Shown here piece after piece: positions 1-49,171 of a stretch of DNA of 49,171 nucleotides (positions within the stretch are counted from its first letter, which is position 1; each line of letters begins with the position of its first letter). A program made the translations under genes and the position numbers. The notes under the pieces are model-generated. The model searched no databases. It was not told where the DNA came from and saw only the letters and a program-made list of their open reading frames with translations. The stretch comes from a virus. The stretch is taken from IMG/VR virus record IMGVR_UViG_3300043598_000005, positions 1-49,171 of that record; one strand, written 5' to 3'.

Positions 1-70
1 CTCGCTATAGAGAAGAGTTTTCCGGAAAAACCGGTACCCAAGATCAATCTTAGAGAGGTTTGGGATTACA

Positions 71-322
71 ATGGAAAATGAGTTGGTTTTGAACGGTTTG
101 GTGAGATGTCCGGTGTGTGGAGATACGTACGTGAGTTTTGAAAAGGCTGAAGTGGGGTGCTCGAAGGTCTCGCTGTGGTTTACGTGCCGGCTGTGTGCGA
201 AGAGCTTCGTGTGGGCGGTGCGGACGTGGCGCCGTGAGCACATGAACGGGCCGGAAACCACGGTGTCGAGCAGGGAGCTGGAGGAGGTTGGTTTACTATC
301 GGTGGGGAAGAGGGAGAGCTAG
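71..322 (+). CDS. Small zinc-ribbon protein
   Basis: 83 aa, starting at ATG 71 behind a GAGAGG-type ribosome site at about 52-57. A CPVCG knuckle near residue 14 and a CRLC knuckle near residue 41 make a four-cysteine treble-clef or zinc-ribbon pattern, so zinc binding is likely and contact with nucleic acid possible. It is the first gene of a short rightward group that ends at a bidirectional terminator near 1120. I do not recognise a named family. Confidence 0.72.
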   Translation: MENELVLNGLVRCPVCGDTYVSFEKAEVGCSKVSLWFTCRLCAKSFVWAVRTWRREHMNGPETTVSSRELEEVGLLSVGKRES

Positions 323-374
323 CCTTTTGAAATGCAATTTAAGGGTGCTCTTAGAGGGATTGAGGTGGGTGGGC

Positions 375-629
375 TTGTCGTACTACGGACCGGATCCGGT
401 TGCGGATGAGAGTGAGTTTTCATTCGGCGTGGGGCAGATGCCGAGTAGGGCTAGGGATTATTCAAAAGTTCTGGGTGCTGATGGTGGTTCCGGGGGATCG
501 GGTGTGTCGGCGATTGATGCGTTGCGAGCGGTGTACTGGACGAACCCGGCGGACCCTACGGATGATGTGGAACGCGTGCTGAGTGGGTGGGAGAGCGGCG
601 GGGCCACGGAGTCGTGGGGACGTGACTAG
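375..629 (+). CDS. Hypothetical protein (84 aa)
   Basis: The open frame runs from 288, but the best ribosome site (GAGGTGG, 362-368) points to TTG 375, giving 84 aa beginning SYYGPDP after the start residue. GTG 369 is an alternative start. The middle is rich in Ser and Gly and the C-terminal part has an acidic segment (NPADPTDDVERVLSGW). No family recognised. Its stop overlaps the GTG of the next gene. Confidence 0.6.
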   Translation: MSYYGPDPVADESEFSFGVGQMPSRARDYSKVLGADGGSGGSGVSAIDALRAVYWTNPADPTDDVERVLSGWESGGATESWGRD

Positions 630-747
630 GCATCGCAGGGTCCGGTATGTGCTGGATGCTTCGGATTATGCGTACCTGGCTGCCGTGGCCCTCGTGGCGT
701 GGCTTGTGGGGACGGTCCTGGCTTCGTTTGGAATCGGTGGAGGGTGA
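622..747 (+). CDS. Small single-pass membrane protein (41 aa)
   Basis: A 41-codon gene whose GTG start overlaps the preceding stop (GTGACTAG). After a basic N-terminus (TRHRRVRYV) comes one hydrophobic helix (YLAAVALVAWLVGTVLASFG) near residues 17-36. Topology is probably N-terminus inside by the positive-inside rule. Function unknown. The stop-start overlap and the GGTGGAGGG ribosome site for the next gene at its own 3-prime end support it as real. Confidence 0.6.
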   Translation: MTRHRRVRYVLDASDYAYLAAVALVAWLVGTVLASFGIGGG

Positions 748-748
748 C

Positions 749-982
749 GTGACGGTTTCGAAGCTGGAGCGGTGTCCTCGGTGCAGTACGTGGTTCGAGC
801 AACGAGGCGGGTTGCGGATCGAGCGGGTGTGGCTGGATGACGCTTTGAATCCTGCGGAGGCTGCGGGGCAGTACGAACATACGATTGAAAGGTGTCTGGC
901 AACGGCGGGTGAAAGGGCCCGATCTGCCGCACGGTCCGCGCCCCCTGCTCGGTCTCCAGAGACGCCTCCACCAGCGGCATGA
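749..982 (+). CDS. Small CxxC protein (77 aa)
   Basis: Starts at GTG 749, 4 nt after a GGTGGAGGG ribosome site. CPRC near residue 9 is one zinc knuckle; a second Cys comes late (near residue 52), so a full zinc site is not certain. The tail is low-complexity Ala, Arg and Pro. Last gene of the left rightward group. It is followed by a weak TCAC-CCA-GTGA hairpin with a T6 run near 1044-1058 and then by a bidirectional terminator. Confidence 0.65.
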   Translation: MTVSKLERCPRCSTWFEQRGGLRIERVWLDDALNPAEAAGQYEHTIERCLATAGERARSAARSAPPARSPETPPPAA

Positions 983-1119
983 CCAGCACCCCGTACTTAG
1001 CCCCCATTTCAACGCTCCCGGCTCGGCAGGCTTGCCGGGTCACCCAGTGAGGCTTTTTTAGCGAAGCTCCCAGCGTGGACTACAGGGGCCTTTACGGGCC
1101 CTTCCTGGAGCATAGAAAA

Positions 1120-1148
1120 AGCCCCCTCCCGGCGAACCGGTGGGGGCT
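1120..1148. terminator. Bidirectional terminator
   Basis: AGCCCCC (1120-1126) pairs with GGGGGCT (1142-1148), with an inner CCGG/CCGG pair. There is an A5 run on the left (T5 for leftward transcripts) and TTATTTCATTT on the right. It separates the rightward group ending at 982 from the leftward gene ending at 1163. Confidence 0.8.
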
Positions 1149-1162
1149 TATTTCATTTCAAC

Positions 1163-1372
1163 CTAGCACCACGGGCGCAGGTTCTTCGGCGCTACCTTCA
1201 CGTACGAGCGGCCGATGTCGAACACCGAGTAAGTCACGCCGGCTTGCGGGTACGCCGCCGCCAAGTACGCGGCTTGCTTCACGTAGAACTCGCGGTCCGT
1301 GGAGCTGGAGGTGTCGCACGTGTAGGTGCGTCCGTTGATGGTGAGGGCGGTGGTCCAGCGGCTCGTTGTCAT
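1163..1372 (-). CDS. Hypothetical protein (69 aa), leaderless
   Basis: ATG at 1372 lies 7 nt downstream of a -10 box TATAGT (1385..1380), with no ribosome site, so translation is probably from a leaderless message. The product is 69 aa, polar, with motifs such as INGRTYTCDTSSSTDREFYV and an Ala/Tyr-rich helix. No family recognised. It is the last leftward gene and ends beside the bidirectional terminator. Confidence 0.72.
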   Translation of the reverse strand: MTTSRWTTALTINGRTYTCDTSSSTDREFYVKQAAYLAAAYPQAGVTYSVFDIGRSYVKVAPKNLRPWC

Positions 1373-1379
1373 GTCTAGA

Positions 1380-1408
1380 ACTATAGACGCTCACAGCGGC
1401 AAGTTAAC
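1380..1408 (-). promoter_or_regulatory. Leftward promoter with palindromic operator 1
   Basis: Operator GACGCT-CAC-AGCGGC at 1386-1400. The -10 box TATAGT (1385..1380) directly abuts it. The -35 is GTTAAC at 17 bp or TTAACT at 16 bp. It drives the gene starting at 1372. Confidence 0.72.
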
Positions 1409-1438
1409 TCCGCCATTGGAGTTATTTACAAAGCAAAA

Positions 1439-1467
1439 CCCCCGAGTCTGGTATCCCAGACTGGGGG
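1439..1467 (-). terminator. Leftward terminator
   Basis: CCCCC plus GTCTGG pair with CCAGAC plus GGGGG around a short loop. Reading leftward, the stem is followed by TTTTGCTTTG. It closes the unit containing the genes at 1477-1659 and 1672-1848. Confidence 0.85.
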
Positions 1468-1476
1468 CTCGGCTCG

Positions 1477-1659
1477 CTACGCGTAGTGGATCCGGTACAG
1501 CTCCACCACTCGGTGATCCGCCAGGGTCACGCTCCACGGCGCGGGATCCTCGAACCGGAAATTGAAACCTACGATGGTGCCCGCCTCGGTTACCTTGCTC
1601 CCGTCCGAGCGGGTTCGGGTGTAGCTGACGACCTGGCCGCGCTCCAGCTTGGCGTACAT
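1477..1659 (-). CDS. Hypothetical protein (60 aa)
   Basis: ATG 1659 is preceded by a good AAGGAG ribosome site. The 60-aa product begins MYAKLERGQVVSYTRTRSDG and looks like a small beta-rich domain (KVTEAGTIVGFNFRFEDPAPW). It follows the 58-aa gene by 12 nt and probably shares its promoter. Function unknown. Confidence 0.72.
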   Translation of the reverse strand: MYAKLERGQVVSYTRTRSDGSKVTEAGTIVGFNFRFEDPAPWSVTLADHRVVELYRIHYA

Positions 1660-1671
1660 TCTGAATCTCCT

Positions 1672-1848
1672 TCAGGCTTCGGTTCGAACGGCTACGACGC
1701 ACACGGTTTTTGAAACCATCACGGTCTGCACCACAACGTACTCCGGGCCGGAGGCTTCGAGCACGAAGCGGTAGCCCACGCGCGGAGGCGTGCCGTAGGT
1801 GGTGTGGACCCGGGTGCCCTTGGCGTTGTGGATGCGGTTTTCAATCAT
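1672..1848 (-). CDS. Hypothetical protein (58 aa), leaderless
   Basis: A 58-aa gene (IENRIHNAKGTRVHTTYGT near the start) with ATG 1848 placed 6 nt from the -10 box TATGGT. It looks like a small beta-sheet protein (RVGYRFVLEASGPEYVVVQT). It is first in a two-gene unit with 1477-1659, which has its own ribosome site. No family recognised. Confidence 0.72.
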   Translation of the reverse strand: MIENRIHNAKGTRVHTTYGTPPRVGYRFVLEASGPEYVVVQTVMVSKTVCVVAVRTEA

Positions 1849-1854
1849 GGGAGA

Positions 1855-1883
1855 ACCATACGCCGCTTAGAGCGTCACGTCTA
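1855..1883 (-). promoter_or_regulatory. Leftward promoter with palindromic operator 2
   Basis: -35 TAGACG (1883..1878), 17-bp spacer holding GCCGCT-TAG-AGCGTC (1862-1876), -10 TATGGT (1860..1855), then 6 nt to the start codon at 1848. The -35 box overlaps the stop codon of the upstream gene. Confidence 0.85.
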
Positions 1884-2153
1884 GAGTGAATCTAAATCAA
1901 TCGGTGTGACCGAGTGGTCCCGGCCACCTACGTAGCTGCCGCGCTGGCCCTCCACGCGCACGGAGCGGGTTCGGATGCGGGCCACCTCCTGTCGGGACGC
2001 GGCGGATGCGTGCGCTTCGGCAGCGGCCACCAGGGACACGCTACGGTCCGAGCGGGTACGACGACGCTTGGCCTCCAGGCACGGGTTACGGCGGTCCTGG
2101 CGGTGCGCCAGGTAGATGAGACCGGCAACGGCGATGAGAGCAACTAGCAGCAT
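1881..2153 (-). CDS. Small membrane-anchored basic protein (90 aa)
   Basis: ATG 2153 is 7 nt from the -10 box TAGAGT. The first 15 residues (MLLVALIAVAGLIYL) form one membrane helix, followed by a strongly basic stretch (KRRRTRSDR) and an Ala-rich, Arg-rich domain. Orientation is probably C-terminus in the cytoplasm. A longer frame reaches 2210 but would place the start inside the promoter, so 2153 is preferred. Function unknown. Confidence 0.72.
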   Translation of the reverse strand: MLLVALIAVAGLIYLAHRQDRRNPCLEAKRRRTRSDRSVSLVAAAEAHASAASRQEVARIRTRSVRVEGQRGSYVGGRDHSVTPIDLDSL

Positions 2154-2160
2154 GGAGGGA

Positions 2161-2189
2161 ACTCTACGCCGCTTCGAGCGTCGCGTCAA
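2161..2189 (-). promoter_or_regulatory. Leftward promoter with palindromic operator 3
   Basis: TTGACG (2189..2184), 17-bp spacer with GCCGCT-TCG-AGCGTC (2168-2182), TAGAGT (2166..2161), then 7 nt to ATG 2153. It has the best -35 match of the whole set. Confidence 0.88.
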
Positions 2190-2203
2190 ATGAAATGAAA
2201 GTC

Positions 2204-2232
2204 TTGACACGGGCTCGGGCTAGGTGTATTTT
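2204..2232 (+). promoter_or_regulatory. Strong rightward promoter without operator
   Basis: TTGACA (2204-2209), 17 bp, TATTTT (2227-2232). It is flanked by ATGAAATGAAA and TTTCATTTCAA words. It points into 2240-2340, where I find no convincing protein gene. A 26-codon frame from GTG 2276 with GAGAGG upstream is possible. Confidence 0.65.
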
Positions 2233-2327
2233 CATTTCAACGGACGCGTGCCGACACGGAGAGGACCCTCCGAAAAGTGAAAATTCTTGCGGGCACCCCT
2301 CCGTTTCCGTACGCGCCGGTAAGAGGA

Positions 2328-2356
2328 ACTATAGACGCTATGAGCGTCCAGAGCTA
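2328..2356 (-). promoter_or_regulatory. Palindromic operator 4 with leftward -10 box
   Basis: GACGCT-ATG-AGCGTC (2334-2348) abuts TATAGT (2333..2328); the -35 position reads TAGCTC. No start codon lies at the expected leaderless distance, so the product is a short RNA or nothing. Confidence 0.65.
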
Positions 2357-2385
2357 GCCGCCGTTCGGGTGATTGCAAAGCAAAA

Positions 2386-2403
2386 CCCCCGCCGTAGCGG
2401 GGG
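2386..2403 (-). terminator. Leftward terminator
   Basis: CCCCCGC (2386-2392) pairs with GCGGGGG (2397-2403) around CGTA. Leftward it is followed by TTTTGCTTTG, almost the same tail as the terminator at 1439-1467. It ends the transcript of the gene at 2415-2675. Confidence 0.88.
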
Positions 2404-2414
2404 CTCGCTTCGAG

Positions 2415-2675
2415 CTAGCGCGGGACCCGAATCCAGTACGTCTGGACGTTGGTCCGGCTGCACCGGTTGTACTGGGAGCCACCATCTACCACCGTGCACC
2501 CCTCCCAGCCGAGCACGCCCACCGCGTCCACCACGGCTTGCTTGTCGCCGAAGGCACCGTGCTCGGTGTAGCCCTCACGGGTGCGCCCGCCCATCCAGAT
2601 GAAGGCTCCAGTCTCAGTCAGGGCGCGCTCAATCGCGCGGGTGCGGCGGTTCACGGTGCTCGGGATCTCGGTCAT
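2415..2675 (-). CDS. Hypothetical protein (86 aa), leaderless
   Basis: ATG 2675 lies 7 nt from the -10 box TAAGGT; a nearby TCCTCCT is not a ribosome site in this orientation. The product is a compact mixed alpha/beta protein (RAIERALTETGAFIWMGG, DAVGVLGWEGCTVVDGGS). It has its own promoter and terminator, so it is a single-gene transcript. Family not recognised. Confidence 0.78.
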   Translation of the reverse strand: MTEIPSTVNRRTRAIERALTETGAFIWMGGRTREGYTEHGAFGDKQAVVDAVGVLGWEGCTVVDGGSQYNRCSRTNVQTYWIRVPR

Positions 2676-2682
2676 AGGAGGA

Positions 2683-2711
2683 ACCTTACGCCGCTATGAG
2701 CGTCGTGTCTA
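2683..2711 (-). promoter_or_regulatory. Leftward promoter with palindromic operator 5
   Basis: TAGACA (2711..2706), 17-bp spacer with GCCGCT-ATG-AGCGTC (2690-2704), TAAGGT (2688..2683), then 7 nt to ATG 2675. Confidence 0.88.
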
Positions 2712-2724
2712 GAGTCATTTGCAA

Positions 2725-3132
2725 TCACATGTTGATGCCGGAGTGGATCCGATCTAGGGCTTCCTCGGTACCCCCGCTCCAGGCCACGAGGAAGTGGTCC
2801 CGGTGCTTACCCTTGCTCGGGTGCTGGTAGCCGATGGCCTGTAGCTCGCGGAAGGTACGGGTACTCATGTCCCCATCACCCACTAGGTACATCACGTCCG
2901 AGCCGGCAGCGCCCGCCCTGTCGTCCTGCACCTGCGTGGTGTCCAGCTCGGCACACGGGTTGATGCGCATGCCACTACCCGGAGCGGGAGCAGGGGCTAC
3001 ACACCCCACGGGGGTGGCAGGCGCAGCCTCTACGCGCTGTGCGCTCGCGCTGTGCGTCAAGCCCAAGCATGCGCACAAGATCCAGAAGGGCGCGATAACG
3101 AAGGCGATGAAGCGGATGCGTCGTTCAGTCAT
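2725..3132 (-). CDS. Secreted protein with Sec signal peptide
   Basis: 135 aa from ATG 3132, 7 nt after TAAGAT. The N-terminus has basic residues (TERRIRF), a hydrophobic core (FIAFVIAPFWILCACLGL) and an ASA-Q signal peptidase I-type site near residue 32. The mature part has two Cys (near 43 and 60) that could form a disulphide outside the cell, and a conserved-looking DFVM/GDGDMSTRTFRELQ region. A phage protein exported by the infected host may act at the envelope, for example in exclusion, but no family is recognised. Confidence 0.75.
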   Translation of the reverse strand: MTERRIRFIAFVIAPFWILCACLGLTHSASAQRVEAAPATPVGCVAPAPAPGSGMRINPCAELDTTQVQDDRAGAAGSDVMYLVGDGDMSTRTFRELQAIGYQHPSKGKHRDHFLVAWSGGTEEALDRIHSGINM

Positions 3133-3139
3133 GAGCTAG

Positions 3140-3168
3140 ATCTTAGACGCTTCGAGCGTCATGAGTAG
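3140..3168 (-). promoter_or_regulatory. Leftward promoter with palindromic operator 6
   Basis: GACGCT-TCG-AGCGTC (3146-3160) abuts the -10 TAAGAT (3145..3140), 7 nt before ATG 3132. The -35 position (CTACTC) is weak. Confidence 0.78.
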
Positions 3169-3170
3169 AG

Positions 3171-3275
3171 CCATACGAGTGATACATATTTAAAATGAAA
3201 GTTAGTTTCAAAAACATATGCATGAGGACATACTGAGATACCCTCCTTTATTATATTTCATTTCAAATGTCAAGG
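3171..3275. other. AT-rich island with leftward promoter-like boxes and micro-ORF
   Basis: About 105 bp, far richer in A and T than anything nearby. On the minus strand there is TTGACA (3273..3268), TATAAT (3255..3250; spacing only 12) and a strong AGGAGG ribosome site (3247-3242), followed after 10 nt by ATG 3231 and a 7-codon frame, MSSCICF. A second frame from ATG 3223 has 26 codons. It could encode a leader peptide or be a DNA-melting or protein-binding site. Confidence 0.5.
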
Positions 3276-3361
3276 GGCTGGAAGGTAACGATCGGGGATC
3301 TGTGGTGGATCTTGGGGGCGTGGCGGCATTCCACACGCTAGGTTTTTAGGTGCTATGAGCT

Positions 3362-3376
3362 GCCGCTCTAAGCGTC
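3362..3376. promoter_or_regulatory. Palindromic operator 7 without a clear promoter
   Basis: GCCGCT-CTA-AGCGTC matches the operator family, but neither side has a TAnnnT hexamer at the usual distance. It may be a binding site without its own promoter, like a stoperator. Confidence 0.6.
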
Positions 3377-3394
3377 CTCACAGGAGAAATGAAA

Positions 3395-3434
3395 GCCCCG
3401 CCGACTCGGATAGCGCCATCCAAGCCAACGGGGC
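3395..3434 (-). terminator. Leftward terminator of the 3461-6160 operon
   Basis: CGGGGC (3429-3434) pairs with GCCCCG (3395-3400), with an inner GGAT/ATCC helix. Leftward the stem is followed by TTTCATTTC. Confidence 0.7.
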
Positions 3435-3460
3435 CCCACGAGAAACTAAGAAACTAAGTT

Positions 3461-3739
3461 TCAGCCCTTCTCACCGGCAGCGAAGAGCCCATCGTTCAGT
3501 GCGTCCGCGAGCTTCCCCGCCTCCACCTCCATCTCCAGCCGTTTTGAAATACCCTCACTCTCCTCCAGCGCTTCCACTCGTACCGGTGTACCCGGTGCCA
3601 ATTGAGACAGCGCATTCAACAACGCCTCTACCTTCATTCCACCTCTCCTTCCCGGCAGCTCGATTAGGAAACCGGGCACCGTAACCCACGGATACCCCTT
3701 TTCAATTTTCCGAACCATCTCGGCGTACGGTTCACTCAC
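3461..3739 (-). CDS. Hypothetical protein (92 aa)
   Basis: Last gene of the leftward operon. GTG 3739 overlaps the preceding stop (GTGAGTGA), which indicates translational coupling. A second start, ATG 3637, has a strong GGAAGGAGAGG site and would give a 58-aa form starting MKVEALLNALSQLAPGTPV. Both products may be made. The C-terminal half is acidic and helical. Function unknown. Confidence 0.72.
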   Translation of the reverse strand: MSEPYAEMVRKIEKGYPWVTVPGFLIELPGRRGGMKVEALLNALSQLAPGTPVRVEALEESEGISKRLEMEVEAGKLADALNDGLFAAGEKG

Positions 3740-4031
3740 CCCGATCCGCTTCCAGGCTTTGAATCCGCTCCGCCGCGTTCCGGAGCATTACGCGTTCGGT
3801 CTCCCGGCCCTCCTCCAGGTTTTGAATCCGCCAGAGCTGCCGTTGCTCGATCGCTTCCAGCTCGGCCACCCGCACCGACAACCTTCGGATCTCTCGCCCC
3901 CGAGCGTTCACAATCGCGTTGCCGGCATCCAGCGCGTTCAACACCCGCTTGACGTCTTCCACCTCCGGACACACCCGAGGCCACTCCGAGCGGGTCCACG
4001 ATCGGAGTGCTTTGAAATCACCACTAGGCAT
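3732..4031 (-). CDS. Coiled-coil hypothetical protein (99 aa)
   Basis: ATG 4031 overlaps the upstream stop (ATGCCTAG). The C-terminal two thirds has a long heptad-rich helix (RRLSVRVAELEAIEQRQLWR, then IQNLEEGRE and IQSLEADRGE), so it is probably an oligomeric coiled coil. Central gene of the overlapping leftward operon. Function unknown. Confidence 0.75.
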   Translation of the reverse strand: MPSGDFKALRSWTRSEWPRVCPEVEDVKRVLNALDAGNAIVNARGREIRRLSVRVAELEAIEQRQLWRIQNLEEGRETERVMLRNAAERIQSLEADRGE

Positions 4032-4299
4032 TTTCCGAGTCCAATCGAGCAGCGGCCCACGACAGCACTCGGTGATACTCGGGCTGCGACAACCCGCCGA
4101 GCGCTTCGTACACGTTGCCCATCGCGCGCACCTCGGGATCCGCCACTTCAGGGACCACCGCCGGAGAAGCCAGAATGGATTCCAATTCCTCTAGGCGGTC
4201 CAGCACGGTCTCCACGTGCCCGTCCGCCGGCACCGGGCGGGCCCCGCGCAGAGCTACCCACGCGCGGAGCGAGGTAACCGCCTTCTCCACTTCATCCAT
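4024..4299 (-). CDS. Hypothetical helical protein (91 aa)
   Basis: ATG 4299 overlaps the end of the gene upstream (GGAATGGATGA), so the start is set by coupling; the open frame extends further but without a better start. The product is helical (MDEVEKAVTSLRAWVALRGA, ETVLDRLEELESILAS). It may partner the coiled-coil protein encoded next. No family recognised. Confidence 0.72.
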   Translation of the reverse strand: MDEVEKAVTSLRAWVALRGARPVPADGHVETVLDRLEELESILASPAVVPEVADPEVRAMGNVYEALGGLSQPEYHRVLSWAAARLDSENA

Positions 4300-4495
4300 T
4301 CCAATTGCCCTGCGCCGAGAAGTAGCCATCCCGGTACGCCTGCACGTACTCGGGCTTGAACCACGTGATCGGGGACGACCGAGCGGGATGCCACTTCTCC
4401 AAACGAACATCCTCCAGCCCCGCCTTCCGGCCCTCCGCGTAGCCGGGCTGACTGACCTTGTCCTTCTCCGAGTCGTAACCCACTCCAGAACTCAT
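4292..4495 (-). CDS. Hypothetical protein (67 aa)
   Basis: ATG 4495 has an AAGGGAT ribosome site 5 nt upstream. It is polar and aromatic-rich (GYAEGRKAGLEDVRLEKW, YVQAYRDGYFSAQGNW), with two GY-type repeats spaced like the short helical repeats of some phage proteins (Yx3GxxxG). It follows a 33-nt gap in the operon. Function unknown. Confidence 0.75.
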   Translation of the reverse strand: MSSGVGYDSEKDKVSQPGYAEGRKAGLEDVRLEKWHPARSSPITWFKPEYVQAYRDGYFSAQGNWNG

Positions 4496-4528
4496 TTCAA
4501 TCCCTTCGATTCACCCGCACCCTGAAGC

Positions 4529-4816
4529 TCACTCTTCGTAGTACTGCACCTTCAGTTTCCTCCCGGTGCGCATTGCCGCTATCGCCCGGTGCTTTCCATT
4601 GATCCCGATAAGCCGGCCCTTCCGCAGCACCACGAGCGGAGGCCCGTCCCCATCCATGAAGGGCACGTGGTTCGGGTCCCGCATGTACGCCTGGACCGCC
4701 TTCTCGTTGACCTTGTGCCCTTCCCACCGCACCTTGTTCGGATCGATCCACCGGTTCCGGGTCTTCCCGGACTTCAACGCTTTCTCTTCCGGGGTGTTCC
4801 AATCGAGCCACCCCAT
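4529..4816 (-). CDS. ParB/sulfiredoxin-fold-like protein
   Basis: 95 aa. ATG 4816 overlaps the previous stop as TAATG. The C-terminal half resembles the ParB N-terminal (ParB/Srx) fold: a strand (PPLVVLRKGRLIGI), then the signature NGKHRAIAAMRTG (compare the DGNHR box of ParB-like proteins), then a final strand (KLKVQYYEE). Members of that fold bind or cut DNA or hydrolyse NTP, and phage versions are often stand-alone. Activity here is inferred from the motif only. Confidence 0.68.
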   Translation of the reverse strand: MGWLDWNTPEEKALKSGKTRNRWIDPNKVRWEGHKVNEKAVQAYMRDPNHVPFMDGDGPPLVVLRKGRLIGINGKHRAIAAMRTGRKLKVQYYEE

Positions 4817-4896
4817 TACCAACCGCCCAAGCCGAGGACGTGACAGATCCCGATCGCGGCGAACACAGAGATTGCAATATAAAACGTTAGTTTCAC
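4816..4896 (-). CDS. 26-aa membrane microprotein
   Basis: GTG 4896 overlaps the stop of the 29-aa gene (GTGA), and its own stop overlaps the next start (TAATG). The product is almost wholly one hydrophobic helix (LTFYIAISVFAAIGICHVLG). Exact nested coupling on both sides argues that it is translated. Function unknown; such peptides can act as holin-like or membrane-protein regulators. Confidence 0.6.
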   Translation of the reverse strand: MKLTFYIAISVFAAIGICHVLGLGGW

Positions 4897-4982
4897 CGGA
4901 AGTACACCGCCGCAGCCAAAACGCAATTCACAGTGGACATAACGGCGATGATGATCCACCACGCCAACGCGCGGGGTTCCAT
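4893..4982 (-). CDS. 29-aa membrane microprotein
   Basis: ATG 4982 overlaps the upstream stop (TGATG). One hydrophobic helix (LAWWIIIAVMSTVNCVLAAA) fills most of the chain after MEPRA. It sits next to a second membrane microprotein in the same operon. The pair may form one membrane complex, which is an inference from adjacency. Confidence 0.62.
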   Translation of the reverse strand: MEPRALAWWIIIAVMSTVNCVLAAAVYFR

Positions 4983-5218
4983 CACGTCCACCGGTTTCGA
5001 ATGCAATTGCACTTGCCCTTGCCGCGCGCCCACATGTCCTTGGCCGGCAGGTAGTACACCGCGCGTACCTGCACGTGCCGGTTCGTGGTGCCCTTGTACC
5101 AAGGACACTGCGGTCCGAGGTGCGCGCACCGAGATAACCGGGACGACATCAAGAGCATTTCCTCCGGGCCGTCGTAGGACCGGGCGCGCTGCTCGGCGTT
5201 ACCCTTCGCTTCTTGCAT
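4982..5218 (-). CDS. Cys-rich hypothetical protein (78 aa)
   Basis: ATG 5218 has a GGAGG site 9 nt upstream and lies 20 nt inside the end of the preceding gene. Four cysteines are spread along the chain (CAHLGPQC, then KGKCNC), with His nearby, suggesting a metal site. Basic overall (WARGKGKCNCIRNRW). Family not recognised. Confidence 0.7.
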   Translation of the reverse strand: MQEAKGNAEQRARSYDGPEEMLLMSSRLSRCAHLGPQCPWYKGTTNRHVQVRAVYYLPAKDMWARGKGKCNCIRNRWT

Positions 5219-5414
5219 AGCAGTGTGCCTCCATCACCTTCGTTACCCACGAGCGGGAGCGCCACTTCCGGGAACGCTTCCCGCACGAGCACACCCCGAC
5301 GAACCCCCGAGACAGCCGGGCTATGGCGTACTCGTGCCGGGCTACCGTGCGGGTCCCTCTCCAGGCCGTAGCCTCCGCGCGGGAGCCGTGCCCAAATTGC
5401 CAAGAAGTAGTCAT
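5199..5414 (-). CDS. Basic hypothetical protein (71 aa)
   Basis: Start fixed by TAATG overlap at 5414; the open frame continues upstream but is a shadow there. Very basic, with a single GVCSCGKRSRKWRSRS patch carrying two Cys and a late HCYARSEG tail, so a zinc or nucleic-acid role is possible. Function unknown. Confidence 0.65.
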   Translation of the reverse strand: MTTSWQFGHGSRAEATAWRGTRTVARHEYAIARLSRGFVGVCSCGKRSRKWRSRSWVTKVMEAHCYARSEG

Positions 5415-5629
5415 TACCAGTCGAACGCGGTGCAGACGATCGAACACCCATCTCGTTTGCAATCGTGGTCCCGGATCGCCCGAGCCCGTTCCGCGTCGCT
5501 CTCCTTTCGATAGCTGCGCCAACCCGGTACGGCCGGGGCACCGTTCTTCAGCTCCTTGCATCGGGGGCACCCGTCCACGAGCCGGCCGAAGTTAGGCCCG
5601 TGGTTGTGCTTTGAAACTGTGTCGGTCAT
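5414..5629 (-). CDS. Putative zinc-binding protein (71 aa)
   Basis: ATG 5629 overlaps the upstream stop (CTATGA). It has CPRC near residue 21 and a later C-x4-C pair with His (HDCKRDGCS), a plausible four-ligand zinc site in a small Arg/Lys-rich chain. It lies within a run of coupled small genes. No named family. Confidence 0.7.
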   Translation of the reverse strand: MTDTVSKHNHGPNFGRLVDGCPRCKELKNGAPAVPGWRSYRKESDAERARAIRDHDCKRDGCSIVCTAFDW

Positions 5630-5793
5630 AGCTCCAGAACTCTTATCTCCAGGGATCCGTCCTCGCACGGCAACGCCGATACGACGATGAAGCGCTGGCC
5701 TTCGGAACCGATCAGAAGCTCCATGGAGTTCGGCTTGCGCGGAACGTCCGTTTCGTACTCCTGCCCGGACGGCACGATCAGAATTGCTTTCAT
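5626..5793 (-). CDS. Hypothetical protein (55 aa)
   Basis: ATG 5793 overlaps the upstream stop (AAATGA). A small beta-rich domain (KAILIVPSGQEYETDVP, FIVVSALPCEDGSLEIRV). No motif recognised. Internal gene of the leftward operon. Confidence 0.7.
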   Translation of the reverse strand: MKAILIVPSGQEYETDVPRKPNSMELLIGSEGQRFIVVSALPCEDGSLEIRVLEL

Positions 5794-5969
5794 TTCCTCT
5801 CCCGAGACTCCAGCATGATGTGCCGGCCGAGGGCATCCACCGCTCCGGCTCGATCGAAGTAGGTCATCGTGCCGTAGCCACAGAGGCACCGACCGACGTA
5901 GATCAACAAACCTCGGATCGGAGATTCGGCCAGCGGTTTGACTTCCACTTCCTTCAGGTTGTGTTTCAC
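5790..5969 (-). CDS. Hypothetical protein (59 aa)
   Basis: GTG 5969 overlaps the upstream stop (GGGTGA), favoured over the longer frame to 6002. It includes a GRCLCGYGTMTYF segment with two Cys. Function unknown. Confidence 0.68.
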   Translation of the reverse strand: MKHNLKEVEVKPLAESPIRGLLIYVGRCLCGYGTMTYFDRAGAVDALGRHIMLESRERK

Positions 5970-6160
5970 CCGGTAACCCACTCCAGTCGATCGACGCTCC
6001 ACACGTAGCCGGGCGGCTCGTGCCTAGTGCGCTGCGCGGGGGTCCACTCCGGCAACGGCTTGTACCGCAGCTTGTCGGGCGGATCCGGGTAGCAACGTCC
6101 GGTGGTGTAGTGCCCGGTGCGCTTCCCGCACGGACACGGTGGGGCTGGACCCCAAACCAT
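5966..6160 (-). CDS. Hypothetical Cys/Pro-rich protein (64 aa), first in operon
   Basis: ATG 6160 has an AAAGGGGG ribosome site 7 nt upstream; TTG 6166 is too close to it. The N-terminus has PCPCGKR and a later Cys (GRCYPDPPDKL), resembling a short zinc-binding module. It is the first gene of the 13-gene leftward operon, preceded by a long untranslated leader. Confidence 0.7.
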   Translation of the reverse strand: MVWGPAPPCPCGKRTGHYTTGRCYPDPPDKLRYKPLPEWTPAQRTRHEPPGYVWSVDRLEWVTG

Positions 6161-6423
6161 TTGCAAACCCCCTTTCGGGCTAGTAGGTGGGGGAGTGACG
6201 GAGACCTGTTCGGGAACTCCGCCGCGCGACTACCGGCGATTTCAATTCCGGCATGCCGCCCCTGCCTCCCCGGCAGGGGTTGGGACCCGCATGTGCGCGG
6301 CCCCGTGGGGTGCGGGGCTCCAGCCTCTCAGCGGGGCCCCGCTATCACTACTGCCCTCGGGCCGCGCCCCGGGCCGACCCCGGGGGCCCCTCGTAGTGAG
6401 GAGGTTGTGAAGTTGTAGGGCAG
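6161..6423 (-). ncRNA. Structured GC-rich leader or small RNA
   Basis: About 260 nt with no supported gene, lying between promoter 8 and the operon start at 6160. It is much more GC-rich than its surroundings and full of helices: CCCCTGCC/GGCAGGGG (6258-6278, perfect 8 bp), a GCGGGG/CCCCGC hairpin near 6312-6342, and CACTA/TAGTG closing a GC-only domain near 6347-6398. It could be a cis-acting leader or a processed small RNA. No known RNA family recognised. Confidence 0.5.
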
Positions 6424-6452
6424 AGCTTATGCCGCTTCGAGCGTCTACCACT
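6424..6452 (-). promoter_or_regulatory. Leftward promoter with palindromic operator 8
   Basis: GCCGCT-TCG-AGCGTC (6431-6445) sits beside the -10 TAAGCT (6429..6424); the -35 position (AGTGGT) is weak. It would start the transcript with the structured leader and the 3461-6160 operon. Confidence 0.75.
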
Positions 6453-6468
6453 ACCCCCAAATGGGTGA

Positions 6469-6702
6469 CTAGTTTTCAATCTTGACCCGGGCCGTTACGA
6501 AGCCCTCCGGGCGCACGCGTACGTCGGTCAGCTCGGGCATCCGATTCAAAACCTCCGCGATGGTGAACAGATCCACCGGATCTTCCGGGCGCACCACGAG
6601 GAACTTCCCGTCCGGGGTAGGCCACACGTCTCGCACGACGATCTTGCTCTTGACGATCCGGTCATAGACGCGTGCTCGAAGGTGCATTCGTGACATGCGC
6701 AT
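6469..6702 (-). CDS. Hypothetical protein (77 aa)
   Basis: First leftward gene of the arm, starting at ATG 6702 (ATG 6696 also possible) with no ribosome site, divergent from 6722. A small alpha/beta domain (SKIVVRDVWPTPDGKFLVV, LFTIAEVLNRMPELTDVRV, FVTARVKIEN). The longer frame to 6786 would run into the divergent gene. Function unknown. Confidence 0.72.
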   Translation of the reverse strand: MRMSRMHLRARVYDRIVKSKIVVRDVWPTPDGKFLVVRPEDPVDLFTIAEVLNRMPELTDVRVRPEGFVTARVKIEN

Positions 6703-6704
6703 CG

Positions 6705-6710
6705 TAGAAT
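6705..6710 (+). promoter_or_regulatory. Rightward -10 box for the 6722 gene
   Basis: TAGAAT at 6705-6710, 11 nt before ATG 6722. The -35 position is poor (GTGCAT). A 4-5 nt leader is implied, close to leaderless. No palindrome is present. Confidence 0.5.
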
Positions 6711-6721
6711 CAAACACTCCT

Positions 6722-6892
6722 ATGGAAGGGGCTTCAGTGATTGTTCTCGGGGTAGTTTTGCTTTTGATCGGGTGGCTCACCGGCATCGGGATCCTTTACA
6801 CGGTCGGCGGGATTCTATTGGTGGTCGGGCTCGTGCTGCTCCTGCTCGGCTCGGTGGGCCGGGGAGTGGGCGGACGGCGCTGGTACTTCTGA
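6722..6892 (+). CDS. DUF6131-like two-helix membrane protein
   Basis: 56 aa with two tight hydrophobic helices (VIVLGVVLLLIGWLTGIGIL and VGGILLVVGLVLLLLGSVGR) and a basic-aromatic tail GVGGRRWYF. This layout and the tail match the small actinobacterial and actinophage family I know as DUF6131. Its role is unknown. It is the first gene of the long rightward region and overlaps the next by TGATG. Confidence 0.75.
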   Translation: MEGASVIVLGVVLLLIGWLTGIGILYTVGGILLVVGLVLLLLGSVGRGVGGRRWYF

Positions 6893-7101
6893 TGGGCCCC
6901 GGCGCGTGGCTCGGTATCGGGCTGTGCCTGATCGGATTCGTGTGCTCGATCATCGCACTCATCTTTTGGATTGCACACCTGAAGTCATCCCGATGGGTCG
7001 ACCCGGTTTTCTGGCTCGTTGTGGCGTGCATATGCTACGGCTTTGCATTGCTATGGGGCAACGTCGGTGTGATCTTTTCAAACGCGGGGTTAACTGGCTG
7101 A
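6892..7101 (+). CDS. Small two-helix membrane protein (69 aa)
   Basis: ATG 6892 overlaps the previous stop. Helix 1 is WLGIGLCLIGFVCSIIALIF, helix 2 is VFWLVVACICYGFALLWGNV. Coupled on both sides by TGATG. Together with the 56-aa protein it may form a membrane pair. A holin-like role is possible but not supported by position, because a holin lies at 45852. Confidence 0.72.
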   Translation: MGPGAWLGIGLCLIGFVCSIIALIFWIAHLKSSRWVDPVFWLVVACICYGFALLWGNVGVIFSNAGLTG

Positions 7102-7730
7102 TGGCAAGTACTGTCCCTCGGAAGCGGCACGGGGCTCGGAAACGTTGCTCGGACCCGAACAACATCGGGTGCACTGGATTCGCGCGGCGCAACTCCGAGC
7201 CCCTGGCGTGTCATGAGTGCGGGGGAGGGACCCGCGCTGAAATCAAACACTTCGAAGACGGCAGCCGGCTGGAGCGGGGCCAGGTGATCGTGTCCGGCCG
7301 AGTGCAAATGCTTCTGAACGGCACTCTCTCGGTGGACGACCTGGACGACGAAGAGCTTGCCCGGGGCTATCCCAAAGCAAAAGACGGAACGTTCCGGGGT
7401 GTACCGCCGAAGGTGATTCCCCGCGCGATGCACAACGCAATCCGCAAGAAGCTCTTCGAGCGGGCCGCCGAGAAGTTGCAAATGGATTTGCTCGACACGG
7501 TCACGTACATGGGTGAAGTGGTGCGCAATACCCAGATCGACCCAAAGACCCGGCTGGACGCGGCTAAGTGGATCGTGGAGCGGATCATGGGTAAGAACCC
7601 GGACCGGGTGGAGTTCTCCGCCGACAAGCCATTCATGGAGCTACTGGAGGACATCCACCGGGGACCCGCTCCAAAAGCAATCGAAGCCACCATCGTGGAT
7701 GCGGAAATCGTGGAGGACCCCCGGCTCTAG
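7101..7730 (+). CDS. Putative terminase small subunit (first set)
   Basis: 209 aa from ATG 7101 (TGATG coupling). An N-terminal basic zinc-like segment (CSDPNNIGCTGFA, CHEC) precedes a helical domain ending in TRLDAAKWIVERIMGKNPDRVEF, a segment typical of terminase small subunits and small-terminase-like HTH proteins of actinophages. The large terminase at 8234 follows closely. Alternatively it is an accessory DNA-binding protein. Confidence 0.6.
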   Translation: MASTVPRKRHGARKRCSDPNNIGCTGFARRNSEPLACHECGGGTRAEIKHFEDGSRLERGQVIVSGRVQMLLNGTLSVDDLDDEELARGYPKAKDGTFRGVPPKVIPRAMHNAIRKKLFERAAEKLQMDLLDTVTYMGEVVRNTQIDPKTRLDAAKWIVERIMGKNPDRVEFSADKPFMELLEDIHRGPAPKAIEATIVDAEIVEDPRL

Positions 7731-7743
7731 TACACTTCGTGCT

Positions 7744-7929
7744 ATGGCTGCATTCCGAGGTAATGTCCGTCCCGGTCGGGCTATCCGGCCGATCGAGCGC
7801 GAGCCACAGACCCCGGCCGACAAACGGGATGTGGCCCTGATGAAGATCTCCCACGCAACGAAGCCCGGCCCCGCACTGAAGTCCAACCGCACGTCCGGGA
7901 AGGGAACTCCGGGCAGTCAGGTTGGCTGA
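7744..7929 (+). CDS. Small basic protein (61 aa)
   Basis: ATG 7744 has no ribosome site but lies 7 nt after TACACT, a -10-like hexamer, so a leaderless start is possible. Basic, Pro-rich and probably unstructured (FRGNVRPGRAIRPIEREPQ, LKSNRTSGKGTPGSQVG). May bind nucleic acid. No family recognised. Confidence 0.55.
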   Translation: MAAFRGNVRPGRAIRPIEREPQTPADKRDVALMKISHATKPGPALKSNRTSGKGTPGSQVG

Positions 7930-7996
7930 CTGCGCAAGCCGATCGGCTACCGGAACCCGGAAAGGGTGAACCCCGGCGGCAAGCGCGCACGATAGG

Positions 7997-8033
7997 GCCC
8001 CGGCCCGTCCCATCCCAGCGGGGCGGCCGGGGC
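7997..8033 (+). terminator. Hairpin / probable terminator
   Basis: GCCCCGGCC (7997-8005) pairs perfectly with GGCCGGGGC (8025-8033), with CTCTTTG after it. The T tract is weak. Confidence 0.6.
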
Positions 8034-8052
8034 TCTTTGCTATGGAGGAGAT

Positions 8053-8244
8053 ATGCATCGTCGGCGGTGGCATGAGATCCCGCTCGTGCGGAACCTCCTT
8101 GGCCTGCACTCGATCACTCGCAGCTTCGAGCTGTGCTGTTGGTGCCTCCGGTGCCGGCAATGGCGGACTCACCGCCAGGGTTGCACGATCTTATCCAGAG
8201 GCATATCAGAAGCATTTGAAAAGGGGCTGCGCCGTGCCGACTAA
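8053..8244 (+). CDS. Small Cys-rich protein upstream of TerL1
   Basis: 63 aa, starting at ATG 8053 with a GGAGGAG ribosome site 2-3 nt upstream. CCWCLRC near residues 34-40 is a likely metal knuckle, and the chain is basic and His/Trp-rich. Its end overlaps the GTG start of the terminase by 11 nt, so the two are coupled. A packaging-related role is suggested only by position. Confidence 0.6.
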   Translation: MHRRRWHEIPLVRNLLGLHSITRSFELCCWCLRCRQWRTHRQGCTILSRGISEAFEKGLRRAD

Positions 8245-9718
8245 GCTGGACCCGTGGAAGGTCTACGAGCGGTTGGGGTGGCGCCCGCACAAGGGCCAGC
8301 GTGAGGTGATCGGGTCCACCGCTCGGCACCGGGTTGTCTCGGCCGGCCGCCGGTTCGGGAAGTCCGAGATCGGCGGGCACGAGCTAGTCCCGGAGGCACT
8401 GCTCACCTACGACCACAAGCCCCGGTTGGAAGCGGAAGGCAAACGGCGCGAGTTCTGGATTGTCGGGCCGGAGTACTCCGACGCGGAGAAAGAGTTTCGG
8501 GTACTTTGGAATTCAATCAAGGCACTCGGAATCCCGTTCGACAAGCCCGGTTCGTACAACGATCCGATTCAAGGCAACCTGCATATCTCACTGTGGGGCG
8601 GCACCTTCCAGGTGCATGGTAAGTCCGCCAAGTACCCGGAGACCCTGGTTGGTGAAGGCTTGCGCGGGGTGGTGCTCGCGGAAGCGGCCAAGCTGAAAGA
8701 GCGGGTCTGGACGAAGTTCCTCCGGCCGACTCTGGCGGACTACGAGGGGTGGAGCCTGCACTCCTCCACGCCCGAGGGCAAGAACTGGTTTTATGAAAAC
8801 TGGCAACGCGGGATCGACCCGAACAATCCGGACTGGGCTTCGTGGCGGATGCCGTCCTGGCGCAATCCGTACGTGTACAAGAAGCTGACCGAGGACGCGC
8901 ACGTAAAGCAATTGCAATCGGCAATGGCGCGCGGATTGCCGATCTATGACTACATCGAAGAGCACGGGCTCCAGGTGGATGACGAAGTGCTGTCCCTGAT
9001 GAATGACCTCACGGCGGAGGCTTTCAATCAGGAGATCGGCGCGGACTTCACCGAGTTCGTGGGGCGAGTTTTCAAAGAGTTCGACGAAGAACTACACGTA
9101 TTTGATTTGCAATACAACCCGGCGTGGCAGACCTACGCGGCGGCGGACTACGGGTTCACGAACCCGAACGTCTGGCTTCTCATTCAGATCGGGCCGTGGG
9201 GTGAGGTGCACGTCCTGGACGAGCTGTACGAGCGCAACCTCACCGCCGTGGAGTTCGCCCAGCGCGTCAAAGAGACTGGGCTGTGCCCGCCTGGGTTGCG
9301 GGTGTTCTACCCGGATCCGGCCGACCCCGGCTCCAGCAGAATTTTAAGTGAAAAGCTCGGCATCCGAGTGGGCGGTGGAACCGGCGCGATGATCCGGGAC
9401 CGGCTGGACGCCATCCGGCGTGCTTTGAAACTGGCGAACCCGCATCTCCCGGACGGGCACCCGGACAAGCTGCCGCAGCTGCGGATCAACCGATCTTGCA
9501 AGAACACGATCTACGAGTTCAACGAGTACCGGTACCCGGAGCGCAAAGAGACCGCCCTCGGGGACGCGGCTCCGGAGAACCCGATGAAGAAAGACGATCA
9601 CACTCCGGAGGCTCTCGGCCGGTTCTTCTCCGGCCACTTCGGCACCCCGCAGAACTCGCGCAGCGGCGTGATCAGGCACAAGCCCCGGTTTGCCTCCGGC
9701 CGGAAGAGGTTGGGCTAG
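8234..9718 (+). CDS. terL: Terminase large subunit, first copy (siphophage type)
   Basis: 494 aa. GTG 8234 is used because the homology starts there (PTKLDPWKVYERLGW) and an AAAAGGGG site precedes it. The ATPase has Walker A SAGRRFGKSEIG (Lys43). At Walker B the usual hhhDE reads VVLAEAA: Glu150 is kept but Asp is Ala149. The C-terminal RNase H-like nuclease has YAAADYGFTNP, FYPDPADPGS and KKDDHTPEALGRFF, supplying the acidic triad. It should cut and translocate DNA into proheads. A second large terminase lies at 16857, beside the portal, so this copy may be the accessory one. Confidence 0.9.
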   Translation: MPTKLDPWKVYERLGWRPHKGQREVIGSTARHRVVSAGRRFGKSEIGGHELVPEALLTYDHKPRLEAEGKRREFWIVGPEYSDAEKEFRVLWNSIKALGIPFDKPGSYNDPIQGNLHISLWGGTFQVHGKSAKYPETLVGEGLRGVVLAEAAKLKERVWTKFLRPTLADYEGWSLHSSTPEGKNWFYENWQRGIDPNNPDWASWRMPSWRNPYVYKKLTEDAHVKQLQSAMARGLPIYDYIEEHGLQVDDEVLSLMNDLTAEAFNQEIGADFTEFVGRVFKEFDEELHVFDLQYNPAWQTYAAADYGFTNPNVWLLIQIGPWGEVHVLDELYERNLTAVEFAQRVKETGLCPPGLRVFYPDPADPGSSRILSEKLGIRVGGGTGAMIRDRLDAIRRALKLANPHLPDGHPDKLPQLRINRSCKNTIYEFNEYRYPERKETALGDAAPENPMKKDDHTPEALGRFFSGHFGTPQNSRSGVIRHKPRFASGRKRLG

Positions 9719-9744
9719 ACAACCTGCCGCTTTGAGCGTAAGGT
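9716..9744 (+). promoter_or_regulatory. Rightward promoter with palindromic operator 9
   Basis: TAGACA (9716-9721, overlapping the terminase stop), 17-bp spacer, TAAGGT (9739-9744). The operator GCCGCT-TTG-AGCGTA (9726-9740) fills the spacer, and GTG 9753 starts 8 nt after the -10. It is the only rightward leaderless copy and lies inside the packaging region. Confidence 0.88.
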
Positions 9745-9752
9745 TCCCGGCT

Positions 9753-10016
9753 GTGCCTATTACTCCTAAGGGCCGTCTTCTCACTAATGAGGAGGTGGCG
9801 GACATCCTGGACCCGAACCACGAACACAAGATGGATCGTGGATCGGTCACCAAAGCCATGTCCCGAGCCGGACTCAGAGCGGTCATCGGATGGGATGAGG
9901 CAGACGCGCACGATCTCAAAAGCTACACCGACATGCCGCAAAGTTTCAAAAGGCGGTACACGTTCGAGCAGTGGAGGGCGCTCAAAGATGCCGAGGAAAG
10001 CCGCACTACTAGGTGA
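9753..10016 (+). CDS. Putative HTH-type regulator or DNA-binding protein, leaderless
   Basis: 87 aa from GTG 9753, directly under an operator-containing promoter. The N-terminal TPKGRLLTNEEVADIL and DRGSVTKAMSRAGLRAVIGW read like two helices of a winged or HTH domain; the C-terminal part is basic and aromatic (SFKRRYTFEQWRALKDAEES). Because it has its own regulated promoter, it is a candidate for a regulator acting on the palindromes. This is an inference from position and a weak HTH resemblance. Confidence 0.6.
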   Translation: MPITPKGRLLTNEEVADILDPNHEHKMDRGSVTKAMSRAGLRAVIGWDEADAHDLKSYTDMPQSFKRRYTFEQWRALKDAEESRTTR

Positions 10017-10173
10017 CCAGTACCACCGCCATCACCTCGCCGAGATCCTCCGGGGCTACCGCGAGCTAGTGGACAAAGTGGCCCCGGAGGGACACACCCA
10101 ACCGCTCACCAAACGGGACCGGGCTTTCATTGACGACCTGTTCGAAGAGCTGGGCGGAACGGGGAATGACTAG
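9988..10173 (+). CDS. Small helical protein (61 aa)
   Basis: ATG 9988 lies inside the end of the previous gene with a GGAGGG site upstream. Polar helical protein (QYHRHHLAEILRGYRELVDK, KRDRAFIDDLFEELGG). It overlaps the next gene. Function unknown. Confidence 0.65.
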   Translation: MPRKAALLGDQYHRHHLAEILRGYRELVDKVAPEGHTQPLTKRDRAFIDDLFEELGGTGND

Positions 10174-10468
10174 CGATCAGTACGGGATGTCGACAGCGGA
10201 GGCCATGATCCACATGACACAGCTACCGCGCGAGCCCCGGCCGGGCCCCACCGAGGAAGAGCTACAGGAGATGTACCTCCGCTCGTTGCCGGCACTGAAC
10301 CCGCTGGAGGTGGACGAGCATCACAGCCCGCCTCGGTTCTTCGTGGTGGTGTGCAAGGAGTGCGCGGACGCGGAGGTTCCATTCAGCACACCGGAGGCCC
10401 GAGCGGAATGGGTGCAAGCGCATCGGGGTGGTACCGGCCACAATCAATTCCAACTGTGGACCGCGTAA
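10166..10468 (+). CDS. C2H2-type mini zinc protein, copy 1
   Basis: 100 aa from ATG 10166 (ATGACTAG overlap). The C-terminal 45 residues hold C-x2-C then H-x5-H (VVCKECADAEV, then AHRGGTGH), which fits a C2H2 zinc finger with a long loop. The N-terminal half is acidic and disordered-looking. The zinc module is duplicated in the next gene. Confidence 0.7.
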   Translation: MTSDQYGMSTAEAMIHMTQLPREPRPGPTEEELQEMYLRSLPALNPLEVDEHHSPPRFFVVVCKECADAEVPFSTPEARAEWVQAHRGGTGHNQFQLWTA

Positions 10469-10635
10469 AGCTGATCTTCTGGGTGGTGTGCAAGGAGTGC
10501 ACCGAAGAACCAAACGTCCATTTCAAAACTAGATTAGACCGAGCCACATGGTTGTCCGAGCACATCTTGATACGCGGCCATTTGGATTGGAGGTCATGGG
10601 AGGCAGAGGAAGATGGAAGACAAGACCCGGCTTAA
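10456..10635 (+). CDS. C2H2-type mini zinc protein, copy 2
   Basis: 59 aa, from GTG 10456, inside the end of copy 1 and in a different frame (+1). VVCKECTEEPNVHF, RATWLSEH and RGHLDWRSW align with the zinc module of copy 1 (shared VVCKEC, RAxW, H-x5-H, terminal W), so the two come from a tandem duplication. The GTG choice is fairly safe because no other start precedes the first Cys. Confidence 0.66.
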   Translation: MDRVKLIFWVVCKECTEEPNVHFKTRLDRATWLSEHILIRGHLDWRSWEAEEDGRQDPA

Positions 10636-10876
10636 GCTCACTCGAATAGCAATGCATATCTGCGAACTGATCACCTGCGCGTTCTCGTTGGGATTGGTTT
10701 TCTACTGCTGGTGGTTCGGACACGAGATCGGCGCCATGATCCTGGGCGTGATGTGTTTCAGCGCTTTCGTTTACTACTACCAGATGCAGCTCCGTCCGCC
10801 GCGCAACGATCCGCCGTGGCCGGAGTTCGACAAGAAGAGTGGCTCACTCGTGGTGCAAGCCGTGGAGGACGACTGA
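10613..10876 (+). CDS. Two-helix membrane protein (87 aa)
   Basis: ATG 10613 has a GGGAGGCAGAGG site. It has helices AFSLGLVFYCWWFGHEIG (near 23-40) and AMILGVMCFSAFVYYYQM (near 41-58), with a polar acidic tail. Overlaps the previous gene by 23 nt and the next by TGATG. Unknown function. Confidence 0.72.
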   Translation: MEDKTRLKLTRIAMHICELITCAFSLGLVFYCWWFGHEIGAMILGVMCFSAFVYYYQMQLRPPRNDPPWPEFDKKSGSLVVQAVEDD

Positions 10877-11160
10877 TGGATTCCTTTTATAACGTGGAGA
10901 TCCGGGTGACCCGCAGGGAGAGCCGGATGGCGCCTTTTGCCGGCCCGGTGACGGACTCGCATACCGTGCTTGACTTGGTTTTCATTTCGGCCAGCGTCAC
11001 GGAGGCAGTGCACCGCGCGGGGTACCACTTGGACCAACTGAAAGACCCGGTGGTGGAGGCCCGGCTAAGCCAGGAGAAAGAGAAGGCGCTCGAAGCGGAA
11101 GACCGATACCGGGAGGCAGCCAAGTCCGAAGCGCAGCACGAACTACCGCTCCCCAATTGA
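10876..11160 (+). CDS. Hypothetical protein (94 aa)
   Basis: ATG 10876 overlaps the membrane protein stop. An N-terminal beta-like part (YNVEIRVTRRESRMAPFAGP) is followed by a charged helix (RLSQEKEKALEAEDRYREAA). Unknown. It precedes the cysteine protease by 10 nt. Confidence 0.72.
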   Translation: MDSFYNVEIRVTRRESRMAPFAGPVTDSHTVLDLVFISASVTEAVHRAGYHLDQLKDPVVEARLSQEKEKALEAEDRYREAAKSEAQHELPLPN

Positions 11161-11170
11161 AAGGAAACGT

Positions 11171-11878
11171 GTGTCGTACGTAATTGACATCGAAGCCTTC
11201 GATGACTCGGATCTACTGGACCCCCGGCTGAAGCGTCGGAAGGTGCACGACTCGCGGAGCCGGTTCTTTGCTACCCCGGCGAGCAAGACCCGGCAGCCCA
11301 CCCAGAACATCCGGCACGAGCGGAAGGCGCCGATTTGGGACCAGGGCATGTTGGGCTCGTGCACCGCGAACGCTTTCCTCGGCATGTTGATGACCGAGCC
11401 GTTCCACACGTGGGGCGGCGGCAAGTGGCGGTTTGCCGAGCCGGATTGTGTTTCATTCTATTCGCTGGAGACGCGGCTGGACCCGTTCACCGGGAGCTAT
11501 CCGCCGGAGGACACCGGCTCGGCTTTCCTGTACGCGGCCAAAGCGGGGAAGCAAATGAAATACATCAGGAAGTACGAACACGCGTTCAACACCACGAGCG
11601 CGCTCAACTGGCTGGTGGCACAGCCGATCAACATCGGTGTCACTTGGTACGAATCCATGATGGAGACCGACAAGCAAGGTTTCGTGGCGCCGCGCGGACG
11701 CATCGCGGGCGGGCACGAGATCTGCGTGGATGAAATCAATTCATCCAAGCGGTACGTGGAATTCTCCCAGTCGTGGGGCGACTCGTGGGGGCCCCTGAAG
11801 GGCCGAGGGCGGATGACGTGGGAGACCCTGGACACTCTCCTGCGCCAAGACGGAGATGTCGGATCGGTGGTGACGTAG
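11171..11878 (+). CDS. Papain-like (C1) cysteine protease
   Basis: 235 aa from GTG 11171, behind AAGGAAAC. The catalytic layout of C1 peptidases is visible: WDQGMLGSCTANA (oxyanion Gln58, nucleophile Cys64), GGHEICVDE (His182) and FSQSWGDSWG, where papain has N-S-W-G. Here the usual Asn is Gln200. There is no signal peptide, so it acts in the cytoplasm or in the virion. Possible targets are a virion precursor or a host protein. It is not next to the capsid genes, which have their own JAMM protease. Confidence 0.85.
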   Translation: MSYVIDIEAFDDSDLLDPRLKRRKVHDSRSRFFATPASKTRQPTQNIRHERKAPIWDQGMLGSCTANAFLGMLMTEPFHTWGGGKWRFAEPDCVSFYSLETRLDPFTGSYPPEDTGSAFLYAAKAGKQMKYIRKYEHAFNTTSALNWLVAQPINIGVTWYESMMETDKQGFVAPRGRIAGGHEICVDEINSSKRYVEFSQSWGDSWGPLKGRGRMTWETLDTLLRQDGDVGSVVT

Positions 11879-11881
11879 GCG

Positions 11882-12079
11882 ATGAGAGTGCGGCCGGCAA
11901 CGTGGCGCTACACGGTGGCAAAGGTAGTGGCCAGTTTCTCCGTGATCTACTTTGCTGGCTCCGCCGCGTTGCTCTGGTACGCCACGCGTACCGACCGGTT
12001 GTTCTATTGGTTCACCGGTTCGTTGCTCCTGCTCGGCGGGATCATCGTGGTCAAGTGCGCATGGGACATTAGGAAATGA
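11882..12079 (+). CDS. Two-helix membrane protein (65 aa)
   Basis: ATG 11882. It has two helices, VAKVVASFSVIYFAGSAALL and WFTGSLLLLGGIIVVKCAW. No strong ribosome site, but spacing is tight after the protease, and ATGA overlap with the next gene supports it. Unknown function. Confidence 0.72.
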   Translation: MRVRPATWRYTVAKVVASFSVIYFAGSAALLWYATRTDRLFYWFTGSLLLLGGIIVVKCAWDIRK

Positions 12080-12366
12080 ATATGGATTATCCACCTCGGT
12101 TCTCTGCCTCGCAAGACAACCACCGCTGCCACGCGTGGCGGTGTCCGAAGGTGGTGCCGCCGTCGCAACTGATGTGCGCGTACCACTGGAAGATGGTTCC
12201 GTACCGATTGCAAAAGGATGTCTGGGCGCGATACCGGCCCGGTCAGGAGGTGACTAAGGACCCGAGCGAGTCATACATGGTGGCAGCCCGGAAGGCTATC
12301 GAGTACGTCAAGGAAATTGAAATTGAAAAACGGAGGGAAAAGCGTGAAACGACTATCGGAGACTGA
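12076..12366 (+). CDS. Putative zinc-finger protein (96 aa)
   Basis: ATG 12076 (ATGA overlap). C-x4-C (CHAWRC) and C-x2-H (CAYHW) give a four-ligand zinc cluster in the first 40 residues, a pattern common in actinophage proteins of unknown role. A long charged C-terminal helix (AIEYVKEIEIEKRREKRE) follows. May bind DNA or RNA. Confidence 0.72.
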   Translation: MNMDYPPRFSASQDNHRCHAWRCPKVVPPSQLMCAYHWKMVPYRLQKDVWARYRPGQEVTKDPSESYMVAARKAIEYVKEIEIEKRREKRETTIGD

Positions 12367-12368
12367 TC

Positions 12369-12662
12369 ATGTGTCCTAAGTTCACCGAAACGGAGGGCGC
12401 TCGAACTTGGCAACAAGAGTTCGACCGGCGGGTTAAGTCCGGGAAGTACAAGACCGATGGCGGTTGGCGGATGGGCAAGCGCGTTGCCGACGACACCGGT
12501 CACATGTTCACCCGCAAGGGTGGAGATTGCTGCGGTTGCGGGCGCTCCACGCTCGCGGCCGACGATCGGGAGAACATCAACCGTGGTCCGAAGTGGACCG
12601 GGCCGGGTGGCAGGCAGATGAAGGCCAAGAACCCGCACAACCAAGGGTGGCGACTCTGGTGA
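12369..12662 (+). CDS. Cys-knuckle basic protein (97 aa)
   Basis: ATG 12369. Basic N-terminus, then GGDCCGCGRSTL near residue 52 with three Cys, then a basic glycine-rich tail (KWTGPGGRQMKAKNPHNQ). A zinc site would need other ligands (His45 is close). Its end overlaps the GTG of the next gene. Unknown function. Confidence 0.68.
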   Translation: MCPKFTETEGARTWQQEFDRRVKSGKYKTDGGWRMGKRVADDTGHMFTRKGGDCCGCGRSTLAADDRENINRGPKWTGPGGRQMKAKNPHNQGWRLW

Positions 12663-12868
12663 CATGGGGCAGCCGGATGGACAAGCAACTCCGAGAGACT
12701 CGGGAACTGACTGGTACCGGTCAGCTCGGCCGGCGTTCCGGCGGGCAGACCTCGAAGCGCTGCGGTACGTGTGGGGGCTCGGGCCAGATGCGCCCGAGCG
12801 GCGGCCGGAAGTTCCGTAAGACCGGCGGCGGCACCTGCACGGGTTGCGGCGGGAGTGGACTGAAATGA
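12659..12868 (+). CDS. DnaJ-type CxxCxGxG zinc-module protein
   Basis: 69 aa from GTG 12659 (GTGA overlap; ATG 12677 is an alternative). CGTCGGSGQ and CTGCGGSG are two copies of the CxxCxGxG motif that forms one zinc site in the DnaJ cysteine-rich domain. There is no J domain. Such isolated modules are seen in phages; they may bind unfolded protein or act as redox or zinc scaffolds. Confidence 0.72.
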   Translation: MTWGSRMDKQLRETRELTGTGQLGRRSGGQTSKRCGTCGGSGQMRPSGGRKFRKTGGGTCTGCGGSGLK

Positions 12869-13068
12869 GTAAGCGTGGCCGGCCCGGGGATCCCAAGAAG
12901 CCTGTACAGAAGTCCAAGATAGACGGGCTCGCTGGAGAGCGGGTGACGTTCTGGCGTCCCCGGGTTGGTCACGGTCCGGTGGTCGGCCGGTACAAGATCC
13001 GTAAGTGCGACGGTTGCTCGTGCACCTCCCGGGCGGAAGAGCTGGAGTGTCTGTCGAAACGGGACTAG
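12865..13068 (+). CDS. Small basic Cys-containing protein (67 aa)
   Basis: ATG 12865 (AAATGA overlap). Basic N-terminus (SKRGRPGDPKKPVQKSK), then RKCDGCSC with three Cys and a fourth near the end (LECLSKRD), a possible zinc ribbon. Unknown function. Confidence 0.68.
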   Translation: MSKRGRPGDPKKPVQKSKIDGLAGERVTFWRPRVGHGPVVGRYKIRKCDGCSCTSRAEELECLSKRD

Positions 13069-13114
13069 TTTTGGTCTACTGCGCGGCCCTGTTGTGGTGC
13101 GTAGTCTGTTTGGC

Positions 13115-13294
13115 ATGGCTAAAAAGAAGATCCACATCAAGAAGAGTAATCGGGGCAAGCTGCGCAAGACAACCAAAACCAAAAAGGGGAACAAGATCCC
13201 CGTGTCGAAATTACAAAAAATGAAAAAGAGCAAGAACCCGAAGACCCGGAAGCGAGCCACTTTTGCATTGAATGCTAGAAAGTGGGGCAAGTGA
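13115..13294 (+). CDS. Lys-rich nucleic-acid-binding-like protein
   Basis: 59 aa, starting MAKKKIHIKKSNRGKLRK; over a third of residues are Lys or Arg. The MAKxKIHIK-type start resembles a family of small basic proteins in actinophages. ATG 13115 has no ribosome site but lies 7 nt after TAGTCT, a -10-like hexamer, so it may be leaderless; the -35 is weak and no palindrome is present. It could bind DNA or RNA. Confidence 0.72.
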   Translation: MAKKKIHIKKSNRGKLRKTTKTKKGNKIPVSKLQKMKKSKNPKTRKRATFALNARKWGK

Positions 13295-13617
13295 TGGAGC
13301 TGGAGCTGGAGCTATGGGGACGGTGTGGACTGTGCGACATCGCTGGGAAAGCTTTGGGTACGAGTCTGCCGGACCTATTGAACCACTACCGGCTACTCCA
13401 CCCCGACACCGAACTGACGGAAGTCTCAGCGCTGGAGATCGACGAGCGTTTCGAAAAGCAAAAAGGGAGGGATCGAAGTGGGAGCGTGGCCGGAAGAGAA
13501 ATGCCCGCACTGCAAGAAAGTCTGCGCCCCCTACGTGGACGGACCCGAGCGACACGATCGGAACTGTATCTGGGGCCCGAGACGAAACCAGCCGAAGCAA
13601 CCGAAGAGACCCGCTAA
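13294..13617 (+). CDS. C2H2-like zinc protein with long overlapping tail
   Basis: ATG 13294. WGRCGLCDIAGKALG followed by LLNHYRLLHPD gives a C-x2-C...H-x4-H finger at residues 10-35. The last 46 codons overlap, in another frame, the strongly supported gene at 13478, and that tail has the low-complexity look of a shadow. The true end by frame is 13617, so either both frames are used or the function sits in the first 60 residues. Confidence 0.6.
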   Translation: MELELELWGRCGLCDIAGKALGTSLPDLLNHYRLLHPDTELTEVSALEIDERFEKQKGRDRSGSVAGREMPALQESLRPLRGRTRATRSELYLGPETKPAEATEETR

Positions 13618-13627
13618 GTTTGCATGA
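13478..13627 (+). CDS. Small zinc-ribbon protein (49 aa)
   Basis: GTG 13478 has a perfect GGGAGG site 6 nt upstream. KCPHCKKVC (C-x2-C-x3-C) and a later His-Cys pair (RHDRNC) suggest one zinc ion. It is entirely inside or overlapping the previous frame. The basic Pro/Lys tail suggests nucleic-acid contact. Confidence 0.6.
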   Translation: MGAWPEEKCPHCKKVCAPYVDGPERHDRNCIWGPRRNQPKQPKRPAKFA

Positions 13628-13748
13628 CTTCTGGGATAAGTACTCCTGGGTGTCCACCATGGTTGCGATTGCGGTGATGACGGCACTGTGGTGGTTGGCC
13701 GAGTTCCTCGGGGACGCGGCAGACGCTCTGGGCGACTACTCTCCGTAG
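13620..13748 (+). CDS. Small membrane protein (42 aa)
   Basis: Best start is TTG 13620, overlapping the previous stop. One membrane helix (STMVAIAVMTALWWLAEFLG), then an acidic tail. The start is uncertain because TTG is the only option upstream of the helix and the ribosome site is poor. ATG 13659, within the helix, is unlikely. Confidence 0.5.
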   Translation: MHDFWDKYSWVSTMVAIAVMTALWWLAEFLGDAADALGDYSP

Positions 13749-13781
13749 TTTGAAATTCTCACCGGAAGAGAATGAAAGAGA

Positions 13782-14249
13782 ATGCCTAGAGGCGTGTACC
13801 CGCGATACCGCAGCCCGGAGGAGGCGGCCGAAGCGCGGAGAATGCAAAAGGTCCGGGCGTGGACATACCACGTCCGGGCCTTCAGCTATGACAAAATTGC
13901 AAAGCGGATGGGCATCTCCGCGTCGTTTGCGTGGGAGCTAGTGCAGGAGATGCGAGAAGAGATCGAGCTACCGCCGGAGGAAGCCGCCGTGAAGGTGGCA
14001 CTGGCGCGCTTTGAAGAGGTGCTGGTGGTGCTCTACCGGAAGCTGAAGGTAGCCGACGAGAAGACCGCGCCCAACTTGTCCCGTGCCATCCACGAGAACA
14101 TCCGCAACCAAATGGCACTGCTCGGGTACGCCAAACCGACCCGGCTTCAGCTCATGACCAACGGGGACCGGGACAAAGTCAACGAAGAGTACGCCGAACT
14201 CATTGCAATCGAGAAGGCCCGTCAGATGGCCGAAGAGGAGTCCGAATGA
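13782..14249 (+). CDS. HTH protein, putative terminase small subunit (second set)
   Basis: 155 aa. The N-terminal half has an HTH (AFSYDKIAKRMGISASFAWE) followed by an acidic linker and a helical bundle (IHENIRNQMALLGYAKPTRLQL). This layout is typical of terminase small subunits and HTH proteins near TerL in actinophages. It lies upstream of the second large terminase (16857), with small genes between, so it may recognise the packaging site for that set. Alternatively it is a transcription regulator. Confidence 0.65.
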   Translation: MPRGVYPRYRSPEEAAEARRMQKVRAWTYHVRAFSYDKIAKRMGISASFAWELVQEMREEIELPPEEAAVKVALARFEEVLVVLYRKLKVADEKTAPNLSRAIHENIRNQMALLGYAKPTRLQLMTNGDRDKVNEEYAELIAIEKARQMAEEESE

Positions 14250-14527
14250 CGCTCTACCGCAAGCGCCCCGTCGTGGTGGACGCGATGCAGTGGACCGGGA
14301 CTAACATCACCGACCTGTGGGCATGGGGCGGCGCGGAGGGCATCTACGGCCCGACCGACGAGAACCCGGCCGGGTTGCTCTTGACCACCATTGACGACGT
14401 GCAGGTGCCGTGTCCGCTCGGGCACTGGGTGATCATGGAGCCGGTGCCGGCCCGGTTCTACCCGTGCAAGCCGGACGTGTTCGCGGACTCCTACGAGCCC
14501 GTGCAAACGGACCCGGTAGTGGAATGA
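14246..14527 (+). CDS. Conserved phage protein with 'FYPCKPDVF' end
   Basis: 93 aa from ATG 14246 (ATGA overlap). RPVVVDAMQWTG at the N-terminus and ARFYPCKPDVFADSYEPV at the C-terminus match a widespread phage family of about 90-110 aa with the same order of motifs (compare GEFYPCKPDIF). Biochemical function is unknown. Confidence 0.8.
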   Translation: MTLYRKRPVVVDAMQWTGTNITDLWAWGGAEGIYGPTDENPAGLLLTTIDDVQVPCPLGHWVIMEPVPARFYPCKPDVFADSYEPVQTDPVVE

Positions 14528-14760
14528 AATCCGACGAAGAACTAGCGGCGCAAACGCTCTGGCTTCCCCGCCACGAAGTGGGTAACAAAGCCATGCCCGG
14601 GGACATCGTGTTCGTGCTCGCGCCGGAGACCACGGTTGGCTTGACCCTGCTGATCAACGGCTCTCCGGCGCTCTGGTGGCGACGCTGGCAGCGCGGCGAC
14701 ACGCTACCAGTCTCCGCGTACCTGATAGGACTCCTGCGATTGAAAGAGGTTGCATCGTGA
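14524..14760 (+). CDS. Hypothetical protein (78 aa)
   Basis: ATG 14524 (ATGA overlap). Contains a hydrophobic core (IVFVLAPETTVGLTLLING) without a clear membrane helix. Coupled to the next gene. Unknown. Confidence 0.7.
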   Translation: MKSDEELAAQTLWLPRHEVGNKAMPGDIVFVLAPETTVGLTLLINGSPALWWRRWQRGDTLPVSAYLIGLLRLKEVAS

Positions 14761-15110
14761 GCGTTGCGTACTGGTGGAAGCCCCGAGCGGAGGGCGAGCC
14801 AACGAACGTCTATCTGGCCCGGATCCTGCGCGAGCTGGGCGCCGAAGAGGTGGCGGTGAAAGCGGACGCCTATCACTACGACGATTTCAAATGCCCGCCC
14901 GAAGTGGACGACGGGATGAACATCCATCACCTCATCCTGGACCTCACCCGGTGGTGCAACCCGTTCGACACCGCGATTCGGGAGAAGACCACCGTGCTAA
15001 TCCTGGCCGCCAAGCGCGGTGAGTTTGACGGCACCAAAGAGGAATCCAAAGCATGGTTCGAATCGAGCGAAGGGCAGGCCACCCTCCGGAACCTGTTGGG
15101 CGGTAGGTGA
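14757..15110 (+). CDS. Hypothetical protein (117 aa)
   Basis: GTG 14757 (GTGA overlap). Alpha/beta composition with a HHLILDLTRW core and a charged C-terminal part. No motif recognised; its end couples to the next gene by TGATG. Confidence 0.7.
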   Translation: MSVAYWWKPRAEGEPTNVYLARILRELGAEEVAVKADAYHYDDFKCPPEVDDGMNIHHLILDLTRWCNPFDTAIREKTTVLILAAKRGEFDGTKEESKAWFESSEGQATLRNLLGGR

Positions 15111-15370
15111 TGGCGCAGCTTGCCGGGGGTATCTACTCGATGGATTCATTTCCATTCCAGTTCTATCAACAGGAGGTGATGGAGGCGGTCCACGGGCGAG
15201 CCCTCAAAGGACTAGCCGATGTCGGGGCCTACGAGATCGGGTACTCCTGGGAGAAGAACCTAGGCGGCCAGAACTGGGTAGCGCTGACCCCGATGGAGAT
15301 CCTCGCCATGGTGGAAGGAAGTCAGTACGGCTACGAAGTTCGGCTAAGAGTGATTGGAATCGTACCCTGA
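15110..15370 (+). CDS. Hypothetical protein (86 aa)
   Basis: ATG 15110 by TGATG overlap (GTG 15107 is one codon earlier). Mixed composition, aromatic-rich (FPFQFYQQEVMEAVHGRA, YEIGYSWEKNLGGQNWV). Unknown function. Confidence 0.7.
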   Translation: MAQLAGGIYSMDSFPFQFYQQEVMEAVHGRALKGLADVGAYEIGYSWEKNLGGQNWVALTPMEILAMVEGSQYGYEVRLRVIGIVP

Positions 15371-15945
15371 TGACGAACTATCTCGTGTCCGCAACCTGGA
15401 CCATTTCCGAGATCGGCAACCGGTTCAGCAAAACCGGCATCCTATCGGTGACCGCATCGAACGCGCTGGATGCCATTGCAAACGCGGTGGAGAAGTCCGG
15501 CGATGCGATGTGCACCTGTTACGAGGTGGTCCGCTGGTCCGAGGGCGACCCGCCGGCTACCTTCCGTTTCCACTACGAGGACGCCGCCCGGTCCGAATCG
15601 AGCATCTCCGGCGACGAGCCGCCACCCGGCAAGTTCGCGGACCCGGCGGTACTGCGGCCGGAGTTTGAATTGCAGGTGGATTGCGGGCCGTCCTCTACTA
15701 AGTACCCGCATACGGAGCTGCGCGAGCCGAGCCCACCGGATGACGAGCAGTGTCCACAGTGCGGCTCGATATTCCGCTCTGTGCGGCGGTTACTGTACGG
15801 GACACGGTGCCGTTCCGAGTGGCATACCCAAGTGGACGTGGTCACCACCAGCGGCGGGATCATCACCATCAACGGGGAAGCCTACGCACGCCGGCCGAGT
15901 CCCACCGCCCGCTGGAGCGTTTCCAAGGAGGACTGGGATGCCTGA
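15370..15945 (+). CDS. Hypothetical protein with CPQC motif (191 aa)
   Basis: ATG 15370 (TGATG). An N-terminal TNYLVSATWTISEIGNRF domain, an acidic linker, then a zinc-like segment with CPQCGSIF near residue 125 and a further Cys near 146 (TRCRSEWH), then a beta-rich tail. Unknown; the gene has a good ribosome site for its successor inside it. Confidence 0.7.
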   Translation: MTNYLVSATWTISEIGNRFSKTGILSVTASNALDAIANAVEKSGDAMCTCYEVVRWSEGDPPATFRFHYEDAARSESSISGDEPPPGKFADPAVLRPEFELQVDCGPSSTKYPHTELREPSPPDDEQCPQCGSIFRSVRRLLYGTRCRSEWHTQVDVVTTSGGIITINGEAYARRPSPTARWSVSKEDWDA

Positions 15946-16336
15946 CATGCCGAGCTTCGAGATCACCTCTACCGACCCCCGCCAGTTCACAATCAAAATG
16001 AACGGGGTGGAGATCTCGCCGGACCGCTGCGTAGTCACCCTGGAGCGGGGTAGCTATCCGGAGGTGGAGGTGGCGACCGTCCTGCCCGAGGTCAACATCT
16101 TCTCTCGGGCCATCCCCTTGCACCTCATCTCCGAGGACAACCACCGGGCATTGATCGTGATGGGCTGGACCCCGCCCGGCAAGAACGCGGCTGAAACGGC
16201 GGAACTACGCCGGGTCATGTTGAATGCAATCCAGTACCTCAAAGCGGCGGCAGCGCAAATCAAGGGCCCCAACGGTCAGCAACTCCAGCGCTGCGCGGAG
16301 CAATGTGAGGTGGTGCTCGGTGTCAACGAAGAGTGA
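15938..16336 (+). CDS. Hypothetical protein (132 aa)
   Basis: ATG 15938 has an AAGGAGG site 6 nt upstream, inside the end of the previous gene. An N-terminal beta domain (FEITSTDPRQFTIKMNGVEI) is followed by a helical Ala-rich tail (LRRVMLNAIQYLKAAAAQIK). Unknown. Confidence 0.74.
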   Translation: MPDMPSFEITSTDPRQFTIKMNGVEISPDRCVVTLERGSYPEVEVATVLPEVNIFSRAIPLHLISEDNHRALIVMGWTPPGKNAAETAELRRVMLNAIQYLKAAAAQIKGPNGQQLQRCAEQCEVVLGVNEE

Positions 16337-16529
16337 TACGCAGGAATACACCATCTTTTTCAAGAACGGCCGGAGCTTCGTGTTTGCCTTTGAATCGGTG
16401 ACCGACGCGGGAGACCATTTCGACACCGTGCCGGCGTTGCCGTTCGTGAACTGGGCGCACGTCATTGCCATCGTGCCCGGGGTGCACCACGAGAAGCGCT
16501 ACGACCTAAGCGGGTGGCACCGGGGATGA
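16320..16529 (+). CDS. Hypothetical protein (69 aa)
   Basis: GTG 16320 overlaps the preceding gene in another frame. Small beta-rich protein (EYTIFFKNGRSFVFAFESV). Unknown. Its end overlaps the next start (ATGA). Confidence 0.65.
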   Translation: MSTKSDTQEYTIFFKNGRSFVFAFESVTDAGDHFDTVPALPFVNWAHVIAIVPGVHHEKRYDLSGWHRG

Positions 16530-16870
16530 TCTGCGACAAGTGCAAGCGGGGCGCGATGGTTTTCCAAGCGCTGGCCGAGAGTCCCGACATCACGTTCTTG
16601 CGGTGCCCGGAGTGCGGTCACTTCGTGGTGGGGTTCGACCCGGCCCCCGGTGGGCCGACCGCCGCCGCCTACGAATCGGCCACCATGGCATGGCGGTTTC
16701 AAAAGGAATTGTGCGAATCCTACCGGGACACCCTGGAGCGGATGCTGAAGATTGTCAACGAGCGGGCGCCCTTCCTGGCCCCGGACGTGCGTGCCATGCG
16801 GGACCTACTCACCGAGGCGCTAGTTAAACCACGCACCGTATTGGAGGCGAAGGCGCGTGAGCGTGGATGA
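16526..16870 (+). CDS. Zinc-ribbon protein (114 aa)
   Basis: ATG 16526 (ATGA overlap) is preferred to GTG 16514. CDKCKRG at residue 3 and CPECGHF near residue 30 form a clear four-Cys zinc ribbon. The rest is helical (AWRFQKELCESYRDTLERML). It directly precedes the second terminase and may assist it, or be a regulator. Confidence 0.78.
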   Translation: MICDKCKRGAMVFQALAESPDITFLRCPECGHFVVGFDPAPGGPTAAAYESATMAWRFQKELCESYRDTLERMLKIVNERAPFLAPDVRAMRDLLTEALVKPRTVLEAKARERG

Positions 16871-18434
16871 CGACATTGCCCAGATCGTGCTCCAGACTCC
16901 GCCGAAGAACTTTCCATTCAACCGGTACGCCAACCTGAACCGGTACGCGTTCACGAACTCCAGTGAGTACCGGATCCTGCGCACGAGGATGGACCCGCTG
17001 CTCTTCGGCATGATCTATTTTCGAAAGCATTTGGAGTCCCCGTCCAAGCCCGGTCACATGTCACTGGCCAACTACCACGTGGACATGGCCGAGGTTGCGC
17101 GCAAGGGCTACACAAAGAAAGCGCCGGGGTGGCGGGAAGTCCGAGACACCTTCATCGTGCCGCGCGACGGCGGCAAGTCCACCTGGAACTCTCTGATCAA
17201 TCCGATTTGGGGGCTCGCGCACGGCTGGATTAAGTTCGGGGTGATCTTCTCCGATACCGCCGATCAGGCCATCATCCTAATGAAAGCAATTAAGGACGAG
17301 TTCGACCTGAACGATCGGCTCCAGCGGGACTTCCCCGGGCTGTGCCTGGCCGCGCGCACCTGGGAGAACCGCAGCGCCGGAGACACTAAGAAGAGCCACT
17401 ACAGCGCGGGTGGTCAAACCCTGTTGGCGCGCGGGATCGAAGACGGCTCGCTCGGGCTGAAGTCCGGCAGCCTGCGGCCGGACTGGATTGGCTTGGATGA
17501 CATCCAGCCACCGGAGAGCAAGTACGGTCCGAACAAGCGACAGCAACGACTAGACGATGTGCAAAACGTAATCCTGCCGATGAACGTCCGAGCCCGGGTG
17601 GTGTGGTCCGGCACCACCGTGATGTATGGCTGTCTCATTCATGAGTTCGTCCGGGCGGCTCGGGGAGTGCCGCACGAGAAGTGGATAGAGGCGCAGGGCT
17701 TCACCCCGCACTACTTCCCGGCGATCATGACGAACGATGACGGTACCGAGTACTCGGTCTGGCCGCAGAAGTGGTCTCTGGCGCAATTGGATTCCATTCG
17801 TACATCCAAGGATTTCGCTTGGAACTACGACAACGATCCGCACTCCAGCTCGGACCCGTACTGGCTGGAGGGCACGTTCAACCACAACCTCTTCCCGATC
17901 GACGAGCGCGGCATGGTGCTGGACTTCGCTACCACTTCGAAGGCATCCAGCGACTACACCGGAGTGGTGATCGGTGGCTACTCCCGCCCGCGCCGCAAGG
18001 TGCTCAAAGAGTACGGGCTCGCGGTGAAGCAAGACCCGGCGAACATCCGCAAGCTAGTGGGGCAGATCTTCCGGGACAACAAAAACCCGCCGATCACCAC
18101 TCTCATAATGGAAATCAATCAGGGTGGCGATACCTGGTACGAGATCCTGAAGCCGGTGATCCCGAGTAACTGTGAGGTCATCTTCGTCAACGCCGGGGTG
18201 AAGAAAAACGAAAACGATTTGGGTGCCGGTAGCAAGAAGGTGCGCGCTCGACGAGACTCGAACTACTACGCATACGGTTGGGTACATCACCACCCGGTGC
18301 ACTGCCGGAAGATGGAGCAACAGATGTGTGCCTTCGGTGGCGCCAAGGAAGCGCCGAACGATGACCTGGTGGACGCGGGCGGGTACCTGGACCACCACTA
18401 CCTAGGCAGCCGGCCGAAGCCCACCGAGGTATAG
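16857..18434 (+). CDS. terL: Terminase large subunit, second copy (T7-like type)
   Basis: 525 aa from GTG 16857, overlapping the preceding gene. ATPase: FIVPRDGGKSTWN (Walker A, Lys107) and PDWIGLDDIQPPES (Walker B, Asp214-Asp215). Nuclease: LDFATTSKASSDYTGVVIGG, TLIMEINQGGDTW and NDDLVDAGGYLDHHY supply the acidic residues of the RNase H-like fold. This is the pattern of the T7/phiKMV-like TerL branch, unlike the copy at 8234. It sits 11 nt before the portal gene, the normal place for the packaging motor. Confidence 0.92.
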   Translation: MSVDDDIAQIVLQTPPKNFPFNRYANLNRYAFTNSSEYRILRTRMDPLLFGMIYFRKHLESPSKPGHMSLANYHVDMAEVARKGYTKKAPGWREVRDTFIVPRDGGKSTWNSLINPIWGLAHGWIKFGVIFSDTADQAIILMKAIKDEFDLNDRLQRDFPGLCLAARTWENRSAGDTKKSHYSAGGQTLLARGIEDGSLGLKSGSLRPDWIGLDDIQPPESKYGPNKRQQRLDDVQNVILPMNVRARVVWSGTTVMYGCLIHEFVRAARGVPHEKWIEAQGFTPHYFPAIMTNDDGTEYSVWPQKWSLAQLDSIRTSKDFAWNYDNDPHSSSDPYWLEGTFNHNLFPIDERGMVLDFATTSKASSDYTGVVIGGYSRPRRKVLKEYGLAVKQDPANIRKLVGQIFRDNKNPPITTLIMEINQGGDTWYEILKPVIPSNCEVIFVNAGVKKNENDLGAGSKKVRARRDSNYYAYGWVHHHPVHCRKMEQQMCAFGGAKEAPNDDLVDAGGYLDHHYLGSRPKPTEV

Positions 18435-18445
18435 AATTCCTGGTC

Positions 18446-19960
18446 ATGGCGCAGCTCTTCACTCCGTACTCGTCCGCAAAGCCGTACTTCGAGGGCCCAG
18501 TTCCGCCGGGTCTGCCGGAGACGGACGTGGACCGGCTGCGCTCGTACCTGCTCTATGAAGAAATGTATTGGAATCATCCGGACACCTATCGGATCACCAT
18601 GCGCGGGGACGAAGAGAACCCCATCTATATCCCGCCGGCTAAGAAGATCGTGGAGGCGGTGAACCGGTACCTGGCGGTGGATTGGAATTACAACATCGAA
18701 GGGACCGGCACCGCACAGACCCGGATGGACGTGGTGCTGCGCGCCCTGTTTGCCCGGGAGATGGTGCACACGAAGTTTGCCACCCAACGGCGCTTTGGAT
18801 TGATTCGTGGTGACGCGGTCTGGCACATCACCGCTGACGATCGCAAGCCGCTCGGTTCCCGGATCTCCATCCACGAGGTGCACCCGGGCCAGTACTTCCC
18901 GATCATGGATCCGGACGAGCCAGACCGGTTGCTCGGGGTGTACCTGGTGGACCAGGTGAAAGATCCGCGCTTCCCGGACACCGACAAGGTGTGTGACCGG
19001 CGGCAGGCGTACCGCAAAGCCGAAGACGGCACCATCACCACCGAGCTAATCCTGTTCGAGCCGGGCAAGTGGGACGACCGGCCCGAGGTGTCCGTTTTGA
19101 AAGACGGAAAGGCCACCGTAATCAAGGTGCTCCGCGATGAGGAGTCGCTGCCGCCGGAGATCACCGCGATTCCGGTCTACCACGTGCGCAACACGCACGA
19201 CTCCGCGTGGCCCTTCGGCTCTTCCACCCTGCGCGGGATCGAGACGGTGATAGCCGGCGTGCAACAGGGCACCACCGATCAGGCACTCGCGGTGGCCCTC
19301 GGTGGGCTTGGCGTGTTCTGGACCGACGCCGGCCCGCCTCGGGACTCACAAGGCAACGTGATGCCGTGGCAGATGGGCCCGGGGCAGATGACCGAGGTAC
19401 CGCAGGGCTCCACGATGGGCCGGGTTGGCGAACTCAGCTCGGTGTCCCCGTCGCTGGACCACATTAACTTTCTGATCGACGAAGCCCAATCCGGAGCCGG
19501 CGTACCTGATCTCGCGGTCGGCCGGGTGGATGTCGCGGTGGCCGAGTCCGGCATCTCCCTCACTTTGCAAATGAGTCCGCTTATTGCCGGCAACGCGGAG
19601 AAGGAATCCGCCATCCTCGGGGTAACTGATCAGTTCCTCTACGACCTGACACACATGTGGTTCCCCGCGTACGAAGAGCTGTCCGAGCCCACCGTGGAAG
19701 TCACCTCGGTAGTGGGTGACCCGTTGCCGAAGAACCGGACCGATCAGGTAACCGAGATCGTCACGCTGTACCAGGCGAACCTGATCACCACCGATATGGC
19801 GATCGAGCAACTCGGCGAGTTGGGGTACCGGTTCCCGGCCGGGGCCGCTGCCAAGCTACTGGAGCAAGCGGCGGCTACGGCGGTGAACTCTGATCCGTTC
19901 GCCGCGCGGAGTGAGAGCGAGTTGAGCAATGCTAACGGCAACGGTAACAACAATCAGTAA
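18446..19960 (+). CDS. Portal protein
   Basis: 504 aa. It has the typical SPP1-gp6/HK97-type portal composition: an N-terminal acidic clamp part, central wing (FEPGKWDDRPEVSVLKDGKA), stem-like helix region after SSTLRGIETVIAGVQQGT, and an Ala-rich C-terminal crown ending in Asn-rich sequence. It forms the dodecameric ring at one capsid vertex that docks the terminase. ATG 18446 lacks a ribosome site but is 8 nt after TAGAAT, so it too may be leaderless; it lacks the palindrome. Confidence 0.9.
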   Translation: MAQLFTPYSSAKPYFEGPVPPGLPETDVDRLRSYLLYEEMYWNHPDTYRITMRGDEENPIYIPPAKKIVEAVNRYLAVDWNYNIEGTGTAQTRMDVVLRALFAREMVHTKFATQRRFGLIRGDAVWHITADDRKPLGSRISIHEVHPGQYFPIMDPDEPDRLLGVYLVDQVKDPRFPDTDKVCDRRQAYRKAEDGTITTELILFEPGKWDDRPEVSVLKDGKATVIKVLRDEESLPPEITAIPVYHVRNTHDSAWPFGSSTLRGIETVIAGVQQGTTDQALAVALGGLGVFWTDAGPPRDSQGNVMPWQMGPGQMTEVPQGSTMGRVGELSSVSPSLDHINFLIDEAQSGAGVPDLAVGRVDVAVAESGISLTLQMSPLIAGNAEKESAILGVTDQFLYDLTHMWFPAYEELSEPTVEVTSVVGDPLPKNRTDQVTEIVTLYQANLITTDMAIEQLGELGYRFPAGAAAKLLEQAAATAVNSDPFAARSESELSNANGNGNNNQ

Positions 19961-20141
19961 CTCGGGGCTGGTCTCCCTCATCGCGTCTTCGATTGCGTTT
20001 GCAATCGGGATCCTCGGGATCTACATCGCGGTGAAGCGGGACCGGCCGTCTGAGATTGCCATCATCGTGATGATGACCGCGATCGTCGGGGTATCCCTGC
20101 TCATTCGGTACGCCAAACTGTTTGGATGGTTTGAACTGTGA
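19929..20141 (+). CDS. Two-helix membrane protein (70 aa)
   Basis: ATG 19929 lies inside the portal 3-prime end. Helix 1 SLIASSIAFAIGILGIYIAV, a KRDRPSE turn, helix 2 IAIIVMMTAIVGVSLLIRYA. A hairpin topology typical of small holin-like proteins; but it is in the head module, so its role is unknown. GTGA coupling to the next gene. Confidence 0.7.
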   Translation: MLTATVTTISNSGLVSLIASSIAFAIGILGIYIAVKRDRPSEIAIIVMMTAIVGVSLLIRYAKLFGWFEL

Positions 20142-20455
20142 GCCCATTGCCCGGTGGAGAACAGATCTCGGACGAAGACGATGGGGATCTCGTTACCCCG
20201 GAGATCGAAGCGCAGATCGAAGCGGAAGCGGTGGAAGCCCAAGCCGAGCCGGCCCCGAGCGAGCCGGCCGCACCGACGAATCCCCTTTTCAATCCGGCTG
20301 GTGGCCGGCCGCCGGCTGGCCCCGGTGGAGTGGCCGGTGGCGATGACCTGCCAGACCCGGGTTCCCCCGAGGTCATTACAATCACTGACGAGCACACCAT
20401 CCCCGATATCGGTGTCGCTCTTCAGTTGCCGGACGAACTTCCCCCGCCTGCCTAG
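20138..20455 (+). CDS. Acidic Pro/Gly-rich protein (105 aa)
   Basis: GTG 20138 overlaps the previous stop. Very acidic and low-complexity (DEDDGDLVTPEIEAQIEAEA, then AEPAPSEPAAPTNP and Gly/Pro-rich stretches), probably unstructured. It could be a virion or scaffolding-related linker protein. Unknown family. Confidence 0.66.
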   Translation: MSPLPGGEQISDEDDGDLVTPEIEAQIEAEAVEAQAEPAPSEPAAPTNPLFNPAGGRPPAGPGGVAGGDDLPDPGSPEVITITDEHTIPDIGVALQLPDELPPPA

Positions 20456-20461
20456 GCGGGC
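20444..20461 (+). terminator. Hairpin over the stop codon of 20138-20455
   Basis: CCCGCCT/AGGCGGG with GCCT in the loop; the TAG stop lies across loop and stem. There is no T tract, so it may be a stability or attenuation element rather than a full terminator. Confidence 0.5.
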
Positions 20462-20478
20462 CTACGAGGGGATTTCAA

Positions 20479-20943
20479 ATGCGAGCACTCCAGGGAGCGG
20501 GCGCGCTGATCGCGGCCGGGATCGCGGCGGGCGCACTTTACCTGGCGCCGAACGCGTACGCCGCGAGCATCATCACCATCCCGGGTACCGACCTGAACGT
20601 CTGCACCGTGCAGGCGGACACCGTATCGGGGCTTGTGGCGGAGCTGAAGCTAGGCACGGCCCTGGAGGCGGTAGTGAGGCTGGCCCTGCCGTCCGATGCC
20701 GACCTGGTGAAGCTGAAGGGCCAGTGTGTGTCCGTGAGCGTGCCTCCCTCGGCCAGCGAAGAGCCCAGCGCGAGCGAGACCCCCTCCACGAGCGCGAGCC
20801 CGACGCCGGACAGTCATTTCCACAAGCGGCACCCCAAGCCCTACAAGTGCTCGAAGTACTACTCCGCGTGCCCCAAGGACGAAGCGCCGGACACCGGGCC
20901 GCATGACGACCTGGACCACCCGGCCGTCAACCTCGTGCCCTGA
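20479..20943 (+). CDS. Secreted Ser-rich protein with Sec signal
   Basis: 154 aa, ATG 20479 with a GAGGGG site 7 nt upstream. Signal peptide: ALQGAGALIAAGIAAGALYL then AYA-AS near residue 28. The mature part has a small domain with two Cys (VCTVQAD, KGQCVSV), then a Ser/Pro/Glu-rich linker (SEEPSASETPSTSASP) and a His/Lys/Cys tail. It looks exported by the host, unusual between portal and capsid genes. Confidence 0.72.
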   Translation: MRALQGAGALIAAGIAAGALYLAPNAYAASIITIPGTDLNVCTVQADTVSGLVAELKLGTALEAVVRLALPSDADLVKLKGQCVSVSVPPSASEEPSASETPSTSASPTPDSHFHKRHPKPYKCSKYYSACPKDEAPDTGPHDDLDHPAVNLVP

Positions 20944-21176
20944 TGGAGGAGTTCGAGACAGACACCGTGAGCGAGAAACTCCACGGTGCAATCTCGAAGA
21001 TCGTAAGTGACGCGGAAGGCGCGGCCATGGTTACCAAATGGATTTGCCTGGCCGAGGTGATCGACGAACAGGGCGATAAGTCCCTCTGGTCCCTGGGCTC
21101 GCACGAGCTGAGTATGTGGGACCGGATCGGTATGGTGGAGTTTCATTCCAGGGGGCTCCAGCCCGAACGGGAGTAG
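20943..21176 (+). CDS. Hypothetical protein (77 aa)
   Basis: TGATGG coupling to the secreted protein; ATG 20943. Acidic start (EEFETDTVSEKLHGAISKIV) and a compact domain with TKWICLAEVIDEQGDKSLWS and MWDRIGMVEFHSRGL. It resembles a small conserved actinophage family of unknown function. Confidence 0.72.
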   Translation: MEEFETDTVSEKLHGAISKIVSDAEGAAMVTKWICLAEVIDEQGDKSLWSLGSHELSMWDRIGMVEFHSRGLQPERE

Positions 21177-21178
21177 CT

Positions 21179-21340
21179 ATGGCCAAGCGCAAAGGCGGCT
21201 CGCACAAGTTCTCTTCCAAAGCACAATGGCGCTGGGCGTTCGCCACCCATCAGAAGTGGGCTCGTAAGCACGCGCACAAGAGCCGCCCGTTCAAGACCCT
21301 GCCGTACAAGACCGGGCACTCCCGTAAGCTACGGGGATGA
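21179..21340 (+). CDS. Small basic protein with SKAQWRWAFAT motif
   Basis: 53 aa, ATG 21179. Very basic; KFSSKAQWRWAFATHQKWAR is a motif I have seen in small phage proteins and at the ends of some MuF-type proteins, but no function is known. It lies in the head module and may bind DNA or scaffold. ATGA coupling to the next gene. Confidence 0.7.
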   Translation: MAKRKGGSHKFSSKAQWRWAFATHQKWARKHAHKSRPFKTLPYKTGHSRKLRG

Positions 21341-21423
21341 ACTACTTGACGGAGGGCGATGTGGTTGTCAACAAAAAGAGGCGCAAGAAAAAGAAAAGCA
21401 AAAAGCGTCCTCCAGCCTACTAG
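21337..21423 (+). CDS. 28-aa poly-Lys peptide
   Basis: ATG 21337 (ATGA overlap). NYLTEGDVVVNKKRRKKKKS then KKRPPAY. The Lys/Arg run is near-continuous. It overlaps, in another frame, the 41-codon frame at 21359. Confidence 0.5.
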   Translation: MNYLTEGDVVVNKKRRKKKKSKKRPPAY

Positions 21424-21484
21424 GCGGAAGGCGCTCCAGCCGAAGATTAACCTGGGTGCGTACTACCTTCGAAAGAAGAAATGA
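21359..21484 (+). CDS. 41-aa basic peptide overlapping the poly-Lys frame
   Basis: ATG 21359 (WLSTKRGARKRKAKSVLQPT and a RRKALQPKINLGAYYLRKKK tail) ends by ATGA overlap with the JAMM gene, which supports it. The ribosome site GGAGG is only 3 nt from the ATG; TTG 21365 would be better spaced. Either this or the 21337 frame, or both, may be translated. Confidence 0.5.
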   Translation: MWLSTKRGARKRKAKSVLQPTRRKALQPKINLGAYYLRKKK

Positions 21485-21912
21485 ATTTTCCGCAGGTGCC
21501 GCCCGAGGTGGCCGGCCAGTTGATCGCGGCTGCCGCGTGCTCACCGCACCGGGAGATCTGCGGCTTCATCACCCACGACTGGCGGATCGTGCCCATCCGC
21601 AACGTGGCCGCCGGGGACCGCTCGTTCGCCATGGATGAGGACGAGTTGATGAAGCTCATGGTGGCTACCGAGGGCCGGTTACTCGGGATCTATCACAGCC
21701 ACCCCGGCGGGGACCCGTACCCATCGGATACCGATGAGACGTTCGCCTACACGCGGTACTACCGCTATTTCATTGTGACCGCGCAGGGATTTTACGAATG
21801 GGATTTCTCTGATGGCAAACCCAAAGCGATCAACGCAGCGGGCCAGCGGTTCGCCGAAGACATGGCTTACCCGTTATTTACAGCTCCAGAGAAAATACGA
21901 CACCACGATTGA
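21481..21912 (+). CDS. JAMM/MPN metalloprotease
   Basis: 143 aa from ATG 21481. JAMM signature: Glu25 (REICGF) and GIYHSHPGGDPYPSDTD with His72, His74, Ser82 and Asp85, which bind a catalytic zinc. JAB1/MPN proteins cut isopeptide or peptide bonds; phage versions occur in tail-tip assembly proteins. Here it is a stand-alone gene next to the MuF-like protein and scaffold, so a capsid-maturation or scaffold-processing role is likely by position. Confidence 0.88.
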   Translation: MNFPQVPPEVAGQLIAAAACSPHREICGFITHDWRIVPIRNVAAGDRSFAMDEDELMKLMVATEGRLLGIYHSHPGGDPYPSDTDETFAYTRYYRYFIVTAQGFYEWDFSDGKPKAINAAGQRFAEDMAYPLFTAPEKIRHHD

Positions 21913-22672
21913 CCAGGCGCTCGCGGACGCGGCCGAGGATGCCGCGCTGGAGATGCACTCCGGACACCGGGCAGTGCAGACCCGGCACGCGGTACTTGCG
22001 ATTCAATCCATTCTGGGCACCTTCTGGCAGGGCCTCGGGGACACCATCAAAGCCGGTCGGTCCGAGGCTGCCGCGCTCGCGGTGGAGCAGAGCTTCTCGT
22101 GGAACCGCTACTACTGGGATAAGACCGGCCGGCGTGAAGAGCTGCGCAAGAAGCTCACCGCCGAAGCGGAGCGCAACGTGGAAGCTGCGGTGGCCCGGAT
22201 CTACAAGACGCACATCCCGCTCGCGGAGTCGGTGTACAAGACCCGTGCGCTAGCCGATGGATGGGTGGACAAGAAGGTGACCTCCGGGCTAGCCCGTGGG
22301 CTCACCGTGGATGAGATGAAAAAGGAGGTAACGGATTTCATCAAGCCGGACGTGAAGGGCGGGGTGTCCTACGCGGCCCGGCGACTGGCCAGATCTGAAA
22401 TCAATAACGCGTACCACGCAACCACCATCGTGCACAACGAAGAGCTACCGTTCGTGGAAAGCATGACCTGGCGGCTGTCCGGGAGCCACCCTCGGCTAGA
22501 CATTTGCAATGTACTGGAGCAGAACTCTCCGTATCCCAAGGAGAAGGTTCCGCCGAAGGCACACCCGCAATGTCTGTGCACGGTGTACCCGAACACCACC
22601 AGCCACGACGATTTTTTCAAAGCGTTCAACGAAGGCCAGTACGACACATGGCTAGATTCGCTGCCAGACTAA
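21812..22672 (+). CDS. MuF-like minor capsid protein
   Basis: 286 aa. The C-terminal half carries the Mu F-like box: ARRLARSEINNAYHATTI, WRLSGSHPRLDICN and KAHPQCLCTVYPN with Cys and His residues. MuF-type proteins join the portal and are packaged in the capsid. ATG 21812 is the only start in frame, giving a 101-nt overlap with the JAMM gene in another frame. The N-terminal part is helical. Confidence 0.85.
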   Translation: MANPKRSTQRASGSPKTWLTRYLQLQRKYDTTIDQALADAAEDAALEMHSGHRAVQTRHAVLAIQSILGTFWQGLGDTIKAGRSEAAALAVEQSFSWNRYYWDKTGRREELRKKLTAEAERNVEAAVARIYKTHIPLAESVYKTRALADGWVDKKVTSGLARGLTVDEMKKEVTDFIKPDVKGGVSYAARRLARSEINNAYHATTIVHNEELPFVESMTWRLSGSHPRLDICNVLEQNSPYPKEKVPPKAHPQCLCTVYPNTTSHDDFFKAFNEGQYDTWLDSLPD

Positions 22673-22716
22673 AGGGTCCGGTAGGATCTCAGGATCACGA
22701 CACGAAAGGAACCACC

Positions 22717-23460
22717 GTGGGAGAGCAGAGCCTCCTTAGCTGTAGCGAGCGGAGCCGCACAGCGATCGGTTACCTTCCGAATGGTTTTGCAATCTACCCG
22801 ATTTTCGGGGCAGAGGGCGAGCCCGCAGGAGACGGTACCAACACAAATGCAAATGGCCAGGGTGCGGGAGGTGAAGGCGACGGGAAGCCCACAGAGGGCG
22901 GTGACGGAGCCGGCACGGACGGTACCAAGGACACGCCGAAAACCTACACCGCTGAAGAGTTCGCGGCCCTCCAGAGGAAAGTATCTCTGGCGGACAAGCG
23001 AGCGGAGGCGGCTGAAAAGAAGGTTACCGACGCCGAACGCAAGGACATGGATGCCAAGACCCGCGCGGAGACCGAGCGGGATGAAGCAAGGAAACTCGCC
23101 GAGAGTACAGCCAATCAATTGCAATCGGCTCGTATTCAAAACAAGTTCCTGGCATCCAACAAATACAACTGGCATGACCCGGAGACCGCGCTGGCGCTGA
23201 TCGACATGTCCGATGTGGAGATCGACGACAACGGCAAGGTAACTGGCCTGGATGATGCGATGAAGGCGCTAGCGGATGCAAAGCCCTTCCTCCTGAAGCC
23301 GAAGGACGACCCGAAGGACGAAGGGAAGGGATCTGGAAAGGGCAAGTCCGGTAACTCGCCCAAAAATGAATCCGGTAACGGGAGTGGTCGACAGACCGAC
23401 CGGGACCGGCTCATGGACAAGTATCCGGGCCTCCGTCGCCAGGTTCGCCTTCCGGGCTAA
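22717..23460 (+). CDS. Scaffolding protein
   Basis: 247 aa from GTG 22717, with a GAAAGGA site 6 nt upstream. Features typical of phage scaffolds: Gly/Asp-rich disordered N-terminal part, a long coiled coil (AEEFAALQRKVSLADKRAEA through ERDEARKLAESTANQLQSA), an acidic C-terminal region with DDPKDEGKGSGKGKS, and a basic end (YPGLRRQVRLP) that could bind the capsid protein. It is directly upstream of decoration and capsid genes. Confidence 0.85.
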   Translation: MGEQSLLSCSERSRTAIGYLPNGFAIYPIFGAEGEPAGDGTNTNANGQGAGGEGDGKPTEGGDGAGTDGTKDTPKTYTAEEFAALQRKVSLADKRAEAAEKKVTDAERKDMDAKTRAETERDEARKLAESTANQLQSARIQNKFLASNKYNWHDPETALALIDMSDVEIDDNGKVTGLDDAMKALADAKPFLLKPKDDPKDEGKGSGKGKSGNSPKNESGNGSGRQTDRDRLMDKYPGLRRQVRLPG

Positions 23461-23462
23461 CC

Positions 23463-23486
23463 CCCGCCGTACGCAGATCTGGCGGG
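23463..23486 (+). terminator. Hairpin between scaffold and decoration genes
   Basis: CCCGCC (23463-23468) pairs with GGCGGG (23481-23486). No T tract; it may reduce read-through or protect the downstream capsid message. Confidence 0.45.
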
Positions 23487-23510
23487 CCAAATGAGAAAGG
23501 TAAACCTAGC

Positions 23511-23912
23511 GTGGCGCGCTATGACAAATACGATCCATACGACGGAGGCTTTCGAGCCGCACTCGCCGTCGACTGGCTCTCGACAGATCTGGACACGGTG
23601 ATCGGTGTTTCCCTGAACGCATCGGGGAAGCTCGTGAAGGGTACGGCCGGCCAATCCGGACCGTGCGGTGTCGTGGTTCTCACGAAGGCCCACAAGGCGG
23701 GGCACATCGTGGACGTTATGACCGATGGCGAGATCGTGGACTTCACGGTAGCCGGCCGCCCGAGCGTCGCGTTCGCGGCGGCGGTGGCCGGCACCGCGTT
23801 CTACGTGGCCACCACTGGCGCCATCTCCGCCACGAACACGGGGTTCCCGGTCGGTTGGACCGTGGAAGCCGCGCGGCTCGTGGTTCGCTTCGGCCGATCG
23901 GCAGGTGCCTGA
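23511..23912 (+). CDS. Putative capsid decoration / stabilisation protein
   Basis: 133 aa from GTG 23511 (GAGAAAGG site upstream). Beta-rich with many Gly/Ala/Val (SGPCGVVVLTKAHKAGHIVD, FTVAGRPSVAFAAAVAGTA). Position between scaffold and major capsid and its length match head decoration proteins. Confidence 0.75.
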   Translation: MARYDKYDPYDGGFRAALAVDWLSTDLDTVIGVSLNASGKLVKGTAGQSGPCGVVVLTKAHKAGHIVDVMTDGEIVDFTVAGRPSVAFAAAVAGTAFYVATTGAISATNTGFPVGWTVEAARLVVRFGRSAGA

Positions 23913-23913
23913 C

Positions 23914-25221
23914 ATGGAAAAGGTAATCAGCCTGGCCGAATACCACGCCTCCACGGCGAACCCGCTGGTGACCCCCGGCTTCATCCGGGCACCGATGGCG
24001 CTGGAAGCGGCCGAGGGTCACACCTTGGTTGACTGGCGCGAGTACGGGCTCTTCCCGCTCCCGATGGGTGCCGCTGGTGGTTACTCCACCGAGGCGGATG
24101 TCGTTACGCAGACTGCGGACGGCATTGATCTGAATGCAATGTGGGACGAATTCCAGGCCACCCTGAACATCTACAATCAGGGCCGCTCGGCGCTCGTTTC
24201 CATTTTCACATTCCGAGTCACGCAGCTGATCGAGAACGTCCCGCAGGTGGGGGAGAGCGTCTTCGAGGAAGCCTCCGAATTCGGTGTCCCGAAGTCCGTG
24301 CGGCCCGAGCTTGCGTACTTCCAGCTCGCTTACGACTTCAAGGACTACGACCTGGCGACCCGCTACACCTGGAAGTTCCTCCGGGACGCGGACGCGCGGC
24401 AGGTGGAGGCCATCCACGAGCAGGCATTGGGCGGGGACAACCGCCTGATCTTCCGCAAGGTGATGGAAGCCATCTTCGACAAGGCAAACCGGGCGGCGGA
24501 CATCAACCGCCAGAACTACACCGTGTTTGCTTTGTACAACGCGGATGGCACGGTGCCGCCCGCGTACAAGGGGCAGACCTTCTCCGGCTCGCACAGTCAC
24601 TACATGGTTTCCGGTCACACGGTCGTTGACTCCGATGATCTGGAAGACATGTACGACAACATCTCAGAGCACGGCTACGGAATTGAAAACGGTACGACCT
24701 TCGTAGCCCTCATGCAAAAGGATGTCATCCGGGAAATCCGGAAGTGGCGAGTGGGCCAGGACACCGGAGACGATGGCGCGGGCGGCGGTACCGCCGTGGC
24801 GAACTTCGATTTCATTCCGGCTCCGAACCAGCCCGCGCTGATCGTGCCGAACGCGGACGGTCTGCTGGGCAGCCAGCCGCCGACCACGTGGAACGGCCTG
24901 CCGGTGATCGGCAGCTACGCCGGCATCCTGATCGTGGAGGAGGCTTACGTCCCGCCGGGCTACATACTGATGCTCGGCACCGGGGGCGCGGGTAACCTTC
25001 AGAACCCGGTCGGACTGCGTGAGCACGCCAACGCGCAGTACCAAGGGCTCCGGCTCATTCCGGGCAATCAGCAACGGTACCCGCTGATTGATTCCTTCTA
25101 CTCCCGAGGCTTCGGCACCGGGATCCGGCAGCGCGGCGGCGCGGTGGTTATGCAATTGACCACCAATGGGACCTACACCACTCCGCCGCAGTACGCCAAC
25201 AACGGGGACCTCTCGGCATGA
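23914..25221 (+). CDS. Major capsid protein
   Basis: 435 aa from ATG 23914 (GTG 23905 is 3 codons upstream). It begins EKVISLAEYHASTANPLVTP and follows scaffold and decoration genes, as HK97-fold capsid proteins do. The acidic helical region (DEFQATLNIYNQGRSALVSI) and beta-rich C-terminal half agree. No obvious protease-processed N-terminal domain beyond the first 80 residues. It should be the most abundant virion protein. Confidence 0.88.
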   Translation: MEKVISLAEYHASTANPLVTPGFIRAPMALEAAEGHTLVDWREYGLFPLPMGAAGGYSTEADVVTQTADGIDLNAMWDEFQATLNIYNQGRSALVSIFTFRVTQLIENVPQVGESVFEEASEFGVPKSVRPELAYFQLAYDFKDYDLATRYTWKFLRDADARQVEAIHEQALGGDNRLIFRKVMEAIFDKANRAADINRQNYTVFALYNADGTVPPAYKGQTFSGSHSHYMVSGHTVVDSDDLEDMYDNISEHGYGIENGTTFVALMQKDVIREIRKWRVGQDTGDDGAGGGTAVANFDFIPAPNQPALIVPNADGLLGSQPPTTWNGLPVIGSYAGILIVEEAYVPPGYILMLGTGGAGNLQNPVGLREHANAQYQGLRLIPGNQQRYPLIDSFYSRGFGTGIRQRGGAVVMQLTTNGTYTTPPQYANNGDLSA

Positions 25222-25541
25222 GCCGGCAGGTAAGCCGGACGGGCCCGTGGACAGAGGAGGACGTGGCGTACATGCGCTCGCGCCCGACTCGGTTCGCGGC
25301 CCAGCTGCGGCAGGTGGACGAAGGGCCTACGCCCGATCGTCCAGGTCCGCCAGAGAACGAGCCGGAAGGCGCGCTGGTGGAGAACAACCCCGAGGTGAAC
25401 GGGCGGGACGATATCGAGTACGTGGACGGTCTTAACGTGAGCCAAATCAAGGATGAGCTTCGAAAGAAGGGGCTCCCCACCACGGGCAACCGCGCGGATT
25501 TGGAAAACAGACTGTTGGACGCTCTCGCGGCCGACGACTAG
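25218..25541 (+). CDS. SAP-domain head protein
   Basis: 107 aa, ATGA-coupled to the capsid gene. The C-terminal 35 residues (LNVSQIKDELRKKGLPTTGN then RADLENRLLDAL) fit a SAP motif, a two-helix DNA-binding module. SAP domains are found in actinophage head-tail connectors. The N-terminal half is charged and probably disordered. Confidence 0.82.
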   Translation: MSRQVSRTGPWTEEDVAYMRSRPTRFAAQLRQVDEGPTPDRPGPPENEPEGALVENNPEVNGRDDIEYVDGLNVSQIKDELRKKGLPTTGNRADLENRLLDALAADD

Positions 25542-25555
25542 GACCGTTCTACCTG

Positions 25556-25593
25556 GAGCCGGCCGGCTCGCACCGACACGAGTCGGCCGGCTC
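25556..25593 (+). terminator. Long hairpin after the capsid module
   Basis: GAGCCGGCCG (25556-25565) pairs perfectly with CGGCCGGCTC (25584-25593), with an inner CTCG/CGAG pair. It is followed by TACCACTCGG instead of a T run. A near-identical element lies at 44518-44553. Confidence 0.6.
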
Positions 25594-25617
25594 TACCACT
25601 CGGTAAAGGAAGCTCCC

Positions 25618-26103
25618 ATGGCGATACTGGCCGGCGTCTATGGCCCGACTGGAATGGAATACCCAGACGGGCGGCATGCGATCGGGATCTATGTACCCGT
25701 TTTCAACGCGGGTACGGACGACCTGGCGACCCTCTACGTCAACGCACAGAAGACTGGACTGGCTCCAAATCCGGTCACCACGGACGCGTTGGGGAACCTG
25801 ACTTTCTTTGCCGTGCCCGGCAATTATGAATTGGAATTTGACCCGGAGCTGGACCGCATCCCGGTCTATGTTGGGCTGAACGGCAACGAGCCGGTGGCTG
25901 ATATCGAGCCGATGTCGTATCAACACACCCAGTCTATTCCAGCGTCCGAGTGGGATTGCCCTTATCCATTGGGTTTCAAACCGTCCGGGATCGTCGTGCT
26001 CGTGAGCGGCAACGGACACACGCTAGTGCCAATTAGCTACGGTGACGGGCGGATCTTCGTGCATCACGGTGCCCCGTGTACCGGGACAGTGGAGATGAGT
26101 TAG
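25618..26103 (+). CDS. Fibre-type protein (161 aa)
   Basis: ATG 25618 has AAAGGAAG upstream. The N-terminal domain (GVYGPTGMEYPDGRHAIGIY) and the C-terminal domain (SIPASEWDCPYPLGFKPSGI then PCTGTVEMS) resemble conserved terminal segments of phage fibres. It is the first gene of a four-gene fibre cassette placed directly after the capsid genes, so it may attach the others to the head. Confidence 0.7.
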   Translation: MAILAGVYGPTGMEYPDGRHAIGIYVPVFNAGTDDLATLYVNAQKTGLAPNPVTTDALGNLTFFAVPGNYELEFDPELDRIPVYVGLNGNEPVADIEPMSYQHTQSIPASEWDCPYPLGFKPSGIVVLVSGNGHTLVPISYGDGRIFVHHGAPCTGTVEMS

Positions 26104-26105
26104 CA

Positions 26106-27245
26106 ATGGTTGACTACCCATGGGGCAATAACCAGGACGCTCGCGGCTATGAGCTGAAGCAATTCAAATTGTGGGAGGTCAACGGCTTCCCCACTCCGAG
26201 TGGCCCGCTTACCGGCGTCATCGCGCGGAACACGGTCAACGGTCAGATTGCGGTGTGCGACGGCTCGGCGTGGACGCTGGTCGCCACCGATTCGCCAACC
26301 CTCGAAGGCCACGCGGCGGCGTACTTCCAAGACTTGGCGAACATCCCGAACGGCAACCTGGCCGCCGCGCGGGTGTCCGGGCTCCAGGCGGTGATCAACG
26401 CAACCAAGCTGAACGCGCTCACCGCGCCGGACGCGGACGTGGATTTCAACAGCCACTCTCCGACCGGACTCCGCGCGGCTAGCGCGAGCACGGACGCGGT
26501 ACGGAAGTCCGATCTGGACGCGGTGGCGGTCATTGCCAATGCCGCCGCCGCCGGGGTGTCCTACAAGAACCCTGTCCGCGCGGTGAGTACCACGAACCTC
26601 ACTCTCTCCGGCACCCAAACCGTGGACACAGTGGTCCTGGTGGACGGGGATCGCATCCTGGTGGCCGGCCAGACCGCCGGAGCGGCTAACGGGCTCTACG
26701 TGGTGCACAGCGGTGCGTGGACTCGCACGAGTGACGCGGACACGAATGGCGAACTCGCGCCCGGCACGCAGGTGGTGGTCAACGAGGGTACCAACGGGGA
26801 CCAGCCCTGGTACCTGACGGCGGACGCGGCGATCACCATCGGCACCACCGTGCAGGTGTGGAACAAGCTTCCGTTCCCCACTGGCGAGATCGGTGTAGCC
26901 GGGGCCGGCATGACGAAGTCCGGCAGCACCTACGACGTGGGCGCCACGGTGGGCGGTCTCATCACGGTGGGGGCCGACTCGATCGGGCTCACCCGGGGCA
27001 CCGCCGGCACGAAGCGGGCGGCGGCATACCAGGAGTTCGACATCACGGGGGCCGGCTCGGGCACGGTGGACCTGGCGCACGGCTTCGGCTATCAGTGGGT
27101 GTCCGTGAAGGTCTACGAACTGGTCACCGGCACGTGGTCCGAGATCGGCGGCATCGGGGTGGAGCCCTACTCCACCTCCAATTGCCGGCTCTACTTTGGA
27201 TTCACTCCGCTGGACGGAACCATCAAGGTTTGCGTGACGGGCTGA
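26106..27245 (+). CDS. Fibre protein (379 aa)
   Basis: ATG 26106. An N-terminal anchor (MVDYPWGNNQDARGYELKQF), a coiled coil (AYFQDLANIPNGNLAAARVS), Gly/Ala/Thr-rich beta repeats and a C-terminal domain (FGYQWVSVKVYELVTGTW) with the layout of phage fibres. Trimeric by analogy. Part of the capsid-proximal fibre cassette. Confidence 0.78.
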   Translation: MVDYPWGNNQDARGYELKQFKLWEVNGFPTPSGPLTGVIARNTVNGQIAVCDGSAWTLVATDSPTLEGHAAAYFQDLANIPNGNLAAARVSGLQAVINATKLNALTAPDADVDFNSHSPTGLRAASASTDAVRKSDLDAVAVIANAAAAGVSYKNPVRAVSTTNLTLSGTQTVDTVVLVDGDRILVAGQTAGAANGLYVVHSGAWTRTSDADTNGELAPGTQVVVNEGTNGDQPWYLTADAAITIGTTVQVWNKLPFPTGEIGVAGAGMTKSGSTYDVGATVGGLITVGADSIGLTRGTAGTKRAAAYQEFDITGAGSGTVDLAHGFGYQWVSVKVYELVTGTWSEIGGIGVEPYSTSNCRLYFGFTPLDGTIKVCVTG

Positions 27246-27248
27246 CCC

Positions 27249-27731
27249 ATGGTTGAACTCCTGCACCGGGGCCCAGTGCCTAGCGCATCGAATGCGTTCA
27301 GGCGGAAGGACGACGCGCCCCCGACGCACTCCCACGCGGAGAGCGACGTAACCAGCCTGGTTTCCGACCTGGCCGGCAAGTCTCCCACGAGCCACTCGCA
27401 CACCGGGCTCACGTGGTCGGATCGAGTGGTGATCCTCACCGATGCCACTTCCATCACGCCGAACGCGCAGAGCGGATTGGTGGCTGCCTTCCGGTGGAAT
27501 ATGGCGGCGGCTTCCACCCTCATTGCCCCGACGAACCCCGGGGAATTACAAATCATTCGTGTTGCGGTGAAGCCAGCCAGCGCGTTGAACCTCATCCTCT
27601 CCGGCTTCATCGGCTCCAGCGACTACGCCACCGGCACCATTGCCTTGACGAGTGGTAAGTGGACCACGTTTGTTTTCCAATACATCGGTGACATCGGTTG
27701 GCAGTGGACCGGTAAGAGCGTGAGCGCTTAA
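27249..27731 (+). CDS. Fibre or adaptor protein with H-S-H motifs
   Basis: 160 aa from ATG 27249. Contains PTHSHAESDVTSLVSDLAGK and TSHSHTGLTW, two His-rich segments typical of phage fibre trimerisation stalks, then a beta-rich C-terminal domain (ATGTIALTSGKWTTFVFQYI). It overlaps the lyase gene by TAATG. Probably links fibre and lyase. Confidence 0.74.
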   Translation: MVELLHRGPVPSASNAFRRKDDAPPTHSHAESDVTSLVSDLAGKSPTSHSHTGLTWSDRVVILTDATSITPNAQSGLVAAFRWNMAAASTLIAPTNPGELQIIRVAVKPASALNLILSGFIGSSDYATGTIALTSGKWTTFVFQYIGDIGWQWTGKSVSA

Positions 27732-29329
27732 TGGCCACGGCGGGCAGCATCCTCAACATTGGCTCCGGCTCCGGCCAGAACCATTTCAATCTGGGCGTTG
27801 CCCGCGATGGCGACGGGTCGATTACCACTAAGACCCAAGCCGAACTGGTCACCTACGACGAGAGCCCGTACTTTTCACTGGACGACACCGGGGTCTGGAC
27901 GAATTTCGCTGTCCGGCTGGATGGGGTCACCACCGAGGGCTCCACCTATCCCCGGTCCGAGCTGCGTGAGCTGGACACGGACGGCACCACGCTCTACGGG
28001 TTCAATCCGACCACCGGTGACCACTGGATGCAGGGCCGCACGATCATTGACACGCTAGCCGCTTGGAAGCGCGCGATGGTGATCGGGCAGCTCCACGACA
28101 CGATTTCCGATGTCATCATGATTGCATCGCAAAACGTGGAGCCGAGCCCGTACGTAGTCGGCGGAGACACGAAGATCGTGGTTCGGATCAACGGCGGGGC
28201 CGGCTCGGGCGGGCTATCCCTCACCGCTATCCCGCTATACATCCCGGGCACTCAGATCCCCTGGAAGATCCGAACCGGCTCGATCGGTTGGGAGGTCTAC
28301 ATCGGAGACCTCACCACGCCGATGTTCAAATCTTCCGACCCGGGTATGCAAGCGCTTGCGGCTAGCGGGCTCTGCTACCACAAGGCTGGATGCTATTCCA
28401 ATACAAACGCCACGGTAGAAGCCGGTGCCCCGCTCGGCAACGGTAGCCCGAGCACCTTCCACGTGAAGTGCCGACTCCGGGACCTGAAGCACTGGCACAC
28501 CTCCTGGCCTACCCCGCAGGTGATGACCAGCGGCACGAACTTCACCCCGGGTACTGGCGTGATCGGAACGCCTCGGTTCGGTGCCAAATTGGTTTCACTT
28601 AATACCGGAGGCGACGGAGTCACCCCGTTGATTTTCACTCCGGCGTGGCCAACGACACTGCCGGATCCGGGGGACTTGGTAGCGTGCATCATTTGGACCT
28701 GGCGCGCTTCAGTGAGTGCGCCATCTACTCCCAGCATTGCTTCCGGTTGGACCAGTTTGGTAAGCGATTCTCTGCTCGCGGTAGCGCACGGCATGCGCAA
28801 CCGGATCTACTACACCCGATACACCGCTGGCATGGCCGCACCGGGGGTCAGCTATAGCGCAAACACCGACTCCGATGTCGTGGCGGCGCAATTGCTTTGC
28901 GTTCCGGGTGCGTGGTCTTCTGGCGACCCAACCGATCAGATCACCGCCGCGCTCACCGCGTCGGCCGCAAACAGTACAACGGTGATCGGTCCGGCTCCCG
29001 CGCTGGGCAGCCAGGCTCCAGCCGGATCGGTCGTTCTTGCCCTGATCGGGCACGAGTACCCCCGCCCGTCCGGCACGGTCACCACGGTCACCGGCACGGA
29101 CACCCCGGCGCGCACCTACACGGAAGTCCTGGAGCACATCGGCACTTCACCGGCCGGCCCGACCCTGGCGCACGACTGGGCACCCATGCCAGCGGCAACC
29201 ACGGTGGTGGCCAAGCAAGCCACTGGCACCGCCGGGACAACCGGTAAGGGTTTCGGCCGGATGTGGTCCATCAAGCCCGAGCCGCCGCTCACACACGGAA
29301 TCATCAACGCCTGCGCGGGGAGTAGCTGA
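27731..29329 (+). CDS. PL7-like polysaccharide lyase fused to a beta-rich tail
   Basis: 532 aa. Residues 40-250 carry the PL7 (alginate lyase-type jelly roll) boxes in order: YPRSELREL (Arg75), GQLHD (Gln120, His122) and CYHKAGCY (Tyr216), the positions of the Arg, Gln, His and Tyr catalytic residues of PL7. The C-terminal half is a separate beta-rich domain, perhaps for attachment or binding. It should cleave an acidic polysaccharide by beta-elimination; substrate is unknown. It sits in a fibre cassette after the capsid gene. Confidence 0.8.
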   Translation: MATAGSILNIGSGSGQNHFNLGVARDGDGSITTKTQAELVTYDESPYFSLDDTGVWTNFAVRLDGVTTEGSTYPRSELRELDTDGTTLYGFNPTTGDHWMQGRTIIDTLAAWKRAMVIGQLHDTISDVIMIASQNVEPSPYVVGGDTKIVVRINGGAGSGGLSLTAIPLYIPGTQIPWKIRTGSIGWEVYIGDLTTPMFKSSDPGMQALAASGLCYHKAGCYSNTNATVEAGAPLGNGSPSTFHVKCRLRDLKHWHTSWPTPQVMTSGTNFTPGTGVIGTPRFGAKLVSLNTGGDGVTPLIFTPAWPTTLPDPGDLVACIIWTWRASVSAPSTPSIASGWTSLVSDSLLAVAHGMRNRIYYTRYTAGMAAPGVSYSANTDSDVVAAQLLCVPGAWSSGDPTDQITAALTASAANSTTVIGPAPALGSQAPAGSVVLALIGHEYPRPSGTVTTVTGTDTPARTYTEVLEHIGTSPAGPTLAHDWAPMPAATTVVAKQATGTAGTTGKGFGRMWSIKPEPPLTHGIINACAGSS

Positions 29330-29655
29330 TGGCAGACACGGTGAACGACGTCCGGGATAAAATTGAAACCGACGCGGAGAGCCACGGTTGGGATGACGAC
29401 AAGATCACTGCCTATCTCGGGGACGGCAAGACCGCGAACCGGATAGCCGCGATCTATTGGAATCGGCGCGCGCAGGAAACCCTGTACCTGGTGAACGTCT
29501 CCGAGAGCGGTAGCTCACGCTCGCTCGATCAGGTCTATCCGCGCATGGTGGAGATGGCCAACATGTACACCCGGCTAGCCGATGCCGAGGATGACAGCGG
29601 CCCGTCCGAGACCTCCACGCGCTTCGTGCGCTCGCACCCGATCGAGCGGCTGTAG
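29329..29655 (+). CDS. Head-tail connector protein
   Basis: 108 aa, TGATGG-coupled to the lyase gene. Helical with KIETDAESHGWDDDKITAYL and YWNRRAQETLYLVNVSESG. Length and place match head-tail connector or completion proteins. No firm family assignment. Confidence 0.75.
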   Translation: MADTVNDVRDKIETDAESHGWDDDKITAYLGDGKTANRIAAIYWNRRAQETLYLVNVSESGSSRSLDQVYPRMVEMANMYTRLADAEDDSGPSETSTRFVRSHPIERL

Positions 29656-29657
29656 CC

Positions 29658-30101
29658 ATGGCCGGGCTGAACATCCCGATCCCCACGACGCCGGCAGAGC
29701 CCACTACGGCTACGCCGAACACCGAGCTACTCATCCAGCGCAAGATCACCCACGCCTTCATCCGCGCCGAGCCAGTGGACCTCGGGCTAAGCCGCCGCGC
29801 GGAGACCCGGACCCCGGGCGGGGGAGTGGATCGGAACTTCGTCCGGCAGCTCCCCACGCAGACTTTCAAAATCATCATGATCTCCCCGGCCGGAGGCTCG
29901 ATCGAGCAACGCGCGGAGGACGGCACCGAGCGGCGGACAGACTTCGTGCTGCTCGGCGAGTGGAACGCGGACGTTGCGATCGGGGACTACTGGGATGACT
30001 CCACCGGCCAACGGTGGGAGATCCAATCACTCATTCCGTACAACGGCTATGAGGTCCGGGCCAACGTAGCGAGCTACGGAAGGCGGCCCCTCGGTGGCTA
30101 A
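29658..30101 (+). CDS. Head closure / connector protein
   Basis: 147 aa from ATG 29658. A beta-rich domain (TFKIIMISPAGGSIEQRAED, FVLLGEWNADVAIGDYW) preceded by a Pro/Thr-rich segment. Position between the connector and tail-completion genes suggests a head-closure protein (SPP1 gp16-like), an inference from order. Confidence 0.75.
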   Translation: MAGLNIPIPTTPAEPTTATPNTELLIQRKITHAFIRAEPVDLGLSRRAETRTPGGGVDRNFVRQLPTQTFKIIMISPAGGSIEQRAEDGTERRTDFVLLGEWNADVAIGDYWDDSTGQRWEIQSLIPYNGYEVRANVASYGRRPLGG

Positions 30102-30447
30102 CAAAGGGATTGATTTCACTCAGATGATTGCCCGGCTGGACCGGCTGGAGCAACTCACCCCGCGAGCCATCCGAGGCGGCACCGCGCTCACGGCGGCCAA
30201 CGCAACCGCGCACATGAAGACCGAGGCCCCGTGGACCGACCGGACCGGCGCGGCCCGCTCGGGGGTGCTGGCCAGCGACACCTCCACCGGAGACGAGTTT
30301 TCAATTCTGCTCGCGCACGCGGTCAAGTACGGGATCTGGCTGGAGCTTATGCAAGCCGGCCGGTTCTCCATCGTAACCCCCACCATCAAGTGGGCCGCCG
30401 ACGAACTCCAGCAATTTATCAATGGTCTGTGGGGGAAGATCAAATGA
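30094..30447 (+). CDS. HK97 gp10-like tail completion protein
   Basis: 117 aa from GTG 30094, overlapping the previous gene. The motif order TAANATAHMKTEAPWTDRTG, FSILLAHAVKYGIWLELMQA and IKWAADELQQFINGLW is typical of gp10-like minor tail (completion) proteins. It joins the connector to the tail tube. Confidence 0.85.
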   Translation: MANKGIDFTQMIARLDRLEQLTPRAIRGGTALTAANATAHMKTEAPWTDRTGAARSGVLASDTSTGDEFSILLAHAVKYGIWLELMQAGRFSIVTPTIKWAADELQQFINGLWGKIK

Positions 30448-30851
30448 GCGCGCGCCACGCGGTGTACTCGCTGCTCGCGGAGGATCCGGTCCTGGTCCAG
30501 GACTTTGAATTGGGGCCGGACCGGATCTGGGCTACGTATGCAATCGACGCGTTGCCGCGCACCGGGTACACCCTGGTAATCCGGTGGGGAAATCATCCTT
30601 TTGAAATCGAAACTCACGGGCCGCAAGACTTGTCCGTGTGGTGCTACCGCTCGCTGGATGCCGGCCGGGATTACGCCGGCCACCTGCGGATCCTGGAGCG
30701 GGTGATATACCTACTTACCAACACAATTGGACGGGAAGGCGAGGACGGATATTTGAACCAAGCGTTTGCAAATGGAATGAGCGATGACTTCGTGGACGAG
30801 GTCTACGGCGCTACCGCCATGAACGCATCGTTCACCGTCCTCGCACGATAA
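30444..30851 (+). CDS. Tail terminator protein
   Basis: 135 aa, ATG 30444 (ATGA overlap). Contains YTLVIRWGNHPFEI, LSVWCYRSLDAGRDYAGHLR and a late QAFANGMSDDFVDEVYG, which fit the fold and order of tail terminator proteins. It caps the tail tube. Confidence 0.8.
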   Translation: MSARHAVYSLLAEDPVLVQDFELGPDRIWATYAIDALPRTGYTLVIRWGNHPFEIETHGPQDLSVWCYRSLDAGRDYAGHLRILERVIYLLTNTIGREGEDGYLNQAFANGMSDDFVDEVYGATAMNASFTVLAR

Positions 30852-30878
30852 GATTAATTACCCCGAGAGGAGTTGGAA

Positions 30879-31100
30879 ATGGCAGACCCGAAGGCGCAGG
30901 TAGTTTACAAGGGAATCGCAACCCGACGCACCATTTCGGCGGAAGAGTTCAAGGCGGCCGGCGTGGACGGACAGAAGGCGGTGGAGTGGACGAAGGCGGG
31001 CGGGAACACCCTGGACGCGGACGCTCTTTCGCCGGAGGCGCTAGCGCTACTGGCCAAGGACAAGGAGTTCGTGGTTCCCAAGAAGACTCAGACGTCCTAG
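30879..31100 (+). CDS. Small tail-module protein (73 aa)
   Basis: ATG 30879 has AGAGGAG upstream (TTG 30873 is less likely). The sequence YKGIATRRTISAEEFKAAGV and ALLAKDKEFVVPKKTQTS looks like a small structural or adaptor protein similar to connectors that precede the tail tube gene in actinophages. Function uncertain. Confidence 0.7.
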   Translation: MADPKAQVVYKGIATRRTISAEEFKAAGVDGQKAVEWTKAGGNTLDADALSPEALALLAKDKEFVVPKKTQTS

Positions 31101-31291
31101 AACTCCGCTGTCCGCGTGGATTGCTTTTCGGCCGGCTACTGGACCAGAACACGCTAGAGGTCAAGTGCAGATCGGAACTATGCGGCGGAGGGCGGGGCCG
31201 GGTGGTACTCCACGATTTCGATTTGAAATCCGGGGAGATCATCCGGACTAGGCGATTCAAGAACCCAACAGAGGTAAGGAAGGTGAAATGA
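30986..31291 (+). CDS. Com-like zinc-ribbon protein, start uncertain
   Basis: The functional part is LELRCPRGLLFGRLLDQN followed by KCRSELCGGG and VVLHDFDLKSGEIIRTRRFK, which matches the Mu Com/Com-like zinc-ribbon family. No ATG, GTG or TTG lies between the stop of the previous gene (31100) and the first Cys; GTG 30986, inside the previous gene in another frame, is the only canonical option. A non-canonical start or -1 frameshift is possible; no good slippery site is seen. Confidence 0.7.
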   Translation: MDEGGREHPGRGRSFAGGASATGQGQGVRGSQEDSDVLELRCPRGLLFGRLLDQNTLEVKCRSELCGGGRGRVVLHDFDLKSGEIIRTRRFKNPTEVRKVK

Positions 31292-31863
31292 CAGCGCCAC
31301 TTGAAACCGCGTTGCCATATGGCCTACGGGATATCAAAGTCACCCCGTACACCGACGCAACCGGCACTGTCCTGGACGATGCGGACGATGCTTCGATCGA
31401 CTTGCCCAACGCGCGGACTCTGTCGTTCTCCGAAGCGGAGGACTTCGAAGAGCTGCGCGGAGACGACCGGACGGTGACCACCCGTGGTAAGGGTGCCACT
31501 GTCGAGTGGGAAATCGAGTCCGGCGGCATCTCGCTGGAAGCCTGGCAGGTGATGACCGGCGGAGAGATCATTGACTCCGGCATCGCGGGCGCGCGCAAGC
31601 GGGTACTTCGCAAGCGCGGCAGCCAGGCCCGGCCGTGGTTCCGCATGGAGGGTCAGGCCATCTCGGACTCCGGCGGTGACATCCACTGCGTGCTCTACAG
31701 GTGCCGGTTCACGGACAACCTGGAAGGCGAGCTGGGCGACGGAGAGTTCTTCCTGACCTCGGGCAAGGGCACCGCGCTGCCGATGCTGGATGAGGCGGCG
31801 GACATCCTGTACGACTTCGTACAGAACGAGGTTGCAACCGCAATCCCGACAACCCCTGTGTAA
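31288..31863 (+). CDS. Major tail tube protein
   Basis: 191 aa, ATG 31288 (ATGA overlap). The beta-rich layout (LPYGLRDIKVTPYTDATGTV, GATVEWEIESGGISLEAWQV, GDIHCVLYRCRFTDN) and the position just before the assembly chaperones identify the tail tube protein of siphophages. Confidence 0.87.
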   Translation: MTAPLETALPYGLRDIKVTPYTDATGTVLDDADDASIDLPNARTLSFSEAEDFEELRGDDRTVTTRGKGATVEWEIESGGISLEAWQVMTGGEIIDSGIAGARKRVLRKRGSQARPWFRMEGQAISDSGGDIHCVLYRCRFTDNLEGELGDGEFFLTSGKGTALPMLDEAADILYDFVQNEVATAIPTTPV

Positions 31864-31894
31864 TTTCAAACGGAAAGGGCTAAGGAGCACAGAG

Positions 31895-32470
31895 ATGCCA
31901 AGCCACAATGAAAGCAAGTACACCCCGTCCGTATGGGGGACCCGGTCTCTCCGCGATTTCAAAACCCCCTCGGGTCAGCTGTGTCAGATCCGGCTGGTTT
32001 CGGTGGAGACCCTGGCGGCCGATGGCTACCTGGACCAATTGGACTTGCTCACCAATAAGGTAGCAACGGATGTAGTGGGTCCGGCGCAGGGCAAGCGCCC
32101 GCAGGACCACCAGAAAAAGCAACCCACGAAGGCGGAGATTGCCGCCGCGCAGAGCAACCCCAAGATCTTTGGCTTGTTCGACAAGGTGGCGGACATCGTA
32201 CCGATGATGGCCATGGTCAATAAGGTAGTAGCTTACATCGTGGTCCAGCCGGAAATTCGCATTGCATTCCACGAGGACGGGTCTCCGCTCGCGCACGACG
32301 ACCGGGAAGAGGGCGTGGTCTACGCGGACACCATCTCCATGGAGGACCGGTTCGCCATCTTCCAGACCTCCATCGGGGAGATGGGTGAGCTGTCGACCTT
32401 TCGTAAGAAGTCCAAAAAGACTGTGGGAGACGTGGAGGATGGCGGAGGCGTACCACCGGACTCCGAGTGA
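31895..32470 (+). CDS. Tail assembly chaperone (G-like)
   Basis: 191 aa from ATG 31895 (TAAGGAG site upstream). Helical, acidic and basic segments with a central tail-chaperone-like region (NPKIFGLFDKVADIVPMMAM, RFAIFQTSIGEMGELSTFR). Its end overlaps, out of frame, the second chaperone reading frame. Such pairs help tape measure folding and are usually joined by a programmed frameshift. Confidence 0.82.
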   Translation: MPSHNESKYTPSVWGTRSLRDFKTPSGQLCQIRLVSVETLAADGYLDQLDLLTNKVATDVVGPAQGKRPQDHQKKQPTKAEIAAAQSNPKIFGLFDKVADIVPMMAMVNKVVAYIVVQPEIRIAFHEDGSPLAHDDREEGVVYADTISMEDRFAIFQTSIGEMGELSTFRKKSKKTVGDVEDGGGVPPDSE

Positions 32471-32675
32471 GCTACTCAAAATTCAAAACCCCCTGCACGC
32501 TTACTTCCTCGATCGAGCGGTTTTCTATTTCGGCGTAGCGATTGACGCCGATATGGAGAGATCGACCCGGGACGCTAAGACCGAGAAGATGCGGGTGGTA
32601 AAACAGAATATGGTTTTCAATCGCTGGAAGATCACGGAGGGATCCAGGGGTTATCGAGACCCCAACGTGAAGTAG
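32439..32675 (+). CDS. Second tail assembly chaperone frame (T-like)
   Basis: The frame is open from before 32400 and overlaps the first chaperone gene. Independent start ATG 32439 gives 78 aa; its GGAGG site is directly adjacent to the ATG, which is poor. A G-T type fusion would need a +1 or -2 shift (not the usual -1), for example at CAAAAAG (32413-32419), because the -1 frame soon stops. Sequence: YHRTPSELLKIQNPLHAYFL. Confidence 0.68.
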   Translation: MAEAYHRTPSELLKIQNPLHAYFLDRAVFYFGVAIDADMERSTRDAKTEKMRVVKQNMVFNRWKITEGSRGYRDPNVK

Positions 32676-32687
32676 TGGGAGGGCGGC

Positions 32688-35600
32688 ATGCCGAACTACG
32701 ATCTCGGTACCGCGCACGGTACCATCAAGATCGACTATGATAAGTCTGGTTTTGCCGCCGCCCGTAAAGACATGCAAAACATGTCCAAGGATAGTGACAA
32801 GCTCGGCAAGTCACTGGACGACCTGGACGGCAAGTTTGAAAAGCTCTCGGCTCGGGGCAAGGATGGCATCAAGGTTGACTTGGATGTCAACGATGCAAAA
32901 GCAAAAGCCGAGATGGACAAGTTCCTCGCCGATCAGAAGAACAAGCGCGTTCAGATAGAAATAGAAGTAGACCGGAACACCCTCGGCAACACGCTAAGCA
33001 AGGAGCTTGCCCAGCTTGGCGCGCGAGAGAAGATCCACGTCGGGGTGGATGTAGACCAAAGTCAATTGAAAGCCGTGGAGAAGTTCATTGGGGGCATCCT
33101 CGGTGGCATTACCTCCGGGTTCGAGACGGTAGGCGGAGCCGGAGCGAAGGCGTTCGGTACCGCCACGAGCGCAGCGGACGGCTTCACGGATGCGCTGTCC
33201 GGCGTGGGCGGCTTCCTGACTGGGATGCTCGGCACGCTGGGCAAGGTGCTAGCCATCACCGGGCTAGTCGCAGTGGCCTTTGATGCCATCGTGGAGGTTG
33301 GTGGCCTCATCACAACCTCCCTGTTTGCGGTGCCGGCCGCACTGTCGCTGATCGCGGTAGGCGCGGGCGCGGTGATGCTCGGTATGGACGGGATTAAGAA
33401 GGCGGCTAAGTCTATCGAGCCGCAATTCAATTCATTAAAGAAGTCCATATCCGATGCTTTTGAAAAGGGCATGACGCCAGTTTTCAAACAACTGGCTACC
33501 ATCTTCCCGCAGCTGAAAGTAGGACTCGGGGACACCGCAACCGCGATCTCCGGCGTTGCCCTCGGGCTGGCTAAGGTAGTGACCACCGGCCCGGGGCTGG
33601 CCACGCTTAGCCAGATCATCGGCAACGTTAACAATGCAATTAGAACGATGGGGCCGGACCTCAATCGGATCGTGGGCGACTTCCTCCGGCTGGCCAGTAA
33701 CAAGTCCGCGATGGATGCGCTTACCGGCGCGGTTCACGCGTTCGCCCAAGACTTCGGCCAGGTAATCGCGGAGCTGGATTCCTCCGGCACGCTGGATGCC
33801 GCGTTTAAGGGGCTGGAGGGGACTCTCAAATCCCTTATCGGCCTGGCCGCCTCGTTGATGCAGAACCTCACCACCGCGTTCGCTGCCGGGGCCCCCGGGC
33901 TTAATCAATTCATTGATGACCTCACGGTGTTCTTCGATAAGTTCGACTGGGCGAAGGTCGGTAAGGCGGCCGGAGATCTCTTCCGGAACATCGGCGATGC
34001 GCTGGCCAGCATTCCAAAAGACACGATCACCCGAATCACCACTTCGCTACAGGGGCTCTCGGACGCTTTCAAAGATCCGAAGGTTGTCGCTCTCATCCAC
34101 GGCATGGTGGCCGAGATCCCCGGCGTTATCGACATGCTCTCGAACTTCATTCTCAAACTGGGTGAGGCGTACGACAAGGCCAAGAAGGTTTTCGACTTCC
34201 TCCAGTCGAACGGGATGCTGGAGCCAACCGGCGGGCCGACCGAGAACACCGGCTTTGCCAAGCTCGTGGACTCCGGGGACGCCTCGGGCGGAGGCGCGAT
34301 CGGCCGGGGCATCAAGAACGGCGATCCGTTCGGGCTCGTGTCGCTCGGCAAGTCCATTGACGACTGGTTTAAGTCTTCCGGGCTGACCGACAAGCTCCAC
34401 GCCATCGGCGATCAGATCGTTACCTACTTCACGGTCACCCTCCCCGCGCAGATCGCGGGCATCGGCAACTGGTTTGCAAACCTATTCGGCGTGCCGGATA
34501 TGGCCACCTTCCAAACTCAAATCAATACCTCGCTGGATAGCGTGGTCACCACCATCAAGACTTGGATCACCTCGCTCCCCGGCAAGGTCGGTAGCTGGAT
34601 CGCGGGTCTTTTCAAATCGGACCCCGGTGGCCAAACGCAGGTAACCCAAACCCTGGACACCGATGTGGTGCCGGCCATCAAGGCGTGGATCACTTCCCTT
34701 CCGGGGAAGGTAGGCAACTGGATTGCTGGTCTATTCGGCGCGTCCAGCATGGGGGATTTGCAAACGAAAGTGAACTCCGCGCTGGATGGCGCGGTGACCG
34801 CTATCAAGGCTTGGATAACCGCGCTGCCGGGCAAGGTCGGGGACTGGCTCTCCGGCATTTTCAATCAACAGAACGTGGCCAACGTCCAAACGAAGGTGAA
34901 TGCCGCGCTGGACGGCGCCGCGCAGGCGGTCATTGCGTGGGTGAAGGCCCTGCCGAGCAAGGTGGGCGATTGGCTGGCCGGTCTGTTCGCGCCGTCCGCC
35001 ACGGGCGGGACCTCGGTAACCACCGCGCTGGACCGGGACGTGTTGCCGGCCATCATCCAGTGGTTCAAAGACTTGCCGAGCAAGATTGGCGATTGGGTAG
35101 GTAGCCTTTTCAAAACCGACAGCAACGCGGGCGGCGTGCTCGGGGCGAACAAGCCGCAAGCCGGGTTCGGTTCCGGTATCGGCTCGTTGAGTGACTCTGA
35201 GATGTCCGGGCTCTTCGGCGGCGGAGAGGGTGGCGGCGGGGACATCACCGCGCAGGTGAACGCCATGCTCCAGGGCGCGCTCCAGGCCATCCAGGCGTTT
35301 GGCCCGCAAGCGGCCGCCGCGATGAATACCGCGATGATCCAAGTTAACAATGCAATTATTACCAGCCTGGCCACGCTCGGGCCGGTGATCTCCGCCCAGT
35401 TCACCACGCTCGCGCCCACCATTTCGGCGGCGATCAATGCGGCATTCGCTGCGGCGTTCACCACCATCTCCACCACGCTGGCCGCGCAGATCAACAACGC
35501 GTTTGTATTGGCATTTAATGCCGCGTTCGTCACCCTCGGCCCGGTGCTCGGGGTCACCATCGGGTTGATGCTGAACCAGGCCATGACTGGGGCCCTGACT

Positions 35601-36455
35601 ACTGCCGGGCCGACTCTAGCAATTCAAATCAATAACCTGTTCACTACCGCGTTCGCCACCATCGGGCCGGCGATCACCCTCGGGCTGACGACAGCGATTC
35701 AAGGCGCGGCGGCCGGCGTAGCTACCGCGCTTCAGCCCATCGTGGCGGCGGTGGCCGCGCTCGCACCACAGATCACCACGGCTGGCACCACCGCGTTTGC
35801 TGGCATCGGTACCGGGGTGAAGGCGGGTGTGGATGCCGCCGTGGCGGCGGTGAACACCGGCAAGGAGCAGATCGTCACGGCGGTCAAAGCGATTGGCCCG
35901 GCGGTAGCCGAAGCGGTGAAGGGCCAGGATTGGGGCGCGGTCGGCAAGGGCGTTACCGATGGAATTCTGAAAGGAATTCAAGCCGGCTGGCCCGCGCTGA
36001 TTGCCGCCGTGCAGCAACTCGCAATGCAGCTACTTGCCGCCGCGCTCGGCGCGCTGGGCATTGCGTCTCCGTCTAAGGAGTTCTTCTGGGTAGGCGAGAT
36101 GATGACGGAAGGCTGGCTAGGCGGCGTCATGAAGGGCGCTAAATCCCTGCTCGGTGGAGTCGGGGACATCATTGGTTGGATCTTCGGTCTGTTCGGTGGT
36201 GGCAAGGGGCACGGGCACGGACCTAAGCCTCCTCCCCCGCCACCACCGCCGCCTCCGCCGCCTCCGCCCCCGCCGAGCACGGGCATCGGGTGGAACCCGA
36301 ATAGCCGGCCGACCGGCGCGAGCTGGGCGCAGGATCCGTTTATGCACGGGCCCATCTCGGTGACGATCGACGCTAAGACCGTGGCTGAAATGAATACGGT
36401 GGTGGACTTCTTTAACGGGGTCCAGCAAACCGCCCGAGCGGGAAGGTCGAACTGA
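32688..36455 (+). CDS. Tape measure protein
   Basis: 1255 aa. N-terminal coiled coil and basic segments, hydrophobic membrane-like stretch (residues about 180-230), then five copies of a roughly 40-residue repeat (WITSLPGKVGSWIAGLF type; near nt 34500-35120), Ala-rich helices with repeating LGPVI-type units, and an uninterrupted proline run near nt 36227-36280. It sets tail length and is ejected with DNA. At about 1.5 angstrom per residue the tail would be near 190 nm. Confidence 0.93.
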   Translation: MPNYDLGTAHGTIKIDYDKSGFAAARKDMQNMSKDSDKLGKSLDDLDGKFEKLSARGKDGIKVDLDVNDAKAKAEMDKFLADQKNKRVQIEIEVDRNTLGNTLSKELAQLGAREKIHVGVDVDQSQLKAVEKFIGGILGGITSGFETVGGAGAKAFGTATSAADGFTDALSGVGGFLTGMLGTLGKVLAITGLVAVAFDAIVEVGGLITTSLFAVPAALSLIAVGAGAVMLGMDGIKKAAKSIEPQFNSLKKSISDAFEKGMTPVFKQLATIFPQLKVGLGDTATAISGVALGLAKVVTTGPGLATLSQIIGNVNNAIRTMGPDLNRIVGDFLRLASNKSAMDALTGAVHAFAQDFGQVIAELDSSGTLDAAFKGLEGTLKSLIGLAASLMQNLTTAFAAGAPGLNQFIDDLTVFFDKFDWAKVGKAAGDLFRNIGDALASIPKDTITRITTSLQGLSDAFKDPKVVALIHGMVAEIPGVIDMLSNFILKLGEAYDKAKKVFDFLQSNGMLEPTGGPTENTGFAKLVDSGDASGGGAIGRGIKNGDPFGLVSLGKSIDDWFKSSGLTDKLHAIGDQIVTYFTVTLPAQIAGIGNWFANLFGVPDMATFQTQINTSLDSVVTTIKTWITSLPGKVGSWIAGLFKSDPGGQTQVTQTLDTDVVPAIKAWITSLPGKVGNWIAGLFGASSMGDLQTKVNSALDGAVTAIKAWITALPGKVGDWLSGIFNQQNVANVQTKVNAALDGAAQAVIAWVKALPSKVGDWLAGLFAPSATGGTSVTTALDRDVLPAIIQWFKDLPSKIGDWVGSLFKTDSNAGGVLGANKPQAGFGSGIGSLSDSEMSGLFGGGEGGGGDITAQVNAMLQGALQAIQAFGPQAAAAMNTAMIQVNNAIITSLATLGPVISAQFTTLAPTISAAINAAFAAAFTTISTTLAAQINNAFVLAFNAAFVTLGPVLGVTIGLMLNQAMTGALTTAGPTLAIQINNLFTTAFATIGPAITLGLTTAIQGAAAGVATALQPIVAAVAALAPQITTAGTTAFAGIGTGVKAGVDAAVAAVNTGKEQIVTAVKAIGPAVAEAVKGQDWGAVGKGVTDGILKGIQAGWPALIAAVQQLAMQLLAAALGALGIASPSKEFFWVGEMMTEGWLGGVMKGAKSLLGGVGDIIGWIFGLFGGGKGHGHGPKPPPPPPPPPPPPPPPPSTGIGWNPNSRPTGASWAQDPFMHGPISVTIDAKTVAEMNTVVDFFNGVQQTARAGRSN
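34500..35120 (+). repeat. Tandem 40-residue repeat in the tape measure gene
   Basis: About five protein-level repeats with W[IV]xxLP[GS]KVGxWxxGLF as core, separated by variable Gln/Thr/Asp-rich linkers. At the DNA level they have diverged, so they are old rather than a recent expansion. Confidence 0.75.
36227..36280 (+). repeat. Proline tract in the tape measure
   Basis: A near-continuous run of about 17 Pro codons (CCT, CCC, CCA and CCG mixed), preceded by a HGHGPKP segment. Mixed codons suggest selection for the peptide rather than slippage. Confidence 0.8.
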
Positions 36456-39400
36456 TGGCGGTATATGAGCTGGGCGGGAACACCCAAGACGGGTCCCTCG
36501 GCTCCGGTGGCAACAACTACGATGACGGCCCGGATTTCCAGTTCAAAATCCAGGAGGCCCTTAACGTATTCGTCGCCGGAGAAGACCCGATCGTCGGTGA
36601 GAACAACCTCGTAGGTGCGTACATGACCTCCGAGCGGTTCGAGGACCCGGACAACGAAGGCCACATGATCACGGCCTACATCCAGCGGCTTTATGAAATG
36701 TGGGAGCAGTGGGACGCCATTGATCAGGTGATCACCCCGCAGGAGGACATAGTCTCACTGGCCATCGCTCGGGTGCGATCGAGCTATGCCTACACCTCCT
36801 CCACGTTCGCCAAGACCGACACGCTCATGAGTTGGATCCTGGACTGGAGCCCGCCGCCCGGGTCCAGCTGGGCGAACCTGTACCAACTCGGGCTCTCGAA
36901 CAACCCGGACATTCGGTTTGAGCAATTGATGTCGGACCGCTCGGCATCGGGCCAGGTATTCAACTTCTATGAAGCCGGCTCCGAGCGGTTCCTCACTGAC
37001 TACAAAGCAAAACTGGCGCAGGGTAAGAAGAACCTTGGCGTGATGTCCGCGATGGAAGCGGAGCTGTACGACTACCCGCTCTCGGCCAAGACTTACTCCA
37101 CGTACTTCATTGCGTCTTCCGGTAGCACCCACGAGAGTTTCAAACCGAAGCTGCGCTACCACACGGTGACTAAGCACAACCTGAACCACGTCAGTGGATG
37201 CTCGGTCCAGATGACGGACGGCACCTCGGTAGTTTTCAATTGGAATAAGACGCTCGCTCGGTACGAGCTGCGGTACCAGAAGATTACCCAGACGTCCTCC
37301 ACGCTGATTGCTACCGGCTCGATCGGCGACGCGTACACCCTGTTCGGCGACATCGCTGGATTGCAAACGGTGGCGATGTGCCGGGACGACGCAAACAACA
37401 TCTACGTGGCTGCCGCGAGCGGGACCACGGTGTACGGGGATATCTGCTACTGGGTGGCCGCCGCTTTCAAATACAACGGCAACTACTCCTGGACCGGTAA
37501 GGCGGCCGGCACCGGAGTGGAGGGGAATAACAACTCGTTCGGTGGCGCGAACGATCAGGACGGCAAGGTCAATAACGTTGCCATGGTGTGGCTCCCCAAC
37601 CAACAGGGGCCCTCGGGCTCTACCGGCGGCACGGTGGCCATCCTGACTAGCCGCCGAGCGGGACACTGGGCGCTGCGGCAACAACAGATCACCACCATCC
37701 CGGCCGGCTATCTCCTGGCTACCGCTGGAGTGGTCCGCAACGAGAAGGTATCCAGCCATGCCCCGGCGTCGCTACAGGCCAATTGGCGGCCGATGAACGT
37801 AGCCGGCTCGGGGATGGACCTACTCCAGGTCGGCGGCGCGGCCAGTAACAAACTCTCGATCGGCACCTACTACCCGCCGATTGCTGGTTCCTCCGAGCCG
37901 ATGCACGCGATGCTCACCGCGAATATGGGCACCGATGGCACCCCCACCGCGCCCGCGATCACCACCTACACCGGCAACACGCGCCGGTCCACCCTGAACG
38001 ATCCCAATGGAAAAACCCGTACGCCATGGATGAACTCAAACACCCGGTACGCGGTTATCAACTCGGGCAAGATGGACATCCGCAACGTGGTGGACGATGC
38101 GTTGTTCCGAACCCTGGACTTCACCACTTTCAATATTACTAACTTCCCGAGCTTCGAGCAGATCCAATCCAGCTCCGCATGGGACGTGATCTGGGATGCC
38201 TCCAGGGCATGCTTTTGGATTTACTACATTGACTCGCAGAACCCGCGCTTGCTCCGCAAGGTGTCCTATGACCCGGAGTCGAACACGCTGGACCCAAGCC
38301 TCCAGTTCACCCCGAGCAACCTCGGGCCGTCCGGCTCGCGCATCGTGTCTATTCGCGCCCCGCGCGGGAGGATCGACAATCGCTGTGTACTGATTGATGT
38401 AGCGATGATCGACGGCACCCTAGCCCCGATGGACCTGATCATCCTGCGTGATCTCTCCATGAATCACGTGCCGAACGGTCCGCTCATTGCCGACATCACC
38501 TCTTTCAATGCAACCTCGAACAAGGACATCCCCTGGTTTTTCACCGACGCGGACCCCAACGACACCGCGAGCACGCAGGATGTCCAGGTCCGCCGGGTGT
38601 CCAACGGCACGGTGGTCTACCAGCCGAGCGGGGTAACCGCCACGCTGGTAACCGCGCCGGGGAATTACAAGTTCACCATCCCGTCCGGCTCGCTTTCAAA
38701 TGACACGCAGTACCAGATCCGGATCCGGGCCTATGACGCGGTCGGCGGCCAGGGCGTATGGAGTGACTGGGTAGCGTTCACCACCACCGCCACGGGCGGG
38801 AATGTGATGATCACCGACCCGCCGGAGGACAACCTCCCGATGAACGTCTCCACGTTGCACGTAGCGTGGACCTATTCCAATACAAACCCGGCGATCATCC
38901 AGAACGGCTACCAACTCCGCCGGTACAACAACGATACGAACGTGCTGCTCTATGACTCCGGCGTGGTGTCGAGCACAGCGACAGCGGTAGATCTGACCGG
39001 GCTGGCCAGCGGGATCCACCACCGCATTGAGGTCTCCGTCCGAGGCACCGATAGCAACATGTCCGGCTCCGGCATTCGCATCGTGTTCCCGGACTACAAC
39101 AACCCGAGCGTGCCGCAGATTCTCGGCGTGGCGGACCCGGGCGCAATCCGGATCCTGATCACGAACCCGCCGCCGAGCGGAGAGAACCCGCTCACGGTGT
39201 CTAACCAGGTGGCGCGCAAGGAGACCGGCCAGCCGGACACCGCGTTCGTGGTTGTGGGTACCGCCGGGGTGAACGGCACCTACACGGACTCCAGCGTGGC
39301 CTCTGGCGTGAGCTACACCTACCGGGTGCGCGGGGTGTCCGGTACCGGAGCCACTGGCGGTTGGTCGGCTACCGTGGACGTGGTGGCCCGGCTGACCGGC

Positions 39401-39790
39401 ATGTGGTTCTCCATCCCGGAAGAGCCCAGCTTCGGCCAGGTGAGCTTCCCGTACGGCGGGGTCGGCCGGCAGGAGAGCTATTCACTGGCTAAGACTGGAT
39501 TGCAATTCGTTGGTCGGACCTATCAGGTGGTCGACTACGGCACCTCGAAGGCGCGAGCCATCCAGATCACCACCCAGATCCCGGGCCCGGCGGAGAACGA
39601 CAACTACGAACAGATGAAGTCCGCCGCGCGGCACATCGGAGAGGGCCCGGTGATCGTGCTCTACCGGGACCAGCGCGGCCGGAAGATGTACGCCTCGGTG
39701 GACGGGTTCTCCATGACGGACGTGGAGATGGGTTCCTACGATGTGAGCTTCACGCTCAATCAGGTCGACTTTGATGAGAGTGTGGTGTGA
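36455..39790 (+). CDS. Minor tail protein with FN3-like domains and Dit-like end
   Basis: 1111 aa, TGATGG-coupled to the tape measure. An N-terminal large domain, then three FN3-like beta domains (near nt 38500-39400: WFFTDADPNDTASTQDVQVR, HVAWTYSNTNPAIIQNGYQL, RVRGVSGTGATGGWSATVDV), then a C-terminal Dit-like part (SFPYGGVGRQESYSLAKTGL). It is probably in the tail tip or adsorption apparatus. Confidence 0.83.
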   Translation: MAVYELGGNTQDGSLGSGGNNYDDGPDFQFKIQEALNVFVAGEDPIVGENNLVGAYMTSERFEDPDNEGHMITAYIQRLYEMWEQWDAIDQVITPQEDIVSLAIARVRSSYAYTSSTFAKTDTLMSWILDWSPPPGSSWANLYQLGLSNNPDIRFEQLMSDRSASGQVFNFYEAGSERFLTDYKAKLAQGKKNLGVMSAMEAELYDYPLSAKTYSTYFIASSGSTHESFKPKLRYHTVTKHNLNHVSGCSVQMTDGTSVVFNWNKTLARYELRYQKITQTSSTLIATGSIGDAYTLFGDIAGLQTVAMCRDDANNIYVAAASGTTVYGDICYWVAAAFKYNGNYSWTGKAAGTGVEGNNNSFGGANDQDGKVNNVAMVWLPNQQGPSGSTGGTVAILTSRRAGHWALRQQQITTIPAGYLLATAGVVRNEKVSSHAPASLQANWRPMNVAGSGMDLLQVGGAASNKLSIGTYYPPIAGSSEPMHAMLTANMGTDGTPTAPAITTYTGNTRRSTLNDPNGKTRTPWMNSNTRYAVINSGKMDIRNVVDDALFRTLDFTTFNITNFPSFEQIQSSSAWDVIWDASRACFWIYYIDSQNPRLLRKVSYDPESNTLDPSLQFTPSNLGPSGSRIVSIRAPRGRIDNRCVLIDVAMIDGTLAPMDLIILRDLSMNHVPNGPLIADITSFNATSNKDIPWFFTDADPNDTASTQDVQVRRVSNGTVVYQPSGVTATLVTAPGNYKFTIPSGSLSNDTQYQIRIRAYDAVGGQGVWSDWVAFTTTATGGNVMITDPPEDNLPMNVSTLHVAWTYSNTNPAIIQNGYQLRRYNNDTNVLLYDSGVVSSTATAVDLTGLASGIHHRIEVSVRGTDSNMSGSGIRIVFPDYNNPSVPQILGVADPGAIRILITNPPPSGENPLTVSNQVARKETGQPDTAFVVVGTAGVNGTYTDSSVASGVSYTYRVRGVSGTGATGGWSATVDVVARLTGMWFSIPEEPSFGQVSFPYGGVGRQESYSLAKTGLQFVGRTYQVVDYGTSKARAIQITTQIPGPAENDNYEQMKSAARHIGEGPVIVLYRDQRGRKMYASVDGFSMTDVEMGSYDVSFTLNQVDFDESVV

Positions 39791-40918
39791 ATGAAAAGCC
39801 TAGCCGTGAACGGGTACACCGCCGCCGCTGTGCTCGATCAGATCCGGGGTGTGTTCGGTAAGCGGGAGTGGGCTTTCCGGTATCAATTGCTTTCTAAAAC
39901 TGGAGTCATCCTCGGGGACCTGACGAACGTTAAAGAGGGCTCGGGGTCTATCCGGCACGACTCCGAGGCGGTCATCAAGCGCACCGGGAAGTTCACCCTG
40001 GTAGAGGATGGTTCGATCGACTACTACTCGAACCGGGTCAAGCCGTGGATCCGGATCAAAATGCCGGACGGCGGTTGGGCAGAGTGGCCGCTCGGGGTCT
40101 TCCTGCTCACCACGCCCACGAAGGGGATCGACGTAGCCAGCGTGATCGCGCGGGACGTGGACGCCTACGACATGACGATCGTGCTCCAGGACGACACGGT
40201 GACGGATCGGTACTTCGTGGGCTCGGGCGCCAAGTACACCGATGCCATTATCGAATTGCTTTCAAACACATCGGGTATCTGGACCTGGAATGTGACTCCC
40301 TCCCTGGCCACCCTGCCAGCGGCCAAGGAGTGGGACCCGGGCACTTTGAAATACGACATCATCAAGGACCTGATCAACTCCATTAGCTACAACGATATTT
40401 GGTTCGACGGCAACGGGGTAGCGCAGGTAACCCCGTACGTGGACCCAAACGACCGGACAGCGGAGTTCGACTACTCCACGGACGCAACCTCGGTGATGCT
40501 GCCGGACGCGGAGCAAACGCTGGACCTGTTCGGCCGGGCTAACTCCTGGGTGTTTTTTGTTTCCAATCCAGACCAGACCCCGCTCCGGGTGACCCGGGTC
40601 AACGCCTCGGTGGACTCACCTACTTCCACGGTCAACCGGGGGCGAACCATTACCAAAATGGTCCAAGTGGATGCGGCGCCCGATCTGTTCGTGCTCGGTC
40701 AGATTGCTGATCAGAAAGTCCTGGAAGAGACTCTGGTTTTCGAAACGGTTAAGTTCCGAACCGGGTTGATGCCGATGCACGAGAACATTGACATGTACAC
40801 CTTCGATTACACCACACTGGCCCCGAGCGGGAAGTACTTCGAGGTCTCTTGGGATATGCAATTGAATGCCGGAACCACGATGAACCACGTGGCTAGGCGG
40901 GCGGTGCAGATTCTGTGA
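39791..40918 (+). CDS. Minor tail protein / tail hub
   Basis: 375 aa from ATG 39791. FRYQLLSKTGVILGDLTNVK and beta-rich repeats with YIRIKMPDGGWAEWP-type segments fit the tail hub (gp27/Tal-like) placement just after the large tail protein. It overlaps the next gene by GTGA. Exact role unproven. Confidence 0.78.
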   Translation: MKSLAVNGYTAAAVLDQIRGVFGKREWAFRYQLLSKTGVILGDLTNVKEGSGSIRHDSEAVIKRTGKFTLVEDGSIDYYSNRVKPWIRIKMPDGGWAEWPLGVFLLTTPTKGIDVASVIARDVDAYDMTIVLQDDTVTDRYFVGSGAKYTDAIIELLSNTSGIWTWNVTPSLATLPAAKEWDPGTLKYDIIKDLINSISYNDIWFDGNGVAQVTPYVDPNDRTAEFDYSTDATSVMLPDAEQTLDLFGRANSWVFFVSNPDQTPLRVTRVNASVDSPTSTVNRGRTITKMVQVDAAPDLFVLGQIADQKVLEETLVFETVKFRTGLMPMHENIDMYTFDYTTLAPSGKYFEVSWDMQLNAGTTMNHVARRAVQIL

Positions 40919-41637
40919 ACACTGACCAGGCGGAACCGTTTGCCCTATCTGAACAGAAGTTCGACGCGGACGCTCCCGTGGTGCTTAGCTCCATGTGGGG
41001 CGCGATGCCGAGCTACGACAAGAACGCCAAGTTCGCCACCGTGGACGCGGCCTATACCGGCGTGGGCTTCCCCAAAGTACTTTTCGATGGGGAGACCACC
41101 CTCACGCAGAAGACGTACAAGTACCTCGGGGCGAAGCCGGCCGCCTCCGCGCGGGTGGTGCTGGAGCCGCTCGGCGGAACCTATGTCATCACCGGGGCGC
41201 TAGGCCAGTCAAGCGTTCCCAAAGTAATCCATATGTTCTCGGTACCGATCATCTCGCTCGGCACTCCCACCACCACTACCCCGGTAAAGGTGGCCGAGAT
41301 GTTGGTCCCGGACCCGGGTTGGCCCTACCAACTAGAGGGCATCATTGAGGCGCAGTACGTCCGACAGTTTGTAAACAACACGTGGTCTCTTTCCGCCCGG
41401 CTGGACTCCCTTACCGGGCAACAGATCTCCATGACTGGGCTCGGCGTGGAGGTGGGCTACGGCCTGCAACAGGGCATCCAGCCCGTCTCCTATCCCAAGG
41501 ACTCGGTGCCCACGCTCACCGGCTCGCACATGGTCTACGGTACGGTGACCCGGACGGCCGGCGTGGGCGCGCTGAACTCGGTAGCTAGCTCGGCGTTCGG
41601 CTCCATGCTGGTTTTCATGATTCCGGTGCTGGCATGA
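40915..41637 (+). CDS. Tail-tip paralogue A
   Basis: 240 aa (GTG 40915). First of three tandem paralogues. Shared order: FATVDAAYTGVGFP (compare B and C: KVDPAYD, TVDPAYA), FDGET, GTYVITGALGQ, and PDPGWPYQL. The beta-rich N-terminal unit resembles the OB-like (gpV/gp5-type) baseplate or spike domains. Confidence 0.72.
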   Translation: MNTDQAEPFALSEQKFDADAPVVLSSMWGAMPSYDKNAKFATVDAAYTGVGFPKVLFDGETTLTQKTYKYLGAKPAASARVVLEPLGGTYVITGALGQSSVPKVIHMFSVPIISLGTPTTTTPVKVAEMLVPDPGWPYQLEGIIEAQYVRQFVNNTWSLSARLDSLTGQQISMTGLGVEVGYGLQQGIQPVSYPKDSVPTLTGSHMVYGTVTRTAGVGALNSVASSAFGSMLVFMIPVLA

Positions 41638-42353
41638 CTGAGTCCCGACTCGTTGGGGATGCCGGCTCCCGACCGTTTGCGATCGACGCTCCAGCGGTTA
41701 TCTCAGTGCTGGCCGGCTACGACTACCAGGCCAATGATCCGAGCGTTAAGATTGCAAAAGTAGATCCCGCCTATGACATCAACTCCGGGCAAAATCCAAA
41801 GGTAACGTTTGACGGGGAGATCCTGCTCTCCACGAAGGGGTACCCGTACATCGGGCCGATTCCGAACCCGGGCGATCGAGTCATCATGCGTAAGCTCGGT
41901 GATTCGTGGATCATCGTGGGTGTTGTTGGCCAGGGTTTGAAAACCGTCAACGTATGGACCCAAGGAGCCCCGGCAATCACCGTGGCCACTGCGGCGGCCA
42001 CCATCGTGATGTGTTCCATTGTAATTCCGGACCCGGGCTGGCCCTACCGGCTCGCGGCTATGGCGAGTGCGTACTACGAATCGGAAGACACGCACACCAC
42101 CACCAGCACCCAATACGATCTCCTGGTCCGCGCGGGGAGTTCGACTGGCGTGGGCATCTCCCGGCAGGGGCTCGGCCGGCCGGACTTCGGCCGGCAGGTG
42201 ACCGCCGGACCAGCGGTGAACGCCACAATCTACAATGGCGCAAACAGTGCGTGGATGGTGCTGACCCGCTCGGGCTCGGTGAGCACCGGGAAGGTACTCA
42301 CCTCCTTTGGGGAGGGCTACAGCGGAATGGTTGTCTGGCAGGTACCGGTATGA
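41634..42353 (+). CDS. Tail-tip paralogue B
   Basis: 239 aa, ATG 41634 (ATGA overlap). Contains KIAKVDPAYD, KVTFDGEI, GDRVIMRKLGDSWIIVGVVG and PDPGWPYRL, matching A and C. Ends VVWQVPV, like C's VFQVPA. Duplicated and diverged next to its relatives. Confidence 0.76.
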   Translation: MTESRLVGDAGSRPFAIDAPAVISVLAGYDYQANDPSVKIAKVDPAYDINSGQNPKVTFDGEILLSTKGYPYIGPIPNPGDRVIMRKLGDSWIIVGVVGQGLKTVNVWTQGAPAITVATAAATIVMCSIVIPDPGWPYRLAAMASAYYESEDTHTTTSTQYDLLVRAGSSTGVGISRQGLGRPDFGRQVTAGPAVNATIYNGANSAWMVLTRSGSVSTGKVLTSFGEGYSGMVVWQVPV

Positions 42354-43051
42354 CGGACGCAGCGAAGTCAATCATTGCGGCGGTGGCCAAGTACAACCCG
42401 CCGATTTCAAAGGATTCCCGGCTAGCCACCGTGGACCCCGCTTACGCCGGGCTTCCCGCGCTGCCGAGGGTGACGTTCGACGGGGAGACCGCGCTGTCCC
42501 CGGGGACGTACCAGTTCATCGGGGATATGCCGGGCAAGGGCGACCGGGTGGTGATGCAACCGCTCGGCGGCTCGGGCGGAGTCTGGGTGATTGCCGGCGT
42601 GGTCGGCGGCAGCACGGGCCTACCCAAAGACATGCGATGCTATACCAAAGGAATTTTAGCCGAGATCGACGCCATCCCATACACCGCCTCACCCTATGCG
42701 GTGTGCAACGTGCCGTTGCCGGATCCCGGCTGGCCTTATCGCATCATGGCCGGTGGCCAAGCGTTCTACCAATGCGACGTAGACCAGGCGGGGGAAGATT
42801 TTGAATTTGAATCCCGGTGGGATGCGGTGTGCGTGCTGGACAACGTCGCTACCGGGGTAGCGGTGTCTCGGCAGGGCATCGGCCGGGCGGGAGCTTTCAC
42901 CCAAGCGCCGATGACCTTCATGCTGTCCGCTACGGTATATACCGGAGTGCACACGGTTTACATGGTCCTAATCCGCAGGGACGGACAGCAAGGGCTTGAA
43001 TTCATTTCGGCGGGAGGTACAGGCATGACGGTGTTTCAGGTACCCGCATGA
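42350..43051 (+). CDS. Tail-tip paralogue C
   Basis: 233 aa from ATG 42350 (ATGA overlap). RLATVDPAYAGLPALPRVTF, FDGETALSPGTY, GDRVVMQPLGG and PDPGWPYRI place it in the same family as A and B. Closest to B. Its C-terminal half adds an unrelated beta domain with several Cys. Confidence 0.77.
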   Translation: MTDAAKSIIAAVAKYNPPISKDSRLATVDPAYAGLPALPRVTFDGETALSPGTYQFIGDMPGKGDRVVMQPLGGSGGVWVIAGVVGGSTGLPKDMRCYTKGILAEIDAIPYTASPYAVCNVPLPDPGWPYRIMAGGQAFYQCDVDQAGEDFEFESRWDAVCVLDNVATGVAVSRQGIGRAGAFTQAPMTFMLSATVYTGVHTVYMVLIRRDGQQGLEFISAGGTGMTVFQVPA

Positions 43052-43524
43052 CCGAAGACATCCTCTCCAATACCGCGATCACGGGCCCGGCGGCGTTCGC
43101 GCTAGGTATCCTCGGATTCCTTTTGAAAGCGTATCTGGACTACCGCAAGGACAAGCGAGAAGGCGACAGCGCGGAGCAGACCGCGAACGCCAACATCGTG
43201 GAAACCACTTCCAAACTCAATCAACTAGTCCGAGAACACATGGAGTCGCAGGACGCGCAGTACAAGCGGGAGCGGAGGCTGCGGCTATCCCTGGAGCGGG
43301 AGAACGAAGAGCTACGTAGGCAAATCAATGGAGAAGAAAATGCCAGTGAGAAACCGAAGGGGGAAGCAAGAGAACCCGCAACCTCCGGAGCCGGACCAGA
43401 ATCTCCTTACGGCCGAGTACGCCCAACCGCTGGTGATGGGGAGCGACGGGGGCGCCATACCCTTACCGATCCAGCAAGAGGCGGAGAAGCTCTTCCACCA
43501 GGCGCAGGGCTCGGTTACACGTGA
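43048..43524 (+). CDS. Single-helix coiled-coil protein (158 aa)
   Basis: ATG 43048 (ATGA overlap). An N-terminal membrane helix (GPAAFALGILGFLLKAYL), then a long charged coiled coil (TTSKLNQLVREHMESQDAQY, RERRLRLSLERENEELRRQI). This resembles Rz/i-spanin architecture but lies upstream of the collagen-like gene. The last 197 nt overlap that gene in another frame. Confidence 0.72.
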   Translation: MTEDILSNTAITGPAAFALGILGFLLKAYLDYRKDKREGDSAEQTANANIVETTSKLNQLVREHMESQDAQYKRERRLRLSLERENEELRRQINGEENASEKPKGEAREPATSGAGPESPYGRVRPTAGDGERRGRHTLTDPARGGEALPPGAGLGYT

Positions 43525-44077
43525 GACCTCGGACCGGAGTAAGCGGCAGGACCGGCGTAAAAAGCAAATCTTTCTCGCGCTCATTTTACTTGCCATCATC
43601 GGCTCATACATTTTCACTTACTTCGTAGCGCAGCGGGAAGGCGGACGGGCGGCCAAGCTGGAGCTATTGGAGGGCTCGGTGGCCAGCCTGGAGGCTTCGA
43701 ACGCCACCCGCAAGGAGCAGGGGCTCCCGCCAATCCCACAGGTAATCGTGACCAACCCGCAGCGGGTCAACACGCAACAGGTGATCGACTCGGTGACTAC
43801 CGCCGTGATCGCGCAGATTGCCACCGATCCGAGGTTCCGGGGCCCGAGCGGGCAGGGCATCCAGGGCGTGCAGGGTATCCCCGGTGAGAAGGGTGCGGCC
43901 GGGGACAAGGGCATCCAGGGCGAACAGGGTATTCAGGGCTCGAAGGGCGACCAGGGTATCCCGGGTATTCAGGGTCCGCAGGGCGACCAGGGATTACAAG
44001 GCATTCCCGGCGAGAAGGGAGACAAGGGAGACAAGGGAGACAAGGGAGATTCCGGGGGAATCATCGGGACCGGGTAA
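43328..44077 (+). CDS. Membrane-anchored collagen-like protein
   Basis: 249 aa (ATG 43328; ATG 43340 has a GGAGAA site). An N-terminal cytoplasmic part, a membrane helix (QIFLALILLAIIGSYIFTYF) near residue 80, a coiled coil, then uninterrupted Gly-X-Y triplets from about nt 43841 to the end (GIQGVQGIPGEKG and GDKGDKGDKGD). Collagen-like domains are common in phage fibres. As a membrane protein made late, it may be a virion fibre before assembly or a host-surface protein. Confidence 0.82.
   Translation: MEKKMPVRNRRGKQENPQPPEPDQNLLTAEYAQPLVMGSDGGAIPLPIQQEAEKLFHQAQGSVTRETSDRSKRQDRRKKQIFLALILLAIIGSYIFTYFVAQREGGRAAKLELLEGSVASLEASNATRKEQGLPPIPQVIVTNPQRVNTQQVIDSVTTAVIAQIATDPRFRGPSGQGIQGVQGIPGEKGAAGDKGIQGEQGIQGSKGDQGIPGIQGPQGDQGLQGIPGEKGDKGDKGDKGDSGGIIGTG
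43841..44056 (+). repeat. Collagen-like Gly-X-Y repeat
   Basis: About 24 triplets, with GEKG, GDKG, GIQG and GIPG units; includes a nearly exact GACAAGGGA repeat at the end (44031-44048), which may vary in copy number. Confidence 0.85.
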
Positions 44078-44102
44078 ACTAAAGACCTTGGGAGGAGTGA
44101 AC

Positions 44103-44513
44103 GTGATTCGAATTGCAATCCTTATTGTGAGCTTCCTCCTGTGGATCGTCAGGAAGCTAATAGAAGGGCTGGAGAGCATGGCAGGCACGAAGGAACAAGC
44201 CGCAATCGACGCTCTGAAGGCGGCACTGGACGCCAATCAGAACGCGCTGGACGCGGTCACCGAGCACAGCCAGGATGAGGACGAGACCGACGCATCCCAG
44301 CTCCAGACGCTCGTGACGCAGGTTCAGGCGCAGGGCGCGCAGCTCGCGGCCCTGACCGGCGCGTCGGTGAACCCGCCCGGGAACGTGATCGACCCGGACG
44401 GCAACGTGGTCCCGGTGGACCCGGGCGAGAACCCGGCCAGCCCCGGCGAGCCCGGTAGCCCGGACGACCCGGAAGCGGACGACGAGGACGACGAAGAGGA
44501 CACCCGGAACTAA
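44103..44513 (+). CDS. Membrane protein with acidic tail (136 aa)
   Basis: GTG 44103 has GGAGGA 6 nt upstream; ATG 44178 would remove the helix. One N-terminal helix (VIRIAILIVSFLLWIVRKLI), a helical region (AIDALKAALDANQNALDAVT) and a Pro/Asp/Glu-rich C-terminus (PEADDEDDEEDTRN). Unknown; it follows the collagen-like gene closely. Confidence 0.7.
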   Translation: MIRIAILIVSFLLWIVRKLIEGLESMAGTKEQAAIDALKAALDANQNALDAVTEHSQDEDETDASQLQTLVTQVQAQGAQLAALTGASVNPPGNVIDPDGNVVPVDPGENPASPGEPGSPDDPEADDEDDEEDTRN

Positions 44514-44517
44514 ACCC

Positions 44518-44553
44518 GAGCCGGCCCCTGTTGCGGGGAATGGGGGCCGGCTC
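44518..44553 (+). terminator. Long hairpin before the lysis genes
   Basis: GAGCCGGCCCC (44518-44528) pairs perfectly with GGGGCCGGCTC (44543-44553), followed by TACCTCGGG. Same stem family as the element at 25556. Confidence 0.6.
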
Positions 44554-44573
44554 TACCTCGGGAGGGCGAGGAA

Positions 44574-44861
44574 GTGCTGACGTATTCACGGACCGTGCCA
44601 GCCGCTCGATACAACGACACGATTGCACTGGAGATTGAAACCGCCATCCGCGCGCATCTCTCCGCTTGTGCATCCCCGACTGACGACGCATTCGAGTACT
44701 CCGGCGAAGTGATGATTACCCGGCTCCGGACGCTGGATGGCTTTTACAAATTAACCGGCACCCTGGACCGGCCGAAAGAGGCCCCGTATACAGTGCCGGG
44801 TTACAATGCTATTCGTGAAGAGGCGCACTACACGTACCGAAGGTGGGTGCCTCGGGGATGA
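44574..44861 (+). CDS. Hypothetical protein (95 aa) before the amidase
   Basis: GTG 44574 with GGCGAGGA upstream. Helical N-terminus (ARYNDTIALEIETAIRAHLS) and Tyr-rich C-terminus. Overlaps the amidase start (ATGA), so it may belong to the lysis unit. Unknown family. Confidence 0.7.
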   Translation: MLTYSRTVPAARYNDTIALEIETAIRAHLSACASPTDDAFEYSGEVMITRLRTLDGFYKLTGTLDRPKEAPYTVPGYNAIREEAHYTYRRWVPRG

Positions 44862-45850
44862 GTCTTTCATTTGCTAACGCGGTGGTTACCGGGCTCCAGG
44901 CGCACGGCATCACGGTGAAGTATCACGCCGGCTGGCAGAACGCCGGCAACGGGCAGGTAAGCGCTTACCAGGGCATGTCCTGGCACCACACGGCTACCGC
45001 GTTCGGCGAGGCCCCGGCCGTGCTCTGGGAGGGCCGGCCGGACCTGGACGGGCCGCTGTGCAACTCGGCCGGCAACTCGGACGGCTCGGTAACCATCATC
45101 TCGGCGAACCCGGCGAACCACGCGGGCGCGAGCGGAGGCAAGAAGACCGCGCCGCTCCCCATCACAACGCTTTTCAATAAGATGATGTGGGGCCACGAGA
45201 TCGTGTACCCCGGCACGGTGCCGATGACGGCGGCGCAGTATCGAACCGCCCTCATCCTGGGCGGGGTGATTATGGGCATCCTCGGGCACCCAACCGCCGA
45301 GTGGTGCAAGGGTCACTCCGATACCTCCATCACTGGCAAGTGGGATCCGGGGACCACCGGCTCCAAAGCAATGGACACCGACAAGATGCGCGCGGACGTC
45401 TGGCCCGCCCTGTTCACGGAGGATACTGACGTGCCACTCTCGGATGCTGACAGGAAAGCCATTGCAAAAGCCGTGTGGGAGTACATGGTGCCGAACAAGT
45501 TTCCGGACAAGCAACCGGCCGAGATGGGCGACATGCTCTCCTGGGCGGACGTCCGGCTCTACGACATTCACGGCTGGGCGGAGGGTATGTACCCGCAGGT
45601 GGTGACGAAGGTTTCAAACCGCGCCGGGGCCAACAACACAGTGGACCCCAAGGGCGGGTCAGATTCGCTACTCGGGTTCGCCGCTAACGCGGCCGGTACC
45701 GCTACCCGGATCGAATCGCTACTCCGAGCGAACACCCCCGCCAAGCTCTCCAGCGTGCCGGATACCGATCTGGCCGGGCTCGCTGAAGCGGTGTGCGACG
45801 AAATGGACCGGCGCACATTGGAGCGTCTAGATCCTCCGAAAGGAAAATGA
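44858..45850 (+). CDS. Endolysin: N-acetylmuramoyl-L-alanine amidase (type 2)
   Basis: 330 aa from ATG 44858. The zinc amidase domain has SWHHTATAFGEAP (His43/44), GHEIVYPG and KGHSDTSITGKWDPG. The C-terminal part (residues about 190-330) is a separate helical domain, possibly for cell-wall binding. No signal peptide; export needs the holin encoded next. Confidence 0.9.
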   Translation: MSLSFANAVVTGLQAHGITVKYHAGWQNAGNGQVSAYQGMSWHHTATAFGEAPAVLWEGRPDLDGPLCNSAGNSDGSVTIISANPANHAGASGGKKTAPLPITTLFNKMMWGHEIVYPGTVPMTAAQYRTALILGGVIMGILGHPTAEWCKGHSDTSITGKWDPGTTGSKAMDTDKMRADVWPALFTEDTDVPLSDADRKAIAKAVWEYMVPNKFPDKQPAEMGDMLSWADVRLYDIHGWAEGMYPQVVTKVSNRAGANNTVDPKGGSDSLLGFAANAAGTATRIESLLRANTPAKLSSVPDTDLAGLAEAVCDEMDRRTLERLDPPKGK

Positions 45851-45851
45851 A

Positions 45852-46121
45852 ATGACCTACACGGACATGGAGCCGGCCGACACCACGGCGGTGGAGCCGA
45901 AGGTGAAGTGGGGCACGGTGGCGGCCACCATCCTCACGGCGGTGATCGGGGCTGTGCTCTCGATCCTCAACAACGCGGACGTGGTCTCCGGGGTGCCGGA
46001 CTGGGTAACCGTGCTGGTGGCCACCCTGCTCACGGGCGGGGCCACCTTCGGCTCCGGCTATCAGGCTCCGCATCAACTCCGCTCCGGTGAGGGAGACACG
46101 GCGGGTACCGTCCGCCCTTAG
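45852..46121 (+). CDS. Holin
   Basis: 89 aa from ATG 45852, with GAAAGGAAA upstream. Two helices (GTVAATILTAVIGAVLSIL and WVTVLVATLLTGGATFGSG), a charged N-terminus and a basic C-terminus (HQLRSGEGDTAGTVRP) directly after the endolysin. This fits a class II-type holin in actinophages. Confidence 0.82.
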   Translation: MTYTDMEPADTTAVEPKVKWGTVAATILTAVIGAVLSILNNADVVSGVPDWVTVLVATLLTGGATFGSGYQAPHQLRSGEGDTAGTVRP

Positions 46122-46193
46122 AACGGCCGGGGTTGCCCGGGTTCCACCTGGCGTTTTTCCGGGCGCCAAGTGTTGAGCCGCCCCGGTACGAGG

Positions 46194-46229
46194 ACCCCGA
46201 GCAGGTGCCCCTCCGTACCTGCTCGGGGT
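46194..46229 (+). terminator. Strong rightward terminator after the holin
   Basis: ACCCCGAGCAGGT (46194-46206) pairs perfectly with ACCTGCTCGGGGT (46217-46229), followed by TCCCTTTTG. It ends the long virion-lysis transcript. Confidence 0.92.
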
Positions 46230-46265
46230 TCCCTTTTGTAATCCAATCGGGTGACGCTGTAACGA

Positions 46266-46280
46266 GACGCCACGAGCGTC
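46266..46280 (+). promoter_or_regulatory. Palindromic operator 10
   Basis: GACGCC-ACG-AGCGTC. Downstream boxes are less clear: GATACG abuts the site and TACGGT lies 2 bp further. It probably controls the lipoprotein gene at 46333. Confidence 0.65.
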
Positions 46281-46332
46281 CGATACGGTGTGCATCGGAT
46301 CAACAGTGATCCCAAACCGATTGGAAACGAAA

Positions 46333-46815
46333 ATGTCTCGGAAGTTCATCCTGTCTGGCCTGGTTGTTCTCGGACTCGGGCTGGCCGCGTGCTCGAACGA
46401 AGCTCCCTCGGTCAAGCCGGTTGCGCAGGTCTCGGCCCACCAGATCGTCTTCACGCAGGCAACCACCATCACGGAGCGCCAGTGGGCCCTCATCGCCAAG
46501 GACCCGGCTAAGCACACGGGCGAGACTGTGGTGATCTACGGCAAGGTTACCCAGTTCGACTCCGCCACCGGGACCGGCACCTTCCGGGCCAACGTGGGCG
46601 GCAAGAAGCTCCCGGTCAGCTACGGCTTCGTGAACTACCCGAGCAACGTCATGATCTCGGGCGACGTGGGCGGGCTGGCCAACCTGGTGGAGGGCGACAT
46701 CTTCCGGGGCGAGGTCACGGTGACCGGGCCCTACTCCTACGAAACCACGATGGGCGGGACCATGACGGTTCCGGCGCTGAACATGACCGGCTACCAGGTC
46801 ATCGGGCACGTCTGA
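46333..46815 (+). CDS. Phage-encoded lipoprotein
   Basis: 160 aa from ATG 46333 (GGAAACGAAA upstream). Signal peptide SRKFILSGLVVLGLGLAAC with lipobox LAAC and Cys20. The mature part looks like a beta-rich OB-like domain (HTGETVVIYGKVTQFDSATG, FRANVGGKKLPVSYGFVNYP). It should sit at the outer face of the membrane. Lipoproteins of temperate phages often block superinfection. It has its own operator-type promoter after the lysis genes. Confidence 0.85.
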   Translation: MSRKFILSGLVVLGLGLAACSNEAPSVKPVAQVSAHQIVFTQATTITERQWALIAKDPAKHTGETVVIYGKVTQFDSATGTGTFRANVGGKKLPVSYGFVNYPSNVMISGDVGGLANLVEGDIFRGEVTVTGPYSYETTMGGTMTVPALNMTGYQVIGHV

Positions 46816-46818
46816 CTG

Positions 46819-46833
46819 GACGCTCCAAGCGGC
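46819..46833 (+). promoter_or_regulatory. Palindromic operator 11
   Basis: GACGCT-CCA-AGCGGC, 4 nt after the lipoprotein stop and upstream of the small gene at 46877. A -10 candidate (TAGCGT, near 46851) is weak. Confidence 0.62.
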
Positions 46834-46876
46834 GGTCTGCTAGCGTCGCTTCGCACACCCTCGAAAGGGAGGCGCA

Positions 46877-47041
46877 ATGAAGATCGACCCGGAGGACCAC
46901 TACCGCATTCAGTGCTCGTGCGGGCGGTACCGCATCGTGTCCGGCTACGACGTCCCGGCAAACCTGGCCCTGGAGTTCGGGCCGGAGCACGTGTACCACG
47001 ACGTCTCCATTGCGCCCGTGCGAGTTGACACGTCAGTCTAA
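46877..47041 (+). CDS. Small protein (54 aa)
   Basis: ATG 46877 has AAAGGGAGG upstream. IQCSCGRYRIVSGYDVPANL holds two Cys; the rest is polar with a late His-Asp segment. Unknown. Short, strongly translated, under operator 11. Confidence 0.72.
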   Translation: MKIDPEDHYRIQCSCGRYRIVSGYDVPANLALEFGPEHVYHDVSIAPVRVDTSV

Positions 47042-47055
47042 CGGAGGGAATTCAA

Positions 47056-47292
47056 ATGCAAATGCGTCTCATCGTGATGACGCGCCGGGGTGTGCTGCTC
47101 GCGGGGAGGTGGGCCGACAACATCACGGACGAGATCGTAGAGGGCACGAAGCAAGCCCTACGGGAGACCCTCGGGGCCACCGGCGGAGCTTACATCTCAA
47201 TTGAAACCGAAGCAGACATCTTCGTGGTGTTCCCCCGGGACGCTGTCGAGTCTGTTTCAATTGAGATCGTCCCGGATTTGGGGGAGGGATGA
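47056..47292 (+). CDS. Hypothetical protein (78 aa)
   Basis: ATG 47056 has ACGGAGGG upstream. Alpha/beta domain (RLIVMTRRGVLLAGRWADNI, FVVFPRDAVESVSIEIV). It overlaps the next gene by ATGA. Unknown function. Confidence 0.74.
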   Translation: MQMRLIVMTRRGVLLAGRWADNITDEIVEGTKQALRETLGATGGAYISIETEADIFVVFPRDAVESVSIEIVPDLGEG

Positions 47293-47492
47293 CGAACGCC
47301 TTCGAGCGAGCCCGTCAAGCGTTGCAAACCAAACCGAAGGGGCCGGACACCCGGACGCACCGGGCCTGCAAGGGGAGGGGCTGCCGGGGGTGCAACGGAT
47401 GGGGATGGGAGCTGACCCCGGGCTACTGCACGCTGCCACAGAACGGCCGGGTCTGCCCGACCTGCCCCAAGCTGAAGGGGTGCAAGAAGTAA
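47289..47492 (+). CDS. Cys-rich zinc-binding protein (67 aa)
   Basis: ATG 47289. CKGRGCRGCNGWG, TPGYCTL and VCPTCPKLKGCKK supply seven Cys for probably two zinc ions. Similar small CxxC proteins occur next to DUF932 genes in actinophages. Function unknown. Confidence 0.76.
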   Translation: MTNAFERARQALQTKPKGPDTRTHRACKGRGCRGCNGWGWELTPGYCTLPQNGRVCPTCPKLKGCKK

Positions 47493-47526
47493 ACAAAACC
47501 AGTCACCCGTTTGGGGGATGGTGCGA

Positions 47527-47547
47527 GACGCTCAAAGCGTCTAGATT
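47527..47547 (+). promoter_or_regulatory. Rightward promoter with palindromic operator 12
   Basis: GACGCT-CAA-AGCGTC (47527-47541) abuts TAGATT (47542-47547). The -35 position is TGGTGC, weak. Unlike the leaderless group it precedes a leader with a ribosome site for the DUF932 gene. Confidence 0.78.
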
Positions 47548-47590
47548 AGTTTTATCACCAAGCGCACCACCCCTCGAAAGGGAGATTGAA

Positions 47591-48637
47591 ATGTCGAAGG
47601 AATCGCAGACCTGGCTGGAGAACAACATCCTCGTGGGCTTCACCGCCAAGCGCGGCGAGGCATGGTGGTCCCGGGGAGTCAGTCGTGAGGACGGCACGCC
47701 GAACCACTTCGAAGGCGCCATCCCGGTGGAGACCGTGAAGACGAAGCTCTTCGATTGGACCGCCGTTGCTCGGCGCGTCGCTGTCGAGAAGCCGGCCACG
47801 CTGGAGAACATGACGCACTTCGGTGACAACGGCGAGCCGCTGCGCTGGGCAGTGCAGGCGGACCGGCAGGCGATCGACACGTCCGACACGGCCGAGACGA
47901 TGGGGTTTTTCAAGTCCGGTTACCGCGCCCACCAGTACCAGGAATGGCTTCTGGGCAACGTCGCCACCATCCTGGACGACGAACTCCAGATCTCGTCCGC
48001 TGGACTGCTCCGCAACCGGGCGCAGGCGTGGGTAGAGGTCTCCATGCCGGAGACCATGATGGGGCCGGCCGGGATTGCCTTCCGCCCGAACCTGCTCGCT
48101 TGCACGAGCTTTGACGGCACGCTGGCCACCACAACCAAGCGCACCATCACCGCCGTGGTTTGCGACAACACGCTCCACGCGGCCCTCGGGACCGGCGGCG
48201 GAACGTTCAAGGTCCGGCACTCGAAGAACTCGGGCATGAAGATTGCAAAGGCTCGGGAAGCGCTGGGCATCGTGTACAACCTGGCGGACGAGTTCACGGC
48301 GGCTCTGGAGGGGCTGACCGCGCAGAAGATCAGCCCGATTCAGTTCCGTACCGTGCTGGACGCGCTGGTCCCGGTGGACGACAGCATGGCCAAGATGACG
48401 ATCACTAAGGCCAATGCAAAGCGGGACAAGCTCTCCGCGATGTACCTGCACGATCCTCGGGTGGCGCCGTGGGCCGGTACCGGGTTCGGGGTGCTCCAGG
48501 CGTTCAACACGTACGAGCAGCACGAGCGGGGCCTGAACAAGGCCACCATCCGCGCGGAGCGGAACATGCTGGACACCCTTAGCGGGGCCAGCGAGAGGGC
48601 GGACGCGGAGGTGCTGGAAGTCCTGGCCGCACTGTAG
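47591..48637 (+). CDS. DUF932 family protein (phage/plasmid-like)
   Basis: 348 aa from ATG 47591 with AAAGGGAG upstream. Pattern of the DUF932/phage-plasmid-like family: GVSREDGTPNHFEGAIP, WAVQADRQAIDTSDTAETMG, GFFKSGYRAHQYQEWLLGN, MPETMMGPAGIAFRPNLLAC and TIRAERNMLDTLSG. The biochemical role is unknown; such genes lie in early regions near recombination or replication genes. It has its own operator promoter and terminator. Confidence 0.88.
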   Translation: MSKESQTWLENNILVGFTAKRGEAWWSRGVSREDGTPNHFEGAIPVETVKTKLFDWTAVARRVAVEKPATLENMTHFGDNGEPLRWAVQADRQAIDTSDTAETMGFFKSGYRAHQYQEWLLGNVATILDDELQISSAGLLRNRAQAWVEVSMPETMMGPAGIAFRPNLLACTSFDGTLATTTKRTITAVVCDNTLHAALGTGGGTFKVRHSKNSGMKIAKAREALGIVYNLADEFTAALEGLTAQKISPIQFRTVLDALVPVDDSMAKMTITKANAKRDKLSAMYLHDPRVAPWAGTGFGVLQAFNTYEQHERGLNKATIRAERNMLDTLSGASERADAEVLEVLAAL

Positions 48638-48649
48638 GCCAGGTGGGAC

Positions 48650-48673
48650 GGGGGCTCGGGAGACCGGGCCCCC
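48650..48673 (+). terminator. Rightward terminator after DUF932 gene
   Basis: GGGGGC (48650-48655) pairs with GCCCCC (48668-48673), with an inner CGG/CCG pair, then TCCTTTC. The stem is strong, the T tract short. Confidence 0.72.
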
Positions 48674-48699
48674 TCCTTTCAATTCAACCCTTTGGAGTA

Positions 48700-48728
48700 C
48701 AGACAGGACGCTCACAGCGTCCTAAGCT
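48700..48728 (+). promoter_or_regulatory. Rightward promoter with palindromic operator 13
   Basis: CAGACA (48700-48705), 17-bp spacer with GACGCT-CAC-AGCGTC (48707-48721), TAAGCT (48723-48728). It precedes a leader and the DUF6011-like gene. Confidence 0.88.
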
Positions 48729-48759
48729 AGTCCTATCAACCTCGAAGGGGAGGCCCCAA

Positions 48760-49171
48760 GTGTTCACCTGCCGCGCGAACTCCGCCAACATCCACTCCCA
48801 CGCTACTGCCGCCGAGTCCCGCCCGTGCTGGGCAGCTCGCTACACCACCACCACGCCGGTCCCGGTCCGCACCTGGCAGGAGAACAAGGCGGTTGCCGTT
48901 GCGAAGGTGCTGGACTCCCGCGCGGTTGTGCCGGCCGGCCGGTACGCGCTTGGGGACGAGCGCAAGCCGGAGCTGTACCTGGTCAACCGGCCCGACTCCG
49001 GCGACTGGGCTGGCTTCACCTTCGTTACCCGGATCACGGGCGGCGGGGACTTCCCGGTGAAGGGCTCGTACAAGGCTCGGGTGCTGGCCGAGATCGGCGC
49101 GGACCCGAAGGCGGCAATGCTGCTCTACGGTCGGTCCGAGCACCACTGCGGACACTGCGGCCGATTGATCA
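48760..49171 (+). CDS. DUF6011-like protein, 3-prime truncated by the window
   Basis: GTG 48760 with AGGGGAGG upstream. 137 codons to the window edge. The end (HHCGHCGRLI) is the start of the CGxCGRxL motif of DUF6011, a small zinc-binding domain of phages and plasmids; the rest of the zinc site lies outside the window. The first part contains TWQENKAVAVAKVLDSRAVV and a beta-rich centre. Confidence 0.78.
   Translation, partial: MFTCRANSANIHSHATAAESRPCWAARYTTTTPVPVRTWQENKAVAVAKVLDSRAVVPAGRYALGDERKPELYLVNRPDSGDWAGFTFVTRITGGGDFPVKGSYKARVLAEIGADPKAAMLLYGRSEHHCGHCGRLI

What the first reader, a model, noticed from the sequence alone, without database searches (positions are those of the whole stretch)
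8234..18434. Two complete terminase large subunits of different types
Both 8234-9718 and 16857-18434 have an ATPase plus an RNase H-like nuclease with the acidic residues visible. The first is siphophage-like with a Walker B change; the second is T7-like and abuts the portal. Each has an HTH or small-terminase candidate upstream (7101-7730, 13782-14249). A phage needs one packaging motor, so the second set is either a spare, a specialised nuclease, or part of a different packaging strategy. Some actinophages may share the arrangement; I cannot check.
Basis: partly seen in the sequence, partly recalled or inferred. Interest (0 to 1): 0.75.

Follow-up and report, generated by a model that had tools for sequence, protein, structure and literature searches.

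The report
Actinophage carrying a captured second terminase
A virus of actinobacteria carries its own DNA-packaging enzyme plus a second complete one from an unrelated virus lineage, wedged between its own enzyme gene and its portal gene; this arrangement was not found in any relative searched, and the second enzyme looks altered in ways that suggest it is not the packaging motor.

Summary
In detail: two full-length, uninterrupted large terminases of different families lie at 8234-9718 (TerL1, PHROG 2) and 16857-18434 (TerL2, PHROG 38). Each has its own small subunit: TerS1 (about 7284-7730) and TerS2 (13782-14249); TerS2's family occurs only upstream of TerL2-type genes. Portal, capsid, connector and tail-tube genes all match TerL1-type phages (Gordonia, Nocardia, Mycobacterium), so TerS1-TerL1 is the native motor. 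TerS2-TerL2 sits in an expanded cargo island between TerL1 and portal. Two close relatives have TerL1 and an island without TerL2; two more, truncated before TerL1, have island and portal without TerL2; no record searched holds both types. DNA shared with a relative begins at TerL2's stop codon (18432), and TerL2's tail is shorter than in 88 of 88 relatives. TerL2 has the longest branch of 104 and E217Q at a site that is E in 103 of 103 others, yet keeps its ATP-binding and nuclease residues. TerL1's 'Walker B change' is family-wide, not a defect. Best reading: a captured terminase, probably not docking to this portal. Its function (spare, TerS-guided nuclease, weapon against rivals, or relic) is undecided. 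It rests on one metagenomic contig.

The parts
7284..7730 (+). TerS1, native small terminase subunit (ORF open from 6906; coding signal from 7284)
   Evidence: PHROG 10899 TerS E=8e-23; homologues in 45 TerL1-type loci; codon score start 7284
8234..9718 (+). TerL1, native large terminase subunit (PHROG 2 type)
   Evidence: motifs; 0/92 conserved columns changed
9719..13781 (+). Left part of the TerL1-portal island: small genes incl. cysteine peptidase-like 11171-11878, PHROG 18063 protein 12076-12366, Lys-rich protein 13115-13294, each with a homologue in at least one close relative's island
13782..14249 (+). TerS2, small subunit cognate to TerL2
   Evidence: fold HTH + helical hairpin + C-terminal helix
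14246..16870 (+). Small genes between TerS2 and TerL2 (14246 PHROG 1810; 14757-15110 has a homologue in the island of L194; 16526 zinc-ribbon-like)
16857..18434 (+). TerL2, second large terminase subunit (PHROG 38 type), foreign; E217Q; short C-terminal tail
18428..18438 (+). Right junction: TAG stop of TerL2 within GTATAGAATT, a TANNNT -10-like box before the portal; DNA homology to L002 begins at 18432
18446..19960 (+). Portal protein, TerL1-lineage
21812..25221 (+). MuF-like protein, scaffold, small head protein and major capsid protein, all TerL1-lineage

Best explanation
The phage's packaging motor is TerS1-TerL1, the pair that belongs with its portal and capsid. TerS2-TerL2 is a second, complete terminase pair captured from the TerL lineage of Streptomyces phages Yara, KimJongPhill and Zuko and Microbacterium phage OscarSo. 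It lies inside a cargo island between TerL1 and the portal, and TerL2 ends exactly where the native portal upstream sequence begins, losing the end of its C-terminal tail. Because that tail is the portal tether in lambda TerL, and no portal of its type is present, I infer that TerL2 does not dock to this phage's capsid and acts, if at all, as a soluble, TerS2-guided DNA-binding ATPase/nuclease. Shown: the two pairs, their lineages, the insertion, the short tail, E217Q and the intact nuclease residues. Inferred: capture as a pair, no docking, soluble action.
For: Head and tail-tube genes match TerL1-type phages and none matches Yara, OscarSo or Mulchroom. TerL1 ends within 873 bp of the portal in 80 of 82 relatives; the gap is 3.8 kb in L002, 6.1 kb in L003 and 8.7 kb in the window. 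L214 shares flanking island genes (Lys-rich protein 87.5% identical) with only about 0.4 kb from there to the portal against 5.2 kb in the window. L002, L003, L194 and L214 lack TerL2 and TerS2 by tblastn. TerS2 cognacy: the top 5 of 13,021 ORFs all lie upstream of TerL2-type genes; 86 hits of the iterated model all do, none in TerL1-type loci; hold-out E=4e-10. TerL2 has the longest terminal branch of 104 (1.60 vs median 0.11, maximum of others 1.13), 8 of 72 conserved columns changed, E217Q vs E in 103/103, and a tail of 25 aa vs 29-40 in 88 others, whereas TerL1 has 0 of 92 changed. DNA homology to L002 starts at 18432, TerL2's stop codon. The lambda TerL C-terminal portal tether is stated in PMC9026076.
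Against: The long branch may only reflect an unsampled donor lineage. E217Q is one base from GAG (codon CAG) and could be a sequencing error or compensated. That the C-tail docks to the portal is known for lambda, not tested in this family. At least one gene between TerS2 and TerL2 is found in a relative's island (L194), so TerS2 and TerL2 may not have arrived in one step. No close relative of TerL2 exists to measure selection. L194 and L214 are truncated before TerL1.
Confidence: 0.6

Rival explanations
1. Functional spare: TerS2-TerL2 is a true second motor that has adapted to this portal and packages from a second pac/cos site, giving the phage two packaging modes.
For: All P-loop and nuclease residues are kept, the fold is predicted whole, TerS2 is intact, TerL2 sits directly before the portal and its codon usage fits the genome.
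Against: Native TerL1 is conserved without change; TerL2's tail is the shortest of 89 and E217 is changed; no portal of its lineage is present; no relative uses it.
Confidence: 0.15
2. Passenger or relic: a captured pair with no selected function, on its way to decay or to replacing TerL1.
For: The site is a cargo slot with different content in each relative (L002 alginate-lyase-like gene, L003 a 70-aa ORF). TerL2 is the most deviant family member together with L158. Absent from relatives.
Against: 680 codons of TerS2 and TerL2 without a stop or frameshift; catalytic residues all kept; codon usage within the range of the core genes.
Confidence: 0.3
3. Interference device: TerS2 recognises packaging sites of competing TerL2-type phages or their satellites and TerL2 cuts or blocks that DNA without packaging it.
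For: Nuclease and TerS intact while docking tail and a motor-domain residue are changed; TerL2-type terminases are those of actinobacterial phages and of satellites MiniFlayer and MulchRoom (PMC10690885).
Against: No direct evidence of specificity or of an encounter with such rivals; nuclease residues would also be kept by a normal terminase.
Confidence: 0.12
4. Assembly artefact: the contig joins two viruses.
For: A single metagenomic contig, no second copy found, reads not available.
Against: TerL2 is nested between two TerL1-lineage blocks, so two mis-joins would be needed; an island exists in this place in L002 and L003 too; island genes homologous to those of relatives lie on both sides of TerS2; gene boundaries are neat and TerL2's start overlaps its upstream gene with a GGAGG site; GC3 and codon usage match the genome.
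Confidence: 0.05

Closest known systems
Gordonia phage Wojtek / Lambovirus, Nocardia phage P3.1, Mycobacterium Plotvirus (BigMama)
   Same: TerL1 about 52-60% identical, same portal, MuF, scaffold, capsid and tail-tube families in the same order
   Different: One terminase only; TerL directly followed by the portal
Streptomyces phages Yara, KimJongPhill and Zuko; Microbacterium phage OscarSo
   Same: TerL2 33-37% identical over the full length; KimJongPhill, Zuko, OscarSo and the related Isperia have a small subunit of the TerS2 family just upstream
   Different: One terminase only; portal, capsid and tail of another lineage; TerL tail intact
Satellite phages MiniFlayer and MulchRoom (PMC10690885)
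   Same: TerL of the TerL2 family with a small subunit
   Different: Carry their own portal, scaffold and capsid; the window has only the terminase pair of that type
Published 'two large terminase' phages: vB_EfS_SE, phiPDS1, vB_G30_01, XaC1/XbC2 (PMC11510935, PMC10773633, PMC11512304, PMC11273794)
   Same: Two ORFs annotated as TerL
   Different: phiPDS1 and vB_G30_01 are one TerL split in two; vB_EfS_SE has a homing endonuclease gene between its two TerL ORFs; XaC1/XbC2 have an uncharacterised tandem without TerS. None is described as two full-length families each with its own TerS

Membership tests
PHROG 2 terminase large subunit (TerL1) | Profile match over ATPase and nuclease | tested here: met
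   E=4e-39, residues 14-461
PHROG 2 terminase large subunit (TerL1) | Walker A, Walker B glutamate, coupling motif and three nuclease acids conserved as in relatives | tested here: met
   0/92 conserved columns changed
PHROG 38 / Yara-type terminase large subunit (TerL2) | Profile match and full-length alignment | tested here: met
   E=6e-46; alignment A1
PHROG 38 / Yara-type terminase large subunit (TerL2) | P-loop, DD of Walker B, nuclease acids | tested here: met
PHROG 38 / Yara-type terminase large subunit (TerL2) | E of the DDxE motif, E in 103/103 relatives (a feature seen in the relatives, not a published family criterion) | tested here: not met
   Q217 in the window
PHROG 38 / Yara-type terminase large subunit (TerL2) | C-terminal tail of 29-40 aa after DDxVDA, usually ending in [ST]x(0-4)[YF] (a feature seen in the relatives, not a published family criterion) | tested here: not met
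   25 aa, no such end; 88 relatives 29-40 aa, 72 with the motif
PHROG 38 / Yara-type terminase large subunit (TerL2) | Next to a portal of the same lineage (context, not a criterion of the protein family) | tested here: not met
   Window portal matches TerL1-type phages only
Small terminase subunit (TerS2) | Homologous to TerS upstream of TerL2-type genes | tested here: met
Small terminase subunit (TerS2) | HTH, helical oligomerisation core, C-terminal TerL-binding segment | tested here: inconclusive
   Helices fit, but Foldseek finds no significant PDB match; best is Sf6 TerS at E=1.3
Working packaging motor (TerL2) | Docks to the portal and translocates DNA | not testable with these tools
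   needs biochemistry
Phage satellite / cf-PICI | Own portal and capsid with the terminase | tested here: not met
   Only one portal and capsid, of TerL1 lineage; no such genes found in the island
Split TerL (intron, intein or homing-endonuclease interrupted) | The two ORFs are halves of one protein | tested here: not met
   Each has ATPase and nuclease and belongs to a different family

The most novel reading that the evidence does not exclude
A weaponised terminase: the phage has repurposed a rival lineage's TerS-TerL pair, cut loose from the portal and altered in its motor domain, to recognise and cleave or block packaging of competing phages or satellites at their own packaging sites.
Probability: 0.1. 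Interest if true: 0.85.

Novelty: new variant of a known kind. Interest (0 to 1): 0.55.

Why it matters
Tailed phages are taken to need one packaging motor matched to one portal. A genome with two complete cognate terminases of unrelated families and one portal is a natural test of how TerS-TerL-portal specificity is kept, how terminases are exchanged between phage lineages (a possible intermediate), and whether terminases can be put to uses other than packaging. I found no described precedent in the open literature searched.

Tried and rejected
Idea that TerL1 is the degenerate copy because of its Walker B: rejected, family-wide. Idea that TerL2 is the motor because it abuts the portal: not supported, the portal belongs to TerL1's lineage. 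Split gene or frameshift: rejected. Satellite inserted in a phage: no satellite portal or capsid found. Mobile-element signs: no convincing flanking repeats around the island. Close TerL2 relatives in IMG/VR: none by single sequence; with an alignment 80 loci kept, plus 18 in bacterial and archaeal genome contigs, about 38% identical at best. Close tape-measure relatives: none. TerS2 by tblastn against phages: none at 0.01, found only by profile. TerL2 against plasmids: only partial, weak matches. TerL2 against PDB by sequence: nothing useful. The sigma-70 promoter scan gave nothing above chance, so the -10-like box before the portal rests on conservation in four phages only. The first TerL1 alignment failed on a coordinate error and was redone in a script.
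Full report
The window is a 49,171-bp IMG/VR virus record, probably a fragment. TerL1 (8234-9718) matches PHROG 2 TerL and TerL2 (16857-18434) matches PHROG 38 TerL. TerL1's nearest named relatives are Gordonia and Nocardia phages at about 60%, with metagenomic relatives at 75% (L002) and 67% (L003). TerL2's nearest are Streptomyces phage Yara, Microbacterium phage OscarSo and the satellites MulchRoom and MiniFlayer at 31-36%.

Which one is native? The portal, MuF-like protein, scaffold, major capsid protein, connectors and tail-tube protein all match the phages that carry TerL1; none matches Yara, OscarSo or Mulchroom. In 80 of 82 TerL1-type loci the portal starts within 873 bp of TerL1. In the two closest relatives the gap is 3.8 kb (L002) and 6.1 kb (L003), and in the window 8.7 kb. 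These islands share content, for example a cysteine-peptidase-like gene and a PHROG 18063 protein, but the slot just before the portal differs: an alginate-lyase-like gene in L002, a 70-aa ORF in L003, TerL2 here. Two further close relatives found by capsid protein (L194, L214) also lack TerL2 before the portal. L214 is collinear with the window on both sides: its Lys-rich gene (87.5% identical to 13115-13294) lies about 0.4 kb from the portal, against 5.2 kb here.

Is TerS2 real? A single-sequence search of 13,021 ORFs from all loci put five ORFs on top, every one upstream of a TerL2-type gene; about 5% of ORFs lie within 2 kb upstream of such a gene. The iterated model gave 86 hits, all upstream of TerL2-type genes and none in TerL1-type loci. 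A model built without the window finds TerS2 as its only hit among 600 window ORFs, E=4e-10. Gaps above 2 kb between TerS and TerL occur in 21% of such pairs, so the 2.6 kb here is not unusual. The predicted fold is HTH, helical hairpin and C-terminal helix, though Foldseek gives no significant match. One gene between TerS2 and TerL2 (14757-15110) has a 50% homologue in the island of L194, so the two may not have arrived in a single clean step.

Co-occurrence. A TerL2 profile finds nothing in 45 TerL1-type records searched whole, TerL1 finds nothing in 52 TerL2-type records, PHROG 2 finds nothing in 24 of them although the same search rings in control genomes, and none of 98 TerL2-type loci has TerL1 or this portal type. 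Many of the records are fragments, so absence is bounded by that.

State of the two enzymes. TerL1 changes none of 92 columns conserved in its family and has an ordinary branch; its Walker B alanine is the family norm. TerL2 has the longest terminal branch of 104 (1.60; next 1.13) and changes 8 of 72 conserved columns, among them E217Q in the DDxE motif, E in 103 of 103 others (codon CAG). Its tail after DDxVDA is 25 aa against 29-40 in 88 others and lacks the usual [ST]x(0-4)[YF] end. All P-loop and nuclease residues are kept, both domains are predicted with confidence (mean pLDDT 88) and the fold matches terminases, best the PhiV-1 terminase bound by Avs3.

The junction. DNA homology between the window and L002 before the portal begins at 18432, the first base of TerL2's stop codon. 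The stop lies in GTATAGAATT; a TANNNT box at the same spacing precedes the portal in L002, L003 and Nocardia phage P3.1. This explains the short tail: the captured gene runs into native portal upstream sequence and stops there. In lambda the TerL C-terminus is the portal tether (PMC9026076), so I infer, without test, that TerL2 has lost docking to its original portal type.

Reading. Shown: two complete terminase pairs of different lineage; TerS1-TerL1 matches the head genes; TerS2-TerL2 is foreign and placed in a cargo island; TerL2 is truncated and deviant yet catalytically intact by sequence. Inferred: TerS1-TerL1 packages the genome; TerS2-TerL2 does not dock and is a soluble accessory or passenger. 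Not decided: spare motor, interference device or relic. Codon usage and GC3 of TerL2 match the genome, which argues against a mis-join and against a very recent arrival from a high-GC donor. The confidences of the best explanation and its rivals overlap, since 'does not dock' is compatible with both the relic and the interference reading.

Literature. Phages reported with two large terminases are one gene split in two (phiPDS1, vB_G30_01), two TerL ORFs with a homing endonuclease gene between them (vB_EfS_SE) or an uncharacterised tandem (XaC1/XbC2); other text matches were unrelated. A search of the open library is not proof of absence.

Noticed in passing
window 18428-18446; L002, L003, L087 upstream of the portal: Conserved TANNNT box 12-13 nt before the portal start and no Shine-Dalgarno hit in L002, L003 and Nocardia phage P3.1, suggesting a leaderless promoter for the portal in this group; the window has a similar box.
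   Followed up: partly
L002:7719-9041 and window 27731-29329: An alginate-lyase-2-like gene sits just before the portal in L002, while its homologue in the window lies among the head-tail connector genes; the same cargo at different places in one phage group.
   Followed up: partly
L189, L190 (Rhodococcus sp. IEGM 1379) and L086 (Mulchroom): TerL2-type terminases with an insertion of several hundred bases at about residue 265-275 of the query, possibly an intein.
   Followed up: no
window 46333-46815: Putative lipoprotein with an LAAC lipobox close to the endolysin (Amidase_2, 44882-45850); a superinfection-exclusion candidate.
   Followed up: no
window 43328-44077: Collagen triple-helix repeat protein downstream of the tail genes.
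   Followed up: no
window 11171-11878: Cysteine-peptidase-like protein (PHROG 16701) found in the TerL1-portal island of L003, and upstream of the portal in L194 and L214 too.
   Followed up: partly
window 47591-48637: DUF932 protein at the right end, after the tail and lysis genes.
   Followed up: no

Follow-up and report, generated by a model that had tools for sequence, protein, structure and literature searches.

A candidate fibre cassette with a PL7-family lyase in a facultative slot between the capsid and connector genes of an uncultured siphovirus-type phage

The analysed stretch of DNA, hereafter the window, comprises all 49,171 nucleotides of the IMG/VR virus record IMGVR_UViG_3300043598_000005; the phage is uncultured, and its genome is of siphovirus type. 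Three fibre-type genes (F1, F2 and F3) and a gene for a PL7-family lyase lie between the major capsid (MCP) and SAP-domain protein genes on one side and head-tail connector-type genes on the other (Table 1); the original prediction of this cassette is confirmed, and its coordinates hold. The four genes are tightly packed, with gaps of 2 bp between F1 and F2 and 3 bp between F2 and F3, and with one-base overlaps between F3 and the lyase gene and between the lyase gene and HTC1. The ATG start of F1 is consistent with its homologues; for F2, a mechanically assigned GTG start at position 26076 was rejected in favour of the downstream ATG because of the starts in two related loci (L060 and L045) and the sequence ahead of the start. 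Among the bordering genes, MCP has relatives in 152 phage records (tblastn), and within the local set, 96 loci encode profile homologues of the SAP-domain protein. The assignment of HTC1, the right border, is backed by synteny with the stopper and terminator genes of Nocardia phage P3.1 and Gordonia phage Wojtek; the genes that follow HTC1 have counterparts there annotated as stopper, minor capsid and tail terminator proteins; the HTC2 homologue in Wojtek carries the head-to-tail stopper annotation. The tail genes of the window itself are found downstream of its tape measure protein gene.

Table 1. Cassette, bordering genes and hairpin in the window.
Feature	Position	Strand	Basis or remark
MCP, major capsid protein	23905..25221	+	phrog_3990 major head protein, 4e-165; context gene
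SAP-domain protein	25218..25541	+	PF02037, 1.9e-11; left border of slot
Strong RNA hairpin, two GAGYCGGCCGGCTC blocks	25554..25595	+	z -3.2 against 200 shuffles
F1, candidate fibre anchor	25618..26103	+	homologues and fold matches
F2, candidate stalk/fibre protein	26106..27245	+	phrog_2647 'head decoration', 2.6e-61
F3, candidate short fibre protein	27249..27731	+	weak phage tail repeat (PTR), PF12789, E 0.023
PL7-family lyase	27731..29329	+	PF08787, 5.6e-13
HTC1, head-tail connector-type protein	29329..29655	+	phrog_5274, 1.3e-19; right border of slot
HTC2, stopper-type protein	29658..30101	+	phrog_4904, 2.3e-31; context gene

The predicted hairpin directly 3′ of the SAP-domain gene is terminator- or attenuator-like. 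Relatives carry a hairpin in the equivalent place, with differing sequences; among the loci surveyed (7 of 80 were untestable), z was -3 or lower in 12 of 14 with an F1-type anchor, 6 of 7 with other genes in the slot, 26 of 48 with an empty slot and 2 of 4 that were not scored for slot content; of the control stretches, taken from within MCP, 4 of 73 reached this value. The hairpin is absent mainly where the SAP-domain gene abuts HTC1.

The lyase scores 49.7 bits against PF08787 (Alginate_lyase2; curated cut-off 29.7), and its top match in a phmmer search of the PDB was AlgAT5 (4.4e-16). The AF2 model has pLDDT values mostly of 70–95 in the catalytic domain (about residues 17–260), which is followed by a C-terminal part of about 270 amino acids; Foldseek retrieved 1UAI (1.1e-14, TM 0.82 by target length), and rows 1–44 of its output were alginate or glucuronan lyases. 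The modelled catalytic domain adopts the PL7 beta-jelly-roll fold. Fold and catalytic boxes are common to the window lyase and the PL7 alginate lyases AlgAT5 (5ZQI) and 1UAI of Corynebacterium; in contrast to these bacterial enzymes, the window lyase has the extra C-terminal part, and its gene is embedded in a phage structural operon. In the PL7 family, the Arg, Gln-x-His and Tyr-x-Lys boxes have a catalytic role. Alignment with 15 other PL7 domains confirmed the earlier claim that the lyase retains its Arg, Gln-x-His and Tyr boxes (R75, Q120-x-H122 and Y216/K218), so that the protein looks like a catalytically complete PL7 member. Decay of PL7 active sites does happen in phages, since the Gln-x-His box has been lost in another phage PL7 protein (L108), and the window lyase carries an Asn a few residues past the Tyr-Lys box, where several relatives have a Gln; yet with R75, Q120, H122, Y216 and K218 all in place, it is improbable that the protein has become a lectin of PL7 fold that still binds polysaccharide and no longer cuts it.

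Full-length relatives of the lyase were absent from the phage records, viral_contigs and genome_contigs searched; the plasmid records contained a single match, from Streptomyces. An alignment search of IMG/VR for PL7 domains confirmed 23 loci from 53 pattern matches; the closest to the window lyase were two phage proteins with 38% identity (L106 and L118), compared with 24–27% for two Streptomyces PL7 proteins, which hints at exchange of the lyase among phages. A Streptomyces PL7 query gave zero matches in 50,697 phage records. Twenty of the 23 loci were inspected for gene placement, and eight proteins from eight of these loci were profiled; six of the eight were large tape measure candidates encoded upstream of the lyase, and all six were positive, which places the lyase gene after the tape measure gene in 6/6 of the other PL7 phages assessed in this way. 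Against this tail-type placement, the window lyase does lie away from the usual position, as had been proposed. In the available part of a 2017 review, phage depolymerases are described almost solely from tail fibres or tailspikes, the one exception being a pre-neck appendage (PMC5380687); a search of open-licence PMC papers gave no description of a neck or head fibre that bears a PL7 lyase. As a separate gene without fusion to F3, the lyase might act as a soluble late enzyme outside the virion, set free at lysis and releasing progeny from exopolysaccharide. This is very improbable, given the one-base overlaps of the lyase gene with F3 and HTC1 inside a structural operon; moreover, in relatives whose anchor cassette can be seen in full, the last gene in this position is likewise a separate one, encoding about 200 amino acids or more; L003 has an additional ORF of 64 amino acids.

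The candidate anchor F1 consists of two beta domains (about residues 1–90 and 97–161; AF2 model pLDDT 80). High in its VIA-align list were the tail complex of Pan3 (9vyg_o; Z 8.3, rmsd 2.6, 77 residues aligned), Pam1 (7eeq_A; Z 7.2, rmsd 4.4, 85 aligned) and five P22 entries (Z 5.8–6.3) that contain the head-binding domain of the tailspike (1lkt, at Z 6.3, with 9jg6, 8u10, 2vnl and 2xc1). These scores are close to the background of 7–8 that VIA-align states for models without a clear match. Head-binding-type entries of Pan3, Pam1 and P22 made up seven of the first twelve rows; lower matches included the neck fibre of the Anabaena myophage A-1(L) (8keg, Z 4.8) and the P74-26 neck (9oab, Z 5.2, rmsd 13.1), and pilin and CnaB domains scored almost as high. 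A profile search of the PDB placed the same Pam1 'Tailspike head-binding domain' first, as a weak match (E 0.13); in BFVD, proteins of pectate-lyase type and an EPS-depolymerase were among the matches, at E 8e-6 or weaker. On balance, the structural comparison leans towards an N-terminal domain most like the tailspike head-binding and neck-fibre anchors of Pan3, Pam1 and P22, and, as the site of attachment, it favours the neck or portal vertex no less than the hull of the head. In the Pan3, Pam1 and P22 spikes, the beta head-binding domain links the spike to the neck and tail-machine region, as is proposed for F1. P22 is a podophage in which anchor and enzyme form one polypeptide; in contrast, the window encodes the proposed anchor and stalk and the lyase in separate genes, the genome is of siphovirus type, and the enzyme is a PL7 protein and not a beta-helix.

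The original prediction had likened the cassette to phi29, whose head fibre gene follows the capsid gene. The position beside the MCP and SAP-domain genes stands; the likeness to a head fibre is only partly supported, and not in the form proposed, since F1 resembles head-binding and neck anchors, and no hull fibre was among the matches listed. In a hull-attached arrangement, F1 or F2 would sit on capsid hexamers, in the manner of the phi29 and Andhra head fibres or as a many-copy decoration, and the lyase would be displayed on the capsid surface; this would suit a cassette directly after MCP and SAP. The F2 family appears to point the same way: F2 residues 12–347 align with positions 5–299 of 336 in phrog_2647, which PHROGs names 'head decoration', and both cyanophage PSS2 and phage Phabba have family members annotated as 'capsid decoration protein'. 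A capsid-borne sugar enzyme is also possible in principle, since in HFTV1, according to the accessible portion of the report (PMC12494034), the turrets that sit on MCP hexamers bear a deacetylase-like domain; this resembles the window in proposing a polysaccharide-active enzyme on a head structure away from the tail, with the difference that HFTV1 is an archaeal virus and its turret proteins are unrelated to the cassette. Yet the decoration names are annotation-based; for Myrna, the available text names gp98, encoded upstream of MCP, and not the phrog_2647 protein, as the accessory protein (PMC7150772), and the phrog_2647-type gene of PSS2 adjoins fibre and tape measure genes. The Andhra fibre is attached to capsid hexamers by means of a beta-prism and a coiled coil, and its C-terminal domain is of receptor-binding type (available part of PMC9710869); hull anchors of this phi29/Andhra kind were not among the listed fold matches of F1, an absence that is no proof in itself. 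Finally, a hairpin between the SAP-domain gene and the cassette would fit expression of the cassette below that of MCP. Taken with the anchor comparison, a hull-attached fibre is unlikely.

Comparison of MCP relatives indicates that the place of the cassette, with SAP on one side and the connector genes on the other, is a facultative cargo slot. After exclusion of 20 of 100 MCP-bearing loci (duplicates, near-duplicates and one truncated MCP), the slot was scorable in all but 9 of the 80 loci kept: 49 of 71 are empty, although three of these (L030, L051 and L077) show no HTC2, and an insert after HTC1 could escape notice there; 15 contain an F1-type anchor set and 7 other genes. The MCP tree implies at least eight gains or losses of the anchor. 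Besides the window, 14 F1 homologues are found in the local set, all 14 in the head-gene region (nine after SAP and five after HTC1), in a sample drawn around MCP and thus biased towards such placement. F1 has a match in one phage record, that of the cultured phage P3.1, whose F1-type cassette carries a different tip; a narrow F1 alignment search yielded 24 pattern matches and two relatives (L014 and L027). F2 relatives adjoin F1 in six loci (L038, L045, L060, L068, L084 and L091); F2 alone gave zero matches in viral_contigs, and an MCP alignment scan of genome_contigs for prophages gave 132 pattern matches, none of them confirmed. The tips vary: in place of the PL7 lyase, L014 carries a protein of pectate-lyase fold (PF12708, 1.4e-13), and the slot enzymes of L036 and L086 are GDSL-like, under the Pfam cut-off.

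The cassette could also encode a receptor-binding fibre or spike of the tail tip, with its genes out of place beside the head genes. F1-like folds occur in siphophage spikes (Pantoea phages Vid5 and AAS21), and fold alone therefore leaves the place of attachment unfixed; one stalk type of the slot, with an MSL..ITxLATRI.. start, recurs in a tail-region gene of the PL7 phage L115, and in Clawz and Yvonnetastic F2-type proteins are encoded far from the head genes, past the tail and lysis genes. Nevertheless, the 49 of 71 scorable relatives without the cassette must still infect, which argues against its being the lineage's basic receptor-binding device, and the window has tail genes of its own after the tape measure protein; attachment at the tail tip is thus distinctly unlikely.

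Weighing these observations, we regard it as an even proposition that the four genes specify one virion fibre, with F1 as neck anchor, F2 and F3 as stalk and a distal polyuronate lyase, carried as optional cargo. F1 would attach by its beta domain of tailspike head-binding or neck-fibre type, most likely at the head-tail junction (neck, portal vertex); the PL7 lyase would form the distal enzymatic part and act by beta-elimination on a polyuronate, be it alginate, glucuronan or an exopolysaccharide rich in uronic acids. Held by the sugar layer, the particle could work its way through it before the tail tip engages; the original prediction saw a possible role in diffusion or biofilm entry. The analysis establishes the genes, their families, the active-site residues, the variability of the slot and the layout of the operon. 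Virion incorporation, the neck location, a trimeric state, the order of the parts, activity and substrate are all inferred from these comparisons. In keeping with optional cargo, the same slot stands empty in most relatives and holds fibres with other tips in others.

The closest precedent in layout is the A-1(L) neck fibre gp82-gp81-gp80, for which the available part of the report describes anchor, stalk and tip from one operon (PMC10966104); F1-F2-F3-lyase would likewise supply anchor, stalk and tip from one predicted transcriptional unit. In both systems, the N-terminal anchor would include a beta domain of pilin-like type, and a stalk would lead to a carbohydrate module at the distal end. 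There are also differences: A-1(L) is a myophage; as far as described, the A-1(L) tip is a binding module and no lyase, its sugar-binding tip shows no host binding (PMC10966104), and the gene numbers gp80–82 are remote from those of the neck genes, gp5 and gp7; the A-1(L) anchor is a weak fold match to F1. The swappable cassette beside the capsid genes suggests that sugar-cutting fibres can be mounted at the head or neck in this lineage, and not at the tail tip alone. The wider reading, at slightly less than even confidence, is that a large actinobacterial siphovirus lineage maintains a hairpin-marked head-neck slot in which entire fibre sets with sugar-active or sugar-binding tips (PL7, pectate-lyase fold, GDSL-type esterase and others) are swapped, as a second enzyme platform at the neck or head, independent of the tail. 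If true, phages could carry enzymes against sugar barriers on a second device, exchangeable and apart from the tail tip; the slot would define a genome position where such enzymes can be found by synteny and not by sequence similarity, and display experiments on laboratory actinophages could use it as a natural insertion site.

The C-terminal half of the lyase was modelled mostly with pLDDT below 50. Residues 264–532 aligned with the slot tip of L058 (24.7% over 227 amino acids, E 9e-7) in a BLAST search of a nine-protein database without composition correction; homology to the tips of other slots was dropped after hhalign (P 0.022), and a profile trained for it found no match among 4931 ORFs at E 10. 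NCBIfam gave no match to F1–F3 or the lyase. F3 is the weakest identification in the cassette; its profile relatives occur in five other loci (L008, L037, L039, L042 and, weakly, L045).

The late region of this 49,171-base IMG/VR virus record is of siphovirus type, with genes for terminase, portal, major capsid protein (MCP), major tail protein, tape measure and tail proteins, and endolysin. The fibre anchor F1, the stalk or fibre protein F2, the short fibre protein F3 and the lyase sit between the SAP-domain gene and the head-tail connector-type gene HTC1, with junctions of at most 3 bp or a 1-base overlap; lyase and HTC1 share 1 base. The coordinates and junctions confirm the original prediction that fibre-type genes and a PL7-like lyase lie between the capsid/SAP and connector genes, and the most likely reading is a putative neck-attached fibre with a PL7 lyase tip, in an exchangeable slot. 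No close DNA match to positions 23511-32470 was found among 50,697 phage records; since MCP relatives in phage records have Mycobacterium, Gordonia, Microbacterium, Nocardia and other actinobacteria as hosts, an actinobacterial host is likely.

Features of the window in and around the fibre cassette
Feature	Position	Location
Gene matching metallopeptidases in position	21481-21912	between portal and MCP genes
SAP gene	25218-25541	left of cassette
Strong hairpin	25554-25595	after SAP gene
PL7 lyase gene	27731-29329	
HTC1	starts 29329	right of cassette
Collagen-like protein gene	43328-44077	upstream of endolysin gene

The claim that the lyase is carried by a head-borne fibre held in part: the cassette lies by the head genes, but the fold matches of F1 favour the neck over the hull. 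The AF2 model of F1 (pLDDT 80) matched best to the Pan3 tail complex (Z 8.3); next came the head-binding domain of the Pam1 tailspike (Z 7.2), then P22 entries (Z about 6). Structures of this kind made up seven of the first 12 rows, against a background of Z 7-8. The F1 profile also had the Pam1 head-binding domain as its best, weak match among PDB sequences (E 0.13), and matches among predicted viral structures included pectate-lyase-type proteins and an EPS-depolymerase. Since the Z scores are near background, pilin domains reach almost the same scores, and siphophage spikes share the F1-type fold, these models favour, and do not prove, the neck over hull or tail as the fibre site. The closest working model for the cassette is the A-1(L) neck fibre, described as an assembly of three proteins, anchor, stalk and tip, from a single operon (PMC10966104), although the fold match of this fibre to F1 is low (Z 4.8). 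F2 belongs to phrog_2647, a family named head decoration, with relatives in 101 phage records (tblastn); F3 carries a weak phage tail repeat and has profile relatives in five other loci.

For the slot survey, MCP relatives were collected and each locus was searched with profiles of SAP, HTC1 and the stopper-type protein HTC2; removal of 20 duplicates or truncated copies from 100 loci left 80 rows, 71 of them scorable. The cassette was absent in 49, an F1-type anchor was present in 15, and seven held other inserts; the N-terminal module of F1 is conserved in 14 further loci of the local set. Because the MCP tree requires at least eight changes for anchor versus empty, and 11 for filled versus empty, these sequences indicate that cassettes were repeatedly gained and lost in the lineage. 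The loci closest by MCP, L008 (76%) and L009 (74%), contain in this slot different small first proteins and collagen-like or repeat-rich fibres; the small anchor-like proteins opening these cassettes (L008:11597-11917, L009:11695-12012) differ from that of the window. Tips of anchor cassettes vary, from PL7 in the window to a pectate-lyase-type protein in L014 (PF12708, 1.4e-13) and, in L060, a protein that has a GDSL-like motif by visual inspection but matches nothing in Pfam. GDSL-like matches under the Pfam cut-off occur in L036 and L086, both without the anchor. Five loci have the anchor set 3' of HTC1 rather than ahead of it, within the HTC1-HTC2 interval in L068, L078, L084 and L085, and likewise after HTC1 in L091, where HTC2 is out of view.

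The hairpin at the left border of the slot is formed by two GAGYCGGCCGGCTC blocks. Most relatives have a strong hairpin of unrelated sequence 3' of SAP, ahead of the cassette or HTC1, whether the slot is filled or empty, and some copies resemble intrinsic terminators; we infer an attenuator that would reduce expression of all genes downstream of MCP/SAP.

Lyase residues 22-231 match PF08787 (5.6e-13, over the curated cut-off), and each of the nine PDB sequences found by phmmer was an alginate lyase or AlyQ. For the catalytic domain, the AF2 model matched 1UAI (1.1e-14, TM 0.82 by target length). The predicted Arg, Gln-x-His and Tyr boxes are present in the PL7 alignment as Arg75, Gln120-x-His122 and Tyr216; Lys218 is retained as well, and most of 15 other aligned PL7 domains keep these residues. 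Since the PL7 beta-glucuronan lyase 7nde is among the fold matches of this model, the substrate need not be alginate. For the C-terminal 270 residues, no family was detected and AF2 gave no confident model. In the same alignment, a phage PL7 domain in L108 (7328-11407) is without the Gln-x-His box and Tyr, and is possibly a non-catalytic, lectin-like PL7; that of L112 is also without Tyr.

The alignment search recovered 23 further IMG/VR PL7 loci; at the sensitivity used, no PL7 was found in phage records. In all six loci tested a tape measure gene lay upstream of the lyase, and the lyase there belonged to a protein or gene cluster of the tail region, which bears out the view that the placement in the window is unlike that of usual phage depolymerases. 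Depolymerase places named in a 2017 review are tail fibres and tailspikes, with a pre-neck appendage as the exception (PMC5380687). Phage alginate lyases are not new as such, because the same source cites those of Pseudomonas and Azotobacter phages. Other lineages also have enzymes by head genes and F2-type fibres: in Rhodococcus phage E3 an SGNH hydrolase and a cutinase directly follow MCP, close to F2-type fibres (L130:2225-4967), and in the head-adaptor region of Curtobacterium phage Sunfish a GDSL esterase lies directly 3' of an F2-type protein (L002:9669-10886). A single tail-region protein of the IMG/VR contig L112 (8579-11569) matches both Chondroitinase B (PF14592, 2.7e-38) and PL7 (1e-20), along with a weak laminin-G-like domain; it seems to carry two polyuronate lyase folds on one phage tail protein. 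L107 has a similar, weaker arrangement. Elsewhere in the window, the gene between portal and MCP matches in position the M67-type metallopeptidase of Nocardia phage P3.1 and the metalloprotease of Gordonia phage Wojtek, and the collagen-like protein has a hydrophobic stretch N-terminal to its GXY repeats.
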